Source: Verrucomicrobia bacterium IMCC26134
Lineage (GTDB): Bacteria; Verrucomicrobiota; Verrucomicrobiia; Opitutales; Opitutaceae
Assembly: GCA_000972765.1 (NCBI GenBank)
Contig: CP011265.1
Span: 558,001-622,000 of the forward strand
Length of the DNA stretch: 64,000 nucleotides
Direction of reading: 5' to 3'
Of this stretch, positions 1-64,000 are shown one piece after another. The notes beneath the pieces are model-generated. The model did not search any database. It saw only the letters and a program-made list of their open reading frames with translations, and was not told where the DNA came from. The translations under genes were made by a program, and so were the position numbers. The first letter of the stretch is position 1. The number at the start of each line of letters is the position of its first letter.

Positions 1-1608
1 CAGATTGGCGGTGGCGGTAAGGGGGGCTTGGTCGTTCCAAGGTCCTGCGAGGGCGCCAAGCAGTTGGCCAGGAAGCGTTGGCTTCTGGGCGCTTGAAGGA
101 GCGGCGATAATGGTTTCGGTCCAGCGGAGCGCGGCTTCCGGGTCTTGCTTAGCCCAGGCGGCGAGCAAGGTGATCGAAGGAATGGAATCGGCCGCTCCGA
201 GGGCGGCGTTTTGCTCGGTTTGCCAGCGGAGCGCGGCGGCTGGGTCGTTTTTCCCCCAAGCTTCGGCAAGCGGGGTGATGGTTGCGACCCGGACGCGCGG
301 ATCGGAGAGCCGGGTCCATTCGGCGAGCGCGGTGGTCGGTTCGCCGCGGGCTATTTCGACCAATTGCCGGGCTTGGAGCTGTGCATAGGCGGTGGTCACG
401 CCGGGGTCGTTTTGTTGTCTCATCCAAGCCAAGGTGGCGCTGGCGTCTTGTTGTTGCCAGGCCGCGAGCAGGCGGCCCAGCGCGGCCGAGCGTCGTTGGC
501 TGGGCGGCAGGGCGAGCGCGAAGGGCAGGGTTCGTTCGGGATGGTCGAGCGCATATTGGTCGCTGATGCGAAGTAGCACATCGAGTCGAAGCGCGGGATC
601 GGCGTGGGCGGAGAGCCAGGCCAGCGCCTCGGCGGGTTCGCCCGTGCCGATGATCAAGTCGCCAAGCGTTCCAGCTTGGTCGGGGAAATCGGGGTCGGCG
701 GCGACGAGCGCACCTAGGATGCGTTTCTGTTCGGGGGAGTCGGCCAAGGCGCCGACCCAGCTTGCCGGCCTTTGGGTTCCGCTGCGTGGCTGTTTGGCGA
801 GCCATGCGAGGGTGGCGGCGGGATCGAGCCGCGCCCAAGCGCGTAGGGAATCGCGGAAATCATAAAAACTCATGCCCTGGTTCCATGCTTCCGGCGGGAG
901 ATTTTGCAGGATCGCAGCTGGGTTGGCCTCGGCGGAAGTGCTCGCGACTTCGCGGACGAGGGCATTACGGAAGGGGGCTTCGTGTGATCGGGCGAGCGCG
1001 AGGGCGCGGGCGGGGTCGACCTTCGCAAAAGCCATTATGGAGGAACTGGCTAGGTCGAAGATCATCTTCTGATCGGGCAGCGTGCAGGCCCAGTTGGCGG
1101 CGGCCGCGGCGTCTAGTGCGGCCCAGACCACGATGGCTTGCCGGGCGAGGTCCGCGAAGCCCTTGCTCTTGCCGGTGGGGGTGGCCCAGCGGTCGACTGC
1201 CCATCGGGTGGCGGCTGCGGCGTCGATGCTCACCCAGGTATCGTAGGCGAGCCGAAGCAAGTGGCGGTTTGCTTCGGTGTCGGGTGGCGGTAGGGTGTCA
1301 AGCAGGCGCGGATAGCCGGCGGAGGGGAGGCGAACGAGAAGGGCGCGCAGCGCAATTGCGCGGGTGGTGTGATTGGCTGCGGAGCCATCGGGCTCGCGGA
1401 GGTCGCGCCATGCGTCGATCGCCGGGCCGACGAGATCAGGGGCGAGTCCGGGCGGGGTCGGAGTGTCGCGCCAGGCCCAGGCGCGAGCCCGTGTCGTCGG
1501 CGGGGACGGCGGGCTGGTCGAAGCCTCGCGCGCCGAAGGGCGGAGATAGAACCAAGCGGCGGTGCCGATGCACAGACCCAGCAAGAGCGAGAATGGGCGG
1601 AACTTCAT
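1..1608 (-). CDS. Membrane-anchored helical-repeat protein, partial (runs off left edge)
   Basis: An uninterrupted reading frame runs from an ATG at 1608-1606 to the first base of the window without a stop, so the C-terminus is missing and 536 codons are visible. Residues about 5-22 form one hydrophobic segment that could be an uncleaved anchor or signal peptide, followed by a Pro/Thr-rich linker. The rest is a degenerate array of roughly 30-40 residue helical units with a recurring pattern of Trp, Asp-Pro, Ala-Ala-Leu and Trp. The same pattern, including near-identical pieces such as VDPARALALAR, occurs in the C-terminal part of the sigma factor gene four bases upstream (VEPSRALALAR there). 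I read this as a paralogue of that repeat domain without the sigma domains. No enzymatic motif was seen and no function is assigned. The spacing implies co-transcription with the sigma factor. Confidence 0.85.
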   Translation of the reverse strand, partial: MKFRPFSLLLGLCIGTAAWFYLRPSAREASTSPPSPPTTRARAWAWRDTPTPPGLAPDLVGPAIDAWRDLREPDGSAANHTTRAIALRALLVRLPSAGYPRLLDTLPPPDTEANRHLLRLAYDTWVSIDAAAATRWAVDRWATPTGKSKGFADLARQAIVVWAALDAAAAANWACTLPDQKMIFDLASSSIMAFAKVDPARALALARSHEAPFRNALVREVASTSAEANPAAILQNLPPEAWNQGMSFYDFRDSLRAWARLDPAATLAWLAKQPRSGTQRPASWVGALADSPEQKRILGALVAADPDFPDQAGTLGDLIIGTGEPAEALAWLSAHADPALRLDVLLRISDQYALDHPERTLPFALALPPSQRRSAALGRLLAAWQQQDASATLAWMRQQNDPGVTTAYAQLQARQLVEIARGEPTTALAEWTRLSDPRVRVATITPLAEAWGKNDPAAALRWQTEQNAALGAADSIPSITLLAAWAKQDPEAALRWTETIIAAPSSAQKPTLPGQLLGALAGPWNDQAPLTATANL

Positions 1609-1612
1609 GGGG

Positions 1613-4081
1613 CTAAAATCCAAAGGGAAGTTCGCGGGACACGGGGTCGATCTTGTAGCGGGCGGGGTCTTTGGCGGTCAGGATCTTGGCCGCGGCGTCT
1701 GGCGAGAGTGCGTCGTGGCGCTCGATCCAGTCGCGGGCGGACGGGTAGTCGCACTCCAGCCAGTTTCCCAAAAGCATGCCGAGGGCGTTTTCACGGGTTT
1801 TCGCGTCGGCGATGGTGGCGAGCAGATCGGCACGCCGCGCGTGGGTGATAGCGGTAGGTATGTTGATGCCGACCGTCTCGATGTCCAGATCTTGGGCTAG
1901 GGATTGGTAGGCGGTCAGACGCAGGTCTGGATCCGGGATGCTTTCAGCCCAGTGCATCAGCGCCTCGGGATCTTGGCGGGAAAGGCGGGTGCCGACGTTC
2001 TGGACTGCGAACAAGTGGTCGGCTGGGGTGGAGTTGGGTGCCCGGGATGCCATTTCGGCGGTGAGCTGACGTGCGGCGGCGGTGGGGTCGATCCCTGCCA
2101 GTCGGGCGATGATGGTATTCTTAACCTTGGGTGCGAAAGCGGCCGCGACGTCGGGAGCCGCGTGGGCGGCGAGCCAGGCGAGTGCGGAATCGGGATCGGT
2201 GCGGGCAAGGTTATTGGCGTAATCGCCGATCCAGTTGTTCCGGCTTTGGCCCTCGGGGAGCAATTCAAGGGCGGTGAAGAAATCAGGGGATAGGCGGAAG
2301 CTGAGCAGCTCGATGGTCCAGCTGACCATCTCGGTGCGCGCTTCGTCGGCAGGCCGATTTTTCAGCCAGGAGAGCGCGGCCTGCGGGTCCCTCATGGACC
2401 AATCGCGAACCGTGGCGGCCAAGGTGTTGCGTTGGCCTGGTAGATCGGGACGACTGACCAGCAGGTCGAGGAGGGGGCGAGCGGTGGTGGGGTCGTTGCC
2501 CGCGAGCCGTTGGAAAATCGAGGGTATGAGATCCTGGTAAATGTCGCCGTGCTCCTCGCGCAGGGAGATGATCCAGTCGAGGGCGGTCGAGGCGTCGGTT
2601 TTCATCCATCGGGCGATTGCGTCTCGGCTGGAAAACTGGAGGCCTCGTCGGGAATAAAGATCGACCGCGAATGTGCGGACGGCGGCGGCGGGGTCCTTTT
2701 TGGACCAAGCGTTGCAGAGGGCTTCGCTTGCGCCGGTGAAAAACTCGTCACCGCGAGCGCGGGCGAGCGCGAGAGCCCGCGACGGTTCTACGGGGATGAT
2801 CACGGCGAGGAGCTGGACGGCAAGGTCGCGGGCGAGGGCGGGGTCTTCGATGGAACCGGCCCAGGCGTAGGAGGCGTCGAAATCGTCGGCGGCCCAGATC
2901 GTGAGCGAGGTTTGGAGGTAGGAGACCCGCGCCTTGGCGTCGATGCTACCGGAGGGAACAAGCGCGAGCGCCCACCCGGCGGCGGCGGGGGCGTCGAGTT
3001 CGCTCCAGGCGGTGAAGGAGATAGAGCGGAGGCGGGCTTCGGGATCGCCGGGGCGCGTGGTGGTGGCAGATAGGAGCTGCGCGAAATGGTCGGCCGGGAG
3101 GATGGTAAGCAGGGTGCGCAGGCGGGCGGCGCGTTCGAGGAACCCGGCTTGGGTGGCGTCGGCGGCGAGGGGCGGGAGCGCGAGGTAGGCGCCGAGGGCG
3201 GCGGCGGCGTCTGCCGGGGCGAGGCGCGCGGGGCGCAGGAGCGCGGCGAGATCGGAGGCGGAAAGGGCGGGCGCGGTAGCGGCGACGATTTTGGCCGTGG
3301 CGGGCGGGTGTTGATAAAGGGATACGCCGACTGAGAGCACGGCGAGTGCACCGGCGATCGCGGCGGCGATTTTGACGGTGCTCATGAAGGTGGCGGTGGC
3401 GAAGCCGACAGCGGTCCCGACTGCGGTGGCATAGGCGGCGGCGAGCGAGGAGGTGGTGATGCTGGCGGCGAGGCCGGCGGGCGTGGCCGCGAGTGCTGGC
3501 TGGGCGAGCGCAATGCCGAGGGCGGATGCGGTGGAAACGAGGCCGCGACGGGCGAGGGTGGCGCGGAGTTTTTCGAGGGCGCGGTTCACGCGGACTCGGG
3601 CGGCGTCTTCGCTTACGGCGAGGGTGGCGGCAACTTCGGCGTAGGAACGGTTTTCAAAAAAACGCAGCAGGACGGCGGCGCGGTCGCGTTCGCCGAGGGT
3701 TTGGAGGGCGTCGTCGATCAGCGGGCGGAGGCGTTCCCAGTCGGCGTCAGGCTCGGGAGCGAGCTCGGTATCGTTCATCGCGAAGGCGGCTTGTTCGCGG
3801 GCATGGAGGCGGAGCTCGGTGCGTCGAAGTTCGGCGGCGGCGTGGCGCGTGGCAGTGTGGAGCCAGGCGACGAGCAGGGGGTGGTGGGAGAGCGCGGAGG
3901 CTTTGCGGGCGAGGTCGGTGAAGACGCGCTGGGCGACGTCCTCGGCGCGGTGCGGATCGCCGCCGGTCTGGCGGAGGGCGGCGTGATACACGAGGCTGAG
4001 GTGCCGAAGCACCAACTCGGCGAAGGCTTCCTGGGAGCCTTCGGCAGCGTAGCGGTGGAGGAGCGCGGCGTCATCATTCAT
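1613..4081 (-). CDS. ECF-type RNA polymerase sigma factor fused to membrane segment and long repeat domain
   Basis: The 822-residue product begins as a normal ECF sigma factor. Region 2 covers about residues 8-90, with GDPHRAEDVAQRVFTDLARK and a following Trp-Leu-His segment; region 4 covers about 115-178, with a helix-turn-helix around SYAEVAATLAVSEDAARVRV. An Ala/Thr-rich linker leads to one hydrophobic stretch at about 236-256, which should anchor the chain in the inner membrane. About 560 residues of helical repeats follow (units with W..DP.AAL.W), predicted outside the cytoplasm. ECF factors are usually near 200 residues, so most of this protein is extra. Large C-terminal extensions on ECF factors are known in Planctomycetes and Verrucomicrobia. 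I infer that signal sensing is built in rather than supplied by an anti-sigma factor; none is seen nearby. The downstream gene is a paralogue of the repeat part. Confidence 0.9.
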   Translation of the reverse strand: MNDDAALLHRYAAEGSQEAFAELVLRHLSLVYHAALRQTGGDPHRAEDVAQRVFTDLARKASALSHHPLLVAWLHTATRHAAAELRRTELRLHAREQAAFAMNDTELAPEPDADWERLRPLIDDALQTLGERDRAAVLLRFFENRSYAEVAATLAVSEDAARVRVNRALEKLRATLARRGLVSTASALGIALAQPALAATPAGLAASITTSSLAAAYATAVGTAVGFATATFMSTVKIAAAIAGALAVLSVGVSLYQHPPATAKIVAATAPALSASDLAALLRPARLAPADAAAALGAYLALPPLAADATQAGFLERAARLRTLLTILPADHFAQLLSATTTRPGDPEARLRSISFTAWSELDAPAAAGWALALVPSGSIDAKARVSYLQTSLTIWAADDFDASYAWAGSIEDPALARDLAVQLLAVIIPVEPSRALALARARGDEFFTGASEALCNAWSKKDPAAAVRTFAVDLYSRRGLQFSSRDAIARWMKTDASTALDWIISLREEHGDIYQDLIPSIFQRLAGNDPTTARPLLDLLVSRPDLPGQRNTLAATVRDWSMRDPQAALSWLKNRPADEARTEMVSWTIELLSFRLSPDFFTALELLPEGQSRNNWIGDYANNLARTDPDSALAWLAAHAAPDVAAAFAPKVKNTIIARLAGIDPTAAARQLTAEMASRAPNSTPADHLFAVQNVGTRLSRQDPEALMHWAESIPDPDLRLTAYQSLAQDLDIETVGINIPTAITHARRADLLATIADAKTRENALGMLLGNWLECDYPSARDWIERHDALSPDAAAKILTAKDPARYKIDPVSRELPFGF

Positions 4082-4151
4082 GAGGGGTTCATTCAGGTAT
4101 AAACTGCCGCCGACAGGGGAACCGAACAGGGAAGATGAAATTATATATCGC

Positions 4152-5300
4152 TCACGGTGTTCTTGTATGCGGGCGCAGGTCCTTCGAGGTGGCGAGGGCG
4201 ATGACGCGGCCTTGGTCGCCGACGGCGCAGTAGAAATGGTAGACGACGCCCTCGTGCTTCAGCACCCAGGGTTTGTGGGCGAATTGCTTGTCGTAGGGCT
4301 CGCCGGGCTCGACGAGGTGGGGGCCGTCCCACTTGGTCCAGTGGACGAGATCGTAGGAGGCGGCAAAGGTGTCGAAGGCACCCGGTTTCCAGAAGGCGCC
4401 GAAGTAAAACATGACCCATACGTCGCCGATTTTGGCGAGCTGGGGGTCTCCGCTGATGGCCCAGGGCGTGGGGCCGACGTTGTTGACGACCGGCCCGTGG
4501 CCGAAGCGACGCCAATTGTGGAGATCGTCGGAGATGGCGAGGCCGATGCTCTCCTGGCCGTAGGGAGGGGCCTTGCCGTTGTAGAACATCACGAAGGGCG
4601 CGCCGAGGGTGCGGGCTTCGTCGCGGATGATGGCGCTTTTGTAGAGCGTGGTGTGCTCGAAGTCGCGGGTGTCGGGCTGGGCGGGCGAGAGCACGGGGTT
4701 TTTCGGCAGGCGTATCCAATCCTTAACGACGGAAGGATCGTCGGTGTGGGCGAGGCCGATGGAGAGCGGGTCGGTCTCGTAGCCCTTTTGCGCGCCGCCG
4801 ATGTAGGAGAGCCAGTAGCGGCCCTCGTGGGTGCCGAGCTCGTGGGTGGCGTCGTCCCAGCGGGTGTCGTAGAGGGCGAGGCCGCCGTCGGCTTGCCAGG
4901 CGTCCCAGCCCTGTTTGGCGAAGGGGAGGATCTTGCCGACGCGTTGCCAGTGGAGGAGGTCGTCGGACACGGCGAGGTGGGTCTCGTAGCCGACCTTGTC
5001 CTGGTTCACGACGAACATCATGAACCAGCGGCCGCCGTGTCGGAAGACGTTGGCGCAGTCGAGCACTTCACCGGGACCGGCGGGGAGGACGACGCCGTAT
5101 TTGCAGGGCGTTTTTACCTGCTCGTGCAGCTCGCGCATGAGCTTGCCGGAAACGAGGCGCGGTTTGCCGGCGGAAGGAAACGCGATGACGGCGGGGCGTT
5201 CCTCGGCGGCGGCGGAACACGAGCCGGCTAGCTGCGCGGCCAAGAGCAGACCGAGCGCCGCGAGCAGGCGGGTGGGGCGGCGAAGGCGAGTTGAGCTCAC
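4152..5300 (-). CDS. Secreted five-bladed beta-propeller glycosidase (GH43/GH130-like)
   Basis: I place the start at the GTG at 5300, which overlaps the stop of the upstream rhaT gene in a GTGA. This gives 382 residues beginning with Arg-rich residues and a hydrophobic signal peptide ending near GSCSAAAEE; an upstream ATG at 5414 would lie inside rhaT. The mature protein has the repeated blade pattern of the GH32/43/68/117/130 superfamily: short RWFMMFVVNQ-type strands followed by DDLLHWQRV or DLVHWTKWD turns, each with SDD/YDL-xH-W motifs. The exact CAZy family and the catalytic acids cannot be fixed by eye. Position after RhaT suggests it releases a sugar that RhaT imports. The sigma factor gene begins 70 bases downstream on the same strand, so it may share a transcript or be separately expressed. 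Confidence 0.8.
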   Translation of the reverse strand: MSSTRLRRPTRLLAALGLLLAAQLAGSCSAAAEERPAVIAFPSAGKPRLVSGKLMRELHEQVKTPCKYGVVLPAGPGEVLDCANVFRHGGRWFMMFVVNQDKVGYETHLAVSDDLLHWQRVGKILPFAKQGWDAWQADGGLALYDTRWDDATHELGTHEGRYWLSYIGGAQKGYETDPLSIGLAHTDDPSVVKDWIRLPKNPVLSPAQPDTRDFEHTTLYKSAIIRDEARTLGAPFVMFYNGKAPPYGQESIGLAISDDLHNWRRFGHGPVVNNVGPTPWAISGDPQLAKIGDVWVMFYFGAFWKPGAFDTFAASYDLVHWTKWDGPHLVEPGEPYDKQFAHKPWVLKHEGVVYHFYCAVGDQGRVIALATSKDLRPHTRTP

Positions 5301-6352
5301 GCGACTGGAGGAGCAGCGAGGAAGTTGCCGTAAGTGAGCAGGCCGACGGCGGCGAAGAGCAGCGCGATGGCGGCGGCGACGATGAACTTGGTGGAAGGGC
5401 GGCAGGACTTCCATTCGCCGATCGCCACGCCGAAGCCGCAGCTGAGTAGAATCAGGATGATCATGTGGATCGCCCAGCTGGAGAATTTGAATTCGCCCAT
5501 GCGCACGTGGCCGAGGCCGTAGAAGAAAAACTGCAGATACCAGAGCAGGCCGGTGAGCGCCGAGAATGCGTAGTTAAGCGCGAGGCTGGCTCCGCCGGCA
5601 GAGGTGAATTCGCCCGAGGACTTGTCTCGGGTGATGAGGTAGAGGCAGTAGATCAACGTGGTCGTGAACGCGCCCGAGTGGGAGAAGAGATAGATCACGT
5701 TACCTTGAAAATTGCCGGCGCCGTATTTCGCGGCGACGTCGGCGACGGGTTGGCCGGCTGCGAGTGAGAAGCTGAAGACGGCGGACAACACGCCCGCGAG
5801 CACCACGATGGGCAGGCCGAGGCGGGGATTGAATGTCGAGTTGGAGGCGTCCTCGGTGCTTTGCTCGCGCTCCTTTCGGAATCCGGCAAACCCGGTAACG
5901 AATGTCGCGATGGCGCCGAGAAGCACGCCACCTATGACGTAGGTGCCGCCGGTGTTGGAGAGCGTCTGACCGAGGGTGCCGCTCATGATGGTCGGTATGA
6001 GCGTGCCGAGCACGCAGGAGAGACCGATGGCGATGGCGTAGGTGAGCGAGAATCCGATGTAGCGGATGGCGGCGCCGAACGCGATGCCGCCGACGCCGTA
6101 GATCACGCCGAGCACGTAGGATTTGAGCATCGCGTCCTTAGGGGCCTCGGCGAGCACGGTGCCTAGCTGCGGGATGGTCGCGACGGCGAAAATCCAAGGC
6201 AGCACAAGCCAGCACGCGGCGGCTTGGACGAGCCAGTAGGTCTGCCATTTCCAGTTTTTAACGTAGCGCTGGGGGGCGTAGCAGAGCGCGGCAGAGGCGG
6301 CGCCCACGGTGTGGAGCAAGGTTCCGAGCAGGGGCGAGGGATCGGGTATCAT
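5297..6352 (-). CDS. rhaT: L-rhamnose/proton symporter RhaT-like
   Basis: The 351-residue product is a polytopic membrane protein with about ten hydrophobic segments. It opens with LLHTVGAASAALCYAPQRYVKNWKWQTYW-type residues (family pattern with YxPxxxVKxWxWExxWL) and continues with YGVGGIAFGAAIRYIGFSL and a TLIP segment, all typical of the RhaT family of the drug/metabolite transporter superfamily. RhaT imports L-rhamnose, or a related 6-deoxy sugar, with protons across the inner membrane. No rhamnose isomerase or kinase is in the window, so the true substrate is open. The gene is the first of a minus-strand set with the propeller glycosidase (4-base overlap) and then the sigma factor. Confidence 0.88.
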   Translation of the reverse strand: MIPDPSPLLGTLLHTVGAASAALCYAPQRYVKNWKWQTYWLVQAAACWLVLPWIFAVATIPQLGTVLAEAPKDAMLKSYVLGVIYGVGGIAFGAAIRYIGFSLTYAIAIGLSCVLGTLIPTIMSGTLGQTLSNTGGTYVIGGVLLGAIATFVTGFAGFRKEREQSTEDASNSTFNPRLGLPIVVLAGVLSAVFSFSLAAGQPVADVAAKYGAGNFQGNVIYLFSHSGAFTTTLIYCLYLITRDKSSGEFTSAGGASLALNYAFSALTGLLWYLQFFFYGLGHVRMGEFKFSSWAIHMIILILLSCGFGVAIGEWKSCRPSTKFIVAAAIALLFAAVGLLTYGNFLAAPPVA

Positions 6353-6615
6353 AGGGTAGGCGAGGGGTTATGGAGGTAATTGAGCCTGAGTTGAAGCTCG
6401 GCCTGAAAGACGGTCGTATGCCGATCGGCGCTTGGCGAGCCGAGATGGAAATTGAACCTCTAGCCGTTGAACGTGGTCGGGCGACGCGATTTGCACGGTG
6501 ATCGGGTGAGGTGCCGGTCGTGGATCGTTTGCTGCTCGCGCGTCACTGTCCCACGAGTTCCCGATTTTTAAACGGGAGTGTCGCCTTGTTGTGAACGCGT
6601 CCCTTGATTCGTCCC
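6353..6615. other. Divergent intergenic region between rhaT and the GH2 gene
   Basis: These 263 bases separate two genes pointing away from each other and should hold both promoters. I see no convincing hairpin, operator repeat or consensus promoter pair in it. Confidence 0.5.
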
Positions 6616-9045
6616 ATGATCATCGAGTTTTCGAGACGTTTGGTGCTGGGCTTATCCAGTCTATTTTTTGCCCTCGCTACGGTGCCGGTTTCATTTGCTT
6701 CGCCGCGCGAAGATATACGGCTCGATAAAGGCTGGCGTTATCATCCAGGTGAAGCACTGGGCGCGGACGTGGTGTCTTATTATGACGCGAATTGGGCGCA
6801 GGTCACCTTGCCTCATGACTGGAGCATCGCCAGTCGGGTGGATGCTGCGGCGCCGGCGGCGGGGCACGGCGGGTATTTTCCGACCGGCCCTGGTTGGTAT
6901 CGTCTTAAAATAGCAGCGCCCGGGACGTGGGCGGGACGTCAGGTGGAGATTGAGTTTGAGGGGGCTGCGATGGGCGCCGAGGTTTGGCTCAATGGCACTC
7001 CGCTCGGCCGCTGGGCCTACGGTTACACTCCTTTTCGTTTTGATCTGAGCCCGAGTCTCCGTTTCGGCGCGGACAACGTGCTTGCCGTGCGGGTAGATAA
7101 CTCGGCGCAGCCGAATTGCCGCTGGTATTCCGGCTCTGGCCTTTATCGACCGGTCTGGCTGCGCGTGACGGATCCGGTGCGCGTGCCGGCCGGCGGCGCT
7201 TGGGTGACGACGGAGGAACTGACGGCCAAGCAGGCCCGCCTTCAGGCGCATATCGAGGTCATCAACGGATCGCCGCTGGCGCGCGAACTAACGATCGAGA
7301 CAGAAGTGCGCGACTCGCACGACAAGATCCTCGCGGTCGAACGAGTGCTGGCCCCGGTGGCGGCCCGTGCCGGGTGGAGCGGTTCGCTCAATCTTGTCGT
7401 TCGAAATCCGATAACGTGGAGCCCGCAGAAGCCGGTCTTGCATCGCGCCATCACCCGCATTCTGGACGGCGAGCGATTACTCGACGAGACGATGACAACC
7501 TTCGGTATCCGCACCGTGCGCGTATCCGCCGGGCGGGGATTTGAGTTGAACGATCTGCCGGTAAAGCTGTTTGGCGGTAATGTGCACCATGATACCGGCC
7601 CGCTCGGCGCGGCTGCTTTCGCCCGCGCCGAGGAGCGCAAAGTTGAGCTGCTCAAGGCAGCTGGGTTTAACGCCGTGCGAACCTCGCATAATCCGCCCTC
7701 GGCCGCCTTTCTTGAAGCGTGCGACCGGCTGGGTCTGCTGGTGGTCGATGAGATTTTTGATGTTTGGGAGAAAGCCAAAAATAAGCGCGATTATAGCGAA
7801 CTATTCAAAGACTGGTGGTCCCGGGACGTGGATGCGTGGGTGCGCCGCGACCGGCACCACGCTTCGGTCGTGATGTGGAGCGCAGGCAACGAGATGTATG
7901 AACGCGGTAGCGCAGGCGGACGGCGCATTGCCGGTGATCTCGCGGCGCGGATTCGCAGCCTCGACGCGACCCGGCCTGTCACTGCGGGTGTCAACGGTCT
8001 GGCCAAACCCGAGGATTGGTCAAAGCTCGATCCCTTGTTCGGGTTATTTGACGTCGCTGGCTACAACTACGAACTCCAGCACCACTCCGCTGATCATGAT
8101 CGTCTGCCGGGGCGCGTTATGATGGCGACGGAGTCCTATCAGACGGAGGCTTTCTCAAGCTGGGTCGTAATGACGGAGCAACCCTATGTGATCGGTGATT
8201 TCGTGTGGAGTGCGCTGGACTATCTTGGAGAGGCCGGCATCGGTCGGGTGTTTCCGCCGGGTCAGGAAGCAAAGAAACACTGGGAAATGGAGATGTTTCC
8301 CTGGCATGGTGCCTATTGCGGCGACATTGATCTGACAGGTTGGCGCAAGCCGGTTTCACATTACCGACAGATCGTCTGGGATCGTGGCGAAAAGCTCTAC
8401 GCTGCCGTCCGCGTTCCACCGCCAGGCGGGGGCGAATGGAACGTCACGCCCTGGTCGGTTACGCCCATGTTGCCGGCCTGGACCTGGCCCGGACAGGAGG
8501 GCAAGCCCATGACGATCGAGGTTTATTCCCGCTACGACGCTGTGCGACTCGAACTCAATGGCCGTGTTTTGGGTGAGAAACCTACTACGCGCGCCGAGGA
8601 GTTTAAGACGGCATTCACCGTGCCCTACGAACCCGGTGAACTAAAAGCGGTGGGTTTAAAGGCAGGAAAATATGCCGAATCCTTTGTGCTGCGCAGCGCA
8701 GCAGCGGCGACCAAGCTACGATTGAGCGTTGATGACGAGAGGGTGCGCGCAGACGGGCAGGACCTGATATTCGTGACTATCGAAGCGATCGATCGACGCG
8801 GAGTCTGGCAGCCTCACGCCACGCCGCGAGTGACTTTGAGTATCGAGGGCGCGGGCACATTGGCTGCGCTCGGCTCCGGTGATTTGACCACGCTCGATTC
8901 CTACGCCGGTTCCGTGCGTGATCTCTATCAAGGTCGCGCACTGGCTGTAATCCGAGCCACGGATCAGCCAGGCAGGATAACCCTCTGCGTGAGCGCTCCT
9001 GGGTTTCCGGTTGCGAAGCTCACCCTCAAATCGGACCGCCCATAG
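6616..9045 (+). CDS. Secreted glycoside hydrolase family 2 enzyme (beta-galactosidase-like)
   Basis: I choose the ATG at 6616 over an in-frame TTG at 6604; it gives 809 residues with a clear signal peptide (about 1-30, ending SFASP). GH2 architecture follows: an N-terminal sugar-binding jelly roll with LDKGWRYHPGE and LPHDWSI, an Ig-like domain, a TIM barrel entered at FGIRTVRVSAG and NLVVDEI-type strands, and C-terminal beta domains (AVRLELNGRVLGEK, then an Ig-like tail). The probable acid/base is Glu426 in WSAGNEMYERG and the probable nucleophile Glu506 in MMATESYQ. The enzyme should act in the periplasm or outside the cell on beta-linked galactose or similar residues. It is transcribed alone between two minus-strand carbohydrate groups and is likely part of the same utilisation locus. 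Confidence 0.9.
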   Translation: MIIEFSRRLVLGLSSLFFALATVPVSFASPREDIRLDKGWRYHPGEALGADVVSYYDANWAQVTLPHDWSIASRVDAAAPAAGHGGYFPTGPGWYRLKIAAPGTWAGRQVEIEFEGAAMGAEVWLNGTPLGRWAYGYTPFRFDLSPSLRFGADNVLAVRVDNSAQPNCRWYSGSGLYRPVWLRVTDPVRVPAGGAWVTTEELTAKQARLQAHIEVINGSPLARELTIETEVRDSHDKILAVERVLAPVAARAGWSGSLNLVVRNPITWSPQKPVLHRAITRILDGERLLDETMTTFGIRTVRVSAGRGFELNDLPVKLFGGNVHHDTGPLGAAAFARAEERKVELLKAAGFNAVRTSHNPPSAAFLEACDRLGLLVVDEIFDVWEKAKNKRDYSELFKDWWSRDVDAWVRRDRHHASVVMWSAGNEMYERGSAGGRRIAGDLAARIRSLDATRPVTAGVNGLAKPEDWSKLDPLFGLFDVAGYNYELQHHSADHDRLPGRVMMATESYQTEAFSSWVVMTEQPYVIGDFVWSALDYLGEAGIGRVFPPGQEAKKHWEMEMFPWHGAYCGDIDLTGWRKPVSHYRQIVWDRGEKLYAAVRVPPPGGGEWNVTPWSVTPMLPAWTWPGQEGKPMTIEVYSRYDAVRLELNGRVLGEKPTTRAEEFKTAFTVPYEPGELKAVGLKAGKYAESFVLRSAAAATKLRLSVDDERVRADGQDLIFVTIEAIDRRGVWQPHATPRVTLSIEGAGTLAALGSGDLTTLDSYAGSVRDLYQGRALAVIRATDQPGRITLCVSAPGFPVAKLTLKSDRP

Positions 9046-9079
9046 TTTAAAAAAACGATAAACGGCCACGTCATAAAGT

Positions 9080-9114
9080 GGGCGGACTTGCGTGCAAAAA
9101 ACTGAAGTCCGCCC
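9080..9114. terminator. Perfect 10-bp inverted repeat between convergent genes
   Basis: GGGCGGACTT at 9080-9089 and its exact complement at 9105-9114 enclose a 15-base A-rich loop. It sits between the stop of the GH2 gene (plus) and the stop of the TIM-barrel gene (minus), where a bidirectional terminator is expected. There is no long T-run on either side, so this is a probable rather than certain terminator. Confidence 0.6.
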
Positions 9115-9130
9115 AATGACACCAACCAGA

Positions 9131-9952
9131 TCAGCCGCGCAGCCCGGAGAGCTGCATCAAACGGTTCGTCTGGTTGTAGGCTTCCTCGACCCATTCAACG
9201 ATACGTGAGGGGTCGGGCGAATACTCTAGCTCGATGGCCACAGTCCCGTCGATCTTGAGCTCCTTGATTGCTTGGAGGTAGGGTTCGAATTTAACGATGC
9301 CGCGGCCGGGCGGGAGGTCGCCATGGACCTTGCCGTCGCAGTCGCTGATGTGGACGTGGATGGCCTTGCCTTTGAGCTTCACCAGATCGCTCGGCATCGT
9401 GTCTGCGAGGACGAGGTGGCTGATGTCGATATTGGCACGGACGCGGGGGTGGCCGCACTCGTCCACGAAGGCGGCCATTTTCTCGACGCTGTTGAGCAGG
9501 CTGAGGCGGAAAGGCTCGAGCTCGAGGGCGATATCAACGTTCTTCTTGTCGGCGTAGTCACCCAGGGTGCGGCAGGTCTCGATCGCCCAGGCCCACTGCG
9601 CCTGGGGCGGAATGACTTCGCGTTGCCAGATGTATTCGCCGAGGACGAGGAGGATGTTTTTTGCGCCCCATTCGTGGGCGAGGTCGATGAAGGCTTTGCA
9701 GCGGGTGACGTGAAAATCACGCACGGGATCATTGAAATCGATGAGACCCGCGGCGACGACCACGAGCGAGGTGACCGGCAGTCGGTATTTGAGGCAGGTG
9801 TTTGCGACGATGCGTTTTTCCTCCGCGCTGATGCCGTAGGCTTCGGTAAAGATATCCACACAATCGAAGCCGATGCGGGATATATGGGCGAGGCCTGTGG
9901 CGGTGTCGACGCCGGCCTGGCCGAATGCGCTGTTGATGATGCCTAGTTTCAT
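9131..9952 (-). CDS. Sugar phosphate isomerase/epimerase, TIM barrel
   Basis: The 273-residue product starts MKLGIINSAF and has the fold pattern of the xylose isomerase-like TIM barrel family (AP endonuclease 2 superfamily), which includes D-tagatose/D-psicose 3-epimerases and inosose isomerases. Likely metal ligands can be seen: Glu in IALELEPF, Asp and His in NIDISHL, His in IHVHISDCDG, and Glu in VAIELEYSP. It should interconvert keto-sugars or keto-inositols in the cytoplasm using a divalent metal. It is the last gene of the run that contains the Gfo/Idh/MocA dehydrogenase (48-base gap) and the desaturase-Rieske-reductase fusion. The substrate cannot be told from sequence. Confidence 0.85.
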   Translation of the reverse strand: MKLGIINSAFGQAGVDTATGLAHISRIGFDCVDIFTEAYGISAEEKRIVANTCLKYRLPVTSLVVVAAGLIDFNDPVRDFHVTRCKAFIDLAHEWGAKNILLVLGEYIWQREVIPPQAQWAWAIETCRTLGDYADKKNVDIALELEPFRLSLLNSVEKMAAFVDECGHPRVRANIDISHLVLADTMPSDLVKLKGKAIHVHISDCDGKVHGDLPPGRGIVKFEPYLQAIKELKIDGTVAIELEYSPDPSRIVEWVEEAYNQTNRLMQLSGLRG

Positions 9953-10000
9953 GAGGTTTAGGTGAGTTGGGGGTTTGTTGGATCGGAGACGAAAGAGGAA

Positions 10001-11089
10001 TCAGGTGCCGGGATGAATTTCAGTCAGGGCCACTGCCCGATGCTCGGCCGCGCTGCGATAAGCTGCCTCGACGAGAGCCATGGTTTTGAGGTTGTCGCGA
10101 CCGGAGATGGCGGGTGTGGCGCCGGTGGCGAGCGCGGTCAGGAGCTGGCCCATGGTGCCGGCGAAGGCGTCAGGGAACCAGCTCTCGTTCCACGTCGGCT
10201 CGTGGAAGGCGGTGTCGCCTTTCACGGCATAGCGGATGCTCGATGGGGTGGTATAGGGAGTTTTCACCCAGCCGATGTCGCCCATGGCGAGTCCGTCGAG
10301 GCCCTCGATGCGCCAGCGGATGCCGAGGTCGGCGGGGCAACCTTCGCGAGCAGGACCGGTCCAGACGTCGTCTATGACCGTGCAGCGCAGGCCGCCGGCG
10401 TATTCAAGAATGTAGGTCGCGATACCGTCGGTGTGGGCAAATTTTGTGCGCGGATCGGGCCGTGTGCTGCAATAAATGCGCTCCGGGTCGCCGAACCAGT
10501 AGCGAAGGCAGTCGATATGGTGAATGGACATGATGCGCAGGGTGACCCAACCGAGTTTTTCCTGCCATGGCATGAGATGCGGGATGCCGCGCATATCGAT
10601 GCTGGCGAAGACGGGCATGCCAAGCGCACCCTGATCCAGGAGCGACTTTGCGGCGCGCACCGATTGGTCGTAACGCATGTTCTGGTTTACGGCGAGGGTG
10701 ATGCCCGCCCGCTCGCAAAGCTCCACTGCGCGCACGGCCTCGGCGTAGTCATTGCCGATCGGCTTTTGAGCGAGAATGCCCTTCACCGTGCCCCGTTTGC
10801 AGGCACCTTCGATAAGACCTAGCTGGGCGTCGGGTGGCACGGCAATGTCGAGCACCTCGATGGTCGGGTCGTCGAGCAATTCAGCGTAGCTGCAAACCTT
10901 GGGGATGCCGTGGCGCGCAGCGGTCTTCGCCGCTGATTCCGGTGTGCGTGAGGCGATGGCGACGGGGTTGTAGCCTGCTTTGCGATAGCTGGGCAGGTGG
11001 CAGTCGCTAACGATAAAGCCGCTGCCGATAATGCCGATGGGGTAGTCCTTTTTAGGAGGCGAAGGCGGGGTGATCTTCAGGTCGTGCAT
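10001..11089 (-). CDS. Gfo/Idh/MocA family NAD(P)-dependent sugar dehydrogenase
   Basis: I place the start at the ATG at 11089 (MHDLKIT), 22 bases after the upstream stop; an ATG at 11146 would overlap the upstream gene. This gives 362 residues. A Rossmann motif (IGIIGSGFIVSDCHLPSY) opens the protein, a QKPIGNDYAEA segment replaces the usual EKP motif, and IHHIDCLRYWFG matches the family HxxDxxRxW pattern near the active site. The family oxidises or reduces hydroxyl groups of sugars and inositols with NAD(P). MocA itself belongs here and acts in rhizopine breakdown, which fits the Moc-like fusion two genes upstream. Substrate unknown. Confidence 0.87.
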   Translation of the reverse strand: MHDLKITPPSPPKKDYPIGIIGSGFIVSDCHLPSYRKAGYNPVAIASRTPESAAKTAARHGIPKVCSYAELLDDPTIEVLDIAVPPDAQLGLIEGACKRGTVKGILAQKPIGNDYAEAVRAVELCERAGITLAVNQNMRYDQSVRAAKSLLDQGALGMPVFASIDMRGIPHLMPWQEKLGWVTLRIMSIHHIDCLRYWFGDPERIYCSTRPDPRTKFAHTDGIATYILEYAGGLRCTVIDDVWTGPAREGCPADLGIRWRIEGLDGLAMGDIGWVKTPYTTPSSIRYAVKGDTAFHEPTWNESWFPDAFAGTMGQLLTALATGATPAISGRDNLKTMALVEAAYRSAAEHRAVALTEIHPGT

Positions 11090-11111
11090 TGGGGTGGGGT
11101 AGTGGTTTTTA

Positions 11112-12017
11112 TTAATCTGATGCGTGCCGTTTCTTGGCTTCAGCAAAACAGGCGCGCGCGATGTCGTTATAGACTAGTGCCTCACGATAGCGGTCGCTTT
11201 CCTCAATAAAGCCGCCCGTGCCATTGGGGAAACGCCTCGCGTAGTAATAGGCGCCGGAAAGCAGTTCCGGGCAAAAAACAAGGCAGTCGCCACGACCTGC
11301 ATTGCGGAGAAAACCGAGCATGGCGTGGGTCCAGAGCGATTTGAAATCGTCGAGGAAATTGACAACGCCATGAGCGGCGGGCGGGCGTCCCTGACCATCG
11401 CCAATCGAGACCTGCATGCAGCCCGAGCTGCCGATGCGGCCGTGCATGAAGGCGACGCGCTCGAAGATTGGGGCCATGAAGGCGAGCTTCGTGGGCATGT
11501 CGCCGTAGGCTAGCTCTTGACCGGTGTAGAAGTGGCTGAAGTCGCCATTGAAACGAACATCGGGGAAACGTTTGGTGAGTTGCACCGTGCGCCACAGGTC
11601 CTGCGTGATGGTGGCACGGTGGGTTTCGATGAAGACTGGCAACGAATGGCGTTGAGAGGCGCGCAGAATGGCATCGACCAGAAAGTCGATTTCGGCGTCA
11701 TCCTCCAGTCCCCATCCGACATGGAGTGTGACGCAGTCATGCCCGAGGGCGGCGTGGCGTGCGATGACGGGATCGGCCTCGGCGGGGAGATTGACGCGAT
11801 CCGATCCGCAATGGCGCAGGCTCGTGCCGCCTGGCGCAGGCGAGGAGTCGACGCATTGCACGCCTTGAAAACCATCGGCGTCGAGGCGTTTGTCACGGGC
11901 CGCACCGGTGAGGCCGGGCCAGAGTGAGTCCGGCCTGAGGTCGTCGAGGTTGGCGAGGTTAATGTAGGCGAGAAGTTTGGGGGAGTCGGCGGAACCGTCG
12001 TTGACGTAGGAAGGCAT
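11112..12017 (-). CDS. TIM-barrel sugar isomerase-like protein (MocC-type context)
   Basis: The 301-residue product has the xylose isomerase-like TIM barrel pattern. VFIETHRATITQDLW, FNGDFSHFYTG, FMHGRIGSSG and FCPELLSGAYYY supply candidate metal-binding Glu, Asp/His, His and Glu at the ends of successive strands. I expect cytoplasmic isomerisation or epimerisation of a sugar or inositol derivative. It begins 2 bases after the stop of the desaturase-Rieske-reductase fusion, so the two are almost certainly translated from one message. It differs clearly from the second TIM-barrel protein downstream (9131-9952), so they are unlikely to be redundant. Confidence 0.8.
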   Translation of the reverse strand: MPSYVNDGSADSPKLLAYINLANLDDLRPDSLWPGLTGAARDKRLDADGFQGVQCVDSSPAPGGTSLRHCGSDRVNLPAEADPVIARHAALGHDCVTLHVGWGLEDDAEIDFLVDAILRASQRHSLPVFIETHRATITQDLWRTVQLTKRFPDVRFNGDFSHFYTGQELAYGDMPTKLAFMAPIFERVAFMHGRIGSSGCMQVSIGDGQGRPPAAHGVVNFLDDFKSLWTHAMLGFLRNAGRGDCLVFCPELLSGAYYYARRFPNGTGGFIEESDRYREALVYNDIARACFAEAKKRHASD

Positions 12018-12019
12018 AA

Positions 12020-14305
12020 TTAAAATTCGTCGAAAGCAATTTGGCGGTCGGGAACGCCAAGGGTGGCGAGCATTTTGGTGACGGCGCGGATCATCATCGG
12101 CGGACCGCAGAGGTAGTATTCAACCGCCTTTGGGTCGCGGTGCTCGCGCAAGTAGTGATCGAGCACGACATCATGGATGAAGCCGGTGTGACCGTTCCAT
12201 TTGTCCTCTGGCAGGGGGGAGGACAAGGCGAGGTGAAAGGTGAAGTTCGGATGCGTTTCAGCGAGTCCTTCGAAATAGTCCCCGTAGTAGATTTCCTGCT
12301 GCGAACGCGCGCCATACCAGAAGCTCACGCGGCGGCGGGTGTGCTCGGTCTCGAAGAGGTGGGAGAGGTGGGCGCGCAGCGGGGCCATGCCGGCGCCGCC
12401 ACCGATGTAAACCATCTCGCGTTGTGTGGGTTTGATGTGAAAGTCGCCGAACGGGCCGATGGCGGTGAGGCTGTCGCCGGGTTTCAGGCTGAAAATATAG
12501 GCTGAGCCGATTCCGGGCCCGCAATCCTGGCCAGGGGGAGGCGTTGCGATGCGAACGTTAAAGCGCAGCGTGCGTTCGAGCGATTGGTTGCTGGCGAGGG
12601 AGTAGTTATTGCGCCGGCCTGGCTCGGTGTTCCGCGCTTCGAGGTCGAAGACGTGTTGATTGCGCCAGACGGAGGCATAGGGCTCGGGAATAGCAAAGTC
12701 GGCGAAGCGGATTCTTTCGTAAATCGGTATGTCGATTTGGAGGTAGTCGCCGGGGGTGAAGGTCACTTTTTCAGCCGGGTCGATAGGTTCTAACACGAGC
12801 TCTTTGATGAAAGTGGCGACGCTGTGATTGCTGACCACACGTAAATGGAGAGTCTTTTGTGTGCGGACGCCGCAGTCCCGGGATAAAGTGACGTTGAGCC
12901 TGATACGACCGGCGCGTTCCTCGACGGGATAGGTGGCGAGACCTCGGCAGATCGGTGCGCGGGCGGGTGAGCCGTCGGCGAGAAAGAAGCGACCGTTGTG
13001 CTTCGGACACTCAATGATGTTATCCTTTACCAATCCCTCGGCCAGATGGGTGTTGCCGTGGGTGCACATGCCATCGGTGGCGTAGAGCGCGCCTTTTTCG
13101 TCACGGACGAGGGCGTAGGTTCTTCGTCCGTGATCAAAGCGCATGACATCAGCCCGGCCGAGATCTGCCGACGCGCAGACGTCTAGCCAGCCATCTGCGT
13201 CGGGAACGGCGTGTGCGTCATGCGCGTTCGTTTTTTCACGGGCTTTCGGCGCAGGAAGTGAGCGTTTAACATGGTATGCCGGGTCTTTGACCTGACGCAG
13301 GACAGCGGGGATGATTTCGCGCCATGCGGAAACTAGACCGGGATAGGCCACCGGCATATCTTCCTTTACTGCTTCGTGCAGGCTGGGCAGCGCGTGGTAG
13401 GGGACCAGCGGGAACATGTGGTGTTCCACATGGTAATTCATGTTCCAATACAGAAACCGGTTTATCGGGTTCATGTAAACCGTGCGGCAGTTAAGGCGAT
13501 GATCCAAGACGTTCTCGGCCAGACCGGTATGCTGGGTGAGACCGTATATGAGCATTAGCCAGGTGCCGAAGAGGTGAGGCAGGCCGACGAAAAGCACCGG
13601 CAGGATGCTCTTGGAGGCAAGGGCTGTGATCAAAGTCGCCGCATAGATCGCCACGTAGAGGCGCGCTTTGCGGTATATTTTCGGAAACTCGCTTTCAGGG
13701 ATGTAGGTTTTCTCGTCAGCGCTCATTTTACCAAACGAGTGCATAACGACATGTTGAAAATATTTTGGATAAACCGGCAGGCCGAAGAGTGCCTTGGCGA
13801 GACCCTTGAGGTCAGGTGGGCGAGGCACGGCGATCTCGGGGTCACGGCCAACGATGATCGTGTCGCTGTGATGGCGGGTGTGACTCCATCGCCATACCGT
13901 TGATTCGCGCATCACCATGAATGATGCGATTTCGTAGAGCACGTTGTTCATCCAATCGGTCTTGAACGCCGTGCCATGTCCCGCCTCGTGCCAGCGGGAG
14001 TCTGACGTCGAGCCGTAGAGCGTGGCATAGGCGAAATAGGGCGCAAGCGCCCACCACGAGGGCCAGAGCATGCAGGTTGCGGCGGCGGCGGATAGGATAA
14101 GGGCGAACCAGATGATCGTGTCTCTGATGGCCGGCCCGTCCTTGCGTTCGAGGAGTTTGCGCATGGTCGAGCGCGGCACGGGGCATTGATACCAATCGGC
14201 CTCGGCGAGACCTCGCTCGATGGCACGGGAGGCGTTTTCGCCGGTGAGACTGTAGTCCAACTTGGTAGGCGGCTTGAGAAAGACAGCCGTGGGTTCGTGG
14301 CTCAT
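12020..14305 (-). CDS. Three-part oxygenase: fatty acid desaturase-like / Rieske [2Fe-2S] / NqrF-like flavin reductase fusion
   Basis: The 761-residue chain joins three modules. Residues about 50-345 are a membrane di-iron domain of the desaturase/hydroxylase family, with hydrophobic segments near 64-100 and 215-255 and histidine boxes HEAGH (106-110), HTRHH (142-146) and HVEHH (292-296). Residues about 370-470 are a Rieske ferredoxin with CTH at 414-416 and CPKH at 433-436. Residues about 485-761 match the flavin and NADH domains of NqrF: RNNYSLAS (565-572), GGGAGMAPLRAH (635-646), YGARSQQE, CGPPMM (733-738) and an acidic Asp-Glu-Phe end; the plant-type ferredoxin domain of NqrF is absent. 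Electrons would flow NADH to FAD to Rieske to di-iron. Rhizobial MocD, MocE and MocF supply comparable parts as separate proteins. With a MocA-like and two isomerase-like genes downstream, O-demethylation of a sugar or inositol is the favoured inference; lipid hydroxylation is the alternative. Confidence 0.9.
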   Translation of the reverse strand: MSHEPTAVFLKPPTKLDYSLTGENASRAIERGLAEADWYQCPVPRSTMRKLLERKDGPAIRDTIIWFALILSAAAATCMLWPSWWALAPYFAYATLYGSTSDSRWHEAGHGTAFKTDWMNNVLYEIASFMVMRESTVWRWSHTRHHSDTIIVGRDPEIAVPRPPDLKGLAKALFGLPVYPKYFQHVVMHSFGKMSADEKTYIPESEFPKIYRKARLYVAIYAATLITALASKSILPVLFVGLPHLFGTWLMLIYGLTQHTGLAENVLDHRLNCRTVYMNPINRFLYWNMNYHVEHHMFPLVPYHALPSLHEAVKEDMPVAYPGLVSAWREIIPAVLRQVKDPAYHVKRSLPAPKAREKTNAHDAHAVPDADGWLDVCASADLGRADVMRFDHGRRTYALVRDEKGALYATDGMCTHGNTHLAEGLVKDNIIECPKHNGRFFLADGSPARAPICRGLATYPVEERAGRIRLNVTLSRDCGVRTQKTLHLRVVSNHSVATFIKELVLEPIDPAEKVTFTPGDYLQIDIPIYERIRFADFAIPEPYASVWRNQHVFDLEARNTEPGRRNNYSLASNQSLERTLRFNVRIATPPPGQDCGPGIGSAYIFSLKPGDSLTAIGPFGDFHIKPTQREMVYIGGGAGMAPLRAHLSHLFETEHTRRRVSFWYGARSQQEIYYGDYFEGLAETHPNFTFHLALSSPLPEDKWNGHTGFIHDVVLDHYLREHRDPKAVEYYLCGPPMMIRAVTKMLATLGVPDRQIAFDEF

Positions 14306-14404
14306 TTTGTGGGGCAGGGTGTTCTCTTCGGGGCGGGGGGGGCGGGCAGCGAGACTGCGCTACAGGAGACGTGGATATTCTGCGGATTGTCCAGAGTGCT
14401 TAGT

Positions 14405-15454
14405 TCAATCGCAGGAAAAGGCGTAAACTGTGGTATGTCGTCGAGGTTGGCCCGGCTGAACGATGATGTCTCCGAGCTCCGGAACGTTTACGCTGTCGGG
14501 GTAGCCTTCGCACTCGAGGCAGAAGCCGTGATGCTTTGCGTAGCGAACTCCGGATTTCCCTATCAGCGAACCATCTAGGGCGACGCCGGAGTAAAACTGA
14601 ATACAGTCCTCGGTCGTGAGCACTTCCATTACGCGACCGCTGCACGGTTCTTTCACTCGCGCAGCAGGCAGTAGAGACACGTGATCGTCCGCCGGCCGAT
14701 TGACAAAATACAAGTCGCCATGCGCGCCGACGATAGATGGCAAGACATCGCCTATACGCCTGAACTGGCGAAAGTCGCCGCCCTGTTCGACTGATGATTT
14801 CCGCCCGAGCAAGGTCATCGCACCATCGGTGGGAGCGAAGGTTGCTGCGAAAACCTGCAGTTTGTGGCCGGTTACGTCGCCCGCATTCTCGCCCGCCAGA
14901 TTGAAATAAGAGTGATGGGTGAGACTTGCCGGAGTGGCACGATCGGAGGAAACCTCGGTTGCGAAAATAAATTCGTTCCGATCGGTCAGTGTAAGAGTGA
15001 CCCGGGCTTTCACGTGGCCGGGATATCCCTCCTCTCCATCCGCACTCTCCAGCGTTAGGCACACTGAATCGGCGCCATCTGGACGTGTGACCGGTTCGGC
15101 GGTCCATAGTTTCTTGTCGAAGCCGGCTGGACCGCCGTGGAGATGATTTGGCGGATCGTTTCGAGCCAGTTCATAAGTGCGACCATTGAGCGCAAAGCGG
15201 GCGTCGGTGATTCTGCCTGCTACACGCCCGGCGACCGCCCCGAAAAAAGGGTGCGCTCCAAGGTAGGGTTCAAGTGTTTCGAAGCCGAGGACTACATCCC
15301 CGACTTTACCCGTGCGATCGGGTATGCGCAGGTGGGTAACTATGCCTCCGTATTCCATTACCTCCAGCGAGCTCCCGGAAGTGTTTTTCAATAACCAGGA
15401 TCGCACGACCCTGCCGTCGGGAAGCGTTCCAAATATACGCGAGGTGGACATCAA
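14405..15454 (-). CDS. galM: Aldose 1-epimerase (mutarotase)
   Basis: The 349-residue product has the galactose mutarotase fold signature: NHLHGGPAGFDKKLW with the first catalytic His, LTHHSYFNLAGE with the second His, IQFYSGVAL, and FCLECEGYPDSVN with the catalytic Glu. It interconverts alpha and beta anomers of aldoses such as galactose. Two adjacent ATG codons (15454 and 15451) could start it. There is no obvious signal peptide, so it is probably cytoplasmic, which differs from secreted mutarotases in some glycan loci. It lies 99 bases upstream of the fusion gene on the same strand, within the carbohydrate run. Confidence 0.9.
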   Translation of the reverse strand: MMSTSRIFGTLPDGRVVRSWLLKNTSGSSLEVMEYGGIVTHLRIPDRTGKVGDVVLGFETLEPYLGAHPFFGAVAGRVAGRITDARFALNGRTYELARNDPPNHLHGGPAGFDKKLWTAEPVTRPDGADSVCLTLESADGEEGYPGHVKARVTLTLTDRNEFIFATEVSSDRATPASLTHHSYFNLAGENAGDVTGHKLQVFAATFAPTDGAMTLLGRKSSVEQGGDFRQFRRIGDVLPSIVGAHGDLYFVNRPADDHVSLLPAARVKEPCSGRVMEVLTTEDCIQFYSGVALDGSLIGKSGVRYAKHHGFCLECEGYPDSVNVPELGDIIVQPGQPRRHTTVYAFSCD

Positions 15455-15544
15455 GAGGTGGGGTTTGCGGAGCAGCCTTTTGTGGCAAGCTCCACGTTCC
15501 GGATTTTATCCGTATTCAGGCAATGTCCAAACCCGGTGTGTTCG

Positions 15545-15811
15545 CTAGTTTTTCGTTTTCTTCGATTTACCCCAGCGCCAGTGCGGTCTTTCCCCTCGCA
15601 ACCAACAAGCCGCGATTAATCCGGCGGAGAGCCCGATCGCATAGAGCGCAAACCAAGGCGCTCGTGCCGACGTGCGGACGCTCCATGCTCCGCCAAGCAT
15701 CAGGGTCAGGTAAACGCCGACGACTACCCAGCCTTGCCAGCACACTGGCGGTCCCCAACCCCAGCCGTAGGTCTTGGCCGGAAACCAGATTTTTTGCGGT
15801 GAGGTCTTCAT
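15545..15811 (-). CDS. Small two-pass membrane protein
   Basis: The 88-residue product starts MKTSPQKIWFPAKTYGWGWG and contains two hydrophobic stretches, about residues 24-42 and 52-68, ending in a basic tail (WGKSKKTKN). The aromatic-rich YGWGWGPPVCWQGW motif is distinctive; I recall similar short proteins in other bacteria but cannot name a family or role. It sits between galM and the sulfatase on the same strand with 90- and 76-base gaps, so it may be an ordinary housekeeping membrane protein caught in the run or a helper of the locus. Confidence 0.65.
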   Translation of the reverse strand: MKTSPQKIWFPAKTYGWGWGPPVCWQGWVVVGVYLTLMLGGAWSVRTSARAPWFALYAIGLSAGLIAACWLRGERPHWRWGKSKKTKN

Positions 15812-15887
15812 GTTTATCCCGTATATCTTTACGCAAAGCGATGTGCCGACCTGTGGTCGGGGTGGGGTAGTGTTTGCGCGCAGGTTT

Positions 15888-17831
15888 TTAGGGCGGAGTG
15901 ATGCGGGCGAGCAGACCGTCGATCAGGGCCATGGTTTGCACCGACAGGTGATTTTCTGGCGCGGATTTAGCGGAGGCGTCCAGGGCCTTGGCGAACAAAA
16001 GCTCTTTCGCATCATGAATTGCGTCGTTCTCCGTGAGTTCGGCGACGGTGCCTGTCTTGCCGGAGAAACGCGCGGTGAGTTCGTCGCCGATCCAGAGCCG
16101 CCAGTCGGGTTCGTCGGCAAAATACACCGCGAGCACGCCGCCGTTTGCGACTCCAAGCTGCGTGGCTAGGGAGCGCATGTAGGCCCCTGGTTTGGCATCC
16201 TCATCGGCGGAGGGCGATTTGGGGTGAAAGCGCACGAGCACACGAATCCCGGTGGTCTTTTCGAACGTTGCGAGTTTTGACTGCAAGGTCTCAAGCTGCG
16301 CAGAACCTGCTGGCAGGATATGCGACGAATCCTCCACGTGTGATTTTGTGGCCGATGGCTTGGGTATCTCCGCTTCGGGTGACCAGGCGGCGGGACCGCC
16401 GGGTGTTTGACCGAGGAAACGTGCCCCGGTTTTTTGATACCAGCTATGAAGATTTTCTCTCAGTTCACCGACCAGCGGTGTTTTTTTCGAAGCGCGGTCC
16501 ACTTGTTCGCCCGGATCATCGTTCAGATTGTAGAGGGCAACGGAACCGTCCTCATAGTTTTCGATCAGTTTCCAGTCGCCCCGGCGAATGGCTCCGCCCG
16601 GGAAGCCGCCTTGATTGCTGTAGTGCGGGTAATGCCAGTAGAGCGCATCGCGCGCAGGGGGTGCGTCGCCGCGAAGGAGGGGCAGCAGGTCCATGCCGTC
16701 GATGGCTAGGCCGGCCGGCGGATGTTGCCCGGCGGCGGCGAGCGCGGTCGTGAATATATCGGTGCTCATCACCGGCGTCTCCACGGTGCGGCCGTTAAGC
16801 TTGGCGGCGGGCAGTCTGATGATGAAGGGCTCCTTTATCCCGCCTTCATAAACCCAGCCTTTTCCGCCACGATAAGGAAGATTCGAGGTTGGCAGGCCCT
16901 CGGCGGTGGAAAGCCCGCCATTGTCGGAGGTGAAGATGACCAGCGTGTTATCCGCCAGTCCCAGCGAGTCGAGCTTGGCCAGCACCCGGCCCACGGCAGT
17001 GTCCATCGACTCAACCATGGCGGCGTAGGTCGGCTGGCCTTGGACCGTGCGAACGTTTCGCGGAGATTTTGCGGAGACCATGTATTGCGTCTCCATGACA
17101 TATTGATCCTTGAGCCCGAGTCTTGATGCTTTCGCGGTGTATTTATCGATCAAGGCTTGGGGGGCCTGAAGGGGAGTGTGGACGTCGTAGAGGCTCAGTT
17201 GCAGGTAGAAGGGGGAGCCGCCCTTTTTGAACCGCTCGAGCAGACGCGTTGTCTCATCGGCCAGACGCTCGGTGAGGTTTTCGCCTGGCGGACCATCCTC
17301 CAGGCGGGGGTTTTTGTAGGGAGAAAAGTAACTTGCAGGATGCCCGGCCGACCAGCCGCCGATATTGATGTCGAAGCCCTGGGCTTCGGGCCAGTAGGCG
17401 GGCGACTCGCCCAGATGCCATTTGCCGACGAAGGCGGTGGCATAGCCGGCTGGTTTGAGTAACTCGGCCAAAGTCGTTTCCGCAGGCTCCATCGCGTGGG
17501 CAAGCGGTGCGCTCAGGAATCGTTCATTGCGGACTCCCGGCAGCCAGTTGGTGAGGCCGGCGCGAGTCGGGTAACGACCGGTCATGATGCTGTAGCGGGT
17601 GGGGCTGCAGACCGGGTTGGCGGCGTAGCCATTGGTGAAGCGAGCCCCTTGATGCGCCAACCGGTCAAGGTTCGGCGTTTCGTAAAAGGTGTGCGGGTTG
17701 TAGCACCCCACATCCATAACCCCGAGGTCGTCGGCGACGATCACGAGCACATTTAATGGCGGGGTGTCCGCAACCGCACGCGGACTACAGCCGATCGCAG
17801 CGACTAAGATGATCAGGAAGCGTAGATTCAT
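15888..17831 (-). CDS. Secreted sulfatase with C-terminal TPM-like domain
   Basis: The 647-residue product begins with a signal peptide (about 1-22; Cys15 could be a weak lipobox). The sulfatase domain covers about 25-470: the metal-binding Asp-Asp pair in VADDLGVMD, the formylglycine motif CSPTRYSIMTGR with Cys75, GKWHLGESPAYWP, FTSDNGG and PFIIRLP. Cys75 implies maturation by a formylglycine-generating enzyme; none is in the window. Residues about 500-645 form an unrelated domain with KLATFEKTTGIRVLV and GGVLAVYFADEPDWRLWIG, which resembles the TPM domain found in membrane-anchored or periplasmic proteins. Sulfatases hydrolyse sulfate esters, so the target glycan is likely sulfated. The tail is unusual for the family. 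Confidence 0.9.
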   Translation of the reverse strand: MNLRFLIILVAAIGCSPRAVADTPPLNVLVIVADDLGVMDVGCYNPHTFYETPNLDRLAHQGARFTNGYAANPVCSPTRYSIMTGRYPTRAGLTNWLPGVRNERFLSAPLAHAMEPAETTLAELLKPAGYATAFVGKWHLGESPAYWPEAQGFDINIGGWSAGHPASYFSPYKNPRLEDGPPGENLTERLADETTRLLERFKKGGSPFYLQLSLYDVHTPLQAPQALIDKYTAKASRLGLKDQYVMETQYMVSAKSPRNVRTVQGQPTYAAMVESMDTAVGRVLAKLDSLGLADNTLVIFTSDNGGLSTAEGLPTSNLPYRGGKGWVYEGGIKEPFIIRLPAAKLNGRTVETPVMSTDIFTTALAAAGQHPPAGLAIDGMDLLPLLRGDAPPARDALYWHYPHYSNQGGFPGGAIRRGDWKLIENYEDGSVALYNLNDDPGEQVDRASKKTPLVGELRENLHSWYQKTGARFLGQTPGGPAAWSPEAEIPKPSATKSHVEDSSHILPAGSAQLETLQSKLATFEKTTGIRVLVRFHPKSPSADEDAKPGAYMRSLATQLGVANGGVLAVYFADEPDWRLWIGDELTARFSGKTGTVAELTENDAIHDAKELLFAKALDASAKSAPENHLSVQTMALIDGLLARITPP

Positions 17832-17884
17832 GGCGAAGGTAGGCTTTAGAGGAAGGGGAGTGACGCGGGTGGAGGTGTTACAGA

Positions 17885-18964
17885 TTACTTTGAGTGCTGT
17901 CCGGGAGTGAAGGAATCGGTGTCGCCCCTAAATCCGGCTATCGGCCGAATCATGATGTAGGTGGGATTGCTCCCCGTTGGACGAATGGCTCCCAGCAATG
18001 CGACCGGGTCGCCTTTATCGTTTTGAAACACATAGGGGCGCTCTACGCCCGGGATATCGACCGTGGTCCCATCCTCAAACGGCACCGCATCGCGCTGCGA
18101 CCAAACCGGTATTTGCGAAAACAACTCGTAGCGTATGCCATCGGTTGAGGTGTAGTATATCATGGACCTTTCAATTCCTGTGACTTTCGCCTCCCAGTCG
18201 GTGCAGAGCAGGTTGTAGCGGTTGTTGGCCCACCAGAGCGTGGGGTCTTCCAATTCGAAATCAACGGGGAGACGGTTGCCCGCATCGCCGATCAGCGTGT
18301 AGGGGCCATTAAGCGAAGGGGCTTCAAACGCCTGCATATAGGCGTCCCACTTGCCGTCCTTTGTGACCCGGGGCTTAAATTTCCCCACGGCGTAGGCGCT
18401 ACCATCGTTTCTCAGTAGCAAGGCCGGATTGTTGGTTTTGATCACGGGGCGGGGAAGGGGAACCCACGGACCTTCGATTTTGTCGGCGTAGGCAAACCCG
18501 GTCTGCCACTGAGGAATGGCGAGATGGTAGAGCAGGAATTTGTCACCTGCCTTCATGATCTTGGGGTTGTGAATCGCCTCGCTGGCCCAAGGGTGGGTCT
18601 CGGGCGATAGCACCACTTCCTGAAACGTGTAAGGGCCAAAGAGCGACTTGGAAGTGGCGCGTATCGCATGGCTGCGGAACCAGCCATTCATGCCGTCATT
18701 GGCCGGCCAGCGTGACGCAAATAGGTGATAGGTCTCGCCGACTTTGATGACCGACGGGTCCCATAAGAAAAAGCCGTCCATTTTAAACACCGCCGACTTC
18801 GGCACGGGGCGGAGGGCATCGCGCAGTGGATTATCGTGCGGATTAATAACGGACACGCCGGGCGGCAGGGGTGGGGGCGAGAAGGATAGCGCCGATGTTT
18901 GGGCGGCTGACCAGCAGGCAGTCAGCAATACGCACAGAAACGTAACCGGGGTGATCGTTTTCAT
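17885..18964 (-). CDS. Secreted beta-propeller glycoside hydrolase (GH43/GH117-like)
   Basis: I start at the ATG at 18964, which gives 359 residues and a signal peptide ending near CWSAAQTS; the longer frame to 19189 adds 75 unlikely residues overlapping the opposite gene. Blade motifs of the GH43/117/130 superfamily are present: FFLWDPSVIKVGETYHLFAS with a possible catalytic Asp, WASEAIHNPKIMKAGDKFLL with a Glu, and DFELEDPTLWWANNRYNLL with Glu/Asp. It should cleave terminal sugar residues outside the cytoplasm. It heads the eight-gene minus run and is followed after 53 bases by the sulfatase, so the pair probably acts on the same sulfated polysaccharide. Family and linkage remain undetermined. 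Confidence 0.82.
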   Translation of the reverse strand: MKTITPVTFLCVLLTACWSAAQTSALSFSPPPLPPGVSVINPHDNPLRDALRPVPKSAVFKMDGFFLWDPSVIKVGETYHLFASRWPANDGMNGWFRSHAIRATSKSLFGPYTFQEVVLSPETHPWASEAIHNPKIMKAGDKFLLYHLAIPQWQTGFAYADKIEGPWVPLPRPVIKTNNPALLLRNDGSAYAVGKFKPRVTKDGKWDAYMQAFEAPSLNGPYTLIGDAGNRLPVDFELEDPTLWWANNRYNLLCTDWEAKVTGIERSMIYYTSTDGIRYELFSQIPVWSQRDAVPFEDGTTVDIPGVERPYVFQNDKGDPVALLGAIRPTGSNPTYIMIRPIAGFRGDTDSFTPGQHSK

Positions 18965-19083
18965 TGGTTTAAAGCCACGGTGTCGTCGGCCTCCGAAAGG
19001 GCAATCCCAGCCTGGAGTTCCGCGCGGTATCCTTTGCGGCTCAGCCTGCTTGCCCTGCGGCACGGCCTTTGCATTCATGAGGC

Positions 19084-19926
19084 GTGTCGCGCCTATCCAG
19101 TTCCCGCTTATTTCGCCGTTACGCGCCGCTAATGGCCATTGCCTTTTTAGCCGCCTGCGCTCCGCGCTCCGCGACCGAGGTTTCGTCAACGGCAGTGACT
19201 GCTCCTGGCCCTCCCGCCGAGCGCAAGGTCACTTTCGCGGTCGAGAACGGTTATGTTCCGTTTAACTTCATACGGACCGACACCCGGGTGGCCGAAGGGT
19301 GGGATTACGACATCGCCGCCGAGCTCGGACGACGCCTCAATTTTACGCCGGCCTTCCGGGAGATCACCTGGGACTCAATGATCCAGGGCGTCGCCACCGG
19401 GCAGTTCGATCTCGCCGGCAACGGCATCACCATCACCGACGCGCGTGCCCGCGTCGTGGATTTTTCCGACGGCTATATGACCATAAAGCAACGGCTTCTT
19501 GTGCGTCGCGACGAGAATCGCTTCACCTCGCTCACCACCTTCGCCGCCTCTCCCTCCGCCCGGGTCGGCGCTCAAAAGGGCAACACCAACTACACCAAGG
19601 CCGAGGCGCTTGTCGGCCCGGCCCGTGTTGTCGCCTTCGATGGGTTTGGCGAGCTTATCCAGGCTCTGCTTAACTCCGATCTCGACGCTGTGCTGATCGA
19701 CGACGTGGGCGGTCAGGGTTACGTGGGCACGAGCCGCGAAAAGCTGAAACTAATCGAGGGCGGCCTACCCGGGCAGGACCTTGGATTCATCTTCCCGAAA
19801 AACTCGCCACTCCGCGCCGGGGTCAATCGCGCCCTCGCCGCGATGCGCGCCGATGGCACGCTCGCCCGTATCAACGGCAAGTGGTTCGCCCCGGACTTTG
19901 TTCCACCCGGCGCGCCGGCTTATTAG
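19084..19926 (+). CDS. Polar amino acid ABC transporter, substrate-binding lipoprotein
   Basis: The GTG at 19084 gives 280 residues with a basic N-terminus (SSSRLFRRYAP) and a lipobox FLAAC, so Cys25 should be lipidated; an ATG at 19132 would leave a signal too short. The mature part is a family 3 solute-binding protein: YVPFNFI, GWDYDIAAELGRRLNF, FDLAGNGITITDARA and GQDLGFIFPKNSPL are typical strands of the two lobes. It should bind a polar amino acid in the periplasm or at the inner membrane and deliver it to the permease encoded 13 bases downstream. Ligand not predictable. Confidence 0.9.
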   Translation: MSRLSSSRLFRRYAPLMAIAFLAACAPRSATEVSSTAVTAPGPPAERKVTFAVENGYVPFNFIRTDTRVAEGWDYDIAAELGRRLNFTPAFREITWDSMIQGVATGQFDLAGNGITITDARARVVDFSDGYMTIKQRLLVRRDENRFTSLTTFAASPSARVGAQKGNTNYTKAEALVGPARVVAFDGFGELIQALLNSDLDAVLIDDVGGQGYVGTSREKLKLIEGGLPGQDLGFIFPKNSPLRAGVNRALAAMRADGTLARINGKWFAPDFVPPGAPAY

Positions 19927-19939
19927 CACAATCTCTCTC

Positions 19940-20743
19940 ATGATCGGCCCCGACGGCGCCCTCGCCTCCGAACGCCCCTCGCTCCTCGCCCGCGCACCGT
20001 GGTGGTTGCTTGCCCTCGCGCTCGTCGCCGTGCTTATCGGCTGGCGCGTTGCCACTGATGCGCTCTGGCGGGACATCGCCGCACGGCTTCTCGACGGCCT
20101 TGGCCTTACCTTGCTTGTCACCGCCATCGCCTTTCCGCTGGCCCTCGGTATCGGCCTTTTCTCCGCCCTTGGTCTCGTATCCGGAAATTTGTTTTTCCGC
20201 CAATTCTCCACTCTCTATGTGCAAGTGGTGCGCGGTCTGCCGGTATTGGTGCAGATCTTTATCGTGGCCTTCGTGCTCGTGCCGCTCGGGGTCGAAACGG
20301 CAAACTTCCTCGGCTTCAGGATCGCCGCGCAAGACGTGCCCATGGTCGTGCGAGTGATCGCAGCGCTCGCCTTTGCCTACGGGGCCTTCGAGGCCGAGAC
20401 CCTTCGCGGCGGTCTCACCTCCCTCCCGCGCGGCCAGGCCGAGGCCGCCCGTGCTCTTGGTCTCTCCCGCCGCCAAACCCTGCGGCACATCCTTCTTCCC
20501 CAAACCTTTCGGCGCGTGCTTCCGACACTGGGAAACGACCTGATTTGCCTGCTTAAAGACTCCGCACTCGTGTCTGTGCTCGGTGTGCGCGACATCACGC
20601 AAGAAGCCCGCCTCTACCAAAGCGCCACTTTCCGTTATACCGAGAGTCTCGTGCTCCTCGCCTTTTTCTACCTCGCTCTTACCCTGCTCGTCGCTCTTGG
20701 CGTGCGCGCTTTGGAGAACCGCTATCGCCGCCATGCCGCCTGA
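19940..20743 (+). CDS. Polar amino acid ABC transporter, permease
   Basis: The ATG at 19940 (MIGPDGALAS) lies just after the binding-protein stop and gives 267 residues; an upstream in-frame start at 19781 would be buried in the preceding gene. There are about five to six membrane segments, and VVRGLPVLVQIFIV plus the cytoplasmic EAA loop (LRGGLTSLPRGQAEAARALG) identify the HisM/GlnP-type inner membrane family. One permease gene is present, so a homodimer is likely. Its last 11 bases overlap the ATP-binding gene. Confidence 0.92.
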   Translation: MIGPDGALASERPSLLARAPWWLLALALVAVLIGWRVATDALWRDIAARLLDGLGLTLLVTAIAFPLALGIGLFSALGLVSGNLFFRQFSTLYVQVVRGLPVLVQIFIVAFVLVPLGVETANFLGFRIAAQDVPMVVRVIAALAFAYGAFEAETLRGGLTSLPRGQAEAARALGLSRRQTLRHILLPQTFRRVLPTLGNDLICLLKDSALVSVLGVRDITQEARLYQSATFRYTESLVLLAFFYLALTLLVALGVRALENRYRRHAA

Positions 20744-21500
20744 GCCCGCCAAGCCTTCCCCGTTGCTTGAGGCCCGTGCGCTCACCAAGCGTTTTGATAA
20801 TCTGCTCGCGCTCGATGCCGTCTCCCTGGCCGTTAACCGAGGCACCGTGACCGCCATTCTGGGACCCAGCGGCTCGGGTAAATCCACCCTCCTGCGTTGC
20901 CTTAACTTTCTCGTCCTGCCCGACTCAGGAGAGGTCCTCTTTGACCGCACCTTGATCAATCCCCGCCTGGACGCCGCGCTCAATGCCCACCGCGCCCGCG
21001 TCGGTATGGTTTTTCAACAGTTTAACTTATTTCCGCACCTTCTCGTCTGGGAGAACTTAGCTCTCGCCGCCCGACTTGTCCGCCACCTTTCCGCCGCCGC
21101 CGCCCGGGACCGTGCGATTTCCCTCCTGGCGCGTGTGGGGCTCGCCGAAAAAGCCTTCGCTCATCCGCTCCAGCTTTCCGGAGGACAGCAGCAACGCGCC
21201 GCCATCGCCCGCGCCCTCGCCGTCGAGCCTTCCGTTCTGTTATTTGACGAACCCACCAGCGCCCTCGACCCCGAACTGACCGGCGAAGTGCTCGCTGTGA
21301 TGCGCCAGCTTGCCGCCGATCACACCACGATGGTTGTCGTCACGCACGACGTTGAGTTCGCCCGCCAGGCGGCCAGCGAAGTCGTCTTCATGGATGCGGG
21401 GCGTGTCGTCGAGTCCGGCCCGCCTGCCAGAGTCATCGACGCGCCGACGACCGATCGTGCCCGTAGGTTTTTCAAGCCTTCGACGGTGGCGGAACGGTAG
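20733..21500 (+). CDS. Polar amino acid ABC transporter, ATP-binding protein
   Basis: I start at the ATG at 20733, overlapping the permease end, giving 255 residues. All nucleotide-binding motifs are present: Walker [11 protein letters not shown]-loop FQQFNLFPH, signature LSGGQQQR, Walker [14 protein letters not shown] and the switch His in [10 protein letters not shown]. The sequence is of the GlnQ/HisP type, which powers uptake of glutamine, histidine, arginine or similar. It completes a compact three-gene importer. No regulator or terminator is recognisable in the 200 bases that follow. Confidence 0.93.
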
Positions 21501-21702
21501 AGTAATGGTGAAAAGGGCGTCGCATGCATTGTCCTAACCCGACCTGAGCGCAGGCTGGGCGAACCGACGTGAATGATTCGCTCTAGGCCTGAAGAGACGA
21601 AGTGCAGTTCCTCTTCATCGGGCGGTTTTATATCAAAGCCTTTCCATGAGGGGATGAGGCGTGGGTTGACAGGACGGGTGCGGGTGGTGGAGCTGTCGAA
21701 GC

Positions 21703-22599
21703 ATGGCTTTGAAACTGAGCGGATTCGTGCGTGCGTTGGTGCGGTCGGCGGTGATCGCGGCGGTTACTTACACCGGAGTGTGCGGCTTTGTGGCGTGGAA
21801 AAAAGAAGACATTATTTTTCCGCTGCGAGGAAGGGAGCGGGCGATGCACCAGGTGGTGTTGCCGGGTTTCGAGACCTGGTGGTTGAAAACATCCGAAGGA
21901 GAGGTGGAGGCGTGGTGGCGACCGGCGGAGGGGGCTGGTGCGGAGACGCCTGCGCCGGCGGTGCTGGTGTTTCACGGCAATGGGGAGTTGATCGACGACT
22001 CGCGGGATTTTGCCGAGCGCTGGCATGGGTTGGGCGTGCATGTGCTGCTGGTGGAGTATCGTGGCTACGGTCGCTCGGCTGGCTCCCCGAGTATCAACGC
22101 CTGCCGGGCGGACGCGGTCGCGTGGTTTGATCGTTTGGCTGCACGGGCGGACGTGCGGCGGGATCTGATTTTGTCGCACGGTTTTTCGCTGGGAGGCGCG
22201 TTCGCGGCCGAGCTGGCGGGGCAGCGGCCGGTAGGCGGGCTGGTGATGGAAGGCGGGCTGGCCAGCTTGCTGGAATCGGCGCACGATAGGGGCATCTGGC
22301 TGATTTTGACGCGCGAGCGTTTTGATGCGGTGGCGGTGTTGCGTCACCTACCGCTTGAGGTGCCGGTGTTGATCACCCAAGGGAGGGGGGACGAGGTGGT
22401 CCCGCCGCGCCACGGCGAACTGTTGGCGTCGGCCCGGCCGGGCGCAAAGATGGTCTGGGGGAATGGCGGCCATTATCCACAGACGGTGACGGACCGTCCG
22501 GAGCTGCTGGCAGAACTGCTGGTGTCGGCTAAAGCGCGGGCGGCTTTGGCGATGCCTGACAAGGGGCTTGCTCCGGCGGCAGGTAATTCCGCACTGTGA
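21703..22599 (+). CDS. Membrane-anchored alpha/beta hydrolase
   Basis: The 298-residue product has an N-terminal hydrophobic segment (about 11-31), then an alpha/beta hydrolase domain. [13 protein letters not shown] supplies the oxyanion region, [15 protein letters not shown] the next strand and turn, and [15 protein letters not shown] the nucleophile elbow with Ser162. A late GNGGHYPQT segment probably carries the catalytic His, and [11 protein letters not shown] the Asp. It resembles the BEM46/serine aminopeptidase S33-type family of unknown substrate. It lies 16 bases before lpxC-fabZ, which may share its message. Confidence 0.85.
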
Positions 22600-22615
22600 C
22601 CTTTTCGTTACCCGC

Positions 22616-23947
22616 ATGAAACAACGCACGCTCGCCCGCGAGGTCTCTATTTCCGGTCAGGCTCTCCATACCGGAGAGACCGTGACCCTTACGCTCAAAC
22701 CGGCCAATGCCGACGTCGGCTACGTGTTTCGCCGCATCGATCTGAACGGCGCGCCCGAGATAAAGCCCCGTATCGCGCTAGTGGGAGATCTGGTGCGCCA
22801 AACCACCATACAGGAAGGTCACGCCAAGGTTCATACCGTCGAGCATGTGCTCAGCGCGCTGAATGGCTGCGGGGTGGACAACTGTATCATTGAGATGAAT
22901 GCCTCCGAACCGCCCATCCTCGATGGCTCGGCCAAGCCCTACGTTGACCTGATCATGCAAGGCGACCCCACCGAGCAGGACAAGGAGCGCGAGTATTTCG
23001 TATTGGAGGAGGCGGTGTCGGTGCAGAAGGGCAACTCCTCCCTCATCGCACTGCCGCATGACGGCTTTAAAATTTCCTGCACCTCGGCTGATGACCGGGG
23101 CATCCACACCCAGCATCTATCGCTGAGCATCGACCCCGATGCTTACATGACCCAGGTGGCGGCGGCGCGGACTTTTACGGTTTACGAGGACATCGAAGAG
23201 TTGATCAAGGCAGGCAAAATCAAGGGTGGCTCGCTCGATTGCGCGGTGGTGATCAAGGGCGACAAGATCCTTTCCAAGGAGGGGCTGCGTTTCAAAGACG
23301 AGTTCGTGCGGCACAAGATCCTCGATATCATTGGCGATATCACGCTGGTGGGCCTGCCGATCAAGGCGCATATCATCGCCACCCGCCCCGGCCATGCGAT
23401 CAACGCCGAGCTGAGCAAGGCGCTGGTCGAGAAGCTGGAGGAGAAGCGCAAGGGCCCGAAAAAGAAGCCTCGCCCCGCGATGGTGATGCCCACCGAGACC
23501 GAGCTCGATATCCGCCGCATCCTCGACACCTTACCTCACCGGTATCCGTTTTTGATGATCGACCGGGTGATGGAGTTCATCGGCGAAGACGCGCTTGTCG
23601 CGATCAAGAACGTCTCGATCAATGAACCGTTTTTCCAAGGTCATTTTCCCGGCAACCCGGTCATGCCCGGTGTGCTGCAACTCGAGGCGATGGCGCAGGC
23701 CGCCGGCATCCTCATGCTGCGGCGCGGCAGCAGCGAGGGAAAGACCTCCCTCTTCATGAGCGCGGACAAGGTTAAATTCCGCAAGCCGGTGCGTCCGGGC
23801 GACCAGCTCATCATCAACGCCAAGCTGACCAAGACACGCGGCGCCAAGCTGGCGACCTCCGAGGTCGTCTGCACGGTGAACGGCCAGGTTGTCTCCTCTG
23901 GCGAACTGATGTTCGCCATCATCGACACCAGCGAGGTCGAGGGTTGA
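22616..23947 (+). CDS. lpxC/fabZ: LpxC-FabZ bifunctional protein (UDP-3-O-acyl-GlcNAc deacetylase / 3-hydroxyacyl-ACP dehydratase)
   Basis: The ATG at 22616 gives 443 residues. Residues 1-290 are LpxC, the zinc enzyme of the committed lipid A step: [16 protein letters not shown] with the first Zn His, and [13 protein letters not shown] with the His and Asp ligands. After a basic linker ([13 protein letters not shown]), residues about 300-443 are Fab[14 protein letters not shown] with the catalytic His and [19 protein letters not shown] with the catalytic Glu. FabZ dehydrates 3-hydroxyacyl-ACP in fatty acid synthesis, so the fusion joins the two pathways that compete for 3-hydroxyacyl-ACP. This fusion is known from Bacteroidetes and some relatives of Verrucomicrobia. 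lpxA follows 57 bases later. Confidence 0.95.
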
Positions 23948-24004
23948 GCGAGGACCGTGCTTGCCGTCGAAAACACCGCCGACTAGTCAGCACCGCAGAA
24001 TAAC

Positions 24005-24793
24005 ATGTCTGTAAAAATCCATCCAAGTGCAGTGGTCGAAGCCGCCGCCGAACTGGGCACTAATGTCGAGATCGGCCCGCTCTGCTATGTCGGAGCGGGC
24101 GTGCAGCTGGGGGATGGCTGTCGCTTGCACCATCACGCAGCGGTCGAGGGTAATACCCAGCTCGGCGCAGGCTGCGAGATTTTCCCTTATGCATGTATTG
24201 GCGGCAAGACCCAGGACCTGAAGTTCAAGGGCGGCAACCCGGGCGTGCGCATCGGTGCACGCAATGTGTTTCGCGAATATTTCACCGTCCACGCGGCGAC
24301 CGCGCCTGAGGGTTTTACGACCATTGGCAGCGACAACACCTTCCTTGCCTACGGTCACATCGCCCATGACTGCGTGATCGGCAGCCATATCGTGGCGAGC
24401 AACGGGATGATGATCGCCGGGCACGTCATCATTGAGGACCACGTCGTCATCGGTGGCTACGGTGGCGTGCATCAATTCTGCCGTATCGGCGCGCATGCGA
24501 TGCTGTCGGCGACAGCCAAGTTGGTGCATGATTTACCGCCTTTTTTCATCGCAGATGGCACGCCGGCCGTGGTGCGCGCCTATAACAAGGTCGGTATGGA
24601 GCGGCGCGGGTTTACGCCGGATCAATTGGAGCGGGTTAAGATGATTTTCCGTGTGCTCTATCGCGACGGCCTCAATCGCACCCAGGCGCTGGAAAAGCTC
24701 TCCGCGCACGAGCACGCGGGTTCGGCGGAGTTTCAAGCGATCTTGAAGTTCGCGGCTTTGAGCGAGCGCGGTCTGGCGCCCGGGGCCAATTAG
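24005..24793 (+). CDS. lpxA: Acyl-ACP:UDP-N-acetylglucosamine O-acyltransferase
   Basis: The 262-residue product is a left-handed beta-helix built of hexapeptide repeats, starting MSVKIHPSAVVEAAAELG and continuing through IGPLCYVGAGVQLGDGC. NVFREYFTVHAAT and YGHIAHDCVIGSH are the LpxA signature blocks, the latter with the catalytic His region; a helical C-terminal part begins near MERRGFTPDQLERVK. It catalyses the first step of lipid A synthesis in the cytoplasm as a trimer. Length matches the family. Together with LpxC-FabZ it shows that the cell makes lipopolysaccharide. Confidence 0.95.
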   Translation: MSVKIHPSAVVEAAAELGTNVEIGPLCYVGAGVQLGDGCRLHHHAAVEGNTQLGAGCEIFPYACIGGKTQDLKFKGGNPGVRIGARNVFREYFTVHAATAPEGFTTIGSDNTFLAYGHIAHDCVIGSHIVASNGMMIAGHVIIEDHVVIGGYGGVHQFCRIGAHAMLSATAKLVHDLPPFFIADGTPAVVRAYNKVGMERRGFTPDQLERVKMIFRVLYRDGLNRTQALEKLSAHEHAGSAEFQAILKFAALSERGLAPGAN

Positions 24794-24973
24794 TATTCGC
24801 CTCTCTGGTGTTTGACTCGGGTTTCGCGCTTGGCGGGCCCCTTTCTCCAGTCACACCCCCGGTGGGTAAGGCCGTGTGAGGGATGCCCTCCGGACGGCGC
24901 GTTACACGATCGTTCCTAAAATACGGCTTGGATTTCGCACGGCAGGGTGTTCAGTTTACCACTTTTTACCCTT

Positions 24974-26335
24974 ATGAAAATTTGCTGCATTGGCGCCGGT
25001 TACGTAGGTGGTCCGACGATGGCGATGATCGCTCACAAGGCGTCGGACATCACGGTGACTGTGGTGGACTTGAACGCGGCTCGCATCGCGGCTTGGAATT
25101 CGGACACTTTACCCATCTACGAGCCTGGGCTCGACGAGGTGGTGCGCAGCGCGCGCGGGCGGAACCTGTTTTTCTCGACCGATGTGAAGGGGGCCATCGC
25201 TGCGGCCGACATCGTGTTCGTTTCGGTCAACACGCCTACCAAGACCTATGGTGTCGGCGCGGGCCGGGCGGCGGATTTACGCTACATCGAGTCGGTTGCG
25301 CGGACCATCGCCGAGGTGGCGACCACGCCCAAGATCATCGTTGAAAAGTCCACCATCCCGGTGCGCACCGCGACGACGATTCAGGAAATCCTCGCCGCCA
25401 ACGGCAAGGCCGTGAAGTGTCAGGTCCTGTCTAACCCCGAGTTTTTGGCCGAAGGAACGGCAGTGGCAGACCTGATGAATCCCGACCGCGTGCTCATCGG
25501 CGGCGAGCGCACCCCTGAGGGGGAGGCGGCCATCGCCACGCTCGTTTCCGTCTATGCGCGGTGGGTTGCGCCAGAGCGCATCATCACGACCAACCTCTGG
25601 TCCTCCGAGCTCTCGAAGCTGGTCGCGAACGCCTTCCTCGCTCAGCGTATTTCCTCTATCAACGCCATCTCCGCGCTCTGCGAGGCGACCGGCGCGGATG
25701 TGGACGAGGTGGCCAACGCCATCGGCAAGGATTCGCGTATCGGCGCTAAATTTCTGAAAGCCTCGGTGGGTTTTGGCGGATCCTGCTTCCAGAAGGACGT
25801 TTTAAACCTCTCCTATCTCTGCGAGCACTTCGGCCTGCCCGAGGTGGCGACTTATTGGGAGAGCGTGGTGAAGATGAACGATTGGCAGAAGCATCGCTTC
25901 GCCGGCAATATCGTCAAAACCCTCTTCAATACCGTGGCGGACAAGCGCATCGCTGTGCTCGGTTTTGCCTTCAAGAAAGACACTAACGACACCCGTGAAT
26001 CCGCCGCGATCGACGTGGTGCGCGACCTGCTCGTGGAGCACGCCAACGTGGTGGTTTACGATCCCAAGGTGCCGGCGGCGGAAATCTTGCACGATGTATC
26101 GGGCAAGGGCGTGACACCCAACCCGCGCCTGAGCGTGGCCTCGAGCGCGATCGAAGCCTGTGCAGGCGCTCACGCGATCGCGATCGTGACCGAATGGGAC
26201 GAATTCAAGACCCTCGACTACGCCAAAATCTTTGCGGGCATGCAGAAGCCGGCATTCATCTTCGACGGCCGCAATATCACCAACCTCGCGAAATTGCGCG
26301 AGATCGGCTTCCGCGCCTTCGGCATCGGCAAGTGA
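24974..26335 (+). CDS. ugd: UDP-glucose 6-dehydrogenase, eukaryote-like type
   Basis: I start at the ATG at 24974 ([16 protein letters not shown]), which puts the NAD-binding Gly-rich motif at the N-terminus and gives 453 residues. The catalytic Cys271 is in [19 protein letters not shown]. This enzyme oxidises UDP-glucose to UDP-glucuronate with two NAD, supplying uronic acids for surface polysaccharides. The active-site block ([10 protein letters not shown]) and [20 protein letters not shown] follow the animal/plant UGDH pattern more closely than the common bacterial SCFPKD form. It lies 180 bases after lpxA and ends at a clear terminator. Confidence 0.93.
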
Positions 26336-26400
26336 TTGGACACCGAAAGAAGAGCCGGGCTTAGACTGCTCCCGCAGCTTTTTGCCATCTGAGTGGGTAA

Positions 26401-26444
26401 AGCCCGCCGTCCCATTTGGGGGACCGGCGGGACTTTTGTTTTTT
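26401..26444 (+). terminator. Rho-independent terminator after ugd
   Basis: CCCGCCG at 26403-26409 pairs with CGGCGGG at 26425-26431, extended inward by TCCC/GGGA with one bulge and a short loop. A T-rich tract (TTTTGTTTTTT) follows directly on the plus strand. It should stop the ugd transcript before the opposing autotransporter gene. Confidence 0.88.
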
Positions 26445-26476
26445 AATGAATCTGTTTCCGGCTGCGTGCAGCCGGA

Positions 26477-28408
26477 TCAGAATCCGAAGTTCAGGCCAGC
26501 GTTGATCACATTGTCGGTTCGATCACCGTTATCCAGGGCACGGAGATAATTCGCGTAGATCGAAGTGCGGTCGCTTACATAATAGGTCGCTCCAAGGGTG
26601 ACACGGACTTGATCCGGGTTTTCGTTGATCGGGGCGATGGTGAATGAGCTTACCGGACCCAGGCCGGAGAAGTAGGCGGTCACAGTTTTGCCGTCGGTAT
26701 ATTCGTGGACCCACTCGGCGGTGATCCGGGGCACAAGGCGGTGACCGGCGACGGTAAATTCATGCTCGGCATAGCCGCCCACAATGGTTCGGACGGAGTC
26801 TTGATCGTAGGCCGGCACGGTGAGGTCGAGAGCCCCTGCGCCAGTCTCTGAAGTGTTGTTGGCTTGAACACGGAGATACTGGGCCTGGGCCGTGCCGCCG
26901 TATGCCAGTCCTTTCCACTTCATGGGGACGATGATGCGCAAAGAGGCGCTACCCATGTCTTGGGATACGTCGCTGCTTGCTACCGGGCCGCCCAGGTCGC
27001 GGGCTTGGTCAAGTTCGGCCCTGGCGTAGCTGAGCAGGCCGTCGACCATGAAATTGGGGTTTATCATGCTGGACCCATAAAGGGTGAGCGAACGGGTGTG
27101 GCCTTCCAGGCGGCTATTGAAGATGGCGTCGCCATCGGTTTCATAGGTTTCCTTGTCTCCGAGCGCAAGGCCGAGGTGGGTCTTTGGGGAGAAGGCGTAG
27201 TCGATGCCGGCCAAAGCACCCCAATTGTTGCCGCTGCCGCCGTTAGGGTTGGTCGCAGTGGCTTCGAGATCGGAGGTCGAATTGATGCCTTGGGCAAAGC
27301 CGCTCCACGGTCCGGAATCGTTTGCCCTGCCGCTCGCGCCAGCGGTCTGGTGATCTAGGAACTCGCGATGCATGTAGTCGAAGCGGGCGTTTAAGTTGAA
27401 CGTGTAGCTGTAGGCACCGCGAATGCTGGACCTCGTCGCACGGGGGTAGCTTTCGCCTTGCAGCACGCGCACGCGCCGGAAAAACGATGCGTCTCCGCCG
27501 GAACTCAGCTGGCTGAAAACCTCGGATACCTCCGCGTTGTTGCGAACAAGCGGGGAGAGGGCGTTGGAGAACGATGCGAAGGCGGGTCGGGCGGAGAGTT
27601 CGACCAGGCCCACATTAATGTTTATCGTGCGGATCAGGCTGTCGATAAAGGATTGGGTGAAGGAATCGGCAGTCAGGCCCCCTTCTCTCAGCGCGTTCAG
27701 ATCGGCGACCAGTCCGCCGTTTTGAAGGGTAGGCTGCGAGTAATCGACCAAGGTGGTGTCATCGGTTGCTGCGAGCTGTCCATTATCGATCTTAGTGAAC
27801 CCCCCGTTTCCGTCGGCTATGAAAATCCGATTTTGGGAGTTGATGACCAAGGCGCCGGACACCGCTTGATTGTTCGAATCAAGAAATTGCTGATTTAAGA
27901 TCGAGATCAGCGTGGCCTTGGACGATGACAGTGCATTGAGAATCGAGACAGCGCTCGCCCCGGAAGCGGAGTCTAGCACGTCCCGGTCCTCGTCGGTCAC
28001 TAGCACTATCACTGGCAAGGCGCCGCTTCGGAATGTATAGTTGTTCAGGGCATAAAGAATGCCAGCATAGCCGTCCTCGGTGCCTCCCGAGGTTTCGAGG
28101 GTGCCTGCGGCAGTTTGGAAGTCGGAAACAGTGCCGAACTGGCCGCTACCGACGACAAAGCCGTGTGGCTCTGGATCGCCCGCGCCAAAGCCTACCAAGG
28201 CGTAGCGGCTTCCTTGAACACTCACCCCCTGCAACCCCGCCTCGATCGATGGTATCTGCGCCTGCAGGAAGTCTTGCTCTCCCGACATCGACCCCGATTC
28301 ATCCACTACAAATATGAAATCTGCCGACCGGGCAGCGAATACAGGCAGGGAGAACGCGACGAGTGCCGCGGATATGATCAATACGTTTTGTATTTTTTTG
28401 GTGTTCAT
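26477..28408 (-). CDS. Autotransporter with von Willebrand factor A passenger domain
   Basis: The 643-residue product has a signal peptide (about 1-28, ending FAARS). Residues about 29-280 form a von Willebrand A domain: DFIFVVDESGSMSGEQ carries the metal-ion adhesion site DxSxS, with a later Thr in the GTEDGYAGI region and VIVLVTDEDRD. From about 360 to the end is an outer-membrane beta-barrel of autotransporter type, with alternating amphipathic strands (LGLALGDKETYETD, VDGLLSYARAELDQ) and a terminal Phe (NAGLNFGF). The passenger would be displayed on the surface and could bind a protein or matrix ligand. A von Willebrand A domain as passenger of a classical barrel is uncommon. The gene stands alone, with a 277-base upstream gap. 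Confidence 0.88.
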   Translation of the reverse strand: MNTKKIQNVLIISAALVAFSLPVFAARSADFIFVVDESGSMSGEQDFLQAQIPSIEAGLQGVSVQGSRYALVGFGAGDPEPHGFVVGSGQFGTVSDFQTAAGTLETSGGTEDGYAGILYALNNYTFRSGALPVIVLVTDEDRDVLDSASGASAVSILNALSSSKATLISILNQQFLDSNNQAVSGALVINSQNRIFIADGNGGFTKIDNGQLAATDDTTLVDYSQPTLQNGGLVADLNALREGGLTADSFTQSFIDSLIRTININVGLVELSARPAFASFSNALSPLVRNNAEVSEVFSQLSSGGDASFFRRVRVLQGESYPRATRSSIRGAYSYTFNLNARFDYMHREFLDHQTAGASGRANDSGPWSGFAQGINSTSDLEATATNPNGGSGNNWGALAGIDYAFSPKTHLGLALGDKETYETDGDAIFNSRLEGHTRSLTLYGSSMINPNFMVDGLLSYARAELDQARDLGGPVASSDVSQDMGSASLRIIVPMKWKGLAYGGTAQAQYLRVQANNTSETGAGALDLTVPAYDQDSVRTIVGGYAEHEFTVAGHRLVPRITAEWVHEYTDGKTVTAYFSGLGPVSSFTIAPINENPDQVRVTLGATYYVSDRTSIYANYLRALDNGDRTDNVINAGLNFGF

Positions 28409-28685
28409 GTTGCTGGTTTTATTTGGTTTTTAACGTAGCCTCGCTAACTTGAAAATAAGTGCATGTATCTGATTTATAGCTGTTTTTGGAAATGGGGTTC
28501 GGAGTGTGATTCGATTGATTAGCGACTGCTGTAGGCGCGCCGTTCTACGTTTGGAATAGCGGTGAAAGCTGGAAAAGCCGTGAAAAGTGCCGCTAGGGTG
28601 GTTTTGGTAAACGATGCGGATTTTATCGGATATCGGCCTGCCTTGGCGTTCCTGATTTTACATAGCCCAAACTCGGGGGGGCGAT
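28409..28685. other. Intergenic region upstream of the autotransporter gene
   Basis: These 277 bases are AT-richer than the flanking genes and should hold the minus-strand promoter of the autotransporter. I see no clear hairpin or regulatory repeat and no supported small gene. Confidence 0.5.
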
Positions 28686-29726
28686 TTAGTAGCTGAAGTT
28701 TAGGCTGATACCGGTGCCAACGGTGCCGGCTTCGTAGGTGTAGTCGTCGCCTGCGGTGGAGGTGCCGTCCTGAGTGGAGGTGCGCCAATCGCTGCTGGTG
28801 AAGAGGCGGGCGGAGGCCCACGCGTTGATGGAGTAATTTACGCTGGCCCCCAGGCTAAAGGTGGCGTCAGTGCGGTTTAGGTTGCGGAAGCCGGCTTCCT
28901 GGTAGCCGGTGTAATCGCCGACGGCGACGCGTCCGTAGATATTAAACGTCCAGCGATCGCGCAGGTAGTAGTAGGAGATATCACCGACGGCATCGAGTTT
29001 GTCGTTGCGGTTATCGCGGTAGTCGAACGCACCGCCGGGGGTGGTGGTCCAGGTGGCGGCGTAGTCGAGGGTGGCGCCAAGGCTCACAAGGTTCTGTTTA
29101 TTCAGGCTGATGAGTTTACGGACGTTGAGGGAAGGGGTGATGTTCCGGTAGATGTTCTCGTAGCCGGATGTGCCATTCAGGCGGTAGATGGAACCGCCGG
29201 TGACGCCGAGGTTGGCCTCCCATCCGTTCTGGGTGCGGAAACGAAGGTTGAGCGGAATGCTGTAAGAATCGAAGTCGAGGTCCTCGCGATCGGCGCGGTT
29301 GCGGCCGAGACCATGGTAGTAGCGCTGGTAGGATAAGCCGAGCGAAGGAGTGGCGAGAGCGCTGGCGAAGGCCCACGAAGGTGCTTCGGCGCGGAGGCTC
29401 AGGGTGTTGGCGAGGACGACGGCGTCACTCTCGGACTGGGGGTTGTCGTTGGGGGCAAGGAAGACGTTGTCCGTGAAGTAGAGCTGGGAGTCGGTGTTTA
29501 AGAAAAACTTCAGCGGGTAACGGCGGGGATCGGCGATGCGTTGCACGCCGGTGTCCTCGCCCTCGACGCCGAGGGCTTTGGCGGCCTCGGATTGGGCTGG
29601 GGCGGGGGACGGGGGCGCGGGCTGCTGGGCGCGGTCGATGATCGAGCTGTTGGTGCTCTGGGCGAAGGCATAAGATGCTCCGAGGGCGAGGCTGAGTAGC
29701 AGGGCGAACGAGAGTGGGCGTTTCAT
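28686..29726 (-). CDS. Outer membrane beta-barrel protein
   Basis: The ATG at 29726 gives 346 residues with a signal peptide (MKRPLSFALLLSLALGASYAFAQS begins it). After a Pro/Ala-rich linker the chain consists of alternating hydrophobic and polar strands rich in Tyr, Asn and Arg, such as LGLSYQRYYHGLGRN, LNLRFRTQNGWEANLGV and TFNIYGRVAVGDYTGY, and it ends Asn-Phe-Ser-Tyr as outer-membrane barrels do. No specific family was recognised. It begins 39 bases after the giant FecR gene on the same strand, so both proteins may form one envelope system, with the barrel exporting or anchoring the FecR protein. That link is inference. Confidence 0.82.
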   Translation of the reverse strand: MKRPLSFALLLSLALGASYAFAQSTNSSIIDRAQQPAPPSPAPAQSEAAKALGVEGEDTGVQRIADPRRYPLKFFLNTDSQLYFTDNVFLAPNDNPQSESDAVVLANTLSLRAEAPSWAFASALATPSLGLSYQRYYHGLGRNRADREDLDFDSYSIPLNLRFRTQNGWEANLGVTGGSIYRLNGTSGYENIYRNITPSLNVRKLISLNKQNLVSLGATLDYAATWTTTPGGAFDYRDNRNDKLDAVGDISYYYLRDRWTFNIYGRVAVGDYTGYQEAGFRNLNRTDATFSLGASVNYSINAWASARLFTSSDWRTSTQDGTSTAGDDYTYEAGTVGTGISLNFSY

Positions 29727-29765
29727 GGGTGGAATGACTTTGTTAGGTGTAGAGGCGGCCACGAT

Positions 29766-32700
29766 TTAACCACCGGAGTTAACCGGTGCGGTGTAGTTGG
29801 GCAGGGCGGCGGGTGTGGCCTGTGAGCCGATGGCGATGTTGCCGCGTGCGTTGTTGTCGAACTGGGTGGTATAATCCAGCGGTTGGCCGCCGTAGGTCAC
29901 TCCGCTGAGGAAGTTGACCCGACCGACTGTCGGGCTGCCCCAATGGGGATAGATGCCGGTGCCGGTGGAGCCATCGGCGGTGCCGCCATCGCGCGAGTTG
30001 AGTGCAGCGGTGGTGCCCTCAGGGAAGTCGATATTCGAGAGGTTGATGGTGATGGCATCCATCAAGATGCCGCGGGCATTGGCGGAGAAGCGGGTGTTGT
30101 TCAGGTCGATGAGATCGCCGGCAGCGAGGCTGATGTTGGCGATATGGTTGCCATCGACCTTAAAGGTATCGGAGCCCGAATTGGTGGTGGAGTTGTCGAT
30201 ACGAAGACGGCGGACTGCTCCGACGTAGAGGTCGGACGCGGATTCGAAGCCAACCTGGATCATCGATCCGTTGGCGTTGGCGGTATCCTTGTTGAAGGGG
30301 AAGAAGTAGCTGGTGTGGTCCTTGTGGGTCTTGCCGTCGCCCATGTTCTCGTCGATGCGCTGGGTGTCGACACGGACGGAGAGAGGTAATGAATTGTAGG
30401 CGGATAAGAGGCGCTGGATGCCGGAATAGTCGGTGCCGAGGAAACCGACATGATCGGATCCAATGATGCCTAGGCCTCGGAGGGTGGCCTGCTCGGACGT
30501 GGAGAGATTTTGGTAGAAGCCGATGGCGTTACCTAGGGCCGAGGTCTTGTCCAAGAGCGTGGTGCCGTCCAGGTAGCCCTCGAAGAGGATGGCCCGGGCA
30601 AGATCAAGGTCGAGCAGGGTGCCATAGTTTACGCCAGGGCTGTTGAGAAGAGATGCGATGTCCGAGAGAGAGCGGGAGGCGTGGCCTTCGCTGTCGGTGA
30701 AGCCGGAGGCGGAGCTCAGGATCGGGAGCAGGTCATAGTGCTCGGCCTCGGCGAGCAGGTAGTTTTTCACGTTGGGGCTGAGTCCGAGGTAGGCATTTAG
30801 GGCGCCGGTGACCTTGGGCTGAATCGTGGCCTCGTTGGCGTCGGGGTTGAAGTAGGGGTAAAGATACAGATCACGAAGAGCCTCTTTTTGAGCCGTAGAC
30901 AGTCCGAGGTAGTAGTTGGTGATGCTGGCGGTGCGGACGGGGTCGATCAGCACGGCTGCGAGACCGAGGGCGCGGGCGGCGGATTGTTGATCCGGGGTGA
31001 GCGAGTTATAGTGGCTGATGATGGCGTTTATATTGCCCAGCAAGGTGGGTTCATCGGTGTCGAAGAGGATGTCGCTAGTCTCGAAGCCAAGGCTGGCCAA
31101 GGTGTCGAAGTCAGCCGGACGTGACTGCCAGAGGGTGTCGAGGTAGTCGAGGCGGGTATAGATTGAGGACGCGTTGCCTGAGTTGCTTGCGAGCAAGCTG
31201 GCCAGGAAGTAGGGGTCCAGGTTGAAGAATTTCACGATTGCGCGCTCGGCGGGGTTGGCGTCTTTGGCTGCCTCGATTGCATCGGACAGCGCGCTGTCGT
31301 TGACTAGATTGTGGAGGTGGCCACCCCAACCGGCTTCGCCGATGGCGGCGAGGTTCGCGGTGGCGGCGGCGAGCAGACCTTGAATATAATCAGGCTGCAG
31401 GCCGACGAGGGTATCGCCGGCGCCGAGATTGATGAGAGCGGTTTGTATGCCACCGGATAAGCTGAAGAAGTTGGCTGCGGCAGAATCAATCGCCGAGGTG
31501 CTCCAACGCACGATGTCGGGGGCACCGTCAGGGTTGGGCAGTCCTGAGCCGTTTGCGCCGCCGAGAGCTTTGAAGAAGGCGCGGCCTTGGGTGGAGAGGG
31601 CGACGTAGGCGTCCAGGTGACGCTCGGTGGTAACGGAGGTAAGGGGCAGGGCATCCTGCCAAGTGGTTGAGAGGAGTGTGCCGGTGATGTCAGGGTCGTT
31701 CAAGGCGACGAGCTTGATGCGCACGGCGGCGGGGAGTTTACTGAAGACGTCGAACTGGGCGGGCGTGAGCGAGGCGATGAAGGACTGGTCGGTGCTGGGG
31801 GAAGGGTTAAGCCCATCGGCAAAGCTATGGATCGCGATGGCGCCGAAGGAGCCGTTCACGAACGCCGAGGCACTATCGAGGATCGTGTCGCCATAGAATA
31901 CTCCGCCGAGGAAGTTGACCCGGCCAATGATGGGTGAGCCGAAGTTTGGCACCCACATGCCGGAGTAGTAGGTGGCGCGACCGTCGCGAGAGATCAGGTT
32001 CACGATGCTGCGTGCGGGGAAATTGACGTTGGCGAGGTTAAGCGTGATCGCCTGCATCGTGAGGTAACGGGTGCTGGCGCTGAAGGTAAACGGGGTGTTG
32101 ATTAGGCCGTTGAGCGATATCTCGTCGCCTGCGAGGAGGCTGACCGTGGCTGCGGCGGAATTAATGTTTTTATAGCCGGTGCCGATGTTTGCGGTATTGC
32201 TCAGCCGGAGGAAGCGGGTGGCACCGATAAAGAGTTCATTGCTACCCTCTGCGTCACCGAAGATGCCATTGTAGATGGTCTGGCCGCTGGCGCCGGTGGT
32301 GCCAGGGAAGAATGTATTATCAGAAACCACGGGGTGAGCTGCGTCGGCGGTGAAGTTGGTCTCGGAGAGAGGGAGTGGAGCCGAGATTTCCATGTCATAG
32401 TAGGTGTCAAGGAGGCGGACCAGACCCTGGCCGTTGGCCCCTACGGCGGTGAGGTTGGCATTGCCGAGGATGCCGAGGTCGACAGCCTGGGAGCGCCTGT
32501 CCGAACTTAGGCCGTCATAAAGGTTGATCGTATCGAGCAGTGCGTTGCTAAAAGCAGAGTCGTAGAATTTTTCCTGAAAGAGAGGGTCGGTGTCATTGAA
32601 ACCGCCGCGGGTGAGTATCTCGGAGAAGGCCGTCGACTGGGTGGGGCTGAGGTTAGACAAGAATACTTCGTAGGCTGTAGGAGGCGGGGTGTATGAGGGC

Positions 32701-34475
32701 TCGTAGGGGAACAGTCCGTCGGCGAAGGAGTGGATGCCGATGTTGCCGCGAGAACCGGCGGCGAAAGCGGTGGCGTTGTCGAGCAGGGTATCTCCGTAGT
32801 AGACTCCGCTTAGGAAATTGACGCGTCCGATGACGGAGTTACCGAAGTTTGGAACTTTCGTGCCCGAATAGTCGTAGCCGCCATCACGGGAGATCAGGAC
32901 CGAGACGCTGCCTTCAGGAAAACGGACGTTTGCAAGATTAAGGGTGATCGCCTGCATGTAGATGGCCCTTGTGTTAGCGCTGAACGTGACAGGGTAGTTG
33001 GCGGCGCCGTTAAGGGAGATTTCATCGCTGGCGAGCAATCCGACATCGCCGCCTGAATTGCCGGTTTCGAATGCTGCGTTGGTGCCAACTGCGGCCGCTA
33101 ATCTTAGCGGGCTGGATGGACTGGTGATGAAGTTGATGTATTCGGCGTCGATGTTGGCGTTATTAGCGATGCGCAGGAAGCGGGTGGCACCGATGAGGAT
33201 GTCGTCTGGGACCTCGGAGTCGCCGAATTGCGTGTTGTAAACGGTCTGGCCGCTGGAACCGGTCGCGCCTGAGAAGAAGATATTATTTTGCGCGATGATG
33301 TGAGTGGCGTCGGACGTAAAGGTGTCTTCAGCGAGTTTATCGGGCGTCGCCCCATCAAAATCGTAGTAGGTCTCCAGCAAACGTTGCAGACCCTCTGAGT
33401 CCGCACCCACCGCGCTAAGGTTGGCTTCGCCAAGGATGCCGAGATCGAGCAACAACTGGCGCTGGCTGAAGTTGAGTGGAGCGTAGAGATCGATGGTATC
33501 GATCAGGCTCTCGACGAACTCCGGACGGGTGAACAGAAGCCTGAATGAAGGGTCGCTCTGGTCGAAGCCACCTTTGTCAACGATCTCATCAAAGGCGATT
33601 TTTTGTGCGTTGGTGAGGGTTGCGACAAAGGACTGGAGTTGATCGACGGCCGGTAGAACATTGCTCGCCTCCTTGTTGTTGCCTGACTGGGTGTCGGAGT
33701 TCTTGGGCGCGGTGTCTACGGGCTTCAGGTTGGTGCCCGTGGTGTCGATGCCGAAGCTTTGCATGAGCTCGAGGGCCTGGCTGATTGCTTCGGGGTTTAT
33801 GGTGACACCGGCGGCGGTGGCGGATTCGAGCGCGGCCAGAGTGCTCTTGGCGACAGACTGGGCCAGCGCCTGGTCGTCAGCGGAGAGGTCACCCAGCCTA
33901 GATGCGGAACGGACAGCGCCAGAAACGTCGGTGATATTGATCTGGCCGGCAGTCACGGAGAGCTGGCGACCATCGAGAAGGGTAAAGCTGATCGTGCCGT
34001 GGGAAACCAATATGGTCTCTATCCCGGCGGCGTTGACGTTGACGGTGTAGTTGGTGCCTCGGGCGCCGGCGAGACCCCGGGGGGTGCGGATGTTGTAGTC
34101 GTAGGTGACGCCCTCTTGTTTGATCAAGTCGGTGACGATCGCTCCCTGCTTAAGATTGAGGGTCGCGGCGGTGATGGTGGTGCCGTCTGGCGCTTTGGTC
34201 TCGGAGGCTTTTTCTATCACCAGATCGCTGTTCGGGCTGATGAGCGATTTCACGCCGGGCATCGGCGTGAGGGCTACTCTTCCATCTGCACCAGTCACGA
34301 TTCGCGTGCCTAGGGTTATGACCTCTCCTTTTGTGATGGGATGTAGATTAACTTCACCGGGGGCTTGGAGCTCGGCTTTGCCGGTGGAAAAAATGACCCT
34401 TACGGTCTGGGCTGAAAGACTTAGTGTAGCGAGGGCGGTAAGGGCGAAAACGAGGAGGAGGTTTTGTAGTCGCAT
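29766..34475 (-). CDS. Giant secreted FecR-domain protein with internal repeats
   Basis: The 1569-residue product has a signal peptide (about 1-22, ending LSAQT). Residues about 25-190 are a FecR-like beta domain: ITKGEVITLGTRIVTGADGR, LKQGAIVTDLI, YNIRTPRGLAGARGTNY and VSHGTISFTLLDG. A Gln/Asn/Ser-rich linker leads to at least three diverged repeats, at about 287-590, 607-895 and 1320-1560. Each runs from helical units through GATRFLRI-type, QAITLNLANVxFP, LISRDG and IIGRVNFLxGVxYGD motifs. Between repeats two and three lies a long helical stretch with DYLDTLWQSRP-like units. No catalytic motif was seen. It is probably periplasmic or surface-exposed and may be structural or sensory. The outer-membrane barrel gene follows directly. 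Confidence 0.85.
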   Translation of the reverse strand: MRLQNLLLVFALTALATLSLSAQTVRVIFSTGKAELQAPGEVNLHPITKGEVITLGTRIVTGADGRVALTPMPGVKSLISPNSDLVIEKASETKAPDGTTITAATLNLKQGAIVTDLIKQEGVTYDYNIRTPRGLAGARGTNYTVNVNAAGIETILVSHGTISFTLLDGRQLSVTAGQINITDVSGAVRSASRLGDLSADDQALAQSVAKSTLAALESATAAGVTINPEAISQALELMQSFGIDTTGTNLKPVDTAPKNSDTQSGNNKEASNVLPAVDQLQSFVATLTNAQKIAFDEIVDKGGFDQSDPSFRLLFTRPEFVESLIDTIDLYAPLNFSQRQLLLDLGILGEANLSAVGADSEGLQRLLETYYDFDGATPDKLAEDTFTSDATHIIAQNNIFFSGATGSSGQTVYNTQFGDSEVPDDILIGATRFLRIANNANIDAEYINFITSPSSPLRLAAAVGTNAAFETGNSGGDVGLLASDEISLNGAANYPVTFSANTRAIYMQAITLNLANVRFPEGSVSVLISRDGGYDYSGTKVPNFGNSVIGRVNFLSGVYYGDTLLDNATAFAAGSRGNIGIHSFADGLFPYEPSYTPPPTAYEVFLSNLSPTQSTAFSEILTRGGFNDTDPLFQEKFYDSAFSNALLDTINLYDGLSSDRRSQAVDLGILGNANLTAVGANGQGLVRLLDTYYDMEISAPLPLSETNFTADAAHPVVSDNTFFPGTTGASGQTIYNGIFGDAEGSNELFIGATRFLRLSNTANIGTGYKNINSAAATVSLLAGDEISLNGLINTPFTFSASTRYLTMQAITLNLANVNFPARSIVNLISRDGRATYYSGMWVPNFGSPIIGRVNFLGGVFYGDTILDSASAFVNGSFGAIAIHSFADGLNPSPSTDQSFIASLTPAQFDVFSKLPAAVRIKLVALNDPDITGTLLSTTWQDALPLTSVTTERHLDAYVALSTQGRAFFKALGGANGSGLPNPDGAPDIVRWSTSAIDSAAANFFSLSGGIQTALINLGAGDTLVGLQPDYIQGLLAAATANLAAIGEAGWGGHLHNLVNDSALSDAIEAAKDANPAERAIVKFFNLDPYFLASLLASNSGNASSIYTRLDYLDTLWQSRPADFDTLASLGFETSDILFDTDEPTLLGNINAIISHYNSLTPDQQSAARALGLAAVLIDPVRTASITNYYLGLSTAQKEALRDLYLYPYFNPDANEATIQPKVTGALNAYLGLSPNVKNYLLAEAEHYDLLPILSSASGFTDSEGHASRSLSDIASLLNSPGVNYGTLLDLDLARAILFEGYLDGTTLLDKTSALGNAIGFYQNLSTSEQATLRGLGIIGSDHVGFLGTDYSGIQRLLSAYNSLPLSVRVDTQRIDENMGDGKTHKDHTSYFFPFNKDTANANGSMIQVGFESASDLYVGAVRRLRIDNSTTNSGSDTFKVDGNHIANISLAAGDLIDLNNTRFSANARGILMDAITINLSNIDFPEGTTAALNSRDGGTADGSTGTGIYPHWGSPTVGRVNFLSGVTYGGQPLDYTTQFDNNARGNIAIGSQATPAALPNYTAPVNSGG

Positions 34476-34505
34476 AAAAGTGGCCTTTTATCTAGATGCT
34501 TTTTC

Positions 34506-34523
34506 AGCACTTTGACAAGTGCT
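34506..34523. promoter_or_regulatory. Perfect 7-bp inverted repeat in the FecR/cyclase divergent region
   Basis: AGCACTT (34506-34512) and AAGTGCT (34517-34523) flank TGAC, forming an exact palindrome. It lies 31-48 bases upstream of the giant FecR start and about 80 bases upstream of the cyclase start. It could be an operator for a dimeric regulator, or a short hairpin; nothing in the sequence names the regulator. Confidence 0.4.
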
Positions 34524-34600
34524 TAAAGGAAAGAGGGTATTGACAGTTAAGTAAGGGGTTTACCTTTAGCTGCGGATATATTTGGCCTAGACGAGTTTGA

Positions 34601-36955
34601 GTGCCACACCTCAGGCTTGCACGTGTCGGGTTAAAACTAACATTTAAAGGCAAGCCCTTGAAAATTCCATTTATCAGTCTAGCTCCCCCCGGACCGAAAT
34701 CGTCATGGCCTTGGCGTTGGGCGGTAACAGTGGGGTTGGGGCTGGTCTTATATTTTTTGGCAGACGCACGAGCGTTACGGCGCCTGGAGTGGCTTGCGGA
34801 GGATTTGCGGATCCGGTTTCGCGCGGGCTGGCAGCAGACGAAACCAAGTGGCTCGGTCGTCTTGCTGGCGATGGATGAGCTCTCGGTGAAGACGCTCGGT
34901 CACTGGCCTATCGCGCGGCAGCAGCATGGACAACTGATCAATCTGCTCGGGCGTGATGTCCCGGCTCGGCCGACGGTCATGGCTTGGGACTTCTTTTTTA
35001 CCGATTCGAGTTTTGATCCTGAGCTCGACAAGCTCTTCACCGAGCCGTTGAGGAAACTGCCTTTCCCTCTGATCATGGGAGCTTTCACGGATCCAGCGGC
35101 GCGAGGATTCTGGTCGGGAGGCAAGCCTGCGACCACCTTGGGTCTGACGCAGCCCATCCCCTGTGACGCGGCTACGCTGGGCGCGCTTATTGACAACCGT
35201 GGTGCAAACCTGCCGATCAACGGTTTGTTGGCGACGGCGAGTTTTGCCTTTCTTGACGCCGATGCCGACGAGGATGGGGTGGTGCGTCGCCTTCCGATGG
35301 TTCGTCGCGTCGGCGATCGTGTGCTGCCTGGCCTCGTGCTGCAGACCCTGATGGCCCATTGGCAGGTGGGGCCGGCGGATGTGAGCATCAAGCTTGGTAA
35401 AGAGATAGTGCTCCAATCTAAGCATGCCGGAGAGCACCACATCCCGATCGACCGGCAGGCGCATTATATCATCAACTATCGCTACGAGCAGGCGGAAAAA
35501 TACAACCCCGACGGCATACCGACTCTCTCTTACTCGGGCGAGGACGAGCCTCCGGATAAAAAGCCCGGGTTGCTCGACCGCCTGCTGCCGCGGGTGGAGT
35601 TTGGCGACACGAGCGTGCCGGTGGCTCCGACGGGCGGGCGTATCCTTGTCGTAGGTGAAGTGGCGACGGGCATGACCGATCTTGGGCCCAGTCCCCTGCG
35701 CGGCGAGAGCCCGAAGGTGCTTTTCCATCTGAATGCCCTCGAAAACATCCTGGCGGAGGATCATCTCCGGCACACGCCGCTTTGGCCACCGCTGGCGGCA
35801 CTATTGCTGGCGGGTATGGGGGCCGCGCTGGTGCTTGAAAAGTATTCGTTTCCTAAATATGTTAGCATTGTGTTTGTTTTGACCTTGGCGCCGGCTGCGG
35901 TGGCCGCGGGGGCTCTTTTACATGCGAACCTCATGATCCCGCTGGCCGTGCCGCTCCTTGGGCTGTCCTTGCAGCAGGCGATCATCACGACGATGAAGAT
36001 CCGGGAGGAGCAGGAAAAACGTGACCGCATCCGCCGCATGTTCGGCTCTTATGTGTCACCGGAGTTGGTGCGCCGCATGGTTGAGGCGCGCACGGAGCCA
36101 CAGCTCGGCGGGCATGAGGAGGAGGTGACTGCCTTCTTCAGCGATATACAGGGTTTTTCGGCTTTCTCCGAGGTGCTTTCGCCATCCGATCTCGTGGTGC
36201 TGCTCAATGAATACCTAGGCGGCATGACCGACATTCTCCAGCGGGAGGGCGGCGCTTTGGATAAATACATCGGCGATGCCATCGTGGCGATGTTCGGCGG
36301 CTTGGTGCCCCTGCCGAACCACGCCGCGCGGGCCTGCGAGGCGGTGGCGAAGATGCAGAAAAAGCAGGCCGAGCTCAGAATCTACTGGCAGTCGCAGGGC
36401 CTGCGCTGGCCGCCTCCGGTCCACGCGATGAGAACCCGCATCGGGCTCAACTCAGGCGAGGTCGTTGTCGGCAACATGGGTTCTCATCACCGGTTTAACT
36501 ACACCATGATGGGCGACGTGGTGAACCTTGCCGCCCGTTGCGAAAGCGGCGCGAAGTCCTTCGGCGTCTATTCCATGACGACCGAAAACACGGTGCGTCA
36601 GGCGCTCGCTAAAAACTGCCAATGTGTTTTCCGGTCTCTCGACCGCATCGTGGTAAAGGGGCGCCACGAGCCGGTGGAGATTTTTGAAATCGTCGGATTG
36701 GAGGCGGATATAAATGACGAGACCCGTGCGTGTCTGGAAAAGTTCGCCGAGGGCCGCGCACACTATTTGAAGCAGTCCTGGCCGGAGGCGATCGCGGCGT
36801 TCACCGAGGCTTCTAAACGGGAGCCTCTGCAGCCGCAGCGCGATGCGGGAGTGGAGTCTAATCCATCCCTTGTGATGATCGAGCGCTGCCAGCACATGCT
36901 TCACGAACCACCGCCCGCCGATTGGGATGGTGTCTATCTTATGAAGGGCAAATGA
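34601..36955 (+). CDS. CHASE2-domain adenylate/guanylate cyclase (class III)
   Basis: The frame opens at a GTG at 34601 (784 residues); a TTG at 34658 is an alternative start and the upstream sequence does not settle it. A membrane segment at about 38-54 is followed by a periplasmic CHASE2 sensor (about 60-385; VVLLAMDELSVKTLGHWP, MAWDFFFTDSSFDPELD, GGRILVVGEVA), then three membrane segments (about 393-460). The cytoplasmic class III cyclase domain covers about 500-690, with metal-binding Asp515 in FFSDIQGFSAFSE and Asp559 in YIGDAIVAMFGG. A short TPR-like tail follows. It should make cyclic AMP in response to an envelope signal. The stop overlaps the start of a FecR gene (ATGA), which suggests joint function. 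Confidence 0.9.
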   Translation: MPHLRLARVGLKLTFKGKPLKIPFISLAPPGPKSSWPWRWAVTVGLGLVLYFLADARALRRLEWLAEDLRIRFRAGWQQTKPSGSVVLLAMDELSVKTLGHWPIARQQHGQLINLLGRDVPARPTVMAWDFFFTDSSFDPELDKLFTEPLRKLPFPLIMGAFTDPAARGFWSGGKPATTLGLTQPIPCDAATLGALIDNRGANLPINGLLATASFAFLDADADEDGVVRRLPMVRRVGDRVLPGLVLQTLMAHWQVGPADVSIKLGKEIVLQSKHAGEHHIPIDRQAHYIINYRYEQAEKYNPDGIPTLSYSGEDEPPDKKPGLLDRLLPRVEFGDTSVPVAPTGGRILVVGEVATGMTDLGPSPLRGESPKVLFHLNALENILAEDHLRHTPLWPPLAALLLAGMGAALVLEKYSFPKYVSIVFVLTLAPAAVAAGALLHANLMIPLAVPLLGLSLQQAIITTMKIREEQEKRDRIRRMFGSYVSPELVRRMVEARTEPQLGGHEEEVTAFFSDIQGFSAFSEVLSPSDLVVLLNEYLGGMTDILQREGGALDKYIGDAIVAMFGGLVPLPNHAARACEAVAKMQKKQAELRIYWQSQGLRWPPPVHAMRTRIGLNSGEVVVGNMGSHHRFNYTMMGDVVNLAARCESGAKSFGVYSMTTENTVRQALAKNCQCVFRSLDRIVVKGRHEPVEIFEIVGLEADINDETRACLEKFAEGRAHYLKQSWPEAIAAFTEASKREPLQPQRDAGVESNPSLVMIERCQHMLHEPPPADWDGVYLMKGK

Positions 36956-37818
36956 AACACGCGGCCCGGATTTTTTTCATGGCTACGTTGGCGGGCCTCC
37001 CGCCTGTCCAAGTCTTGGCGGAGGACGGTGCCGTGCTGATTACGGGTGCGGAGTCGCCGGTGAGGCTGGAGGCGCTCACGGTCACGGCTTCATCGCGTTG
37101 GTTTGAAATCACCGAACTGGCGGGACGGGTGATGTTGCGTCCGGAAGAGGCGGGCGGGCCGGTGCTTTTTCCGAAACGCGGCCAGGAGTTTACTCCTGGT
37201 GAGACGGTCACGACTGGTGAACGCTCGCGCTTTGAGCTGACTGGTTCGGAGGTGGCGCGATGGCGCTTGGGCTCCCGCACCGTATTCCAGTTGCACAAAG
37301 CCGGCGCGCGGCTGCTGGCCGGCACGGCGCTGGCGATGGTGCCGGAGAAGGCCAGGTGGACGGTCGAGACCTTTGGCAGCCAGGTCCGCCTCGGCGAAGG
37401 CACCTGGATACTTCAAGCGGTTGAAAATGAAGGCGTGAAAGTCATCTGTCTCGATGGTCCCTCGCAGCTGGAAACGGACGTCGTGCTGGATGCCTCGCAC
37501 CCCGGAGTGGCTACTCAGGCAGCGGTCAGGCTAAAGCCCGGAGAGTTGATTTTTATACGACCCGGCGCTCGCGGGTTTGGGCCATTGGTGACGATCTATC
37601 TGGAGGAGCTTTTGGCGACGAGCCGGCTGGTGGGAAGTTATGCCAAGCCGCTGCCTCAACTGACCCGGCTGCGTAACCTCGGCATCGCGCAGCGCGAACA
37701 ACTAAAGGCCGTGACAGCCGCCTTGGTGGCGGGCGCGAAAGGCAGCGACGGCTTCGACGTGTATCTGCCCAAAGCCCCGCCTGCCGCCAAGTCTGCGGAT
37801 GAGCCGAAAGGGGAGTAA
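36952..37818 (+). CDS. Secreted FecR-domain protein coupled to the cyclase
   Basis: The ATG at 36952 overlaps the cyclase stop and gives 288 residues with a signal peptide ending near VLAEDG. The FecR-like beta domain is seen in PGETVTTGERSRFELTGSEVARWRLGSRTVFQ, followed by TFGSQVRLGEGTWILQ and VKVICLDGPSQLE. The C-terminal third is helical and ends in a Lys/Pro/Ala tail. Translational coupling suggests that it works with the CHASE2 cyclase in the periplasm, perhaps as a ligand or modulator; this is inferred from position only. The end is 13 bases from the convergent nitronate monooxygenase gene. Confidence 0.83.
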   Translation: MKHAARIFFMATLAGLPPVQVLAEDGAVLITGAESPVRLEALTVTASSRWFEITELAGRVMLRPEEAGGPVLFPKRGQEFTPGETVTTGERSRFELTGSEVARWRLGSRTVFQLHKAGARLLAGTALAMVPEKARWTVETFGSQVRLGEGTWILQAVENEGVKVICLDGPSQLETDVVLDASHPGVATQAAVRLKPGELIFIRPGARGFGPLVTIYLEELLATSRLVGSYAKPLPQLTRLRNLGIAQREQLKAVTAALVAGAKGSDGFDVYLPKAPPAAKSADEPKGE

Positions 37819-37831
37819 GGCGGGCCTCGAT

Positions 37832-39286
37832 TCAGGCGGGTTGGATGGCGTCGTTAACCGCCTGGCCGAGCAAGGCGCGTATAACATCGGCCGCGTGGTA
37901 GGTTTCCCGGCCCGGAGAGAGGTATCGACCAAGAGCGGAGATATCGTTGCCAGCGGTGATAAGGGCGGCCTCGTTGCCGTCGGCGTTACGCTGGCCGAGA
38001 CCGATGGTGGCGAGCAGGCCATTGCAGAGGCACTTGCGTCCCAGGGTGTCGGCTAGGTCGCCGCCTTTACCCAAGTAGGCCGCCTCGGGTTCGCCTGCGC
38101 AACGGTAGCCGAAGGAGCCATCCTCCCGGGTGTAGGCTTGGCGAAGGTAACCGAGGTCGCAGACCCGTTGCCGTGCGGCGTAGACTGAGGGTGCGGACAA
38201 GGTTCCGGCCAGGCCGAGGACCTTGAACGGAAATCCGGTTGGGGAGGCGAGCGGATCGGTAAAGACACGGGCCGCTCCTGCGCGGATGAGAGCGAGAGTT
38301 TCGCTTCTCAGGGATGGTTCGATGCCGGATTCTTCGCAAAACGCGAAGGCGGTGCCGACCTGCACCCCCTGGGCGCCGCAGGCGAGTGCGTCGGCGAGTT
38401 TGGACGATGTGGCGCTGGCCCCTGCGAGCCAGAAGGGGAGGCCGAGGGCGCGGATTTTATCCAGTTCTGGCACGTCGCGCGGGCCGTAGACGGGCTCGCC
38501 TTCGGGGCTGAGTTGCATGGGGCCTCGGGGCGGGGCGTTGTGGCCGCCGGCGAGCTCGCCCTCGACCACGAAACCGTCGACCCGTCCATTCGATTTTCGT
38601 GCGAGGGTGGTGGCCAGGGCGGCAGAGCTGACGATGGCGATAAACTGCGGGCGCCGCAGACGCGGTGGCCCGCCGTCGACGAAGATGCGCGGCGAAAAAT
38701 GCAGGCGTGGAGCGGTGGCCGGGGTTGCGCCCGAGGGCGCGGGGGCGAGGTCGAATGGCAGCTCGGCGTTCTCTCCTGCAGCGAACTGATCAAGCACGCC
38801 GGGGATGTCGCGCGGGATGCCTGCACCCATGAGCACGTAGTCAACACCGGCCAGCATGGCGCCGTAGAGTGAGGGCAGGGTCGCAAATTGGATTTTCTGG
38901 AGCAGATTCAGGCCGACGAGGCCGGAGTGATTTTCCTTGGCGAGGAAGACCTCCACGAAATTTGCAGCGACGGTGAGCTCGATCAGGGCAGGGGAGGACT
39001 GCGCGCCGGGCATGGGCACGGCTGCATAGGGCGAGCCGGCCTGAATGCCGCCCTCACGAAAATACGCGTTTAGAATCCGGGCGGAAATTGCCGGAAAGGG
39101 AAAGGCGGCGAGTGCGCGGCGCAGATCCCCGTCCGTGTCGCCCTGCTGGAGGCGGCGGGCGAGCACGACCGGCAGGAGGGTTCCGGATACGACCCCGAGC
39201 TGGCCTTGCGAAGCGACGGCACGGGCAAGACGCCAACCGGAGACCCCTACGCCCATGCCCCCTTGGATTATTTGCGGATGAACCAT
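37832..39286 (-). CDS. Nitronate monooxygenase-like FMN TIM-barrel protein
   Basis: The 484-residue product starts MVHPQIIQGGMGVGVSGW, the FMN-binding entry of the nitronate monooxygenase/2-nitropropane dioxygenase family. Later strands fit: VDYVLMGAGIPRDIPGVLD, VDGFVVEGELAGGHNAP with the His-Asn region typical of the family, PFWLAGASATSSKLADAL and GAQGVQVGTAFAFCEESGI. It is longer than typical bacterial members (about 320-380), with extra C-terminal sequence containing several Cys residues. Some such long forms are annotated next to PfaD-like enoyl reductases. Substrate is unknown. It stands alone on the minus strand, 152 bases after the 706-residue protein gene. Confidence 0.8.
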   Translation of the reverse strand: MVHPQIIQGGMGVGVSGWRLARAVASQGQLGVVSGTLLPVVLARRLQQGDTDGDLRRALAAFPFPAISARILNAYFREGGIQAGSPYAAVPMPGAQSSPALIELTVAANFVEVFLAKENHSGLVGLNLLQKIQFATLPSLYGAMLAGVDYVLMGAGIPRDIPGVLDQFAAGENAELPFDLAPAPSGATPATAPRLHFSPRIFVDGGPPRLRRPQFIAIVSSAALATTLARKSNGRVDGFVVEGELAGGHNAPPRGPMQLSPEGEPVYGPRDVPELDKIRALGLPFWLAGASATSSKLADALACGAQGVQVGTAFAFCEESGIEPSLRSETLALIRAGAARVFTDPLASPTGFPFKVLGLAGTLSAPSVYAARQRVCDLGYLRQAYTREDGSFGYRCAGEPEAAYLGKGGDLADTLGRKCLCNGLLATIGLGQRNADGNEAALITAGNDISALGRYLSPGRETYHAADVIRALLGQAVNDAIQPA

Positions 39287-39438
39287 AGGGGGACAATCAA
39301 AGCGCGACCTGTCCGTTCAGAGAAAGCGGCATATCGCCGTCGGAGGCGGTGAGACGCGGCCTTATTATTGGCTATTCAATCCACTTCTAGGCCGTTCGGC
39401 ACCGCATCCTGTCCCCGAGGAAACCCACCCCATGAACT

Positions 39439-41559
39439 TTACTTGGCCTCGGTTGCGGGACGGGCGGGGGCAAGGGCCGCGGCGGCGGTGAGCTCGTCGA
39501 GCAGCAGGGCGCTGACACGCTCGATGCCGGTGCGGGCGAGACTGCTGGCGGGATAGAGTCCTTGGGCGGCGAGATACTGGGTGAGGGCGGCGGCCTCGTT
39601 GCCCGCCGCTTCCTGGCGTTTGGCGGAATCGACGCGCCCGACAAAGGCGGCTACCCGAGGGGCGAGGTCGGCACGGCGCTGGTTTACGATCACGTCGTTA
39701 GGCGTGAGCGTGCAGGCGGCGTCGAGGGCCTCCCAGGCGGCGAAGGCGTTGTTTTGGGCTTCGAGCTCCTTGGCTTGGGCGAGGTAGATTTCGACGCGGG
39801 AGATGCGCTCGATGATTTCCTTCAACTGCGGTCCGCGCACCGCGTCGGAGAGCAGTGCGATGGCGAGCTCGCTGCGCTGGTCGTAGATGCGGCGGAAGTC
39901 ACCGCGTTTGGAGGCGTCATCGAAAAGCACGGCGGCTTGAGAACCGAGGTCGACCTGCTGGGCCATGTTCTCGGTGTAGGTTTTGAGCGCGGGGTTGAGC
40001 GGCCAGAGACCGGCGGCGCGTTGGATCCCCTCCTGGGCGCGGGCGAAGTCCCCGCTGGCGGCGGCTTGTTGGGCGCCGTAGAGGGAAAGGGTGCTCATGC
40101 GCTGGGCGGCGCGGAGGGCGGAGGTGACCTCGCTGGTGCGGAAATCCTTAGCGGTGGCGCCGATCTGGGCGACGAGTTTGTCGACGGCGTCGTAGTCCTT
40201 CAAATCGGCGAGTTTGCGGGCCTCGTCCACCTGTTTGTAGAGGTTGAGTAGGACCTGTTTTTTCTCTCGCTCGAATTGGGCGACGGGCGGCAGGAACTCA
40301 CCGAGGAAAAAGCTTTCCTGAAGGCGCTCGAGAGCGGCGACGAGCTGGCCGTCGGCGTAGCTGGCGCGCACGCCCTGCATGGAGGACTCGGTCTCGTTCA
40401 TGGCCTCGCGGGAGAGGAATTCAAGGGTCTCGACGGTGACGGCGAGGTCGCTGGAAGGCAGGAAGGTGGATATCTCTTTTTTCAGCTTGGGCTCGATACT
40501 CTGGGCGGAGCCTTTGAAAATGTAGCGGTAGAAACTGGCGGCGATGAGGCAGTGTTGGAAGCGCCGCTGGAGGAAAAGGGTGACCAGCGTGCTCTGGAAC
40601 TGGAGCTTGGCGGCGATGCCGGTGATCACGGCGCTGCCCTCGGAGGCCTTGATCTTGGCCTCGGTCTCGGCGAGGTCGCGGGTGCGGAAGAACTGGGCCA
40701 CCGGTCCGGCGGTGGCGGAACCGCTGAGGGCGGAGGACGAGCCGGACGCGGGCTGGTTGCCCTGTGTGTTCCCTTTGGTCGCGCCAGCGCCAGAAGCGCC
40801 GTTCACGTTCACATTTGTGGTGGGTCCTGAGATCCCCGGCAGGGAGGATGCGTTCGAGACGACGTTGGCGCCCTCCTTGGCGATGAGGTCGCCGGAGTAG
40901 CTCACGGCTGCCTGCTGCTGGCGGCGGATGCGATCCAGCTCGGCCTGGGTGACGCCGATGGCCTCCTTTTCGTCACGGATGCGCCAAGCATTGAAGACCT
41001 CGTTGGCGATGGAGAGGCTGGCGCCGCCGTCGGATTCGAATTCGCTGGCCCGATAGAGGAGCTGCCAGGCTTTGCGGGTGTTTTCGGCCGCGGCCTCGCC
41101 GGTGCGGGTGGAGAGGAGGTTGAAAATCTCGTTCACAATGGCGCGGTAGACGTCCTGGTCGATGGACTCGGGCTGGCCGAGGTAGCGCTCGAAGCGGGCG
41201 CGGAAAACGCGAAACTGGCCTACATTGTAGGTGTGGCCCTTCCAGTTGACGGTGCCCTCCTCGGGGTTGAAGGCGTCGCTATCGGTGTCGAAGGCCTTGT
41301 TGATGATCGAGAGGAGGGTATTGCTCTCGATGTTGCCGGTGCCGAGGACGTTCAGGGCGGACTCGGCGGCGGATTTGGGTGCGCCGGAGGCGGTCGCTGG
41401 AACGGCTGGAGCAGCGGAAGTGGCTGCGGCTTTGCTGGCGGCGGCCTTGGCGGCCTTCGTGGGTGCGGCCACGGCGGCGGCGGGTTCGCCGGCATCCTGG
41501 GCAGGCGCGACGGACGCGAGGCAGAAGGGCAGGGCGAGTAAAAGAAAAAGAAGGCGCAT
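39439..41559 (-). CDS. Large secreted protein of unknown function
   Basis: The 706-residue product has a signal peptide (MRLLFLLLALPFCLASVAPAQ), then an Ala/Lys/Pro-rich linker to about residue 65. A helical region follows (FDTDSDAFNPEEGTVNWKGH, VFRARFERYLGQPES), then a Gly/Asn/Ser-rich stretch near 245-290, then long helical segments that resemble degenerate TPR units (LYGAQQAAASGDFARAQEGI, AWEALDAACTLTPND). No family was recognised. It is the third gene of a tight set (21-base gap) after an ABCG-like transporter and a lipoprotein, so I suspect a cell-envelope role. Confidence 0.75.
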   Translation of the reverse strand: MRLLFLLLALPFCLASVAPAQDAGEPAAAVAAPTKAAKAAASKAAATSAAPAVPATASGAPKSAAESALNVLGTGNIESNTLLSIINKAFDTDSDAFNPEEGTVNWKGHTYNVGQFRVFRARFERYLGQPESIDQDVYRAIVNEIFNLLSTRTGEAAAENTRKAWQLLYRASEFESDGGASLSIANEVFNAWRIRDEKEAIGVTQAELDRIRRQQQAAVSYSGDLIAKEGANVVSNASSLPGISGPTTNVNVNGASGAGATKGNTQGNQPASGSSSALSGSATAGPVAQFFRTRDLAETEAKIKASEGSAVITGIAAKLQFQSTLVTLFLQRRFQHCLIAASFYRYIFKGSAQSIEPKLKKEISTFLPSSDLAVTVETLEFLSREAMNETESSMQGVRASYADGQLVAALERLQESFFLGEFLPPVAQFEREKKQVLLNLYKQVDEARKLADLKDYDAVDKLVAQIGATAKDFRTSEVTSALRAAQRMSTLSLYGAQQAAASGDFARAQEGIQRAAGLWPLNPALKTYTENMAQQVDLGSQAAVLFDDASKRGDFRRIYDQRSELAIALLSDAVRGPQLKEIIERISRVEIYLAQAKELEAQNNAFAAWEALDAACTLTPNDVIVNQRRADLAPRVAAFVGRVDSAKRQEAAGNEAAALTQYLAAQGLYPASSLARTGIERVSALLLDELTAAAALAPARPATEAK

Positions 41560-41580
41560 GGGTGGGCGGGGCGGTCGGGC

Positions 41581-41952
41581 TCAGAGTTTGCGCAGGGCGT
41601 TGACGTAAAGCAGGCCGCCGCGGCGGACGGTGAGCTCGAGGCGGTAGCGTTGGGCGACCATGAGGTTCGCGCCGAGGGTGTCTGCGATGAACACGGGCAG
41701 GCGGGCGGGTTCGGTGCCGAGGGGGCGCACAGCGATGAGGCGGCCGGTGCCTTCGCGCCACTCGAGTTGGGCGTCGATCTCGGCTTCGAGGGTGTAGCGG
41801 TTGCCTTGGAGGTTGTCGGGGGCGTTCAGATAGGCGGCGACGGGAAACGGCTCGCCCGTCTGGCGGGCGCAGCCGGGGGCTAACAGCGCGAGCACGAGGG
41901 CGAGGCAGAAAAAAACCGGCCGCAGCGCGGCGCTTGGGTGGGGACGACGCAT
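41581..41952 (-). CDS. Small lipoprotein
   Basis: I start at the ATG at 41952 (MRRPHPSAAL), 20 bases past the transporter stop; this gives 123 residues. The signal sequence ends in LLAPGC, a fair lipobox, so the Cys should be lipidated and the protein held in the inner or outer membrane. The mature part is a short beta-rich domain (NRYTLEAEIDAQLEWREGTG, RLPVFIADTLGANLMVAQRY). No family recognised. Position between the ABC transporter and the large secreted protein suggests one functional unit. Confidence 0.72.
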   Translation of the reverse strand: MRRPHPSAALRPVFFCLALVLALLAPGCARQTGEPFPVAAYLNAPDNLQGNRYTLEAEIDAQLEWREGTGRLIAVRPLGTEPARLPVFIADTLGANLMVAQRYRLELTVRRGGLLYVNALRKL

Positions 41953-41972
41953 AGGTTTGCTAGGGTAAACGT

Positions 41973-43658
41973 TCAGGGCCAGCGCTGGGTTGCACAACCC
42001 CAAAAGACCAGCGCGGCGCCTAGCACGGCGTGGATGCCCAAGATGGCGAGAGCGGCGGGGGCACCGGCCAGCCAGCCAGGGTCCAGCAACATCACGGCGT
42101 CGTAGAAGCGCGAGTCAGGCAGATCACGCATCGCGGTGAGGTAACCGGACCAGCCCCAGTAAGTGGCGATGAACGGCCGCACGCTCCACACCAAGGCGGC
42201 AGGAAGGGCGAGCACCACGCCAGAGAGAGGGAGTTGAAAACCGACCAGGTAAATGGAGAGCAACGAAGCACGGTCGGGCGAGGTCAGCAGGGCGGAGATC
42301 CCGAGACAGACGATGCTCATGGAGGCTCCGACTGCGGCGAGCACGGCGAGTTGGGGCAGCCATGCACCGGGGAAGGCGCAGAGGAGCTTCACGAAGACCG
42401 TCATCCACACGCCTTGTGCGGCGCCGAGCCCGGAGACAAAGAGGAGCTTGGCCGCGGCATAGGCGCCTGGACGCAAGCCGGCCATGCGCTCCTTCTCGAA
42501 CAGGGCGCGCTCGCCGGCGATCTCGCGGGCGCCGTTGTTGCTGCCCATCAGGCAGAGCAGGATCACCTGAAACAGGATCAGGCCTGAGACGAGGGTCGCG
42601 GTGTTGGCGGCGGCATGGCGGAACTCGGCCCTGGCTTGCAGGGTTTCGAGGATGCCGCCGTTTTGCTCGAGCCCCAGTCCGCGCAACTGCGGCAGTCCGC
42701 CGAGGGCGAAAATCACCACTAGACACGGGAAACCGAACGTGATCGCGGCGGTGAGCAACAAGGTCGCGCGGTCGCGCATGAAGAGCCGGCCGCGCCGCAC
42801 CAGCAAAGTGATCAACTGGCTGACTAAGGCCGGCCGTGCGGCTTGTGCCGGGGTGGGGCGGGGCGGGGCTGAGGGCTCGTCGCAGGCCACCTCGGCAACG
42901 GCGCGGGCGGGCGGAGCCGGCACGCGGCGTTGCCGCCAGTGGTCGAGCGGGTGCTCGGCCAGTCGATCGTAGAGAAAGAGCGCGTCCTGGATGCCAAAGT
43001 GATCGAGCAAGGCTGGCAGCGACCCTTGGAAAACCACCGCGCCCTCGTAAACCACGGTCACGGTGTCGAACTGGTCCAGTTTCGCGAGATTGTGAATCAC
43101 GCAGAGCACCGTGCGTTGTTGCTCGGAGACGAGGCGGCGCAGCACGGCCAGAATCTGGTCCTCGGAGCGGGGGTCGAGGCCGCTGGTGACTTCGTCGCAG
43201 AGCAGGCAGGCGGGCTCGGCCGCGAGTTCAAGGGCGAGACCGAGGCGGCGGAGCTGTCCGCCGGAGAGTTTCTCCACCACGGTGTCGGCGCGCTCCGCAA
43301 GGCCGACCAGACCGAGCAGGGCGGCGAGCCGGCCTGCGTCGTGGTTTTTTCGATACAGGCGTAGGGCGGCGTCCAGCGCCTCGGCGACGGAGAGTTTGCC
43401 GTGGGCGATGCTGAATTGCGGGGCGAAAGCCACCTCGCGCAGGAGCTCTTCGGCCCGGGCGACGCGGCGGCCGCGCAGGAGGATGTCGCCTCGCGCAGGC
43501 AGGATGCCGAGCAGGCCCTTGAGCAGGGTGGTCTTGCCGCAGCCGGACGGGCCGATGAGGGCGTGCAGTTGTCCGGCCGCGAAATCGGCGTCGGCGCCGT
43601 GCACGAGGGCGGCGGCCCCGGCGCGGGGGAGGACATCTAGCTGACGGCAGGCGAGCAT
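41973..43658 (-). CDS. ABCG-like half transporter (ATPase fused to ABC-2 permease)
   Basis: The 561-residue chain carries an ATPase domain first (about 1-235): Walker A GPSGCGKTT, signature KLSGGQLRRLG, Walker B CLLCDEVTSGLDP, and the His of the switch in LCVIHNLAK. A linker is followed by an ABC-2 type membrane domain (about 285-561) with six hydrophobic segments. ATPase-before-membrane order in one chain is the ABCG arrangement, which is less usual in bacteria than separate subunits. It would act as a dimer in the inner membrane, probably exporting a substrate. The lipoprotein and large secreted protein that follow with about 20-base gaps may be partners or cargo. Confidence 0.87.
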   Translation of the reverse strand: MLACRQLDVLPRAGAAALVHGADADFAAGQLHALIGPSGCGKTTLLKGLLGILPARGDILLRGRRVARAEELLREVAFAPQFSIAHGKLSVAEALDAALRLYRKNHDAGRLAALLGLVGLAERADTVVEKLSGGQLRRLGLALELAAEPACLLCDEVTSGLDPRSEDQILAVLRRLVSEQQRTVLCVIHNLAKLDQFDTVTVVYEGAVVFQGSLPALLDHFGIQDALFLYDRLAEHPLDHWRQRRVPAPPARAVAEVACDEPSAPPRPTPAQAARPALVSQLITLLVRRGRLFMRDRATLLLTAAITFGFPCLVVIFALGGLPQLRGLGLEQNGGILETLQARAEFRHAAANTATLVSGLILFQVILLCLMGSNNGAREIAGERALFEKERMAGLRPGAYAAAKLLFVSGLGAAQGVWMTVFVKLLCAFPGAWLPQLAVLAAVGASMSIVCLGISALLTSPDRASLLSIYLVGFQLPLSGVVLALPAALVWSVRPFIATYWGWSGYLTAMRDLPDSRFYDAVMLLDPGWLAGAPAALAILGIHAVLGAALVFWGCATQRWP

Positions 43659-43758
43659 GGGTGTTCATGTAACAGGATAAAAACGGCATCCCGTCGAGCA
43701 TCCCTAGAAAAAAGCCTTTGCGCGCGGCGGTGGATTTTGCGCGGATGACCGTCCCGCC

Positions 43759-44565
43759 ATGGACCGCATCACCCAAGCTTTCGCCCGAGCCCGTTCCCAA
43801 AACCGCGCCGCCTTCGTCGCCTACCTCTGCGCCGGCGACCCGGATTTCGCCACTTCGCTGGAGGCTTGCCGCGCGTTGCTGCGCAACGGCGTGGACATCC
43901 TCGAACTCGGCGTGCCTTTCTCCGACCCCTTGGCGGACGGCCTCACCAACCAACTCGCTGCCCAGCGAGCGCTCGAAGGTGGCATGACGATGGCGCGGGT
44001 GAATGAACTCGCGACCGCTCTGCGGACGGAGTTTCCCGAGGTGCCGTTGGTTTTCTACACCTATTACAACTTGGTGTTCTCAAACGGAATCGAGGCCTAT
44101 GTATCGGCGGCGAAGGCCGCCGGCTTGGACGCCTTGCTTACCCTTGATCTTCCGCCGGAGGAATCGTCGGACGTGGCCGAGGCTTGTGCGCGGCATGGGT
44201 TGAAGACGGTTTTTATCGTAGCTCCGACCACGCCTTCGGCGCGCCTGCCGGTGATCGCGGCGGCGGCGACGGGTTTTATCTACTACGTCTCGCGCGAAGG
44301 CGTTACAGGCGTGCGTGACTCCGTGGCGGGGGGCATCCCCGAGGCGTTGGCGGCGATCAAGAAGCACACAACCCTTCCGGTGGTGGTGGGTTTCGGCATA
44401 GGCACGCGAGCGCATGTAAGCGAAGTCGCCCGGCACGCGGATGGCGTGGTGGTTGGCAGCGCTTTGGTGAACGTTATCCGCGACCATCTGCAGAATCGTG
44501 CTTCGATCGCAGGAGCGATGGGGCAAAAGGCGGCGGATCTGGTCGCGGGCACGGCGCGTGCTTGA
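43759..44565 (+). CDS. trpA: Tryptophan synthase alpha chain
   Basis: The 268-residue product matches TrpA throughout: FVAYLCAGDPDF, ILELGVPFSDPLADG, LTLDLPPEES, GFIYYVSREGVTG and PVVVGFGIGTRAHVSEV. The two catalytic acids fall exactly at the classical positions, Glu49 and Asp60. TrpA cleaves indole-3-glycerol phosphate to indole and glyceraldehyde 3-phosphate and passes indole to TrpB. trpB is not in the window, so the gene is separated from the rest of the pathway. It is divergent from the ABC transporter gene. Confidence 0.95.
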   Translation: MDRITQAFARARSQNRAAFVAYLCAGDPDFATSLEACRALLRNGVDILELGVPFSDPLADGLTNQLAAQRALEGGMTMARVNELATALRTEFPEVPLVFYTYYNLVFSNGIEAYVSAAKAAGLDALLTLDLPPEESSDVAEACARHGLKTVFIVAPTTPSARLPVIAAAATGFIYYVSREGVTGVRDSVAGGIPEALAAIKKHTTLPVVVGFGIGTRAHVSEVARHADGVVVGSALVNVIRDHLQNRASIAGAMGQKAADLVAGTARA

Positions 44566-44739
44566 TGTGCTCGGTCTTCATGCAGCGGCTTGGAAGCTCA
44601 ATTAGTCTTCATCGCCCGTATGCATCGACCTTCTACTAACTAAACTGAGCCGATATGATACATTGGAGTTTTTGTTTTACTTTGGAATCAGCGACCCCTT
44701 CGCTGCGCCGCGACTCTAACTAAAACCGACCTAACAACC

Positions 44740-44934
44740 GTGAGCCAACCACACACGCGAAAGACTTTCCTCGCCAAAGTGCTGGGCGCCCTTGCCTTCA
44801 CCGGCCTGATCGCCCCCCGACTGCTTGCGAACCCTGCGAGCGCTTCCGGCTCCGACTCTGCGCCCGCCGTCAAGGCCTCCTTTTCCGTCAAAACGGATCC
44901 TCGTTCGGTCGCACGCGCCGACGATGTCGTGTAA
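44740..44934 (+). CDS. Short signal-peptide protein upstream of actA
   Basis: A GTG at 44740 opens a 64-residue frame: a basic start (SQPHTRKTF), a hydrophobic stretch (about 10-28) ending near LLANPASA, and a polar tail ending ADDVV. It looks like a signal peptide or a single anchor with a short periplasmic tail. It begins 43 bases before actA on the same strand, consistent with being the first gene of the respiratory block. No family recognised, and the coding status of so short a frame is not certain. Confidence 0.5.
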   Translation: MSQPHTRKTFLAKVLGALAFTGLIAPRLLANPASASGSDSAPAVKASFSVKTDPRSVARADDVV

Positions 44935-44977
44935 CCCGGCGCCTTTTTAAACGGCCCCCCGACCCAACACTTTCGTC

Positions 44978-45634
44978 ATGTCCAAGCTTTTCCCCAAGTC
45001 GGCCAACAAGCTGCCGTTCCAGATCCTGATTTTCCTCGGGCTCACCGTCGGCATCGTTTCCGCCGGTATAACCTACTACGCCACGCCCAAATACACCCGC
45101 GTGGGCTACGCCCCGGTTCAGCCCGTGCCCTTCAGCCACGCTTTGCACGCTGGGCAACTAGGCATGGATTGCCGTTATTGCCACAGCAACGTCGAGAAGT
45201 CCGGTCACTCCAACGTGCCTACTGCGCAGACGTGCATGAACTGCCATAACCAGATCAAGACTGACAGTCCCCTGCTCGCCCCGGTGCGCGAGAGTTATGC
45301 ATCAGGCAACCCCGTGCCATGGGTGAAAATCCATCAGGCTCCGGACTATGTCTATTTCAACCACTCCGTCCACGTCGCCCGCGGCGTGTCCTGCGTCGAG
45401 TGTCATGGCAAGATCAACGAGATGCCTGTCGTCAGACACGACAAGCCGCTTTCGATGGGCTGGTGCTTGGAGTGCCATCGCGCACCAGAGAAATTTATCC
45501 GTGATCCCAAGCTCGTCACCAATCTCGATTGGCAACATCCCGGCGGCGCCGCCGGCCAACTCGAAGAGGGCAAGAAATTTGTCCACGACTGGAATATTCA
45601 ACCTCCCCAGAGCTGCTCCGGCTGCCACCGCTGA
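44978..45634 (+). CDS. actA: Alternative complex III subunit A, pentaheme cytochrome c
   Basis: The 218-residue product has one N-terminal membrane segment (about 9-31, QILIFLGLTVGIVSAG) and five CxxCH heme motifs: CRYCH, CMNCH, CVECH, CLECH and CSGCH, with extra His residues for bis-His ligation (FSHALHAG, FNHSVHVA). This is the ActA pattern. ActA takes electrons from the ActB/ActC part of alternative complex III, a quinol:electron acceptor oxidoreductase that replaces the bc1 complex. It is followed after 15 bases by actB. Confidence 0.93.
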   Translation: MSKLFPKSANKLPFQILIFLGLTVGIVSAGITYYATPKYTRVGYAPVQPVPFSHALHAGQLGMDCRYCHSNVEKSGHSNVPTAQTCMNCHNQIKTDSPLLAPVRESYASGNPVPWVKIHQAPDYVYFNHSVHVARGVSCVECHGKINEMPVVRHDKPLSMGWCLECHRAPEKFIRDPKLVTNLDWQHPGGAAGQLEEGKKFVHDWNIQPPQSCSGCHR

Positions 45635-45649
45635 TCGCCCTCATCGCCG

Positions 45650-48600
45650 ATGAAACGCAAATTTGACCATTCCACGCCCGCTAACTCCGAGTCTCTTTCG
45701 ACCGGCCCGCGCTACTGGCGCAGCCTCGATGACCTCGCTGCCACGCCCGCAGTGCAGGCCCAGATCGACCGCGAGTTCCCCGAGGGTTCGGACAACCTGA
45801 ATGGCGTCGATCGCCGCAAGTTCTTCAAACTTATGGCCGCTTCCTTCGCCCTTGGCGGAGTGGGTTTGGCCGCCGGCTGCCGACGCCCCGAGGCGCACAT
45901 CCTTGCCTACGGCAAATCCGTTGAGAATATCATCCCGGGCCTGCCTCTTTACTACGCAACGGCCATGCCGATCCGTCGTAACGCTATTCCAGTGCTGGCC
46001 GAGACCCATCAGGGCCGTCCTACCAAGCTGGAAGGTAATCCGACTTTTGCTCCCTACGGCGGTGCGACCAACGCACTTGTCCAGGCCTCAGTCCTCGATC
46101 TTTACGACGTCGATCGCGCGACCACCCATACGATCAAGGGCTCCGCGGCCACCTCCGCCCAGATCAATGATCTGCTCGCCTCTATCGGTTCAGAGGCGAA
46201 GGCCTCCCAGGGCGCCGGCCTGGTGTTCGTAGCCGAATCCTCCGGCTCGCCCACTCGTTCCCGTTTGGTGGCCAAGTTGAAACGTGATCTCCCCAAGGCT
46301 GTCTGGGCCGAGTATGAGCCCGTTGCCGATGAGGCACCAGTCGCCGCCGCCCTCGCCGCCTTTGGTCGCGCCGACGTCAAGCCCCTTTACCGCTTCGCCA
46401 AGGCCAAGCGCATCCTTTCGCTCGACGCCGATTTCTTCGCCGCCGAGGCAGGTGCGCTCGGTTACGCCCGTGATTTTTCCAAGGGCCGCAAAGCGCTCAC
46501 CAAGGACGCAGAGCTCAATCGCCTCTACGCAGTCGAGAGCACTTTCACCATCACCGGTTCGATGGCGGATCATCGTCTCCGTCTCGCCAGCAGCCATCTG
46601 CTCGCGTTTGCCGCCGCGCTCCACGGCGCGGTGACCGGCGGGACGACATTTGCCAGCATCGCACAGGGTCTCGATTTCAAGGACAAGGACAAGTGGCTCG
46701 CCGCTTGCGCCGCCGACTTGATCGAGCACAAGGGACATGCCGTCTTGGTCGCGGGCTCGCATCTCCCCGCCGAGGTTCACGCCATCGTTTACGCGCTCAA
46801 CGTTGCTCTCGGTGCAGTTGGTCATACCGTCGATTTCGTCGCAGTGCCCGCACCGGTGACCACCGGCATAGTCGATGTGGCCAAACTCTTGCAGAGCGGC
46901 TCGGTCAATACCCTCGTCGTCCTCGGCGGTAATCCCGCGTATAACGCTCCGGCCGATCTCGACTTCGCATCCTTGATGAGGAAGGCCGGCCAGGTCGTCC
47001 GTCTCGGATACCACGTGGACGAGACCTCCGCCGCTGCTCCCGCCGGCGCCCATCTTGCCGCCGCGCACTACCTCGAGTCGTGGGGCGATGCGCGCACTGC
47101 AGACGGCACCATCGTGCCGGTCCAGCCGATGATTCTTCCGCTTTTCGGTGGCGTCACTGAGCTTGAAGTCCTCGCCCGCATACTAGGCGAGGCTAAGACG
47201 GATGGCTACTCGTTGGTTTATGACACCATCACCGCGATTAATTCCCTCGGCGGGCTGGTCGGTGAGAAGGGTTTCCGCCAGTTCTTGCACGACGGACTGC
47301 TCGCCGGTTCCGCTTACTCCATCACGGATGTCCGACTCTCCGCTTCTGGGATCGACAAGCTGCTTGCCTCCGCTTCGCCGGTAGTTCCAGTCAACGAGAA
47401 CAACCTTGAAGTGCGTTTCACCTTCGACTCGAAGGTGGATGATGGTCGCTTCGCCAACAACGGCTGGCTCCAAGAGTGCCCAGAGCCCATGACCAAACTG
47501 GCATGGGACAATGCGATCCTCGTATCGCCCCGTCTCGGCAAGAAGCTTGGTATCGAGCCCGGTGGCTCCATGATCCAGGTCGCGCGCAAGGAGACGGCAA
47601 ACTTTTCGCACGGCAAAGAGAAGGCTTTCATTGGCGAACTCGTCGTCGGCGGTCGCAAGATTCGCGGCCCCATTCATATCCAACCCGGCATGTCCAACTG
47701 GACGGTTTCCGTGGCCCTCGGTTACGGTCGCACCGTCACCGGTCGGGTCGGCACCGATGTTGGTATCAATGCTTACGAGCTGCGTGGTTCAGACAGTCTT
47801 GCTGTCGCTACCGGCGCCAAGCTCACCATCGTCCCCGGCGAATACGCGGAGCTCGCCAACACCCAGGAACACTGGTCGATGGAAGGCCGCGACATCGTTC
47901 GTGAGGCCAACGTGGAAGAATTCCGCGACAACCCCGGTTTCGCCGCCAGCATGGGCATGGAGGCCCATACGCCCGCCGTTTACGGGGACTACACCCCCGA
48001 GCAATTTGCGAAGCTAACCAACGCCGAGCGAGCCGAGCTTTCCGCAAAACGCGCGCAAAGCACTCCTCGTGGCGGTTCGCTGATGAACACCCCGGATTAT
48101 TCCGGTCCCGACGCCCATCTCGATGGCGTGCACCAGTGGGGCATGTCGATCGATCTCAATACCTGTATCGGATGCAATGCCTGCGTGATTGCCTGTCAGG
48201 CGGAGAACAACATTCCCATCGTCGGCAAAGACCAGGTCCTTCGTGGTCGGGAGATGCATTGGATTCGCCTCGATCGCTACTATTCCGATGGCAAAATCGA
48301 GGCTGCGGCCTTCGGTGGCCCCGGCAACGGCGAGCTCCCCGAGGATCCGCAGGTTTCGATGCAGCCCGTGGCTTGCATGCACTGTGAGCTCGCGCCCTGC
48401 GAGACGGTGTGCCCAGTCAATGCGACTGTGCATGATCAGGAAGGCATCAATACGATGGCCTACAACCGTTGCATCGGCACCCGCTATTGCGCGAACAATT
48501 GTCCATACAAGGTCCGCCGCTTTAACTTCTTCGACTTCAACAAGCGCCAGCTCGACGAACTCTACATGGGTCCGCTGGGCAAGTCTGGTATGCCCGAGCT

Positions 48601-49129
48601 CGTCAAAATGGTGAAGAACCCTGACGTGACTGTCCGCATGCGCGGCGTGATGGAGAAGTGCACCTATTGCGTGCAGCGTATCCAGCAGGCCAAGATCAAG
48701 CAAAAGGTCGCGGCTGGAGCTTCAAACAAGGTCGAAATTCCCGACGGTTCTTTCAAGGTCGCTTGTCAGCAGGTGTGTCCGGTCGAGGCGATCGAGTTTG
48801 GAAACATAAAAGACGTGCACAGTCGCGTCTCCCAAGCCAAGGCGCGCGAGCAGGATTACCAGCTCCTAGGTTATCTTAACATCCGTCCCCGCACATCGTT
48901 CCTTGGTAAGTTGCGCAATCCGAATCCCGCTATGCCGGATTATTCGGAGCTGCCGCTCAGCCGCCAGGAATACAACAAGAAGAATCATCCCGCCGGCATG
49001 GAGCATGGTCACGAGCCGGCGCATGGCGCACCCCATGGCGAAGGACATTCCACTCCCGCGCACGAGTTGCACGGCGAGGCTAAACCCACCGCGTTCCTCG
49101 GTAAAAACTTCTTCGGAGGTAACTCCTAA
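45650..49129 (+). CDS. actB: Alternative complex III subunit B, molybdopterin-like / iron-sulfur fusion
   Basis: The 1159-residue product has a twin-arginine motif, [11 protein letters not shown] at about 54-64, and a lipobox-like end at Cys77. The long middle part (about 85-800) follows the molybdopterin oxidoreductase fold but in this complex carries no cofactor. The C-terminal part from about residue 830 is a four-cluster ferredoxin module: [11 protein letters not shown] beginning at 839, [26 protein letters not shown], and CTYC with CQQVCP. Electrons from quinol oxidation pass along these clusters. A His-rich tail ends the protein. It overlaps actC by one base. Length matches fused ActB proteins. 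Confidence 0.95.
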
Positions 49130-50574
49130 TGGCTCATTCCGCTCATTCCGAACACGCCGCTCCGGCGATCCTAGCCGAGGTTAATCCGGCTCCGTTGCCG
49201 CGCGCGACACTCGTTGAGAGTAAGCGTAGCTTCAACTGGGTCACCGAGAAAATCTGTGGCATCATTGAGGGACCTACACCGCGCTGGTGGTGGATTTCCT
49301 TCGCGGTTTCTTGCTTCGTCGCAAGCTTCACGGTTATCGGCATCGCCTACCTCGTATCCACCGGCGTTGGCGTCTGGGGCCATGCGAATCCCGTCAACTG
49401 GGCATGGGATATCGTGAACTTCGTGTTCTGGATCGGTATCGGTCACGCCGGCACTTTGATCTCCGCGATCTTGTGCTTGTTGCGACAGAAGTGGCGCACC
49501 TCGATTAATCGAGCCGCCGAGGCCATGACGATTTTCGCCGTGGTCTGCGCCGCCATTTTCCCGGTTTTCCACGTCGGTCGTGTTTGGTTCGCTGTTCTGC
49601 CGGGTTATCTTTTCCCTTTCCCGAACTCCAATGCGATCTGGCCTAACTTCCGGTCTCCGCTGGAGTGGGACGTCTTCGCCGTTTCTACCTACGGAACAGT
49701 GTCCGTGCTGTTCTGGTATATCGGATTGATTCCCGATTTGGCCGTGTTACGAGACCGTTTCTACAAGGCGGGTAACAAATTCAAATCGGCGCTTTACGGA
49801 TTTTTTGCCATGGGCTGGCGCGGAAGCAACCGCCACTGGAGCAACTACGAGATGGCCTACTTGATCCTGGCCGGCATATCCACGCCTCTGGTGTTATCGG
49901 TGCATACCATCGTGTCGTTCGACTTCGCGGTTTCCCTCATCCCCGGCTGGCATACCACGATCTTCCCTCCCTACTTCGTGGCGGGAGCGATTTTCTCCGG
50001 CTTCGGCATGGTGATCACCCTGATGATGCCTCTGCGGGCAATCTTCCGTTTGGAGGATTTGATCACCCAGTATCACATCGATTGCATGTGCAAGATCATC
50101 TTGGCCACGGGCACTATTGTTGGCTACGCTTACGGAATCGAATTTTTCATCGCTTGGTATGGTTCGAATCCCTACGAGGGCTTCGCCTTTATCAATCGCG
50201 CCTTTGGCCACTATGCTTGGGCCTACTGGATCATGATTACCTGTAACGTAATCACCCCCCAGTTCTTCTGGTTCAAGAAGGTGCGTAATAACATCGTCCT
50301 AGTCTGGATACTTTCGATTTTTGTAAACGTAGGCATGTGGTTCGAGCGTTTTGTGATCATTGTCACCTCTTTGGCTCGTGATTATCTGCCTAGCTCTTGG
50401 GGCTATTATAGTCCCTCCGCGGTCGAGATCTTTACCTTCTTCGGCACCTTTGGTGTCTTCGGAGTGCTCTTCCTCCTCTTCATCCGCTTCCTCCCCATCA
50501 TGCCGATGGCTGAAATCAAAGCCGTTATGCCTGAAGCCGATCCGCACTCTGGACATGGCGATTCCAAGCACTAA
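49129..50574 (+). CDS. actC: Alternative complex III subunit C, NrfD/PsrC-like quinol-binding membrane protein
   Basis: The 481-residue product has about ten membrane helices and follows the NrfD/PsrC family. [29 protein letters not shown] is the region typical of ActC, and the conserved Asp/His-rich loops ([26 protein letters not shown]) lie near the quinol site. It sits in the inner membrane, binds quinol and may couple its oxidation to proton movement. A GGAGG ribosome site lies within the end of actB, fitting coupled translation. Confidence 0.94.
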
Positions 50575-50598
50575 GCCACCCTTTAAACGACCACACCT

Positions 50599-51132
50599 AT
50601 GGCTGACTCCATATACGGCTTGATGGCCCGCTTCGACTCTGCGTCGGAAATTTTCCACGCTGCAGAGCAAGTGCGCAACGCTGGTTATAAACACTGGGAC
50701 TGTATCACCCCCTTCCCCATCCATGGTTTGGATGGAGCGATGGGAGTGCGACGTTCACACGTGCCAAAGTTTTCTCTTATCGGCGGTCTTACCGGATTTA
50801 CCACAGGTATGTCGATGATCTGGTTCACCGGAGCTTTTGACTATCCTCTTATTGTCGGCGGAAAGCCTTACTTCAGCCCGCTCTTCGCATTCCCGATTTC
50901 ATACGAGTTAACCATTTTGTTTACGGCATTTGCTACCATCGGCGGCATGTTCCTGCTAAACTGGTTGCCGCAGCATTATCATCCGGTCCTTAAATCCAAG
51001 GACATCACCCGCGGCCTGGACGACACCTTCTATGTCGTTATCGAGGCACGCGATCCCAAATTCGATCTTGCCCGTGCCAAGGCCCTCCTCACTCAGGCCG
51101 GCGCCAAGGAAATCTCCGAGTTGGAGGCCTAA
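50599..51132 (+). CDS. actD: Alternative complex III subunit D (DUF3341)
   Basis: The 177-residue product starts MADSIYGLMARFDSASEI and includes AGYKHWDCITPFPIHGLDGAMG, the hallmark of the DUF3341/ActD family. It has two membrane helices (about 60-80 and 100-125) and a cytoplasmic C-terminal part. ActD is a structural subunit beside ActC. It lies 24 bases after actC and 4 bases before actE. Confidence 0.93.
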   Translation: MADSIYGLMARFDSASEIFHAAEQVRNAGYKHWDCITPFPIHGLDGAMGVRRSHVPKFSLIGGLTGFTTGMSMIWFTGAFDYPLIVGGKPYFSPLFAFPISYELTILFTAFATIGGMFLLNWLPQHYHPVLKSKDITRGLDDTFYVVIEARDPKFDLARAKALLTQAGAKEISELEA

Positions 51133-51136
51133 GACC

Positions 51137-51784
51137 ATGCGCTACGCCTACCTCGTCCTCCTCTTCGTTGTTATCAGTGCGGTCTCCGTGCTGGGCTTCC
51201 GCGGGTCATCGACCACGCGTCCTCCCCTCGAGGTTTTCCCTGATATGGATCGCCAGGCAAAATATAAGCCTCAGGCTGAATCCGCTTTCTTTGGTGACAA
51301 ACGCACCGACCGTCCGGCACCTGTCGGCGCCGTTCCTTTTGGTCGCACAGCAATCAAGGCTGAAGCCAAGTTCCTTGGCGCCGATGATCAACTTTATCAA
51401 GGACTCGCTTCTGACGGCACCTTTGCCCGTGGGTTCCCCGCCTCAATCACTGTGGACGGCAAACTCCTTGAGCGTGGCCAACTCAAATACACCATCTACT
51501 GCGCTCCCTGCCATGGCGCGATCGGCGATGGTAATGGCATCACCAAGCAGTATGGCATGGGGGCCACGCCCACCTATCACGACGATCGCCTTCGCAACAT
51601 GCCTGAGGGCGAGATCTTTAATACGATCACCAAAGGCAAAAACAACATGTTGTCCTATGCCGATAAACTCGATCCAGACGACCGTTGGGCCGTCATCGCG
51701 TATGTTCGCGCCCTCCAGCGTGCGCAATCCGGCACTGCACTTGACATCCCTTCCGCCCACAAATCCGAGCTTGGTCTGAAATGA
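51137..51784 (+). CDS. actE: Alternative complex III subunit E, monoheme cytochrome c
   Basis: I start at the ATG at 51137, directly after actD, giving 215 residues; a longer frame from 51032 would overlap actD. The N-terminal hydrophobic segment (MRYAYLVLLFVVISAVSVLG) anchors or exports the chain. One heme site, IYCAPCHGAIGDG, is followed by a Met-rich region (NMPEGEIFNTITKGKNNM) with a likely axial Met. ActE accepts electrons from ActA and passes them to the oxidase. Its stop overlaps the actF start as ATGA. Confidence 0.93.
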   Translation: MRYAYLVLLFVVISAVSVLGFRGSSTTRPPLEVFPDMDRQAKYKPQAESAFFGDKRTDRPAPVGAVPFGRTAIKAEAKFLGADDQLYQGLASDGTFARGFPASITVDGKLLERGQLKYTIYCAPCHGAIGDGNGITKQYGMGATPTYHDDRLRNMPEGEIFNTITKGKNNMLSYADKLDPDDRWAVIAYVRALQRAQSGTALDIPSAHKSELGLK

Positions 51785-53073
51785 GCACCCACGCCGCCAC
51801 TATCTCCTCTGCCACCGTCAGCGCCTCCGCGCCCGCCTCTTCGTTGAGCGGATCTGCTAACAAGGCCCTTACGCTTGGCATCATCGGCCTCGTTGCCACT
51901 GCCGCCGGCCTCGCCGTTTCGGGTGGTAAGGCAGTCGCCTTCTCCTACCTCACTGGTATCGTCTTCTGGACCGGCATCGCACTGGGCGCGCTGTTCCTTG
52001 TGATGATTCACCACGTATTTGACGCCGGGTGGTCCACTGTATTACGCCGCCAGTTCGAGAACTGGCTGTCCTGCATGCCATGGCTCGCGCTCCTTTTTGT
52101 GCCCTTGATTATCTCGGCGTTCGTCGCTCCTGGCATGATCTGGAAGTGGACCGATCCCTCTTACGATCTCGCCCAGGTCGGTGGTCACGGCACTGTGGCT
52201 CAAGACGTTCTATGGGTTAAGAAATCGGGCCTGCTCAGCACCACCTCGCTGGTCATCGCGACCTTTATTGGGTTCGCGGGCTGGAGTCTGCTGGCCAACC
52301 GTTTCCGCACTCACTCCTTCACTCAGGATACCGACGGTGACATCGCCCACACGCACGCCAGTCGTTTTTGGACCGCCGTAGGTTTGCCGTTCACTGCGCT
52401 TTCGATGACACTTTGCGTCATCCTCTGGGTCAAGGCGCTCGATTACCACTGGTATTCCACGATGTATGGCGTCTGGTTCTTCGCCGGCTGCGTTCGCGGT
52501 GCACTTTCTGTGGGTATGATCATAACGGTCTGGCTCTGGAATCGCGGTGATTACAAGGGCATTCTGAACAACAATCACATGCACTCGCATGGTATGCTGA
52601 TGTTTGCCTTCACTGTGTTCTGGGCCTACATCACATTCTCCCAGTATTTCCTTATCTACATGGCCAACATCCCGGAGGAAACCTTCTGGTATAGCCTTCG
52701 TGAAATTAACACCGACGGTCAGTTTAACACGTGGGGTTACGTTGGATTCTTCCTGCTCTTCGGCCATTTTGTCGCTCCTTTCCTGACCCTCATCCATTAC
52801 CCGGTGAAGCTCTCGAAGACCTGGATGCCGCGTATCGCCGCCTTCATCGCCTTTGTCTTCCTCGTGGACGTAATTTACAACGTCATGCCTTCGCTCAAAA
52901 AGATCACTGGAGATGCGTATCCTTTCACCAGCATCAACCTCCTCTGGATAGCCACCTCCGTGGTTGGCGTCGGTGGAGTGTGCGTATGGGCCTATTTGAA
53001 CAGCTTCGCCAAGACCAAACTCATCCCGATCCGCGATCCGCGTATCGGTGAATCTCTCACCCACCATGAGTGA
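51781..53073 (+). CDS. actF: Alternative complex III subunit F, membrane protein
   Basis: The 430-residue product has about ten membrane helices and is related to ActC/NrfD but shorter at the cytoplasmic side. MIHHVFDAGWSTVLRRQFENWL and YITFSQYFLIYMANIPEET are ActF hallmarks. It forms the second membrane core of alternative complex III. The N-terminal 20 residues are Ala/Ser-rich. It starts inside the actE stop (4-base overlap), and its end overlaps the next small gene by 8 bases. Confidence 0.93.
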   Translation: MSTHAATISSATVSASAPASSLSGSANKALTLGIIGLVATAAGLAVSGGKAVAFSYLTGIVFWTGIALGALFLVMIHHVFDAGWSTVLRRQFENWLSCMPWLALLFVPLIISAFVAPGMIWKWTDPSYDLAQVGGHGTVAQDVLWVKKSGLLSTTSLVIATFIGFAGWSLLANRFRTHSFTQDTDGDIAHTHASRFWTAVGLPFTALSMTLCVILWVKALDYHWYSTMYGVWFFAGCVRGALSVGMIITVWLWNRGDYKGILNNNHMHSHGMLMFAFTVFWAYITFSQYFLIYMANIPEETFWYSLREINTDGQFNTWGYVGFFLLFGHFVAPFLTLIHYPVKLSKTWMPRIAAFIAFVFLVDVIYNVMPSLKKITGDAYPFTSINLLWIATSVVGVGGVCVWAYLNSFAKTKLIPIRDPRIGESLTHHE

Positions 53074-53374
53074 CGCACATCCTCCCTCCGGAACTTTTAG
53101 TTTTACTTCCACTTTGCTCGCCGTAATCGGCGGCTTTGCGATCTTCTTATTGATCCTTACCGTGGCTTATTTGCCTCAGAAGCCGGCCCCTTTGGCCGAC
53201 GGGGCAAGGACGCCTGAGCAGCGTAAGGTCGCCCTCGCCGAACTTCGCGCCAAAGAACATAACGCCGCCACCACCTATGGGTGGGTTGATCAAGCAAAGG
53301 GGCAGGTTCGCCTGCCCATCGCTGATGCCGTCGAGCTCACGATCAAAGAGCTCAACGCCGTCCCCAAGCCCTGA
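53066..53374 (+). CDS. Small single-pass membrane protein of the ACIII/oxidase operon
   Basis: I choose the ATG at 53066 (MSDAHPPSG), which overlaps the actF end and gives 102 residues. One membrane helix covers about 15-37. The soluble part carries YGWVDQAKGQVRLPIADAVE, a motif that recurs in small proteins beside bacterial heme-copper oxidases and ACIII operons. A structural or assembly role for ACIII or the oxidase is inferred from place. The gene lies 10 bases before ccoS. Confidence 0.8.
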   Translation: MSDAHPPSGTFSFTSTLLAVIGGFAIFLLILTVAYLPQKPAPLADGARTPEQRKVALAELRAKEHNAATTYGWVDQAKGQVRLPIADAVELTIKELNAVPKP

Positions 53375-53384
53375 TAGGTGACGG

Positions 53385-53600
53385 ATGCCTGACTGGTTTT
53401 TCTACCTCGTAGCATTCCCCATCGCCGCGCTTTTCTTAGCTAGCGCGGTCTACGCATTACAATGGGCTTCCAAGTCAGGGCAACTCCGTGATCTCGAAGA
53501 CGGTTCGCAGGTCATTTTTGATGACGAAGAGCCCATCGGAAGACCGACAGACCAGACGCTTCGTCAGCCTAAACGCGTAAGCTCGCATCCTAACCTTTAA
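53385..53600 (+). CDS. ccoS: cbb3 oxidase maturation protein CcoS
   Basis: The 71-residue product has one N-terminal membrane helix (WFFYLVAFPIAALFLASAVYAL) followed by GQLRDLEDGSQVIFDDEEP. The DLED...IxFDDE pattern is the CcoS signature. CcoS is needed to place heme and copper in cbb3 oxidase subunit I. It precedes ccoN by 34 bases. The other maturation genes (ccoG, ccoH, ccoI) are not in the window. Confidence 0.9.
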   Translation: MPDWFFYLVAFPIAALFLASAVYALQWASKSGQLRDLEDGSQVIFDDEEPIGRPTDQTLRQPKRVSSHPNL

Positions 53601-53634
53601 TGGGTCGTCACTCGCCGCCAAACCAATCACTCTC

Positions 53635-55143
53635 ATGGCTTCCGCTTCCCAACTAGCCTCCTCGCTCAGTCCTTCCGCTTCGCCACAACTGGCCAAGCGT
53701 GCGGAGCTGAGTGCGATCGATGCCTCCACCAAGCTTCCGGCGCTTTTCTTTTTCGGCTCAGCTGTGCTCTGGCTCATCGTCGGAACCCTGTTCGCCTTGA
53801 TCGCCTCCTTTAAGATGCACACGCCGACTTTCCTCGGCGATTACGAGTGGCTCACCTTTGGCCGAGTGCGCACTGCCCACTTGAACGCAGTTATTTATGG
53901 CTGGTCGGTTAACGCTTCATTCGGCGTCGCCTTTTGGCTCATGGCACGTCTCTCCAGGGCTGAATTGCGCCACTCTGGTATGCTGCTTATAGCCTCTGCA
54001 TTCTGGAATGTCGGTGTGACGCTCGGCATTTACGGCATCCTTACGGGGGACTCGACGTCCATTGAGTGGTTAGAGTTTCCGTCTTACGCCACCCCGCTGC
54101 TGTTTTTCGCCTATGCACTGGTTGGTGCATGGACGGTCATAACGTTCCGGTTCGGACGTTCGAAGCACATCTACGTTTCCCAGTGGTATATCCTCGCCGC
54201 GTTATTCTGGTTCCCGTGGCTGTATTCGGTCGCGCAGATCATGCTGATTTTTTCGCCTGCCCGTGGCACGGTGCAATCGTTGGTTAACTGGTGGTTTGCG
54301 CACAATGTCCTCGGGCTTTGGTTCACGCCGATTGGCCTGGGCGCGGTTTATTATTTTCTGCCCAAGGTGCTGGGTAAGCCGATTCATAGCTACTATCTTT
54401 CGGTCCTCGGCTTCTGGTCTCTCGCCATTTTCTACAACTGGGCTGGGGTTCATCACCTCATCGGTGGCCCGGTTCCAATATGGGTGCAGACGGCCGGCAT
54501 CACCGCCTCTTTCATGATGGTCATCCCCGTTATCGTGACCGCAATTAACCATCATCTTACGATGATCGGCAACTTCTCGAAGCTCAAATACAGCCCTACG
54601 TTGCGGTTCATCGTTTTCGGTGCAGTGGCCTATACCTTTACTTCGCTGCAAGGGTCTTCGATGTCGATTCGCAGCTGGTCCGAGGTCACTCATTTCACCC
54701 AATACACCATCGGTCACTCTCATGCCGGCATGTATGCCTTTTTCAGCATGGTGATGTTTGGATCCATTTACTATATCCTGCCCCGTATACTCCTTAAAGA
54801 GTGGCCGTCGGCCAAGTTGATAAGTCTTCACTTCTGGTCTACGGCGTTGGGTGTAATTTTCATGGTGCTCGCGCTGTCGATTGCAGGCGTGAAACAGGGC
54901 ATTGATTTGAATACCTTGCCAGTCGGTGCCGACGGGCACACCGGAAGCCCGGTGCCTTTTCTTGAGATTGTTAAAAACACCATTCCATGGCTTAAGCTTC
55001 GCAGTTACGCAGGCATTCTTATGACCATAGGGCATGTCGCATTTGCGATTAACTTTGTATGGATGTTACTCAAAGCACGCCCTGCCGGCGTCACCGCACC
55101 CACGCTCTTCCGCGATGTGCCTGAACTGGAGGTTTCTCGATGA
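53635..55143 (+). CDS. ccoN: cbb3-type cytochrome c oxidase subunit I
   Basis: The 502-residue product has about twelve membrane helices. Heme and copper ligands are visible: His in VRTAHLNAVIYG, the CuB His in WWFAHNVLGLW, the His pair in WAGVHHLIGG, and the heme His residues in HFTQYTIGHSHAGMY. The Tyr of IFYNWAG matches the cross-linked active-site Tyr of cbb3 enzymes. It reduces oxygen to water at high affinity and pumps protons. It overlaps ccoO by 4 bases. Confidence 0.95.
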   Translation: MASASQLASSLSPSASPQLAKRAELSAIDASTKLPALFFFGSAVLWLIVGTLFALIASFKMHTPTFLGDYEWLTFGRVRTAHLNAVIYGWSVNASFGVAFWLMARLSRAELRHSGMLLIASAFWNVGVTLGIYGILTGDSTSIEWLEFPSYATPLLFFAYALVGAWTVITFRFGRSKHIYVSQWYILAALFWFPWLYSVAQIMLIFSPARGTVQSLVNWWFAHNVLGLWFTPIGLGAVYYFLPKVLGKPIHSYYLSVLGFWSLAIFYNWAGVHHLIGGPVPIWVQTAGITASFMMVIPVIVTAINHHLTMIGNFSKLKYSPTLRFIVFGAVAYTFTSLQGSSMSIRSWSEVTHFTQYTIGHSHAGMYAFFSMVMFGSIYYILPRILLKEWPSAKLISLHFWSTALGVIFMVLALSIAGVKQGIDLNTLPVGADGHTGSPVPFLEIVKNTIPWLKLRSYAGILMTIGHVAFAINFVWMLLKARPAGVTAPTLFRDVPELEVSR

Positions 55144-55850
55144 ATCGCGCCCCCCTTATTTTCCTCGGTATATTCTTCGCCATCGCATTCTCTTGGACGG
55201 GTATAATCCTGACTAATCAGATCAGTTACGGTAGTCTCACCCCTTACGTAAATGCCGACGACGGTAAAGCCTACCCCCAGAGTGTTCCTGGCGATGCCGC
55301 ACGTGGAAAACTAGTCTACCAAGATCTAGGCTGCATCTACTGCCATACCCAACAGGTGCGTCAGCCCGGTTTCGGTATAGACATCGAGCGCGGTTGGGGT
55401 GAACGCGGCAGTGTTGCCCGTGATTACATCCGTGAATCACGCGTTTTCCTCGGCACCATGCGCACAGGGCCGGATCTCCGTAATGTAGGCACCCGCTTTG
55501 CCGGACAAGGTGGTCGCGAGTGGCACATCAAACATTTCTACGATCCGACAATCACATCCGCTGGTTCGATTATGGCCCCTTACCGGTTCCTCTTTGAAAC
55601 CAAGGCGATCATTGGCGATGCCTCTCCCAAGGCGGTGCAGTCCTTGTTACCCGAAAACCACCAACCAGTCGCAGGCTCTGAGATCGTCTTGAAACAACGT
55701 GGGGAGGACTTGATCGCCTACATGCTTTCGCTGAAGGACCCTGAGCTTTATCCAGAAGAGGCAACCAAAGTTTATGTTCCAAAGGCGGAGCCCGCGAAAA
55801 CTGAGCATGGCGCACACGGTGCCGAATCCAACAAGGAGGCCGCGAAATGA
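55140..55850 (+). CDS. ccoO: cbb3-type oxidase subunit II, monoheme cytochrome c
   Basis: The 236-residue product has an N-terminal membrane helix (FLGIFFAIAFSWTGIILTNQ) and one heme motif, CIYCHTQQVRQPGFG, followed by GPDLRNVGTRF and IMAPYRFLF with a likely axial Met. This is the CcoO arrangement. It passes electrons to CcoN from the periplasmic side. It overlaps both neighbours by 4 bases (ATGA), so ccoN, ccoO and the next gene are translated together. Confidence 0.94.
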   Translation: MNRAPLIFLGIFFAIAFSWTGIILTNQISYGSLTPYVNADDGKAYPQSVPGDAARGKLVYQDLGCIYCHTQQVRQPGFGIDIERGWGERGSVARDYIRESRVFLGTMRTGPDLRNVGTRFAGQGGREWHIKHFYDPTITSAGSIMAPYRFLFETKAIIGDASPKAVQSLLPENHQPVAGSEIVLKQRGEDLIAYMLSLKDPELYPEEATKVYVPKAEPAKTEHGAHGAESNKEAAK

Positions 55851-56542
55851 GCACTTCCAACGACAATTCACCCTCTGATAAAAAGGGTCACATCGAACAC
55901 GCCGGCGCCACCGATGAAAGTATTCAGCGTGTGCATGCCATCTTGCTCCGCGAACAAGACGAGCCCAAGGAGGGCTTTACCCCGATGCCGCTCTTCTTGC
56001 TCGGGTTCATCTCCGCGATGATTTTTTTGGGCTCGGTTTATTTCGTCCAAAATCGAGGCGACTTTGATCCCTTGGTTTACGATACGCGTTACGATGCCGA
56101 GGCCGCCAAAGCCGCCGCTTCCGCCCCCAAGGCGCTTACCCCTGAGCAGATCATCGCCAAGGGTAAGGTGCTGTATAATACTTGTGCCTCCTGTCATACT
56201 CCAAGTGGCATGGGCGTGCCCGGCGCATTCCCACCGCTCGCCGGTTCCGAATGGGTGAACGGTTCGGAGGAAGTCCTCGTTCGCATCTTGTTACATGGCC
56301 TTGCCGGCCCCGTCACGGTTAAGGGCAGTATTTACAACGGTAACATGCCGGCCTTTGGTCCCGGTGGCGGTTATAGCTGGAACGATGAAAAAATCTCCCA
56401 AGTTTTATCCTATGTTCGCCAGGAATGGGGTAATACCGGCACTGCTATCACTGCTGAAAGGGTAGCTGAAATTCGCAAACTCGAAGCATCCCGCAGCAAA
56501 CCATGGAGCGAGGCCGAGTTATTGCCCTTGGAGAAGCGTTAA
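55847..56542 (+). CDS. ccoP: CcoP-like cbb3 oxidase subunit with a single heme c
   Basis: The 231-residue product opens with a charged N-terminus, one membrane helix (FLLGFISAMIFLGSVYFVQN), then a class I cytochrome c domain with one heme site, NTCASCHTPSGMG, and PAFGPGGGYSW where an axial Met (NMPAF) lies. Classical CcoP has two heme c sites and about 300 residues, so this is a shortened, monoheme form. It ends the respiratory block. No ccoQ is seen between ccoN and ccoO or after ccoO. Confidence 0.88.
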   Translation: MSTSNDNSPSDKKGHIEHAGATDESIQRVHAILLREQDEPKEGFTPMPLFLLGFISAMIFLGSVYFVQNRGDFDPLVYDTRYDAEAAKAAASAPKALTPEQIIAKGKVLYNTCASCHTPSGMGVPGAFPPLAGSEWVNGSEEVLVRILLHGLAGPVTVKGSIYNGNMPAFGPGGGYSWNDEKISQVLSYVRQEWGNTGTAITAERVAEIRKLEASRSKPWSEAELLPLEKR

Positions 56543-56649
56543 ACCCTCTGCTGTGATGTTTTTAATTTCTGGTCGGCAAGGGGCATGCACCCTGCTTGAT
56601 CATTAAGGAGATGGACCTGTCCTGTTGTCTGCTTAAGTCTTATCCCGTT

Positions 56650-57123
56650 ATGAAAATCCGTTTACTTTCCCTTGCGCTTGTTCCTCTGATGTTGGCTGGC
56701 TGCAATCATGCGGCGCGTCACGAGATGGGGGGCAATGCGCCGGTGGCGGAGGAGTTTGTCGCACTGAAGACGCTGTCCGGAACGAGCTGGATTTTAATTT
56801 CACTTGAAGGTCTCCCCCTCGCTCCCATCGCCTCTGACGCAGCTCCGCTTTCGCTGGAGTTTTCAACCGATGCTAAAGAGGTGATCGGTTACAGTGGGGT
56901 GAATCGTTTTGCTGGACGTTATGATCAGGAGGGTGCGTCCTTGCAATTTGGGCCTCTTTCACTGACCCGTCGTATTGGCCCTGCGGATCTTCAGGAGATT
57001 GAGGGCCGTTTTACGCGGATATTAAGCGGCGCCAGCGGATGGAGGCAGAACGGTAAAACCCTTCAGCTATTGGTCGCAGGAAGGGTGGGCGCCATCTTAG
57101 CGCCTGCCGCTTCAACTAAGTAA
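56650..57123 (+). CDS. META-domain lipoprotein
   Basis: The ATG at 56650 gives 157 residues with a lipobox PLMLAGC. The mature part holds a META domain (HslJ-like): LSGTSWILISLEGLPL, YSGVNRFAGRYDQEG and a second half with LTRRIGPADLQEIEGRF. META-domain proteins are found in the bacterial envelope, and HslJ is linked to heat and antibiotic stress; the exact role here is unknown. It lies 107 bases after ccoP and is probably transcribed on its own. The usual CGN motif is replaced by SGVNR. Confidence 0.82.
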   Translation: MKIRLLSLALVPLMLAGCNHAARHEMGGNAPVAEEFVALKTLSGTSWILISLEGLPLAPIASDAAPLSLEFSTDAKEVIGYSGVNRFAGRYDQEGASLQFGPLSLTRRIGPADLQEIEGRFTRILSGASGWRQNGKTLQLLVAGRVGAILAPAASTK

Positions 57124-57156
57124 ACGCTGCCTGCCCCAATTTATTCTTCGTCTTGC

Positions 57157-57669
57157 TCAGGGGGCGAAGGTGATGGCGGCGGTGGTGCCGCCTTTGCGGG
57201 CGACCATTTCGACCAGGCGTTGGATTTCGAGTTCAGCGGTGCGCTTTTGGATGCGGGTGAGCTCCACGTCGTTCGCGAAGTCAAAGTTGGCTTGGATCGC
57301 CTTGTCTTTCTCGGCGCGCAGGGCCGCGAGCTCCACCTCCAGCTTCTTCACTGTCGCGGCGTGGGCGGCGGCGGTGGTAGTGAAGGTGGCGGTGTCGTCG
57401 GCGATGCGTTTGGTGTCGGCCGCCCATTTGGCGCGTTTGTCGTCCTCTTTCTTCTTTTCCTCGGCCTGGCGCTCCGTTTCGCGTTTGTCTGCGTCGGCCT
57501 TGGCTTGGCGCTCGGCCTCGGCTTTTTGGGCGGCTTCGTCGGCTTCTTTCCTGGCTTTGGCCGCAAGCACTTGCTGCTCCTGGGCGGCCGCTTCTTTGCT
57601 GTGCTTCAGGTAGATGCCGCCGAAGGCTAAAGTGAGCGCAATCGGAACGATGACGTAAATTTTGTTCAT
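57157..57669 (-). CDS. Anchored coiled-coil protein (second of a tandem pair)
   Basis: The 170-residue product has an N-terminal membrane helix (about 3-22) followed by a long coiled coil of Ala, Glu, Lys, Arg and Gln (about 28-150) and a short Gly/Thr tail. It has the same length and layout as the gene 19 bases upstream, so the pair came from duplication. The coil would extend into the periplasm. No catalytic motif. It is the last gene of the Ton set and may link or space the ExbB/ExbD/TonB complex; that is inference. Confidence 0.8.
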   Translation of the reverse strand: MNKIYVIVPIALTLAFGGIYLKHSKEAAAQEQQVLAAKARKEADEAAQKAEAERQAKADADKRETERQAEEKKKEDDKRAKWAADTKRIADDTATFTTTAAAHAATVKKLEVELAALRAEKDKAIQANFDFANDVELTRIQKRTAELEIQRLVEMVARKGGTTAAITFAP

Positions 57670-57688
57670 GTGGGTGGTTCCTTGCGGG

Positions 57689-58201
57689 TTACTTGGCCGG
57701 GGCGACGGGCGCGGGCGGCGGGGTGTTGAGCTTGGTGAGCAGGGCTTGCAAGGATTGCACGTTGGCCTGGGCCTTGAGCACGAAGTCCTGAAGGAAGGCT
57801 TTTTCGGTTTCGCTGGTTTTGCGGCCCTCTGCGAGTCTGACGAGCTCGGCTTTTTCTTTGGTGAGGTCGAGTTTTACGCGCTCGATCTGGCGGGCCAGTT
57901 TCTCCTGCTCGCGGAAGACTTTGTCGCGGGCGTCGATGGCGACCTGCCGGGCTTCCTTTTCCACCAGCTCGCGGGCGGCTTTGGCGTCGCGGTCCTTTTT
58001 GCGGATTTCCTGGGCGCGGATGGCGTCGGCCATGGCGACCTTGCGGGCGTCTTGCTCGGCCTTGAGTTTGGCGTCGCGGGCGGCGACGACTTGCTCGGCC
58101 TTGGCTTTGTCGCGGGCGAGCTGGCCGTTGCGGTGCTGGAGGTAGACGGCGATAAACACCGCGAGGGCGGCCAGAGGAGCGATGAAGTAAACTTTTTTCA
58201 T
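57689..58201 (-). CDS. Anchored coiled-coil protein (first of a tandem pair)
   Basis: The 170-residue product begins MKKVYFIAPLAALAVF, a membrane helix to about residue 20, and is followed by a charged coiled coil (EQDARKVAMADAIRAQEIRK, REQEKLARQIERVKLDL) and a Pro/Ala-rich end. It resembles its downstream neighbour in length and order of parts, though the coil sequences have diverged. It lies 71 bases after the TPR gene. Function unknown; a link with the Ton system rests on position. Confidence 0.8.
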   Translation of the reverse strand: MKKVYFIAPLAALAVFIAVYLQHRNGQLARDKAKAEQVVAARDAKLKAEQDARKVAMADAIRAQEIRKKDRDAKAARELVEKEARQVAIDARDKVFREQEKLARQIERVKLDLTKEKAELVRLAEGRKTSETEKAFLQDFVLKAQANVQSLQALLTKLNTPPPAPVAPAK

Positions 58202-58272
58202 GGGCGCGGAACGGGAGACGAAAGGGGAGGCGGGTGGCGGGCTGCGAGTGGCTGGGAGCTAGTGGCGTGTGG

Positions 58273-59661
58273 CTAGGCTTTGGGTTTGAGGGGCTCGCGT
58301 TCGCGGAGAGCCTCCTGGATGGCCTTGGCGAGAGGGTCGAGCGCTGCGGCGGTGACCTCGGTGTGGGTGCGGGCGTCTTCGATCCAGCGGCCGGCTTCTT
58401 CGTAGCGCTGGAGTTCGTAGGCGAGATAGGCGAGGTAGAGCGAGACCTGGCCGGGTTTTTCGATCGTGGCCTGGGCGCGGGCGGAGCGGCCGCGCTCGTA
58501 GGCTTCGGCGACCTTGCCGGTATTGTAGTAAAACTGGGCGAGCGAAAACTCGAGGGCGGCGTCGGCGGGGAAGGCTTTGAGGGCCCGCTCGAGGGTGGTG
58601 GCGGCCTTGGCCTCCTGGTTGGTCTGCTGGTAGGCGGAGGCGAGGAGCTCCCAGTTGCGCTTCTGGTTTTCCAGGGTGCCGTCTGACAGGCCTTTTTCCA
58701 ACAGGGTGGCGGCGCGGCCGAACTGCTGGATGTTAAAGAGCACGGCGACGCGGGTGTAGTGGTCCTTGGGCGTGTTCAAAAAGCCTCGGGTCTGGGCTCG
58801 CTCGATGGTGAGCAGGGCGCGGATGTTTTGGCGAAGGGCGAAGGCGGGATCCTTGGACTCGGCGGCGGAGGCCAGGTAGATGGACTGGAGTTGCTGCCAG
58901 GTGCCGGCGACCGAGTCGGGTTTGGCGGCGATGAGTTCGAGGACCTCGGCGGAGCGGGTGTAGTCGCTAAGCTGCTGGTGGCAGGCCAGCAGGATCTGGT
59001 AGAGCTGGTTGCTCGGGTTGACCGCGAGCAGCAGGCCTTGCTCGGCCTGGGCAATGGCCTCCTTGATCCGCGCCTGGTCGGGCTTCTGGGCGTCCTGGGT
59101 GCCGAGGTTGTAGAGCAGGGAGGCAGCGAAGAGGCGGGTGTCGAGCGTGGCGGCGGGGCTGAGCGCGAGCCAGCGGTTGATCATGCCCAAGGCGCGTTCC
59201 AGGTCGGCGATACGGGCCTTGGGCACCTTGGACTCTTCTCCGCGCTGGTAGTAGAGCTGGGCGAGGACGTAGAGCTGCTCCAAAGCGGAGCTGGCGTCGG
59301 CAAACTGTGGATAACGTTCACCCAAGGCGAAGGAGCGTTCGAGTGGGCCCAGCGCGGCGGTGAGTTTACCCTGGGTTAAAAGGATCTGGGCCTGCACCTG
59401 GGCGAGCACGTAGACGTCAAAGCTGTCGGCCGGGGCCTGGGCGAGCAGTCGTTCGATGAGCGCCAGGCCTCCGTTATAATCCTTGGCCTCAACAAAAGTG
59501 CGCAGTTTGCCGAGTTCAGTGGAGGTCTTTTCCGATATCTCTTTTTTGGGTGGCTCGGCACTTTGGGCGCGGAGCGCGGCCGGCTGGACCGCGAGGGCGA
59601 GCAAGGCAATGAGCAGCCAGGCGGAAAGACGGGAGAGGCGGGAAGGGAGGGCGGGGCTCAT
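58273..59661 (-). CDS. Secreted tetratricopeptide-repeat protein of the Ton cluster
   Basis: The 462-residue product has a signal peptide (LSAWLLIALLALAVQPAALRAQS) and is otherwise a run of TPR-type helical pairs: FVEAKDYNGGLALIERLLAQ, LASAYQQTNQEAKAATTLERAL, LEFSLAQFYYNTGKVAEAYE and LAYLAYELQRYEEAGRWIED. It should lie in the periplasm and bind partner proteins. The start overlaps the tonB stop by 4 bases, so it is coupled to the Ton system; TPR proteins beside ExbB/ExbD/TonB are common in this phylum. Confidence 0.88.
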   Translation of the reverse strand: MSPALPSRLSRLSAWLLIALLALAVQPAALRAQSAEPPKKEISEKTSTELGKLRTFVEAKDYNGGLALIERLLAQAPADSFDVYVLAQVQAQILLTQGKLTAALGPLERSFALGERYPQFADASSALEQLYVLAQLYYQRGEESKVPKARIADLERALGMINRWLALSPAATLDTRLFAASLLYNLGTQDAQKPDQARIKEAIAQAEQGLLLAVNPSNQLYQILLACHQQLSDYTRSAEVLELIAAKPDSVAGTWQQLQSIYLASAAESKDPAFALRQNIRALLTIERAQTRGFLNTPKDHYTRVAVLFNIQQFGRAATLLEKGLSDGTLENQKRNWELLASAYQQTNQEAKAATTLERALKAFPADAALEFSLAQFYYNTGKVAEAYERGRSARAQATIEKPGQVSLYLAYLAYELQRYEEAGRWIEDARTHTEVTAAALDPLAKAIQEALREREPLKPKA

Positions 59662-60326
59662 TGCGCGTCCAGATTGAAGTTGAGCGGTTGTTGCACGCGG
59701 GTGTTGACGGCTGCGCCGCCTTTTTTACCGGGTTTAAACTTCCACTTCATGATGGATTGGATGGCGGCCTCTTCGAAGCCGGGATTGGACGAGCGCACGA
59801 TGTAGGGTTCGCGCGGGTCGCCGTTGCTATCGACGATGAAGCCGACCACGACCTCGCCCTTCAGCCCGGAGCGGCGCATCTCGAAGGGATAGACCGGCTT
59901 GATGCGCACGCGGGCCTCGGGCTTCTGGTCGAGGGAGGCCAGGTCGAAGACGTTTTTGAGGCTGTTGCCGCCAGAGCCGGTGACCGGTCTTCCGGTGGGG
60001 ATGGTGATGGCGCCGACCGAGCGGTTCAGGCCGGGGGGAGGAGGGGCCTGGATCTGCTGGACGAAGGGCGAGTCGATGACCGCGCTGATCGAATCGGCCT
60101 GCATGGGCGGGGCCAGCGGAGCGACGTCCTGCGGGGCCTCGCTTGTGTTCTCAACCACCTCGGGCTCCTCGGGCTCGGGAGGCGGAGGCGTCATGATTTC
60201 GATGGTGGGCACCTCCTCGGACTTGGGCGGCCCCTCGGCCTTTTCCTTGGGCAGCAGGCTGGTGAGGGCCATGCCGCCGTGCAGCAGAAGGGAGACGAGG
60301 ATGGCTATGATGAAGTCGCGGCGCAT
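59658..60326 (-). CDS. tonB: TonB-family energy transducer
   Basis: The 222-residue product has an N-terminal membrane helix (AILVSLLLHGGMALTSLL with the His found in the TonB anchor), a Pro/Glu-rich linker (about 30-90) that spans the periplasm, and a C-terminal TonB domain: KPVYPFEMRRSGLKGEVVVGF and IVRSSNPGFEEAAIQSIMKWKF. It carries proton-motive energy from ExbB/ExbD to outer-membrane TonB-dependent receptors. No such receptor is in the window. Confidence 0.93.
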   Translation of the reverse strand: MRRDFIIAILVSLLLHGGMALTSLLPKEKAEGPPKSEEVPTIEIMTPPPPEPEEPEVVENTSEAPQDVAPLAPPMQADSISAVIDSPFVQQIQAPPPPGLNRSVGAITIPTGRPVTGSGGNSLKNVFDLASLDQKPEARVRIKPVYPFEMRRSGLKGEVVVGFIVDSNGDPREPYIVRSSNPGFEEAAIQSIMKWKFKPGKKGGAAVNTRVQQPLNFNLDAQ

Positions 60327-60340
60327 GGGTCGTGGGCGGG

Positions 60341-60778
60341 TCAGCGGCCGGTGGCGCGGAAGGCGGTTTCGATGGTGACGGTTTTGATGCCCGCGAGTCG
60401 GACCTCGTCGAGCACCCGGATGACGTTGCCGTAGCGGGCCCGTTCATCGCCTGTGACAAGCACCCTAGGCAAAGGGGTGGATGATTTATAGGCGACCAGC
60501 CGGGGGGTGATTTCGGAGAGCGTGACCAGTTCCTTGTTCCAGTAAGCGGTGCCCTCGTCGGAAAGCTGGATAATGACGGTGGTGTCCTCGTCGGGCTTGG
60601 CTGCATTGGCGGTGGCCTGGGGCAGGTTGACCGGCACCGACTGGATCTTGTTGAGCGAGAGGGTGAACAAAACGAAGGTGGCCAGGAGGAAGAAGATCAC
60701 GTCGATCAAGGGAATGATCTCGATGCGGGCCTTCTTGGCCGGTGAAAGCTGGATAGGACTAACAAAAATGGAGGACAT
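60341..60778 (-). CDS. exbD: Biopolymer transport protein ExbD/TolR (second copy)
   Basis: The 145-residue product has the ExbD pattern: RIEIIPLIDVIFFLLATFVL with the essential Asp in the single membrane helix, then a periplasmic beta domain (DTTVIIQLSDEGTAYWNKEL, VLVTGDERARYGNVIRVLDE, AGIKTVTIET). It forms the proton channel with ExbB. It is 14 bases after a second, similar ExbD gene, and their membrane helices are nearly identical. Confidence 0.93.
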   Translation of the reverse strand: MSSIFVSPIQLSPAKKARIEIIPLIDVIFFLLATFVLFTLSLNKIQSVPVNLPQATANAAKPDEDTTVIIQLSDEGTAYWNKELVTLSEITPRLVAYKSSTPLPRVLVTGDERARYGNVIRVLDEVRLAGIKTVTIETAFRATGR

Positions 60779-60792
60779 CGTGGTGGCGCGGG

Positions 60793-61218
60793 TTACTTGG
60801 CGCGGATGCGGGTCTCGATCAGGACTTTGCTGATACCGGCCTTGCGCACCTCGTCGACGACGTAGCGGACCTGGGTGAACAGGGCGTTTTCGTCGCCGTT
60901 GATGAGCACTCGCGGGTCGTCCTGGGTCTGCTTATAAGCGGCCAGACGGATGAGGAACTGGTCGAGGGTGATGGGCTCCTTGTCCCAGCCCAAGGTGCCG
61001 TCCTGCCGGATGGTCAGCGTGACCGAGGTGCCGGGATCGCGCGGCTCGCTGGTGTTGGCCGAGGGCAGGGGCACGGCAAGGCCTCCGGTCTTGTTGAGCG
61101 AGAGCGTAAAGAGCACAAAGGTGGCCAGCAGGAAAAAGATCACATCGATCAAGGGAATGATCTCGATGCGGGCCTTCTTCATGCCGCCAGGGCCTGTGCC
61201 ACCGGATGAACCTGCCAT
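60793..61218 (-). CDS. exbD: Biopolymer transport protein ExbD/TolR (first copy)
   Basis: I start at the ATG at 61218 (MAGSSGGTGPGGMKK), just after the ExbB gene; a longer frame from 61560 would lie inside exbB. The 141 residues include RIEIIPLIDVIFFLLATFVL with the channel Asp and a periplasmic domain (TSVTLTIRQDGTLGWDKEPI, VLINGDENALFTQVRYVVDE). Two ExbD proteins after one ExbB are seen in several Gram-negative groups, and both may be needed. Confidence 0.92.
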   Translation of the reverse strand: MAGSSGGTGPGGMKKARIEIIPLIDVIFFLLATFVLFTLSLNKTGGLAVPLPSANTSEPRDPGTSVTLTIRQDGTLGWDKEPITLDQFLIRLAAYKQTQDDPRVLINGDENALFTQVRYVVDEVRKAGISKVLIETRIRAK

Positions 61219-61274
61219 GGTGCGGGGTGCGGGCTGTAAGTTGCGAAAGGGGCGGCGGAGGAGCGAACCTGCGC

Positions 61275-61931
61275 TCAGCTGCGACCGTGAGCTTCCTTCT
61301 TCATGGTGAGTTCGAGGGCGTTGGCTGCGTCGGTGATGTTGTGGCGGGCTTCTTCGACCCGCGCGTTGAGGACGTTGTAAGGCAGCAGGCCGACGATCGC
61401 GATGCCCAGACCTGCGGCGGTGGCGATGAGGGCCTCGCCCACGCCGCCGGTAATCTTGCCGGCGTTCGCCCCGATGTCGCCCTCGCCCAAGGCGCCGAAG
61501 GTGCTCATCATGCCGGTGACCGTGCCCAGCAGGCCGAGCAAGGGCGAGATCGTGATGCAAGTGTCGAGCACGGCGATGCCGCGCTGGAAGCGGTTGAGCT
61601 CCTGGTTGGCCGCGCGGGTGAAAGCGTTGGTCAGGGAGTGCTCGCGGTGCGTCAAGGCGTAGACCAGCACGCGGGCCACGTAGTCCTTGCTGGGAGCGCC
61701 GATCTTCACCGCACCGTCCGCATCACCTTGCTCCACCTTGGCCAGCATCTGCTCCACCACCGCGGGCTGGCGGCGGGTGCTCTCCGTCACCATGAACAAA
61801 ACGCGCTCGACCACCGCGGTCACCGCCACGAACGAAACCAAGAGAATCGGCCACATGATGATGCCGCCGTGGACAAATAGTTCCATGGGCGTCTGGCCCA
61901 TGAGGAAGGAGATCGGGAGGGTGAGTTGCAT
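61275..61931 (-). CDS. exbB: MotA/TolQ/ExbB proton channel protein
   Basis: The 218-residue product has three membrane helices and the MotA/TolQ/ExbB signature: FVHGGIIMWPILLVSFVAVT, FQRGIAVLDTCITISPLLGLLGTVTGMM and ATAAGLGIAIVGLLPYNVL. The start at 61931 is the longest; the Met at 61886 (MELFVHGG) is closer to usual family starts. It forms the pentameric stator of the Ton motor with the ExbD proteins. It heads the seven-gene minus-strand cluster. Confidence 0.93.
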   Translation of the reverse strand: MQLTLPISFLMGQTPMELFVHGGIIMWPILLVSFVAVTAVVERVLFMVTESTRRQPAVVEQMLAKVEQGDADGAVKIGAPSKDYVARVLVYALTHREHSLTNAFTRAANQELNRFQRGIAVLDTCITISPLLGLLGTVTGMMSTFGALGEGDIGANAGKITGGVGEALIATAAGLGIAIVGLLPYNVLNARVEEARHNITDAANALELTMKKEAHGRS

Positions 61932-62419
61932 AGGAATAAAGTGGCGGGCGTCAGGGCGGTTTGGCGGGTTTTGTTGACTCTGTATACGCTACTTAGCGCG
62001 AATCGGGCCAACTTGTCGGCCGGCTTTGCTAAAATAATTCTTTGATTAGTCGAACAAAAGAGAAGGACAAAAGTGCGTCGAAGCAGGCACTATCAACCAT
62101 AATGCTCTTCGAACCTAAGACAGGGACCTGACCGTCGCAGACCACCCCTTTGTAATTCAGATCGAAAGAGCGTTTAAGAATAATTGGTAAAATGAGTTGA
62201 CCTTTTAAAAGGTTGATCGCAGCTTAGCCGTGTTCCCGCATAGCGGGGACATTTTGGGGTAACCTAGAAAACAAATGGCCGGTCGCTTAGGGGTAGGCGA
62301 CCGGCCAACTTATTTTATAAGGATTGAAGGGCACGTAAGCGGAATTTAACCCTCTTTAAAATTCTGAAGTATATCTGTTAGGTTTTTCTATTTCAGTAGC
62401 TTAGGTGTCTTTTATACCT
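61932..62419. other. 488-base gap, AT-richer than its surroundings
   Basis: This gap lies between the exbB start and the DUF420 gene stop, both minus. It should hold the exbB promoter on its left and a terminator on its right. Two hairpins are visible: an 8-bp stem at 62232-62250 (one G-T pair) and a perfect 10-bp stem at 62277-62306. A 64-codon minus-strand open stretch at 62029-62223 lacks an initiator at its 5' end and matches nothing I know. Confidence 0.6.
62277..62306 (-). terminator. Perfect 10-bp hairpin downstream of the DUF420 gene
   Basis: GGCCGGTCGC at 62277-62286 and GCGACCGGCC at 62297-62306 enclose a 10-base loop. On the minus strand a T-rich tract (ATTTGTTTTC) follows. It is 114 bases beyond the stop of the DUF420 gene and probably ends the ctaA-cyoE-DUF420 transcript. 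Confidence 0.7.
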
Positions 62420-62872
62420 TCAATTCGAGGGCCACCATTGATAGAGGAAAAAGTAGACTAAAACGCCGGTCACACTGACGTAATACCAGATAGGAAACGT
62501 GAATTTAGCCCAGCGTTTATGGTTAACGAAGTCCCCTTTGAAGGCGAAGGCAAAGGTTCTGGGCACGAGATAGGCGATGCTGATCGCAAGTAGTATGTGG
62601 CTAATTAGCATTGTGTAATAGACCACTGCGATGGCACCGGTGCCGCCGAATTTTGTATGGACCGCTTCGCCCGGACCTAGGGTCGCGCCTTTGAGGTATT
62701 TGTGGGTTAGATAACCAACAAGAAAAACGGCTGAGACAATCCCCGCCGTGAACATGCAAGCGCGATGAGCGTTTTTATTGCCTCGTTTGATAAAAACATA
62801 ACCCGCTGAAATCAACACGGTAGCGAGGGCATTTAATGCGGCATTAATAGGAGGTATGTCAGATATGGTCAT
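62420..62872 (-). CDS. DUF420 membrane protein (CtaM-like)
   Basis: The 150-residue product has four membrane helices and the DUF420 pattern: FIKRGNKNAHRACMFTA with a conserved His, YLTHKYLKG, YYTMLISHILLAI and FVNHKRWAKFTFPIWYYVSVTGV. DUF420 proteins sit with heme-copper oxidase genes, and the Staphylococcus aureus member (CtaM) is needed for heme-A oxidase maturation. It follows cyoE on the same strand after 46 bases. A role in heme-A oxidase assembly is inferred. Confidence 0.88.
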   Translation of the reverse strand: MTISDIPPINAALNALATVLISAGYVFIKRGNKNAHRACMFTAGIVSAVFLVGYLTHKYLKGATLGPGEAVHTKFGGTGAIAVVYYTMLISHILLAISIAYLVPRTFAFAFKGDFVNHKRWAKFTFPIWYYVSVTGVLVYFFLYQWWPSN

Positions 62873-62918
62873 GTGATATAAGCATTTGAGTTTACTTCAT
62901 GTTTTCCGGAATGGCGTC

Positions 62919-63836
62919 TCAACCATTTAAAACAAGACGATCGATAACCAGCATTCCAAGCTGAAGAGGTAGCCAGCCTATGGAAGTCAAAAACAGTTTT
63001 CGAGCCTGCGTGTCGCGGGTGCTTGGGCGTGTAAAGGCAATGGCACGAAAGAGAAACCACAAGCCCAGCACGGTGGTGACGATTGCGTAGACAAGTCCTG
63101 TCATGCCGAGTGCATAGGGCAACAAGCACAGCACAACCAAGGCGACCGTATTTATCAGTGACCATCGTGCCACTTGCGCCCCATCAGGGTCTCTAACGGG
63201 GAGCATCGGGAAATTCACCGCCGCGTAATCGTGGCGGTAAGTCCATGCGACCGCCATGAAATGGGGTATCTGCCAGGTCAGAAGAATACCGAATAGAATC
63301 CAGCCCAGCGCCCCCACACGAATCACGCCACCTTCTCCCGCCGCCCAGCCGATGAGTGGTGGCAGAGCTCCTGCAACCGCGCCTAGCTCAGTGGACCAAC
63401 GGGAAACACGTTTAGCAGGCGTATAGAGAGCGAGGTAGCTTACGATGGTCGCCAACGCGAAGGCGGTAGCCAGTCCGTTCACTTTTGCGAACAGCAATCC
63501 GAGTCCTATTGCGCACAGGCCCCAGCCAAGGATAAAAGCGGAGCCTGGTGCGACCTTCCCGGTCGGAATTGGCCGGTCAGCGGTGCGTTCCATGCGCGCG
63601 TCCGTGTCACTTTCCATCCACTGGTTAACGGCTGCTACACCTCCTGCACAAGCGCAGGTGCCGGCGCAAAGATAGAAAAATTCGGCCGGATGCCATCCCG
63701 GTTTTACGGCGGCATAGCCGACGAGCGTAGTGACTACGGATAGGAAACTCAGCCGCGGTTTGGTGAGCTCCATGTAGTCGCCGAAGCGCGCTGGTGGGAG
63801 AGCCTCTTGCGTGCTCGGGGTTAATAAATCTTTCAT
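62919..63836 (-). CDS. cyoE: Protoheme IX farnesyltransferase (heme O synthase)
   Basis: The 305-residue product is a UbiA-superfamily membrane prenyltransferase with about nine helices. NQWMESDTDARMERTADRPIPTGK carries the first Asp-rich motif and the DRP signature of CyoE/CtaB, and HFMAVAWTYRHDYAAVNFPMLPV the second conserved region. It adds a farnesyl group to heme b to make heme O. The start overlaps the ctaA stop as ATGA. Its length matches the family. Confidence 0.95.
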   Translation of the reverse strand: MKDLLTPSTQEALPPARFGDYMELTKPRLSFLSVVTTLVGYAAVKPGWHPAEFFYLCAGTCACAGGVAAVNQWMESDTDARMERTADRPIPTGKVAPGSAFILGWGLCAIGLGLLFAKVNGLATAFALATIVSYLALYTPAKRVSRWSTELGAVAGALPPLIGWAAGEGGVIRVGALGWILFGILLTWQIPHFMAVAWTYRHDYAAVNFPMLPVRDPDGAQVARWSLINTVALVVLCLLPYALGMTGLVYAIVTTVLGLWFLFRAIAFTRPSTRDTQARKLFLTSIGWLPLQLGMLVIDRLVLNG

Positions 63837-64000
63837 TTCGTGGTTTCTCCGCCGGCCAATGCATCACGGTGAATCCACCACGTCAGGGCGAACGTAAGGG
63901 CGAGCAGACAAGCCCCGACGATCACATGTGCGGTGGTGTAGTAAGGATCACGCCCGCTCCATACCGAGCCGATACCGAGAGAGACCTGCAGCACCAGCAA
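63833..64000 (-). CDS. ctaA: Heme A synthase, C-terminal fragment (runs off right edge)
   Basis: From the window end to a TGA at 63835-63833 there are 55 codons in one open frame. It encodes LLVLQVSLGIGSVW, then TTAHVIVGACLLALTFAL, which match the last two membrane helices of CtaA/COX15, including the conserved His that binds heme. The N-terminal part lies outside the window. CtaA oxidises heme O to heme A. Overlap with cyoE (ATGA) supports the assignment. Confidence 0.8.
   Translation of the reverse strand: MLVLQVSLGIGSVWSGRDPYYTTAHVIVGACLLALTFALTWWIHRDALAGGETTK

Follow-up and report, generated by a model that had tools for sequence, protein, structure and literature searches.

The window analysed here is a stretch of 64,000 nucleotides from Verrucomicrobia bacterium IMCC26134 (GCA_000972765.1, CP011265.1:558001-622000). 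According to ORF calls and profile matches, its positions 9131-18964 are filled by eight genes on the minus strand, one of them an ORF of 88 aa (Table 1). The original prediction of an eight-gene run containing a three-part oxygenase, with a GH2 enzyme and RhaT alongside, is borne out by these calls and by the matches of the oxygenase to FA_desaturase, Rieske and NqrF-type domains.

Table 1 Genes and domains of the oxygenase cluster and its surroundings (positions counted from the first nucleotide of the window).
Feature	Position	Strand	Remark
GH43/GH130-like secreted hydrolase	4152..5414	-	true start probably downstream of the ORF start
RhaT-family sugar:proton symporter	5297..6352	-	adjoins the cluster
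Secreted GH2, beta-galactosidase-like	6604..9045	+	adjoins the cluster
TIM barrel, D-tagatose/D-psicose 3-epimerase-like	9131..9952	-	profile match
Gfo/Idh/MocA-family dehydrogenase	10001..11089	-	ATG at 11089, inside ORF 10001-11146
TIM-barrel isomerase/epimerase-like protein	11112..12017	-	commonest downstream partner of the fusion
Three-domain oxygenase, 761 aa (desaturase-type di-iron, MocE-like Rieske and NqrF-type FAD/NADH reductase)	12020..14305	-	
NqrF-type reductase domain	12023..12856	-	residues 484-761
Rieske [2Fe-2S] domain	12890..13189	-	residues 373-472
Di-iron oxygenase (FA_desaturase) domain	13337..14062	-	residues 82-323
Aldose 1-epimerase (mutarotase)	14405..15454	-	no signal peptide evident
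Small membrane-protein-like ORF, 88 aa	15545..15811	-	between sulfatase and mutarotase; ORF only
Secreted sulfatase	15888..17831	-	CSPTR formylglycine site
Secreted GH43-like protein	17885..18964	-	ATG start at 18964; family score weak, just above cut-off

The gaps from the mutarotase gene to the last TIM barrel (99, 2, about 22 and 48 bases) fit a single operon, which suggests that these five genes form one. A gap of 433 bases, holding the 88-aa ORF, sets the sulfatase and GH43-like genes apart from the mutarotase, and these two may constitute a separate unit. The closest solved structure to the sulfatase is the kappa-carrageenan sulfatase S1_16 (9fo1); about 150 extra residues at its C-terminus, past the matched domains, have no Pfam match. 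The hydrolase next to RhaT resembles the beta-L-arabinofuranosidase half of a two-domain glucuronidase/arabinofuranosidase (NF049877). An 822-aa protein encoded next to the cluster, at 1613-4081 on the minus strand, is an ECF-type sigma factor whose C-terminal extension is very long.

The oxygenase combines in one chain an FA_desaturase domain (Pfam, 2.5e-36), a Rieske domain (7.6e-17) and a reductase assigned to TIGR01941 (NqrF, 1.5e-100; 337 bits against a cut-off of 295). For the Rieske part, the top NCBIfam subfamily is MocE (TIGR02377), which is the best-scoring Rieske model although the match stays below its curated cut-off (110.3 vs 136.15 bits). With NqrF, subunit F of the Na+-translocating NADH:quinone reductase, the fusion shares the C-terminal FAD/NADH module, the match covering NqrF positions 128-403 of 405. 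The fusion lacks the N-terminal membrane helix of NqrF and its plant-type [2Fe-2S] domain, and the Rieske domain occupies their place. The alignment of 36 fusions shows that the histidine boxes (H106-H110, H142-H145-H146 and H292-H295-H296) and the Rieske ligands (C414, H416, C433 and H436) are invariant, and that the main FAD/NADH motifs vary little or not at all; in the fusion studied here the reductase carries GGGAGMAP, CGPP and a terminal FDEF. With its ligands and cofactor motifs conserved in this way, the protein is expected to be functional and to carry the entire path from NADH to O2. The Pfam matches for the fusion and the other cluster proteins include no cytochrome P450 domain.

Rhizopine is an O-methyl ether, and in a model from 1998 Bahar et al. 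reportedly had MocDEF take the methyl group off it. The rhizopine gene set is mocCABRDEF (PMC10107442, PMC5789663), and one of our loci (L201, plasmid pRLa11 of R. leguminosarum A1) was recognised as a rhizopine moc cluster by synteny: genes for an iolE-like protein, a Gfo/Idh/MocA protein, a sugar-binding protein and a PLP-aminotransferase-family regulator are followed by D, E and F, the gene order being as expected. The oxygenase part of the fusion is 54% identical to MocD of this cluster and the Rieske part 49% identical to its E protein, with the D-E order kept, and MocA-family and TIM-barrel genes occur in both neighbourhoods. The fusion also differs from the MocD/MocE/MocF system, whose genes and regulation have been described (PMC10107442). 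Three polypeptides are replaced by one, and the sequence comparison gave no similarity between the fusion reductase and F, which in the homologous S. meliloti operon is a pyridine-nucleotide-disulfide oxidoreductase; the fusion has an NqrF-type domain instead of a MocF-type one. No mocB- or mocR-like genes were seen in the cluster; a mutarotase, hydrolases and a sugar transporter are there instead. Similarity between the TIM barrel directly downstream of the fusion and the iolE/mocC-like protein of the rhizobial cluster is undetectable, and the idea that the TIM barrels and MocA protein are close counterparts of MocC and MocA was rejected, as their similarity to moc-cluster proteins is weak or none. 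Since these proteins are so far from the moc-cluster ones, the cluster is, on this comparison, not a rhizopine locus.

Matches to the fusion were found in 39 of 387 genomes of the phylum Verrucomicrobiota, and a cross-phylum scan gave 80 named loci. Both scans together yielded about 87 full fusions, 10 D-E fusions and 24 separate D genes, a tally in which four loci were entered twice. Full fusions are present in Verrucomicrobiota, Acidobacteriota, Bacteroidota, Chloroflexota and others, with Acidobacteriaceae, Mucilaginibacter, Winogradskyella and Anaerolineae among the named carriers, and the occurrence of the same fusion in about 86 other loci places it far beyond chance. In a tree built with a quick method (support values are SH-aLRT only), the fusions group with rhizobial MocD in a single clade that comprises 119 rows (support 99), while 38 other desaturases, paralogues used as controls below, form a separate clade (support 100). 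The fusion oxygenase is also apart from the other, acyl-chain-type desaturase of its own genome. Within the large clade, a subclade of 93 rows (support 99) holds all 86 fusions used, together with six D-E rows and one D row, which suggests that the fusion arose mainly once. No description of this single-chain form of the MocD-type oxygenase, with its swapped reductase, was found in the open literature searched.

The neighbourhoods of 112 loci (fusions and split relatives) were compared with those of 38 control paralogue loci. A TIM barrel lies within 4.5 kb in 53 of the 112 loci but in only 2 of the 38 controls (p 6e-7), and a mutarotase in 23 against none (p 6e-4), in counts that rest on ORFs called by a simple script and on HMMs seeded from fusion loci, a bias favouring those loci. 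These are the two recurrent partners, and in 32 of 84 fusions the TIM barrel is the first gene downstream. Its residues E131, D159, H192 and E251 are invariant or nearly so and seem to resemble the metal site of ketose epimerases. The complete set of fusion, TIM barrel, mutarotase, MocA and second TIM barrel also occurs in three loci of other genomes (L057, L058 and L116). The unlabelled neighbours are mostly sugar transporters, sugar-acid dehydratases and kinases, and GH78 and RhaT are found among the others. The original prediction had opposed its reading to a consistent placement with lipid or carotenoid genes and never with sugar enzymes; across several phyla no lipid or carotenoid family is among the commonest neighbours of the fusion, and sugar enzymes are. 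The control paralogues, chosen as neutral desaturases, turned out to sit in sugar loci too, so that sugar context alone does not single out the fusion, and for this reason the contrasts drawn on here are limited to TIM barrels and mutarotases. AraC regulators and GH78 are not enriched near the 112 loci compared with the 38 controls. Of the 112 loci with a fusion or a split relative, about 16 have a member of the URO-D family (PF01208) close by (L051, L054, L078, L081, L090, L118, L131 and others), and such proteins also lie near control paralogues.

PanB, FolD and PurU handle methylene- and formyl-tetrahydrofolate, and such a set is what a formaldehyde-producing demethylase would presumably need. 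In the rhizopine operon of pRLa11, D, E and F are followed by a PanB-like gene and purU (L201:12759-14495); other rhizobial D-E-F operons have a PanB-like gene with purU, the same pair with folD, or purU without the PanB-like gene. Several of the loci with such genes, the rhizopine one among them, are on plasmids. The rhizobial loci with a PanB-like gene and PurU/FolD beside mocDEF (L201, L205, L073, L199 and L200) possibly represent a formaldehyde-handling module. The 9131-18964 cluster, unlike the rhizopine one, is without PanB or PurU, and PanB, PurU and FolD are missing near most fusion loci: one-carbon genes are rare around members of the fusion clade (L064, where a PanB-like gene follows the fusion, and L138). 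As to formaldehyde-handling genes elsewhere in the genome, PurU is present above its cut-off, whereas glutathione formaldehyde dehydrogenase and S-formylglutathione hydrolase were not found above theirs; the first result speaks for a demethylase and the second against it. By hand tally, PurU is commoner in fusion genomes (26/32 vs 168/355, p 2e-4), a contrast which is confounded by kinship and shrinks outside the own family (14/20 vs 145/331, p 0.02); it was for these reasons set aside.

We consider it likely that the 761-aa fusion is a self-sufficient cytosolic O-demethylase for O-methylated monosaccharides. We infer demethylation itself, the cytosolic site, the substrate and the order of the steps; oxidative demethylation by a desaturase-type enzyme, as originally predicted, is well supported by the MocD/MocE homology, the one-carbon genes of related rhizobial operons and the sugar neighbours. 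The proposed route begins outside the cytoplasm, where secreted hydrolases and the sulfatase would release the sugar. After uptake by a transporter such as RhaT, the sugar would be handled in the cytosol by the mutarotase and the fused oxygenase. NADH would reduce the FAD in the NqrF-type domain of this non-heme di-iron monooxygenase, with electrons passing to the Rieske cluster and on to the desaturase-type domain, at whose di-iron site O2 would hydroxylate the methyl group of the O-methyl ether on the free monosaccharide. The hemiacetal so formed would break down to formaldehyde and the sugar without its methyl group. For this sugar, oxidation and epimerisation or isomerisation would follow through the MocA dehydrogenase and the two metal-site TIM barrels.

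An enzyme with this fold and these cofactors could also hydroxylate or desaturate a carbon of the sugar or polyol itself, for instance at a deoxy position, leaving any methyl group in place, and the lack of one-carbon genes near most fusion loci would suit such a reaction. We regard it as unlikely, since the oxygenase groups with MocD of a cluster for rhizopine, itself an O-methyl ether, and since related operons do carry one-carbon genes. Somewhat less probable still is an O-methyl inositol or amino-inositol (pinitol, ononitol or rhizopine-like) as the substrate, which would make the pathway one for cyclitols rather than glycans. The rhizobial relatives do have iolG, iolE-like and sugar ABC genes around them, and the MocA protein of the cluster is nearest to inositol 2-dehydrogenase in NCBIfam, though far below the cut-off. 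Its MocA and TIM barrels are, however, weakly or not similar to moc-cluster proteins, the mutarotase that recurs with the fusion acts on aldoses and not on inositols, and the neighbours include RhaT, GH78, XylE-like and rhamnonate-dehydratase-like proteins. It is very improbable that we are dealing with an ordinary desaturase or hydroxylase of fatty acids or carotenoids that has sugar neighbours by chance: the name of the Pfam domain speaks for it, but the commonest neighbours include no lipid or carotenoid family, the enzyme is separate from the acyl-chain-type desaturase of its genome, and its sugar partners are consistent in several phyla.

The substrates of the proposed O-demethylase may differ between loci. 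Nine loci, the 9131-18964 cluster among them, have RhaT within 9 kb, about six have GH78 nearby, and one has a rhamnonate-dehydratase-like gene (L118); these neighbours hint that O-methyl rhamnose or other O-methyl-6-deoxyhexoses may be the substrates in some loci. XylE-like transporters at three others (L078, L088 and L095) hint at different sugars there, and rhamnose was on that account not adopted as the single substrate. Concerning the predicted O-methylated, sulfated glycan, oxidative removal of the methyl group from a sugar or polyol is well supported by the homology to MocD/MocE, the rhizobial one-carbon genes and the sugar neighbours, but the sulfated part is not general: sulfatases are not enriched (within 4.5 kb in 9 of 112 loci vs 5 of 38 controls), and none lies beside the fusion gene in the two loci examined from the same genus (L035 and L036). 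The link to sulfation is therefore a property of the 9131-18964 locus and not of the enzyme family. As a guess, a galactan or arabinogalactan that is sulfated and bears methylated side sugars would match the S1_16-like sulfatase, the GH2 and GH43-like enzymes, the protein resembling half of NF049877 and RhaT. The genome as a whole has 29 sulfatase matches, and about 13 sulfatase genes are clustered, away from the window, in what is apparently a sulfated-polysaccharide region (G000:C1:1354507-1409482).

Many sugars in the glycans of algae, cyanobacteria and plants are capped by methyl ethers, which withstand hydrolysis; for 6-O-methyl-galactose, the route described from marine Flavobacteriia uses a P450. 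This system, from porphyran-degrading Flavobacteriia (PMC10033563 and work cited there), shares with the fusion the proposed reaction, in which a monosaccharide is O-demethylated oxidatively and formaldehyde is formed, the need for a ferredoxin and a reductase, and a GH2 enzyme nearby. The two oxygenases belong to unrelated protein families, the fusion being a non-heme di-iron enzyme of the desaturase type with the whole electron chain attached. In Pseudomonas syringae, mocDEF lies beside a second xylose isomerase gene with a function unclear to the authors (PMC5132102); likened by description only, this arrangement also places mocDEF-type genes beside a sugar isomerase gene, but as separate genes and in a xylose context. 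We give about even chances to the broader proposal that the fusions are widespread and apparently undescribed single-polypeptide di-iron sugar O-demethylases, in which MocD and MocE were fused once and an NqrF-type reductase was recruited in place of MocF, providing many aerobic bacteria of several phyla with a general heme-free route for taking methyl ethers off various sugars (rhamnose, xylose and others). If true, there would be a second demethylation route, free of heme, across Verrucomicrobiota, Acidobacteriota, Bacteroidota and Chloroflexota, which would bear on which organisms turn over O-methylated sugars and point to a role for mocDEF genes that are so far unexplained in other places; with its own electron chain, the fused enzyme would be easy to assay. 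A different self-contained oxygenase was also observed (L180:8024-10474, plus strand): a single chain joins a desaturase, a rubredoxin and a pyridine-nucleotide-disulfide reductase, and AraC and sulfatase genes lie nearby. Similarly long ORFs are on the same tree branch in three other loci (L171, L183 and L186).

Follow-up and report, generated by a model that had tools for sequence, protein, structure and literature searches.

On the minus strand of the window (the whole stretch of 64,000 nucleotides that was analyzed), positions 12020–14305 hold an open reading frame with an ATG start and no internal stop codons, encoding a 761-residue protein in which a MocD-type di-iron oxygenase, a MocE-type Rieske domain, and an NqrF-type FAD/NAD reductase follow one another. 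All window features given below with coordinates lie on this same strand.

Architecture and predicted structure of the fusion protein

An earlier note on this DNA had read the chain as a fusion of desaturase, Rieske domain, and NqrF-type reductase, and every part was confirmed by Pfam and NCBIfam profile searches. Residues 82–323 (13337–14062) matched the FA_desaturase family PF00487 (E 2.5e-36; 126 bits, cut-off 29.7) and carry three histidine boxes, H106EAGH110 (13976–13990), H142TRHH146 (13868–13882), and H292VEHH296 (13418–13432), placing this part in the FA_desaturase superfamily of membrane di-iron enzymes; the NCBIfam arginine hydroxylase model GntB also matched it weakly. A linker of variable length (residues ∼348–372; 13190–13264), apparent as length differences in the alignment, leads to the Rieske domain (residues 373–460; 12926–13189; PF00355, E 7.6e-17), which contains the ligand pairs C414-x-H416 and C433-x-x-H436. 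Against the MocE family model (TIGR02377), residues 373–472 scored 110.3 bits, below the curated cut-off of 136.15, and by that model the Rieske part classifies as a relative of MocE rather than a member of the family. The reductase (residues 484–761; 12023–12856) scored 337 bits with the NCBIfam nqrF model (TIGR01941; cut-off 295), yet the match covers profile positions 128–403 only. Within it, NAD_binding_1 was recognized at residues 634–743 (E 8.2e-18) and FAD_binding_6 at residues 550–623 with a score slightly below cut-off (20.2 bits; cut-off 21.1), and the flavin motif NYS (567–569) and the nucleotide motifs GGGAGMAP and CGPP are present. Classification as a classical Rieske nonheme oxygenase was rejected, as the Pfam matches include no mononuclear-iron catalytic alpha-subunit domain and the Rieske part resembles stand-alone ferredoxins.

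The fusion shares with NqrF of Na+-NQR the FAD/NAD half (45–50% identity; structural Z about 35) but has neither the N-terminal membrane anchor nor the plant-type ferredoxin of that subunit. The plant-type 2Fe-2S motif, found in 15/15 genuine NqrFs examined, is missing from the fusions, so the fusion falls outside NqrF as defined by its N-terminal 2Fe-2S domain. A genuine NqrF was not found elsewhere in the genome from which the window derives, which makes this reductase a dedicated one; together with the missing anchor and ferredoxin, this led us to reject a role as a component of Na+-NQR. An AlphaFold2 model of the whole protein was of moderate confidence (pLDDT 79.6; pTM 0.72). Its C-terminal part matched the FAD domains of NqrF (Z 35), and residues 369–761 superposed on whole NqrF 43–406 (Z 34.7), so that the Rieske domain is modeled roughly at the position of NqrF's own ferredoxin. 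The oxygenase part modeled alone (pLDDT 75.2) gave Z 16–17 to two chains of chloroplast motor complexes. Its match to the alkane hydroxylase FtAlkB (Z 8.4) is distant and in a range that can reflect a common arrangement, though it agrees with the sequence family; the match to SCD1 was weak (Z 3.8), and a PDB sequence search with the oxygenase part returned chance matches only.

Recurrence, conservation, and origin

Homologs were sought in 57 related genomes and in 388 genomes sampled across the phylum. The full-length fusion occurs in 27/388 of the latter, without internal stops and at 54–78% identity, and in a scan of contigs the best 80 loci all span essentially the whole protein. These 80 loci belong to Verrucomicrobiota and Acidobacteriota, plus one planctomycete and one Rhodothermota (Rhodothermales) metagenome-assembled genome (MAG); two fusion loci come from cultured Acidobacteria isolates, Acidobacteriaceae KBS 89 (L138) and Terracidiphilus gabretensis S55 (L152). 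A frameshift or assembly join, named in the earlier note as a possible source of the fusion, is thereby rejected, the same full-length arrangement recurring at about 100 loci, cultured isolates included.

Ligand conservation was read from alignments of 28 and 76 full-length homologs. In both, few residues depart from the histidine boxes, Rieske ligands, flavin NYS, and nucleotide motifs: boxes 2 and 3 and the four Rieske ligands are invariant, box 1 is altered by a single H106Y among the 76 proteins (locus L148), and a few changes occur at R565, Y568, G636, and P736. Conservation of these ligands and motifs at 53–78% identity rules out chance. The cofactor-binding motifs on which the earlier reading was built are shared by the homologs, and, the one H106Y apart, the loss of Rieske or histidine ligands that could have undone it was not seen in these alignments. 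The H106Y protein (L148:5741–8002), the sole fusion in the 76-row alignment with an altered histidine-box ligand, has a complete corrinoid methyltransferase set next to it; loss of activity is one possible reading of the change, a sequencing error in a MAG another.

The resemblance to rhizobial MocD, MocE, and MocF pointed out in the earlier note holds for two of the three proteins. Compared with the separate proteins of a moc-like cluster of Phyllobacterium zundukense, the oxygenase part is 56% identical to MocD and the Rieske part 52% identical to MocE, whereas its MocF, a Pyr_redox_2 reductase, shares no similarity with the fusion. The two systems share the order of MocD-type oxygenase then MocE-type Rieske protein and have sugar isomerase and Gfo/Idh/MocA genes nearby; they differ in that the rhizobial proteins are encoded by separate genes and in that an NqrF-type module takes the place of MocF, which sets the fusion apart from a MocDEF system. 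With free-standing MocD and MocE as the closest relatives of its first two parts, and with MocF unrelated, the fusion has exchanged the type of reductase, and a Rieske domain occupies the place of the ferredoxin native to NqrF.

The same phylum also contains separate MocD and MocE genes (L053, L076, L078, and L079) and two-part MocD–MocE fusions (L077 and L080–L082). A quick tree built from the oxygenase part places 41 three-part fusions in one group (SH-aLRT 99) that also includes a single split gene, and in a quick tree of the reductase part the fusions are split from genuine NqrFs of the phylum at SH-aLRT 100. Since the fusions form one clade on both trees, the three-part arrangement most likely arose once and was later passed between phyla. 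The split gene within the clade (L079; G420:C1:4023470–4024402) has separate MocD and MocE, a pattern that loss of the reductase would produce; its branch is long, and its placement in the tree is unsure.

Gene neighborhood

In the window, an aldose 1-epimerase of the galM type (14405–15454; PF01263, E 1.6e-67), the fusion, a TIM-barrel isomerase/epimerase-like gene (11112–12017; PF01261, weak and below cut-off), a Gfo/Idh/MocA dehydrogenase (10001–11146; PF01408, E 1.8e-15), and a second TIM-barrel isomerase/epimerase (9131–9952; PF01261, E 7.1e-35) follow one another on a single strand, separated by short gaps. The first TIM-barrel gene begins 2 bp past the fusion stop and matches no NCBIfam family. 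Judged by the ortholog at locus L052, the dehydrogenase probably starts at the ATG at 11089; its best NCBIfam score was with inositol 2-dehydrogenase, below cut-off. Both the dehydrogenase and the second TIM barrel recur beside the fusion at L052, L072, L110, L132, and L143. Upstream of the cluster lie a sulfatase and a GH43-like gene; the neighborhood also includes a GH2 gene and a symporter of the RhaT type. The sulfatase (15888–17831) has the active-site motif CSPTR and about 150 additional C-terminal residues without a Pfam match. The operon in the window contains no C1 gene, and neither RACo nor a glutathione formaldehyde dehydrogenase scored above cut-off in the genome. Elsewhere in the window, a 1569-residue protein has FecR as its sole recognized domain (29769–34475), an 822-residue protein begins with 175 residues of ECF sigma factor followed by 650 without a Pfam match (1613–4081), a von Willebrand A domain is fused to an autotransporter beta-barrel (26480–28408), and a 706-residue reading frame has no Pfam match (39442–41559).

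Gene context was counted within five genes of 102 fusion loci, with gene clusters named from representatives. The TIM barrel was found at 38/102 loci and galM at 33/102, usually adjacent and on the same strand, followed by AraC-type regulators (25), sugar porters (13), URO-D (12), and Gfo/Idh/MocA genes (9); at least one recognized sugar gene was present at only 70 of the 102. The TIM barrel is the commonest +1 neighbor, directly downstream of the fusion at 35 loci, an aldose mutarotase lies immediately upstream at 23/102, and rhamnose-mutarotase-like genes occur at 3. With a mean of about two galM copies per genome, galM was located ≤3 kb from the fusion in 10 of 29 genomes, as compared to ∼0.08 expected. 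One of these 10 neighbors (G056:C168:649–855), directly before the fusion, is an N-terminal fragment only, perhaps of a decayed copy.

Methyl-transfer genes accompany some fusions. G013 has a single RACo gene and two non-hemE URO-D genes, all three at most ∼6 kb upstream of the fusion; in G200, URO-D and RACo genes lie within ∼11 kb downstream of one fusion; and L148 holds URO-D, RACo, DUF1638, MtaB, and a corrinoid protein. L117 and L148 were picked for their methyl-transfer genes and serve as examples, not as a sample, and URO-D proximity was assigned no probability because copy number ranges from 0 to 39 per genome. Around unfused rhizobial mocDEF, a panB-like gene follows in three records (L164, L181, and L182) and purU in one (L164). 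In Pseudomonas syringae, a xylose isomerase gene comes after mocDEF (PMC5132102).

Proposed reaction and comparison with known systems

The conserved architecture and ligands bear out the earlier proposal of a self-contained membrane oxygenase, and no characterized ortholog with another role was found in open-access PMC literature; papers directly on this fusion were likewise absent from the open-access literature searched. We infer the self-sufficient layout strongly, and the substrate and reaction with moderate confidence. Our preferred reading, with somewhat better than an even chance of being right, is that the fusion is a self-sufficient, NADH-driven membrane di-iron monooxygenase whose natural reaction is most likely oxidative O-demethylation of a methylated monosaccharide or a close relative. 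NADH would reduce the FAD of the C-terminal NqrF-type module, which would pass single electrons to the Rieske cluster, the stand-in for NqrF's plant-type ferredoxin, and from there to the histidine-ligated di-iron site. This site would activate O2 and hydroxylate the methyl carbon of a sugar ether; collapse of the resulting hemiacetal would release formaldehyde and the free sugar, which the co-encoded mutarotase, TIM-barrel isomerases, and Gfo/Idh/MocA dehydrogenase could then process. A single protein that removes methyl groups from decorated sugars is the probable reading, given how widely the fusion occurs and its conservation in operons for sugar degradation.

The earlier note proposed no substrate; gene context suggests methylated sugars. 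Rhizopine, 3-O-methyl-scyllo-inosamine, is a methyl ether, a methylated inosamine, and Bahar et al. (1998) reportedly proposed that MocDEF demethylates it, itself a model. Methyl removal is indicated by the place of mocDEF in rhizopine catabolism and the rhizopine-inducible mocD promoter (PMC10107442), by the corrinoid methyl-transfer genes at some fusion loci, and by the C1 genes that trail mocDEF, which fit disposal of formaldehyde via folate. Counting against an O-demethylase are the presence of a sugar gene at only 70/102 loci, the window operon without a C1 gene, the lack of RACo and of an above-cut-off glutathione formaldehyde dehydrogenase in its genome, the moderate confidence of the structural model, and the H106Y substitution at the sole locus with a full corrinoid set (L148). 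Membrane di-iron enzymes usually act on hydrophobic substrates, and free sugars are polar; GntB, the arginine hydroxylase model weakly matched by the oxygenase domain, shows that this rule is not absolute.

The same domains and sugar context would also fit hydroxylation or desaturation of a C–H bond of a sugar, cyclitol, or glycolipid by a self-sufficient membrane oxygenase that removes no methyl group. FA_desaturase relatives hydroxylate polar compounds, as represented by the GntB model, and the oxygenase fold distantly matches that of the alkane hydroxylase AlkB, but such an enzyme would not account for corrinoid methyl-transfer genes close to the fusion, for C1-folate genes behind mocDEF, or for the link to methylated rhizopine, and we regard it as possible but rather unlikely. 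The nearest studied relative acts in the catabolism of rhizopine, a methylated inosamine, and the best score of the window's Gfo/Idh/MocA protein, with inositol 2-dehydrogenase, was below cut-off; both would suit an oxidative demethylase of an N-methyl or methylated-cyclitol compound. The aldose mutarotase just upstream at 23/102 loci and the rhamnose-mutarotase-like genes at 3 point instead to aldoses and make a non-aldose substrate improbable. A self-sufficient lipid-modifying enzyme, a fatty-acid desaturase or hydroxylase only incidentally located in a sugar operon, would agree with the name of PF00487 and with the hydrophobic membrane-type segments of the fusion; given that the closest relatives are MocD proteins (56%), that the SCD1 fold match is weak, and that the neighbors serve sugar catabolism and not lipid synthesis, it is very improbable.

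Algal, plant, and microbial polysaccharides commonly contain methylated sugars. With a probability we place just short of even, the fusions, with MocD and MocE ahead of an NqrF-type reductase where NqrF has its anchor and ferredoxin, form a widespread and hitherto undescribed class of sugar O-demethylases that are self-sufficient membrane di-iron enzymes. If so, they would allow methylated polysaccharides to be opened aerobically without a P450 and would provide a second solution to aerobic demethylation, conserved across two phyla of complex-glycan degraders, as well as a gene family open to direct testing and a compact natural electron chain for biocatalysis. The fusion also illustrates how the flavin module of a Na+-NQR subunit could be recruited to drive an oxygenase. 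Aerobic removal of sugar O-methyl groups was found in searchable open-access papers for one enzyme only, a P450 of marine Flavobacteriia proposed to demethylate 6-O-methyl-D-galactose and encoded in a polysaccharide-use cluster (PMC10033563). This P450 shares with the proposed role of the fusion the oxidative removal of the methyl group but is a heme enzyme with separate ferredoxin and reductase. The layout of the fusion is not a new category, since a ferredoxin–reductase–AlkB fusion of other make (ferr_ferrR_AlkB), which is self-sufficient and has been expressed and found active, precedes it (PMC8918992). Both are three-part self-sufficient membrane di-iron oxygenases; ferr_ferrR_AlkB has N-terminal carriers, an AlkB hydroxylase, and an alkane substrate, whereas the fusion described here has C-terminal carriers, one of them a Rieske domain, and a MocD-type oxygenase, and thus lies outside the ferr_ferrR_AlkB type.
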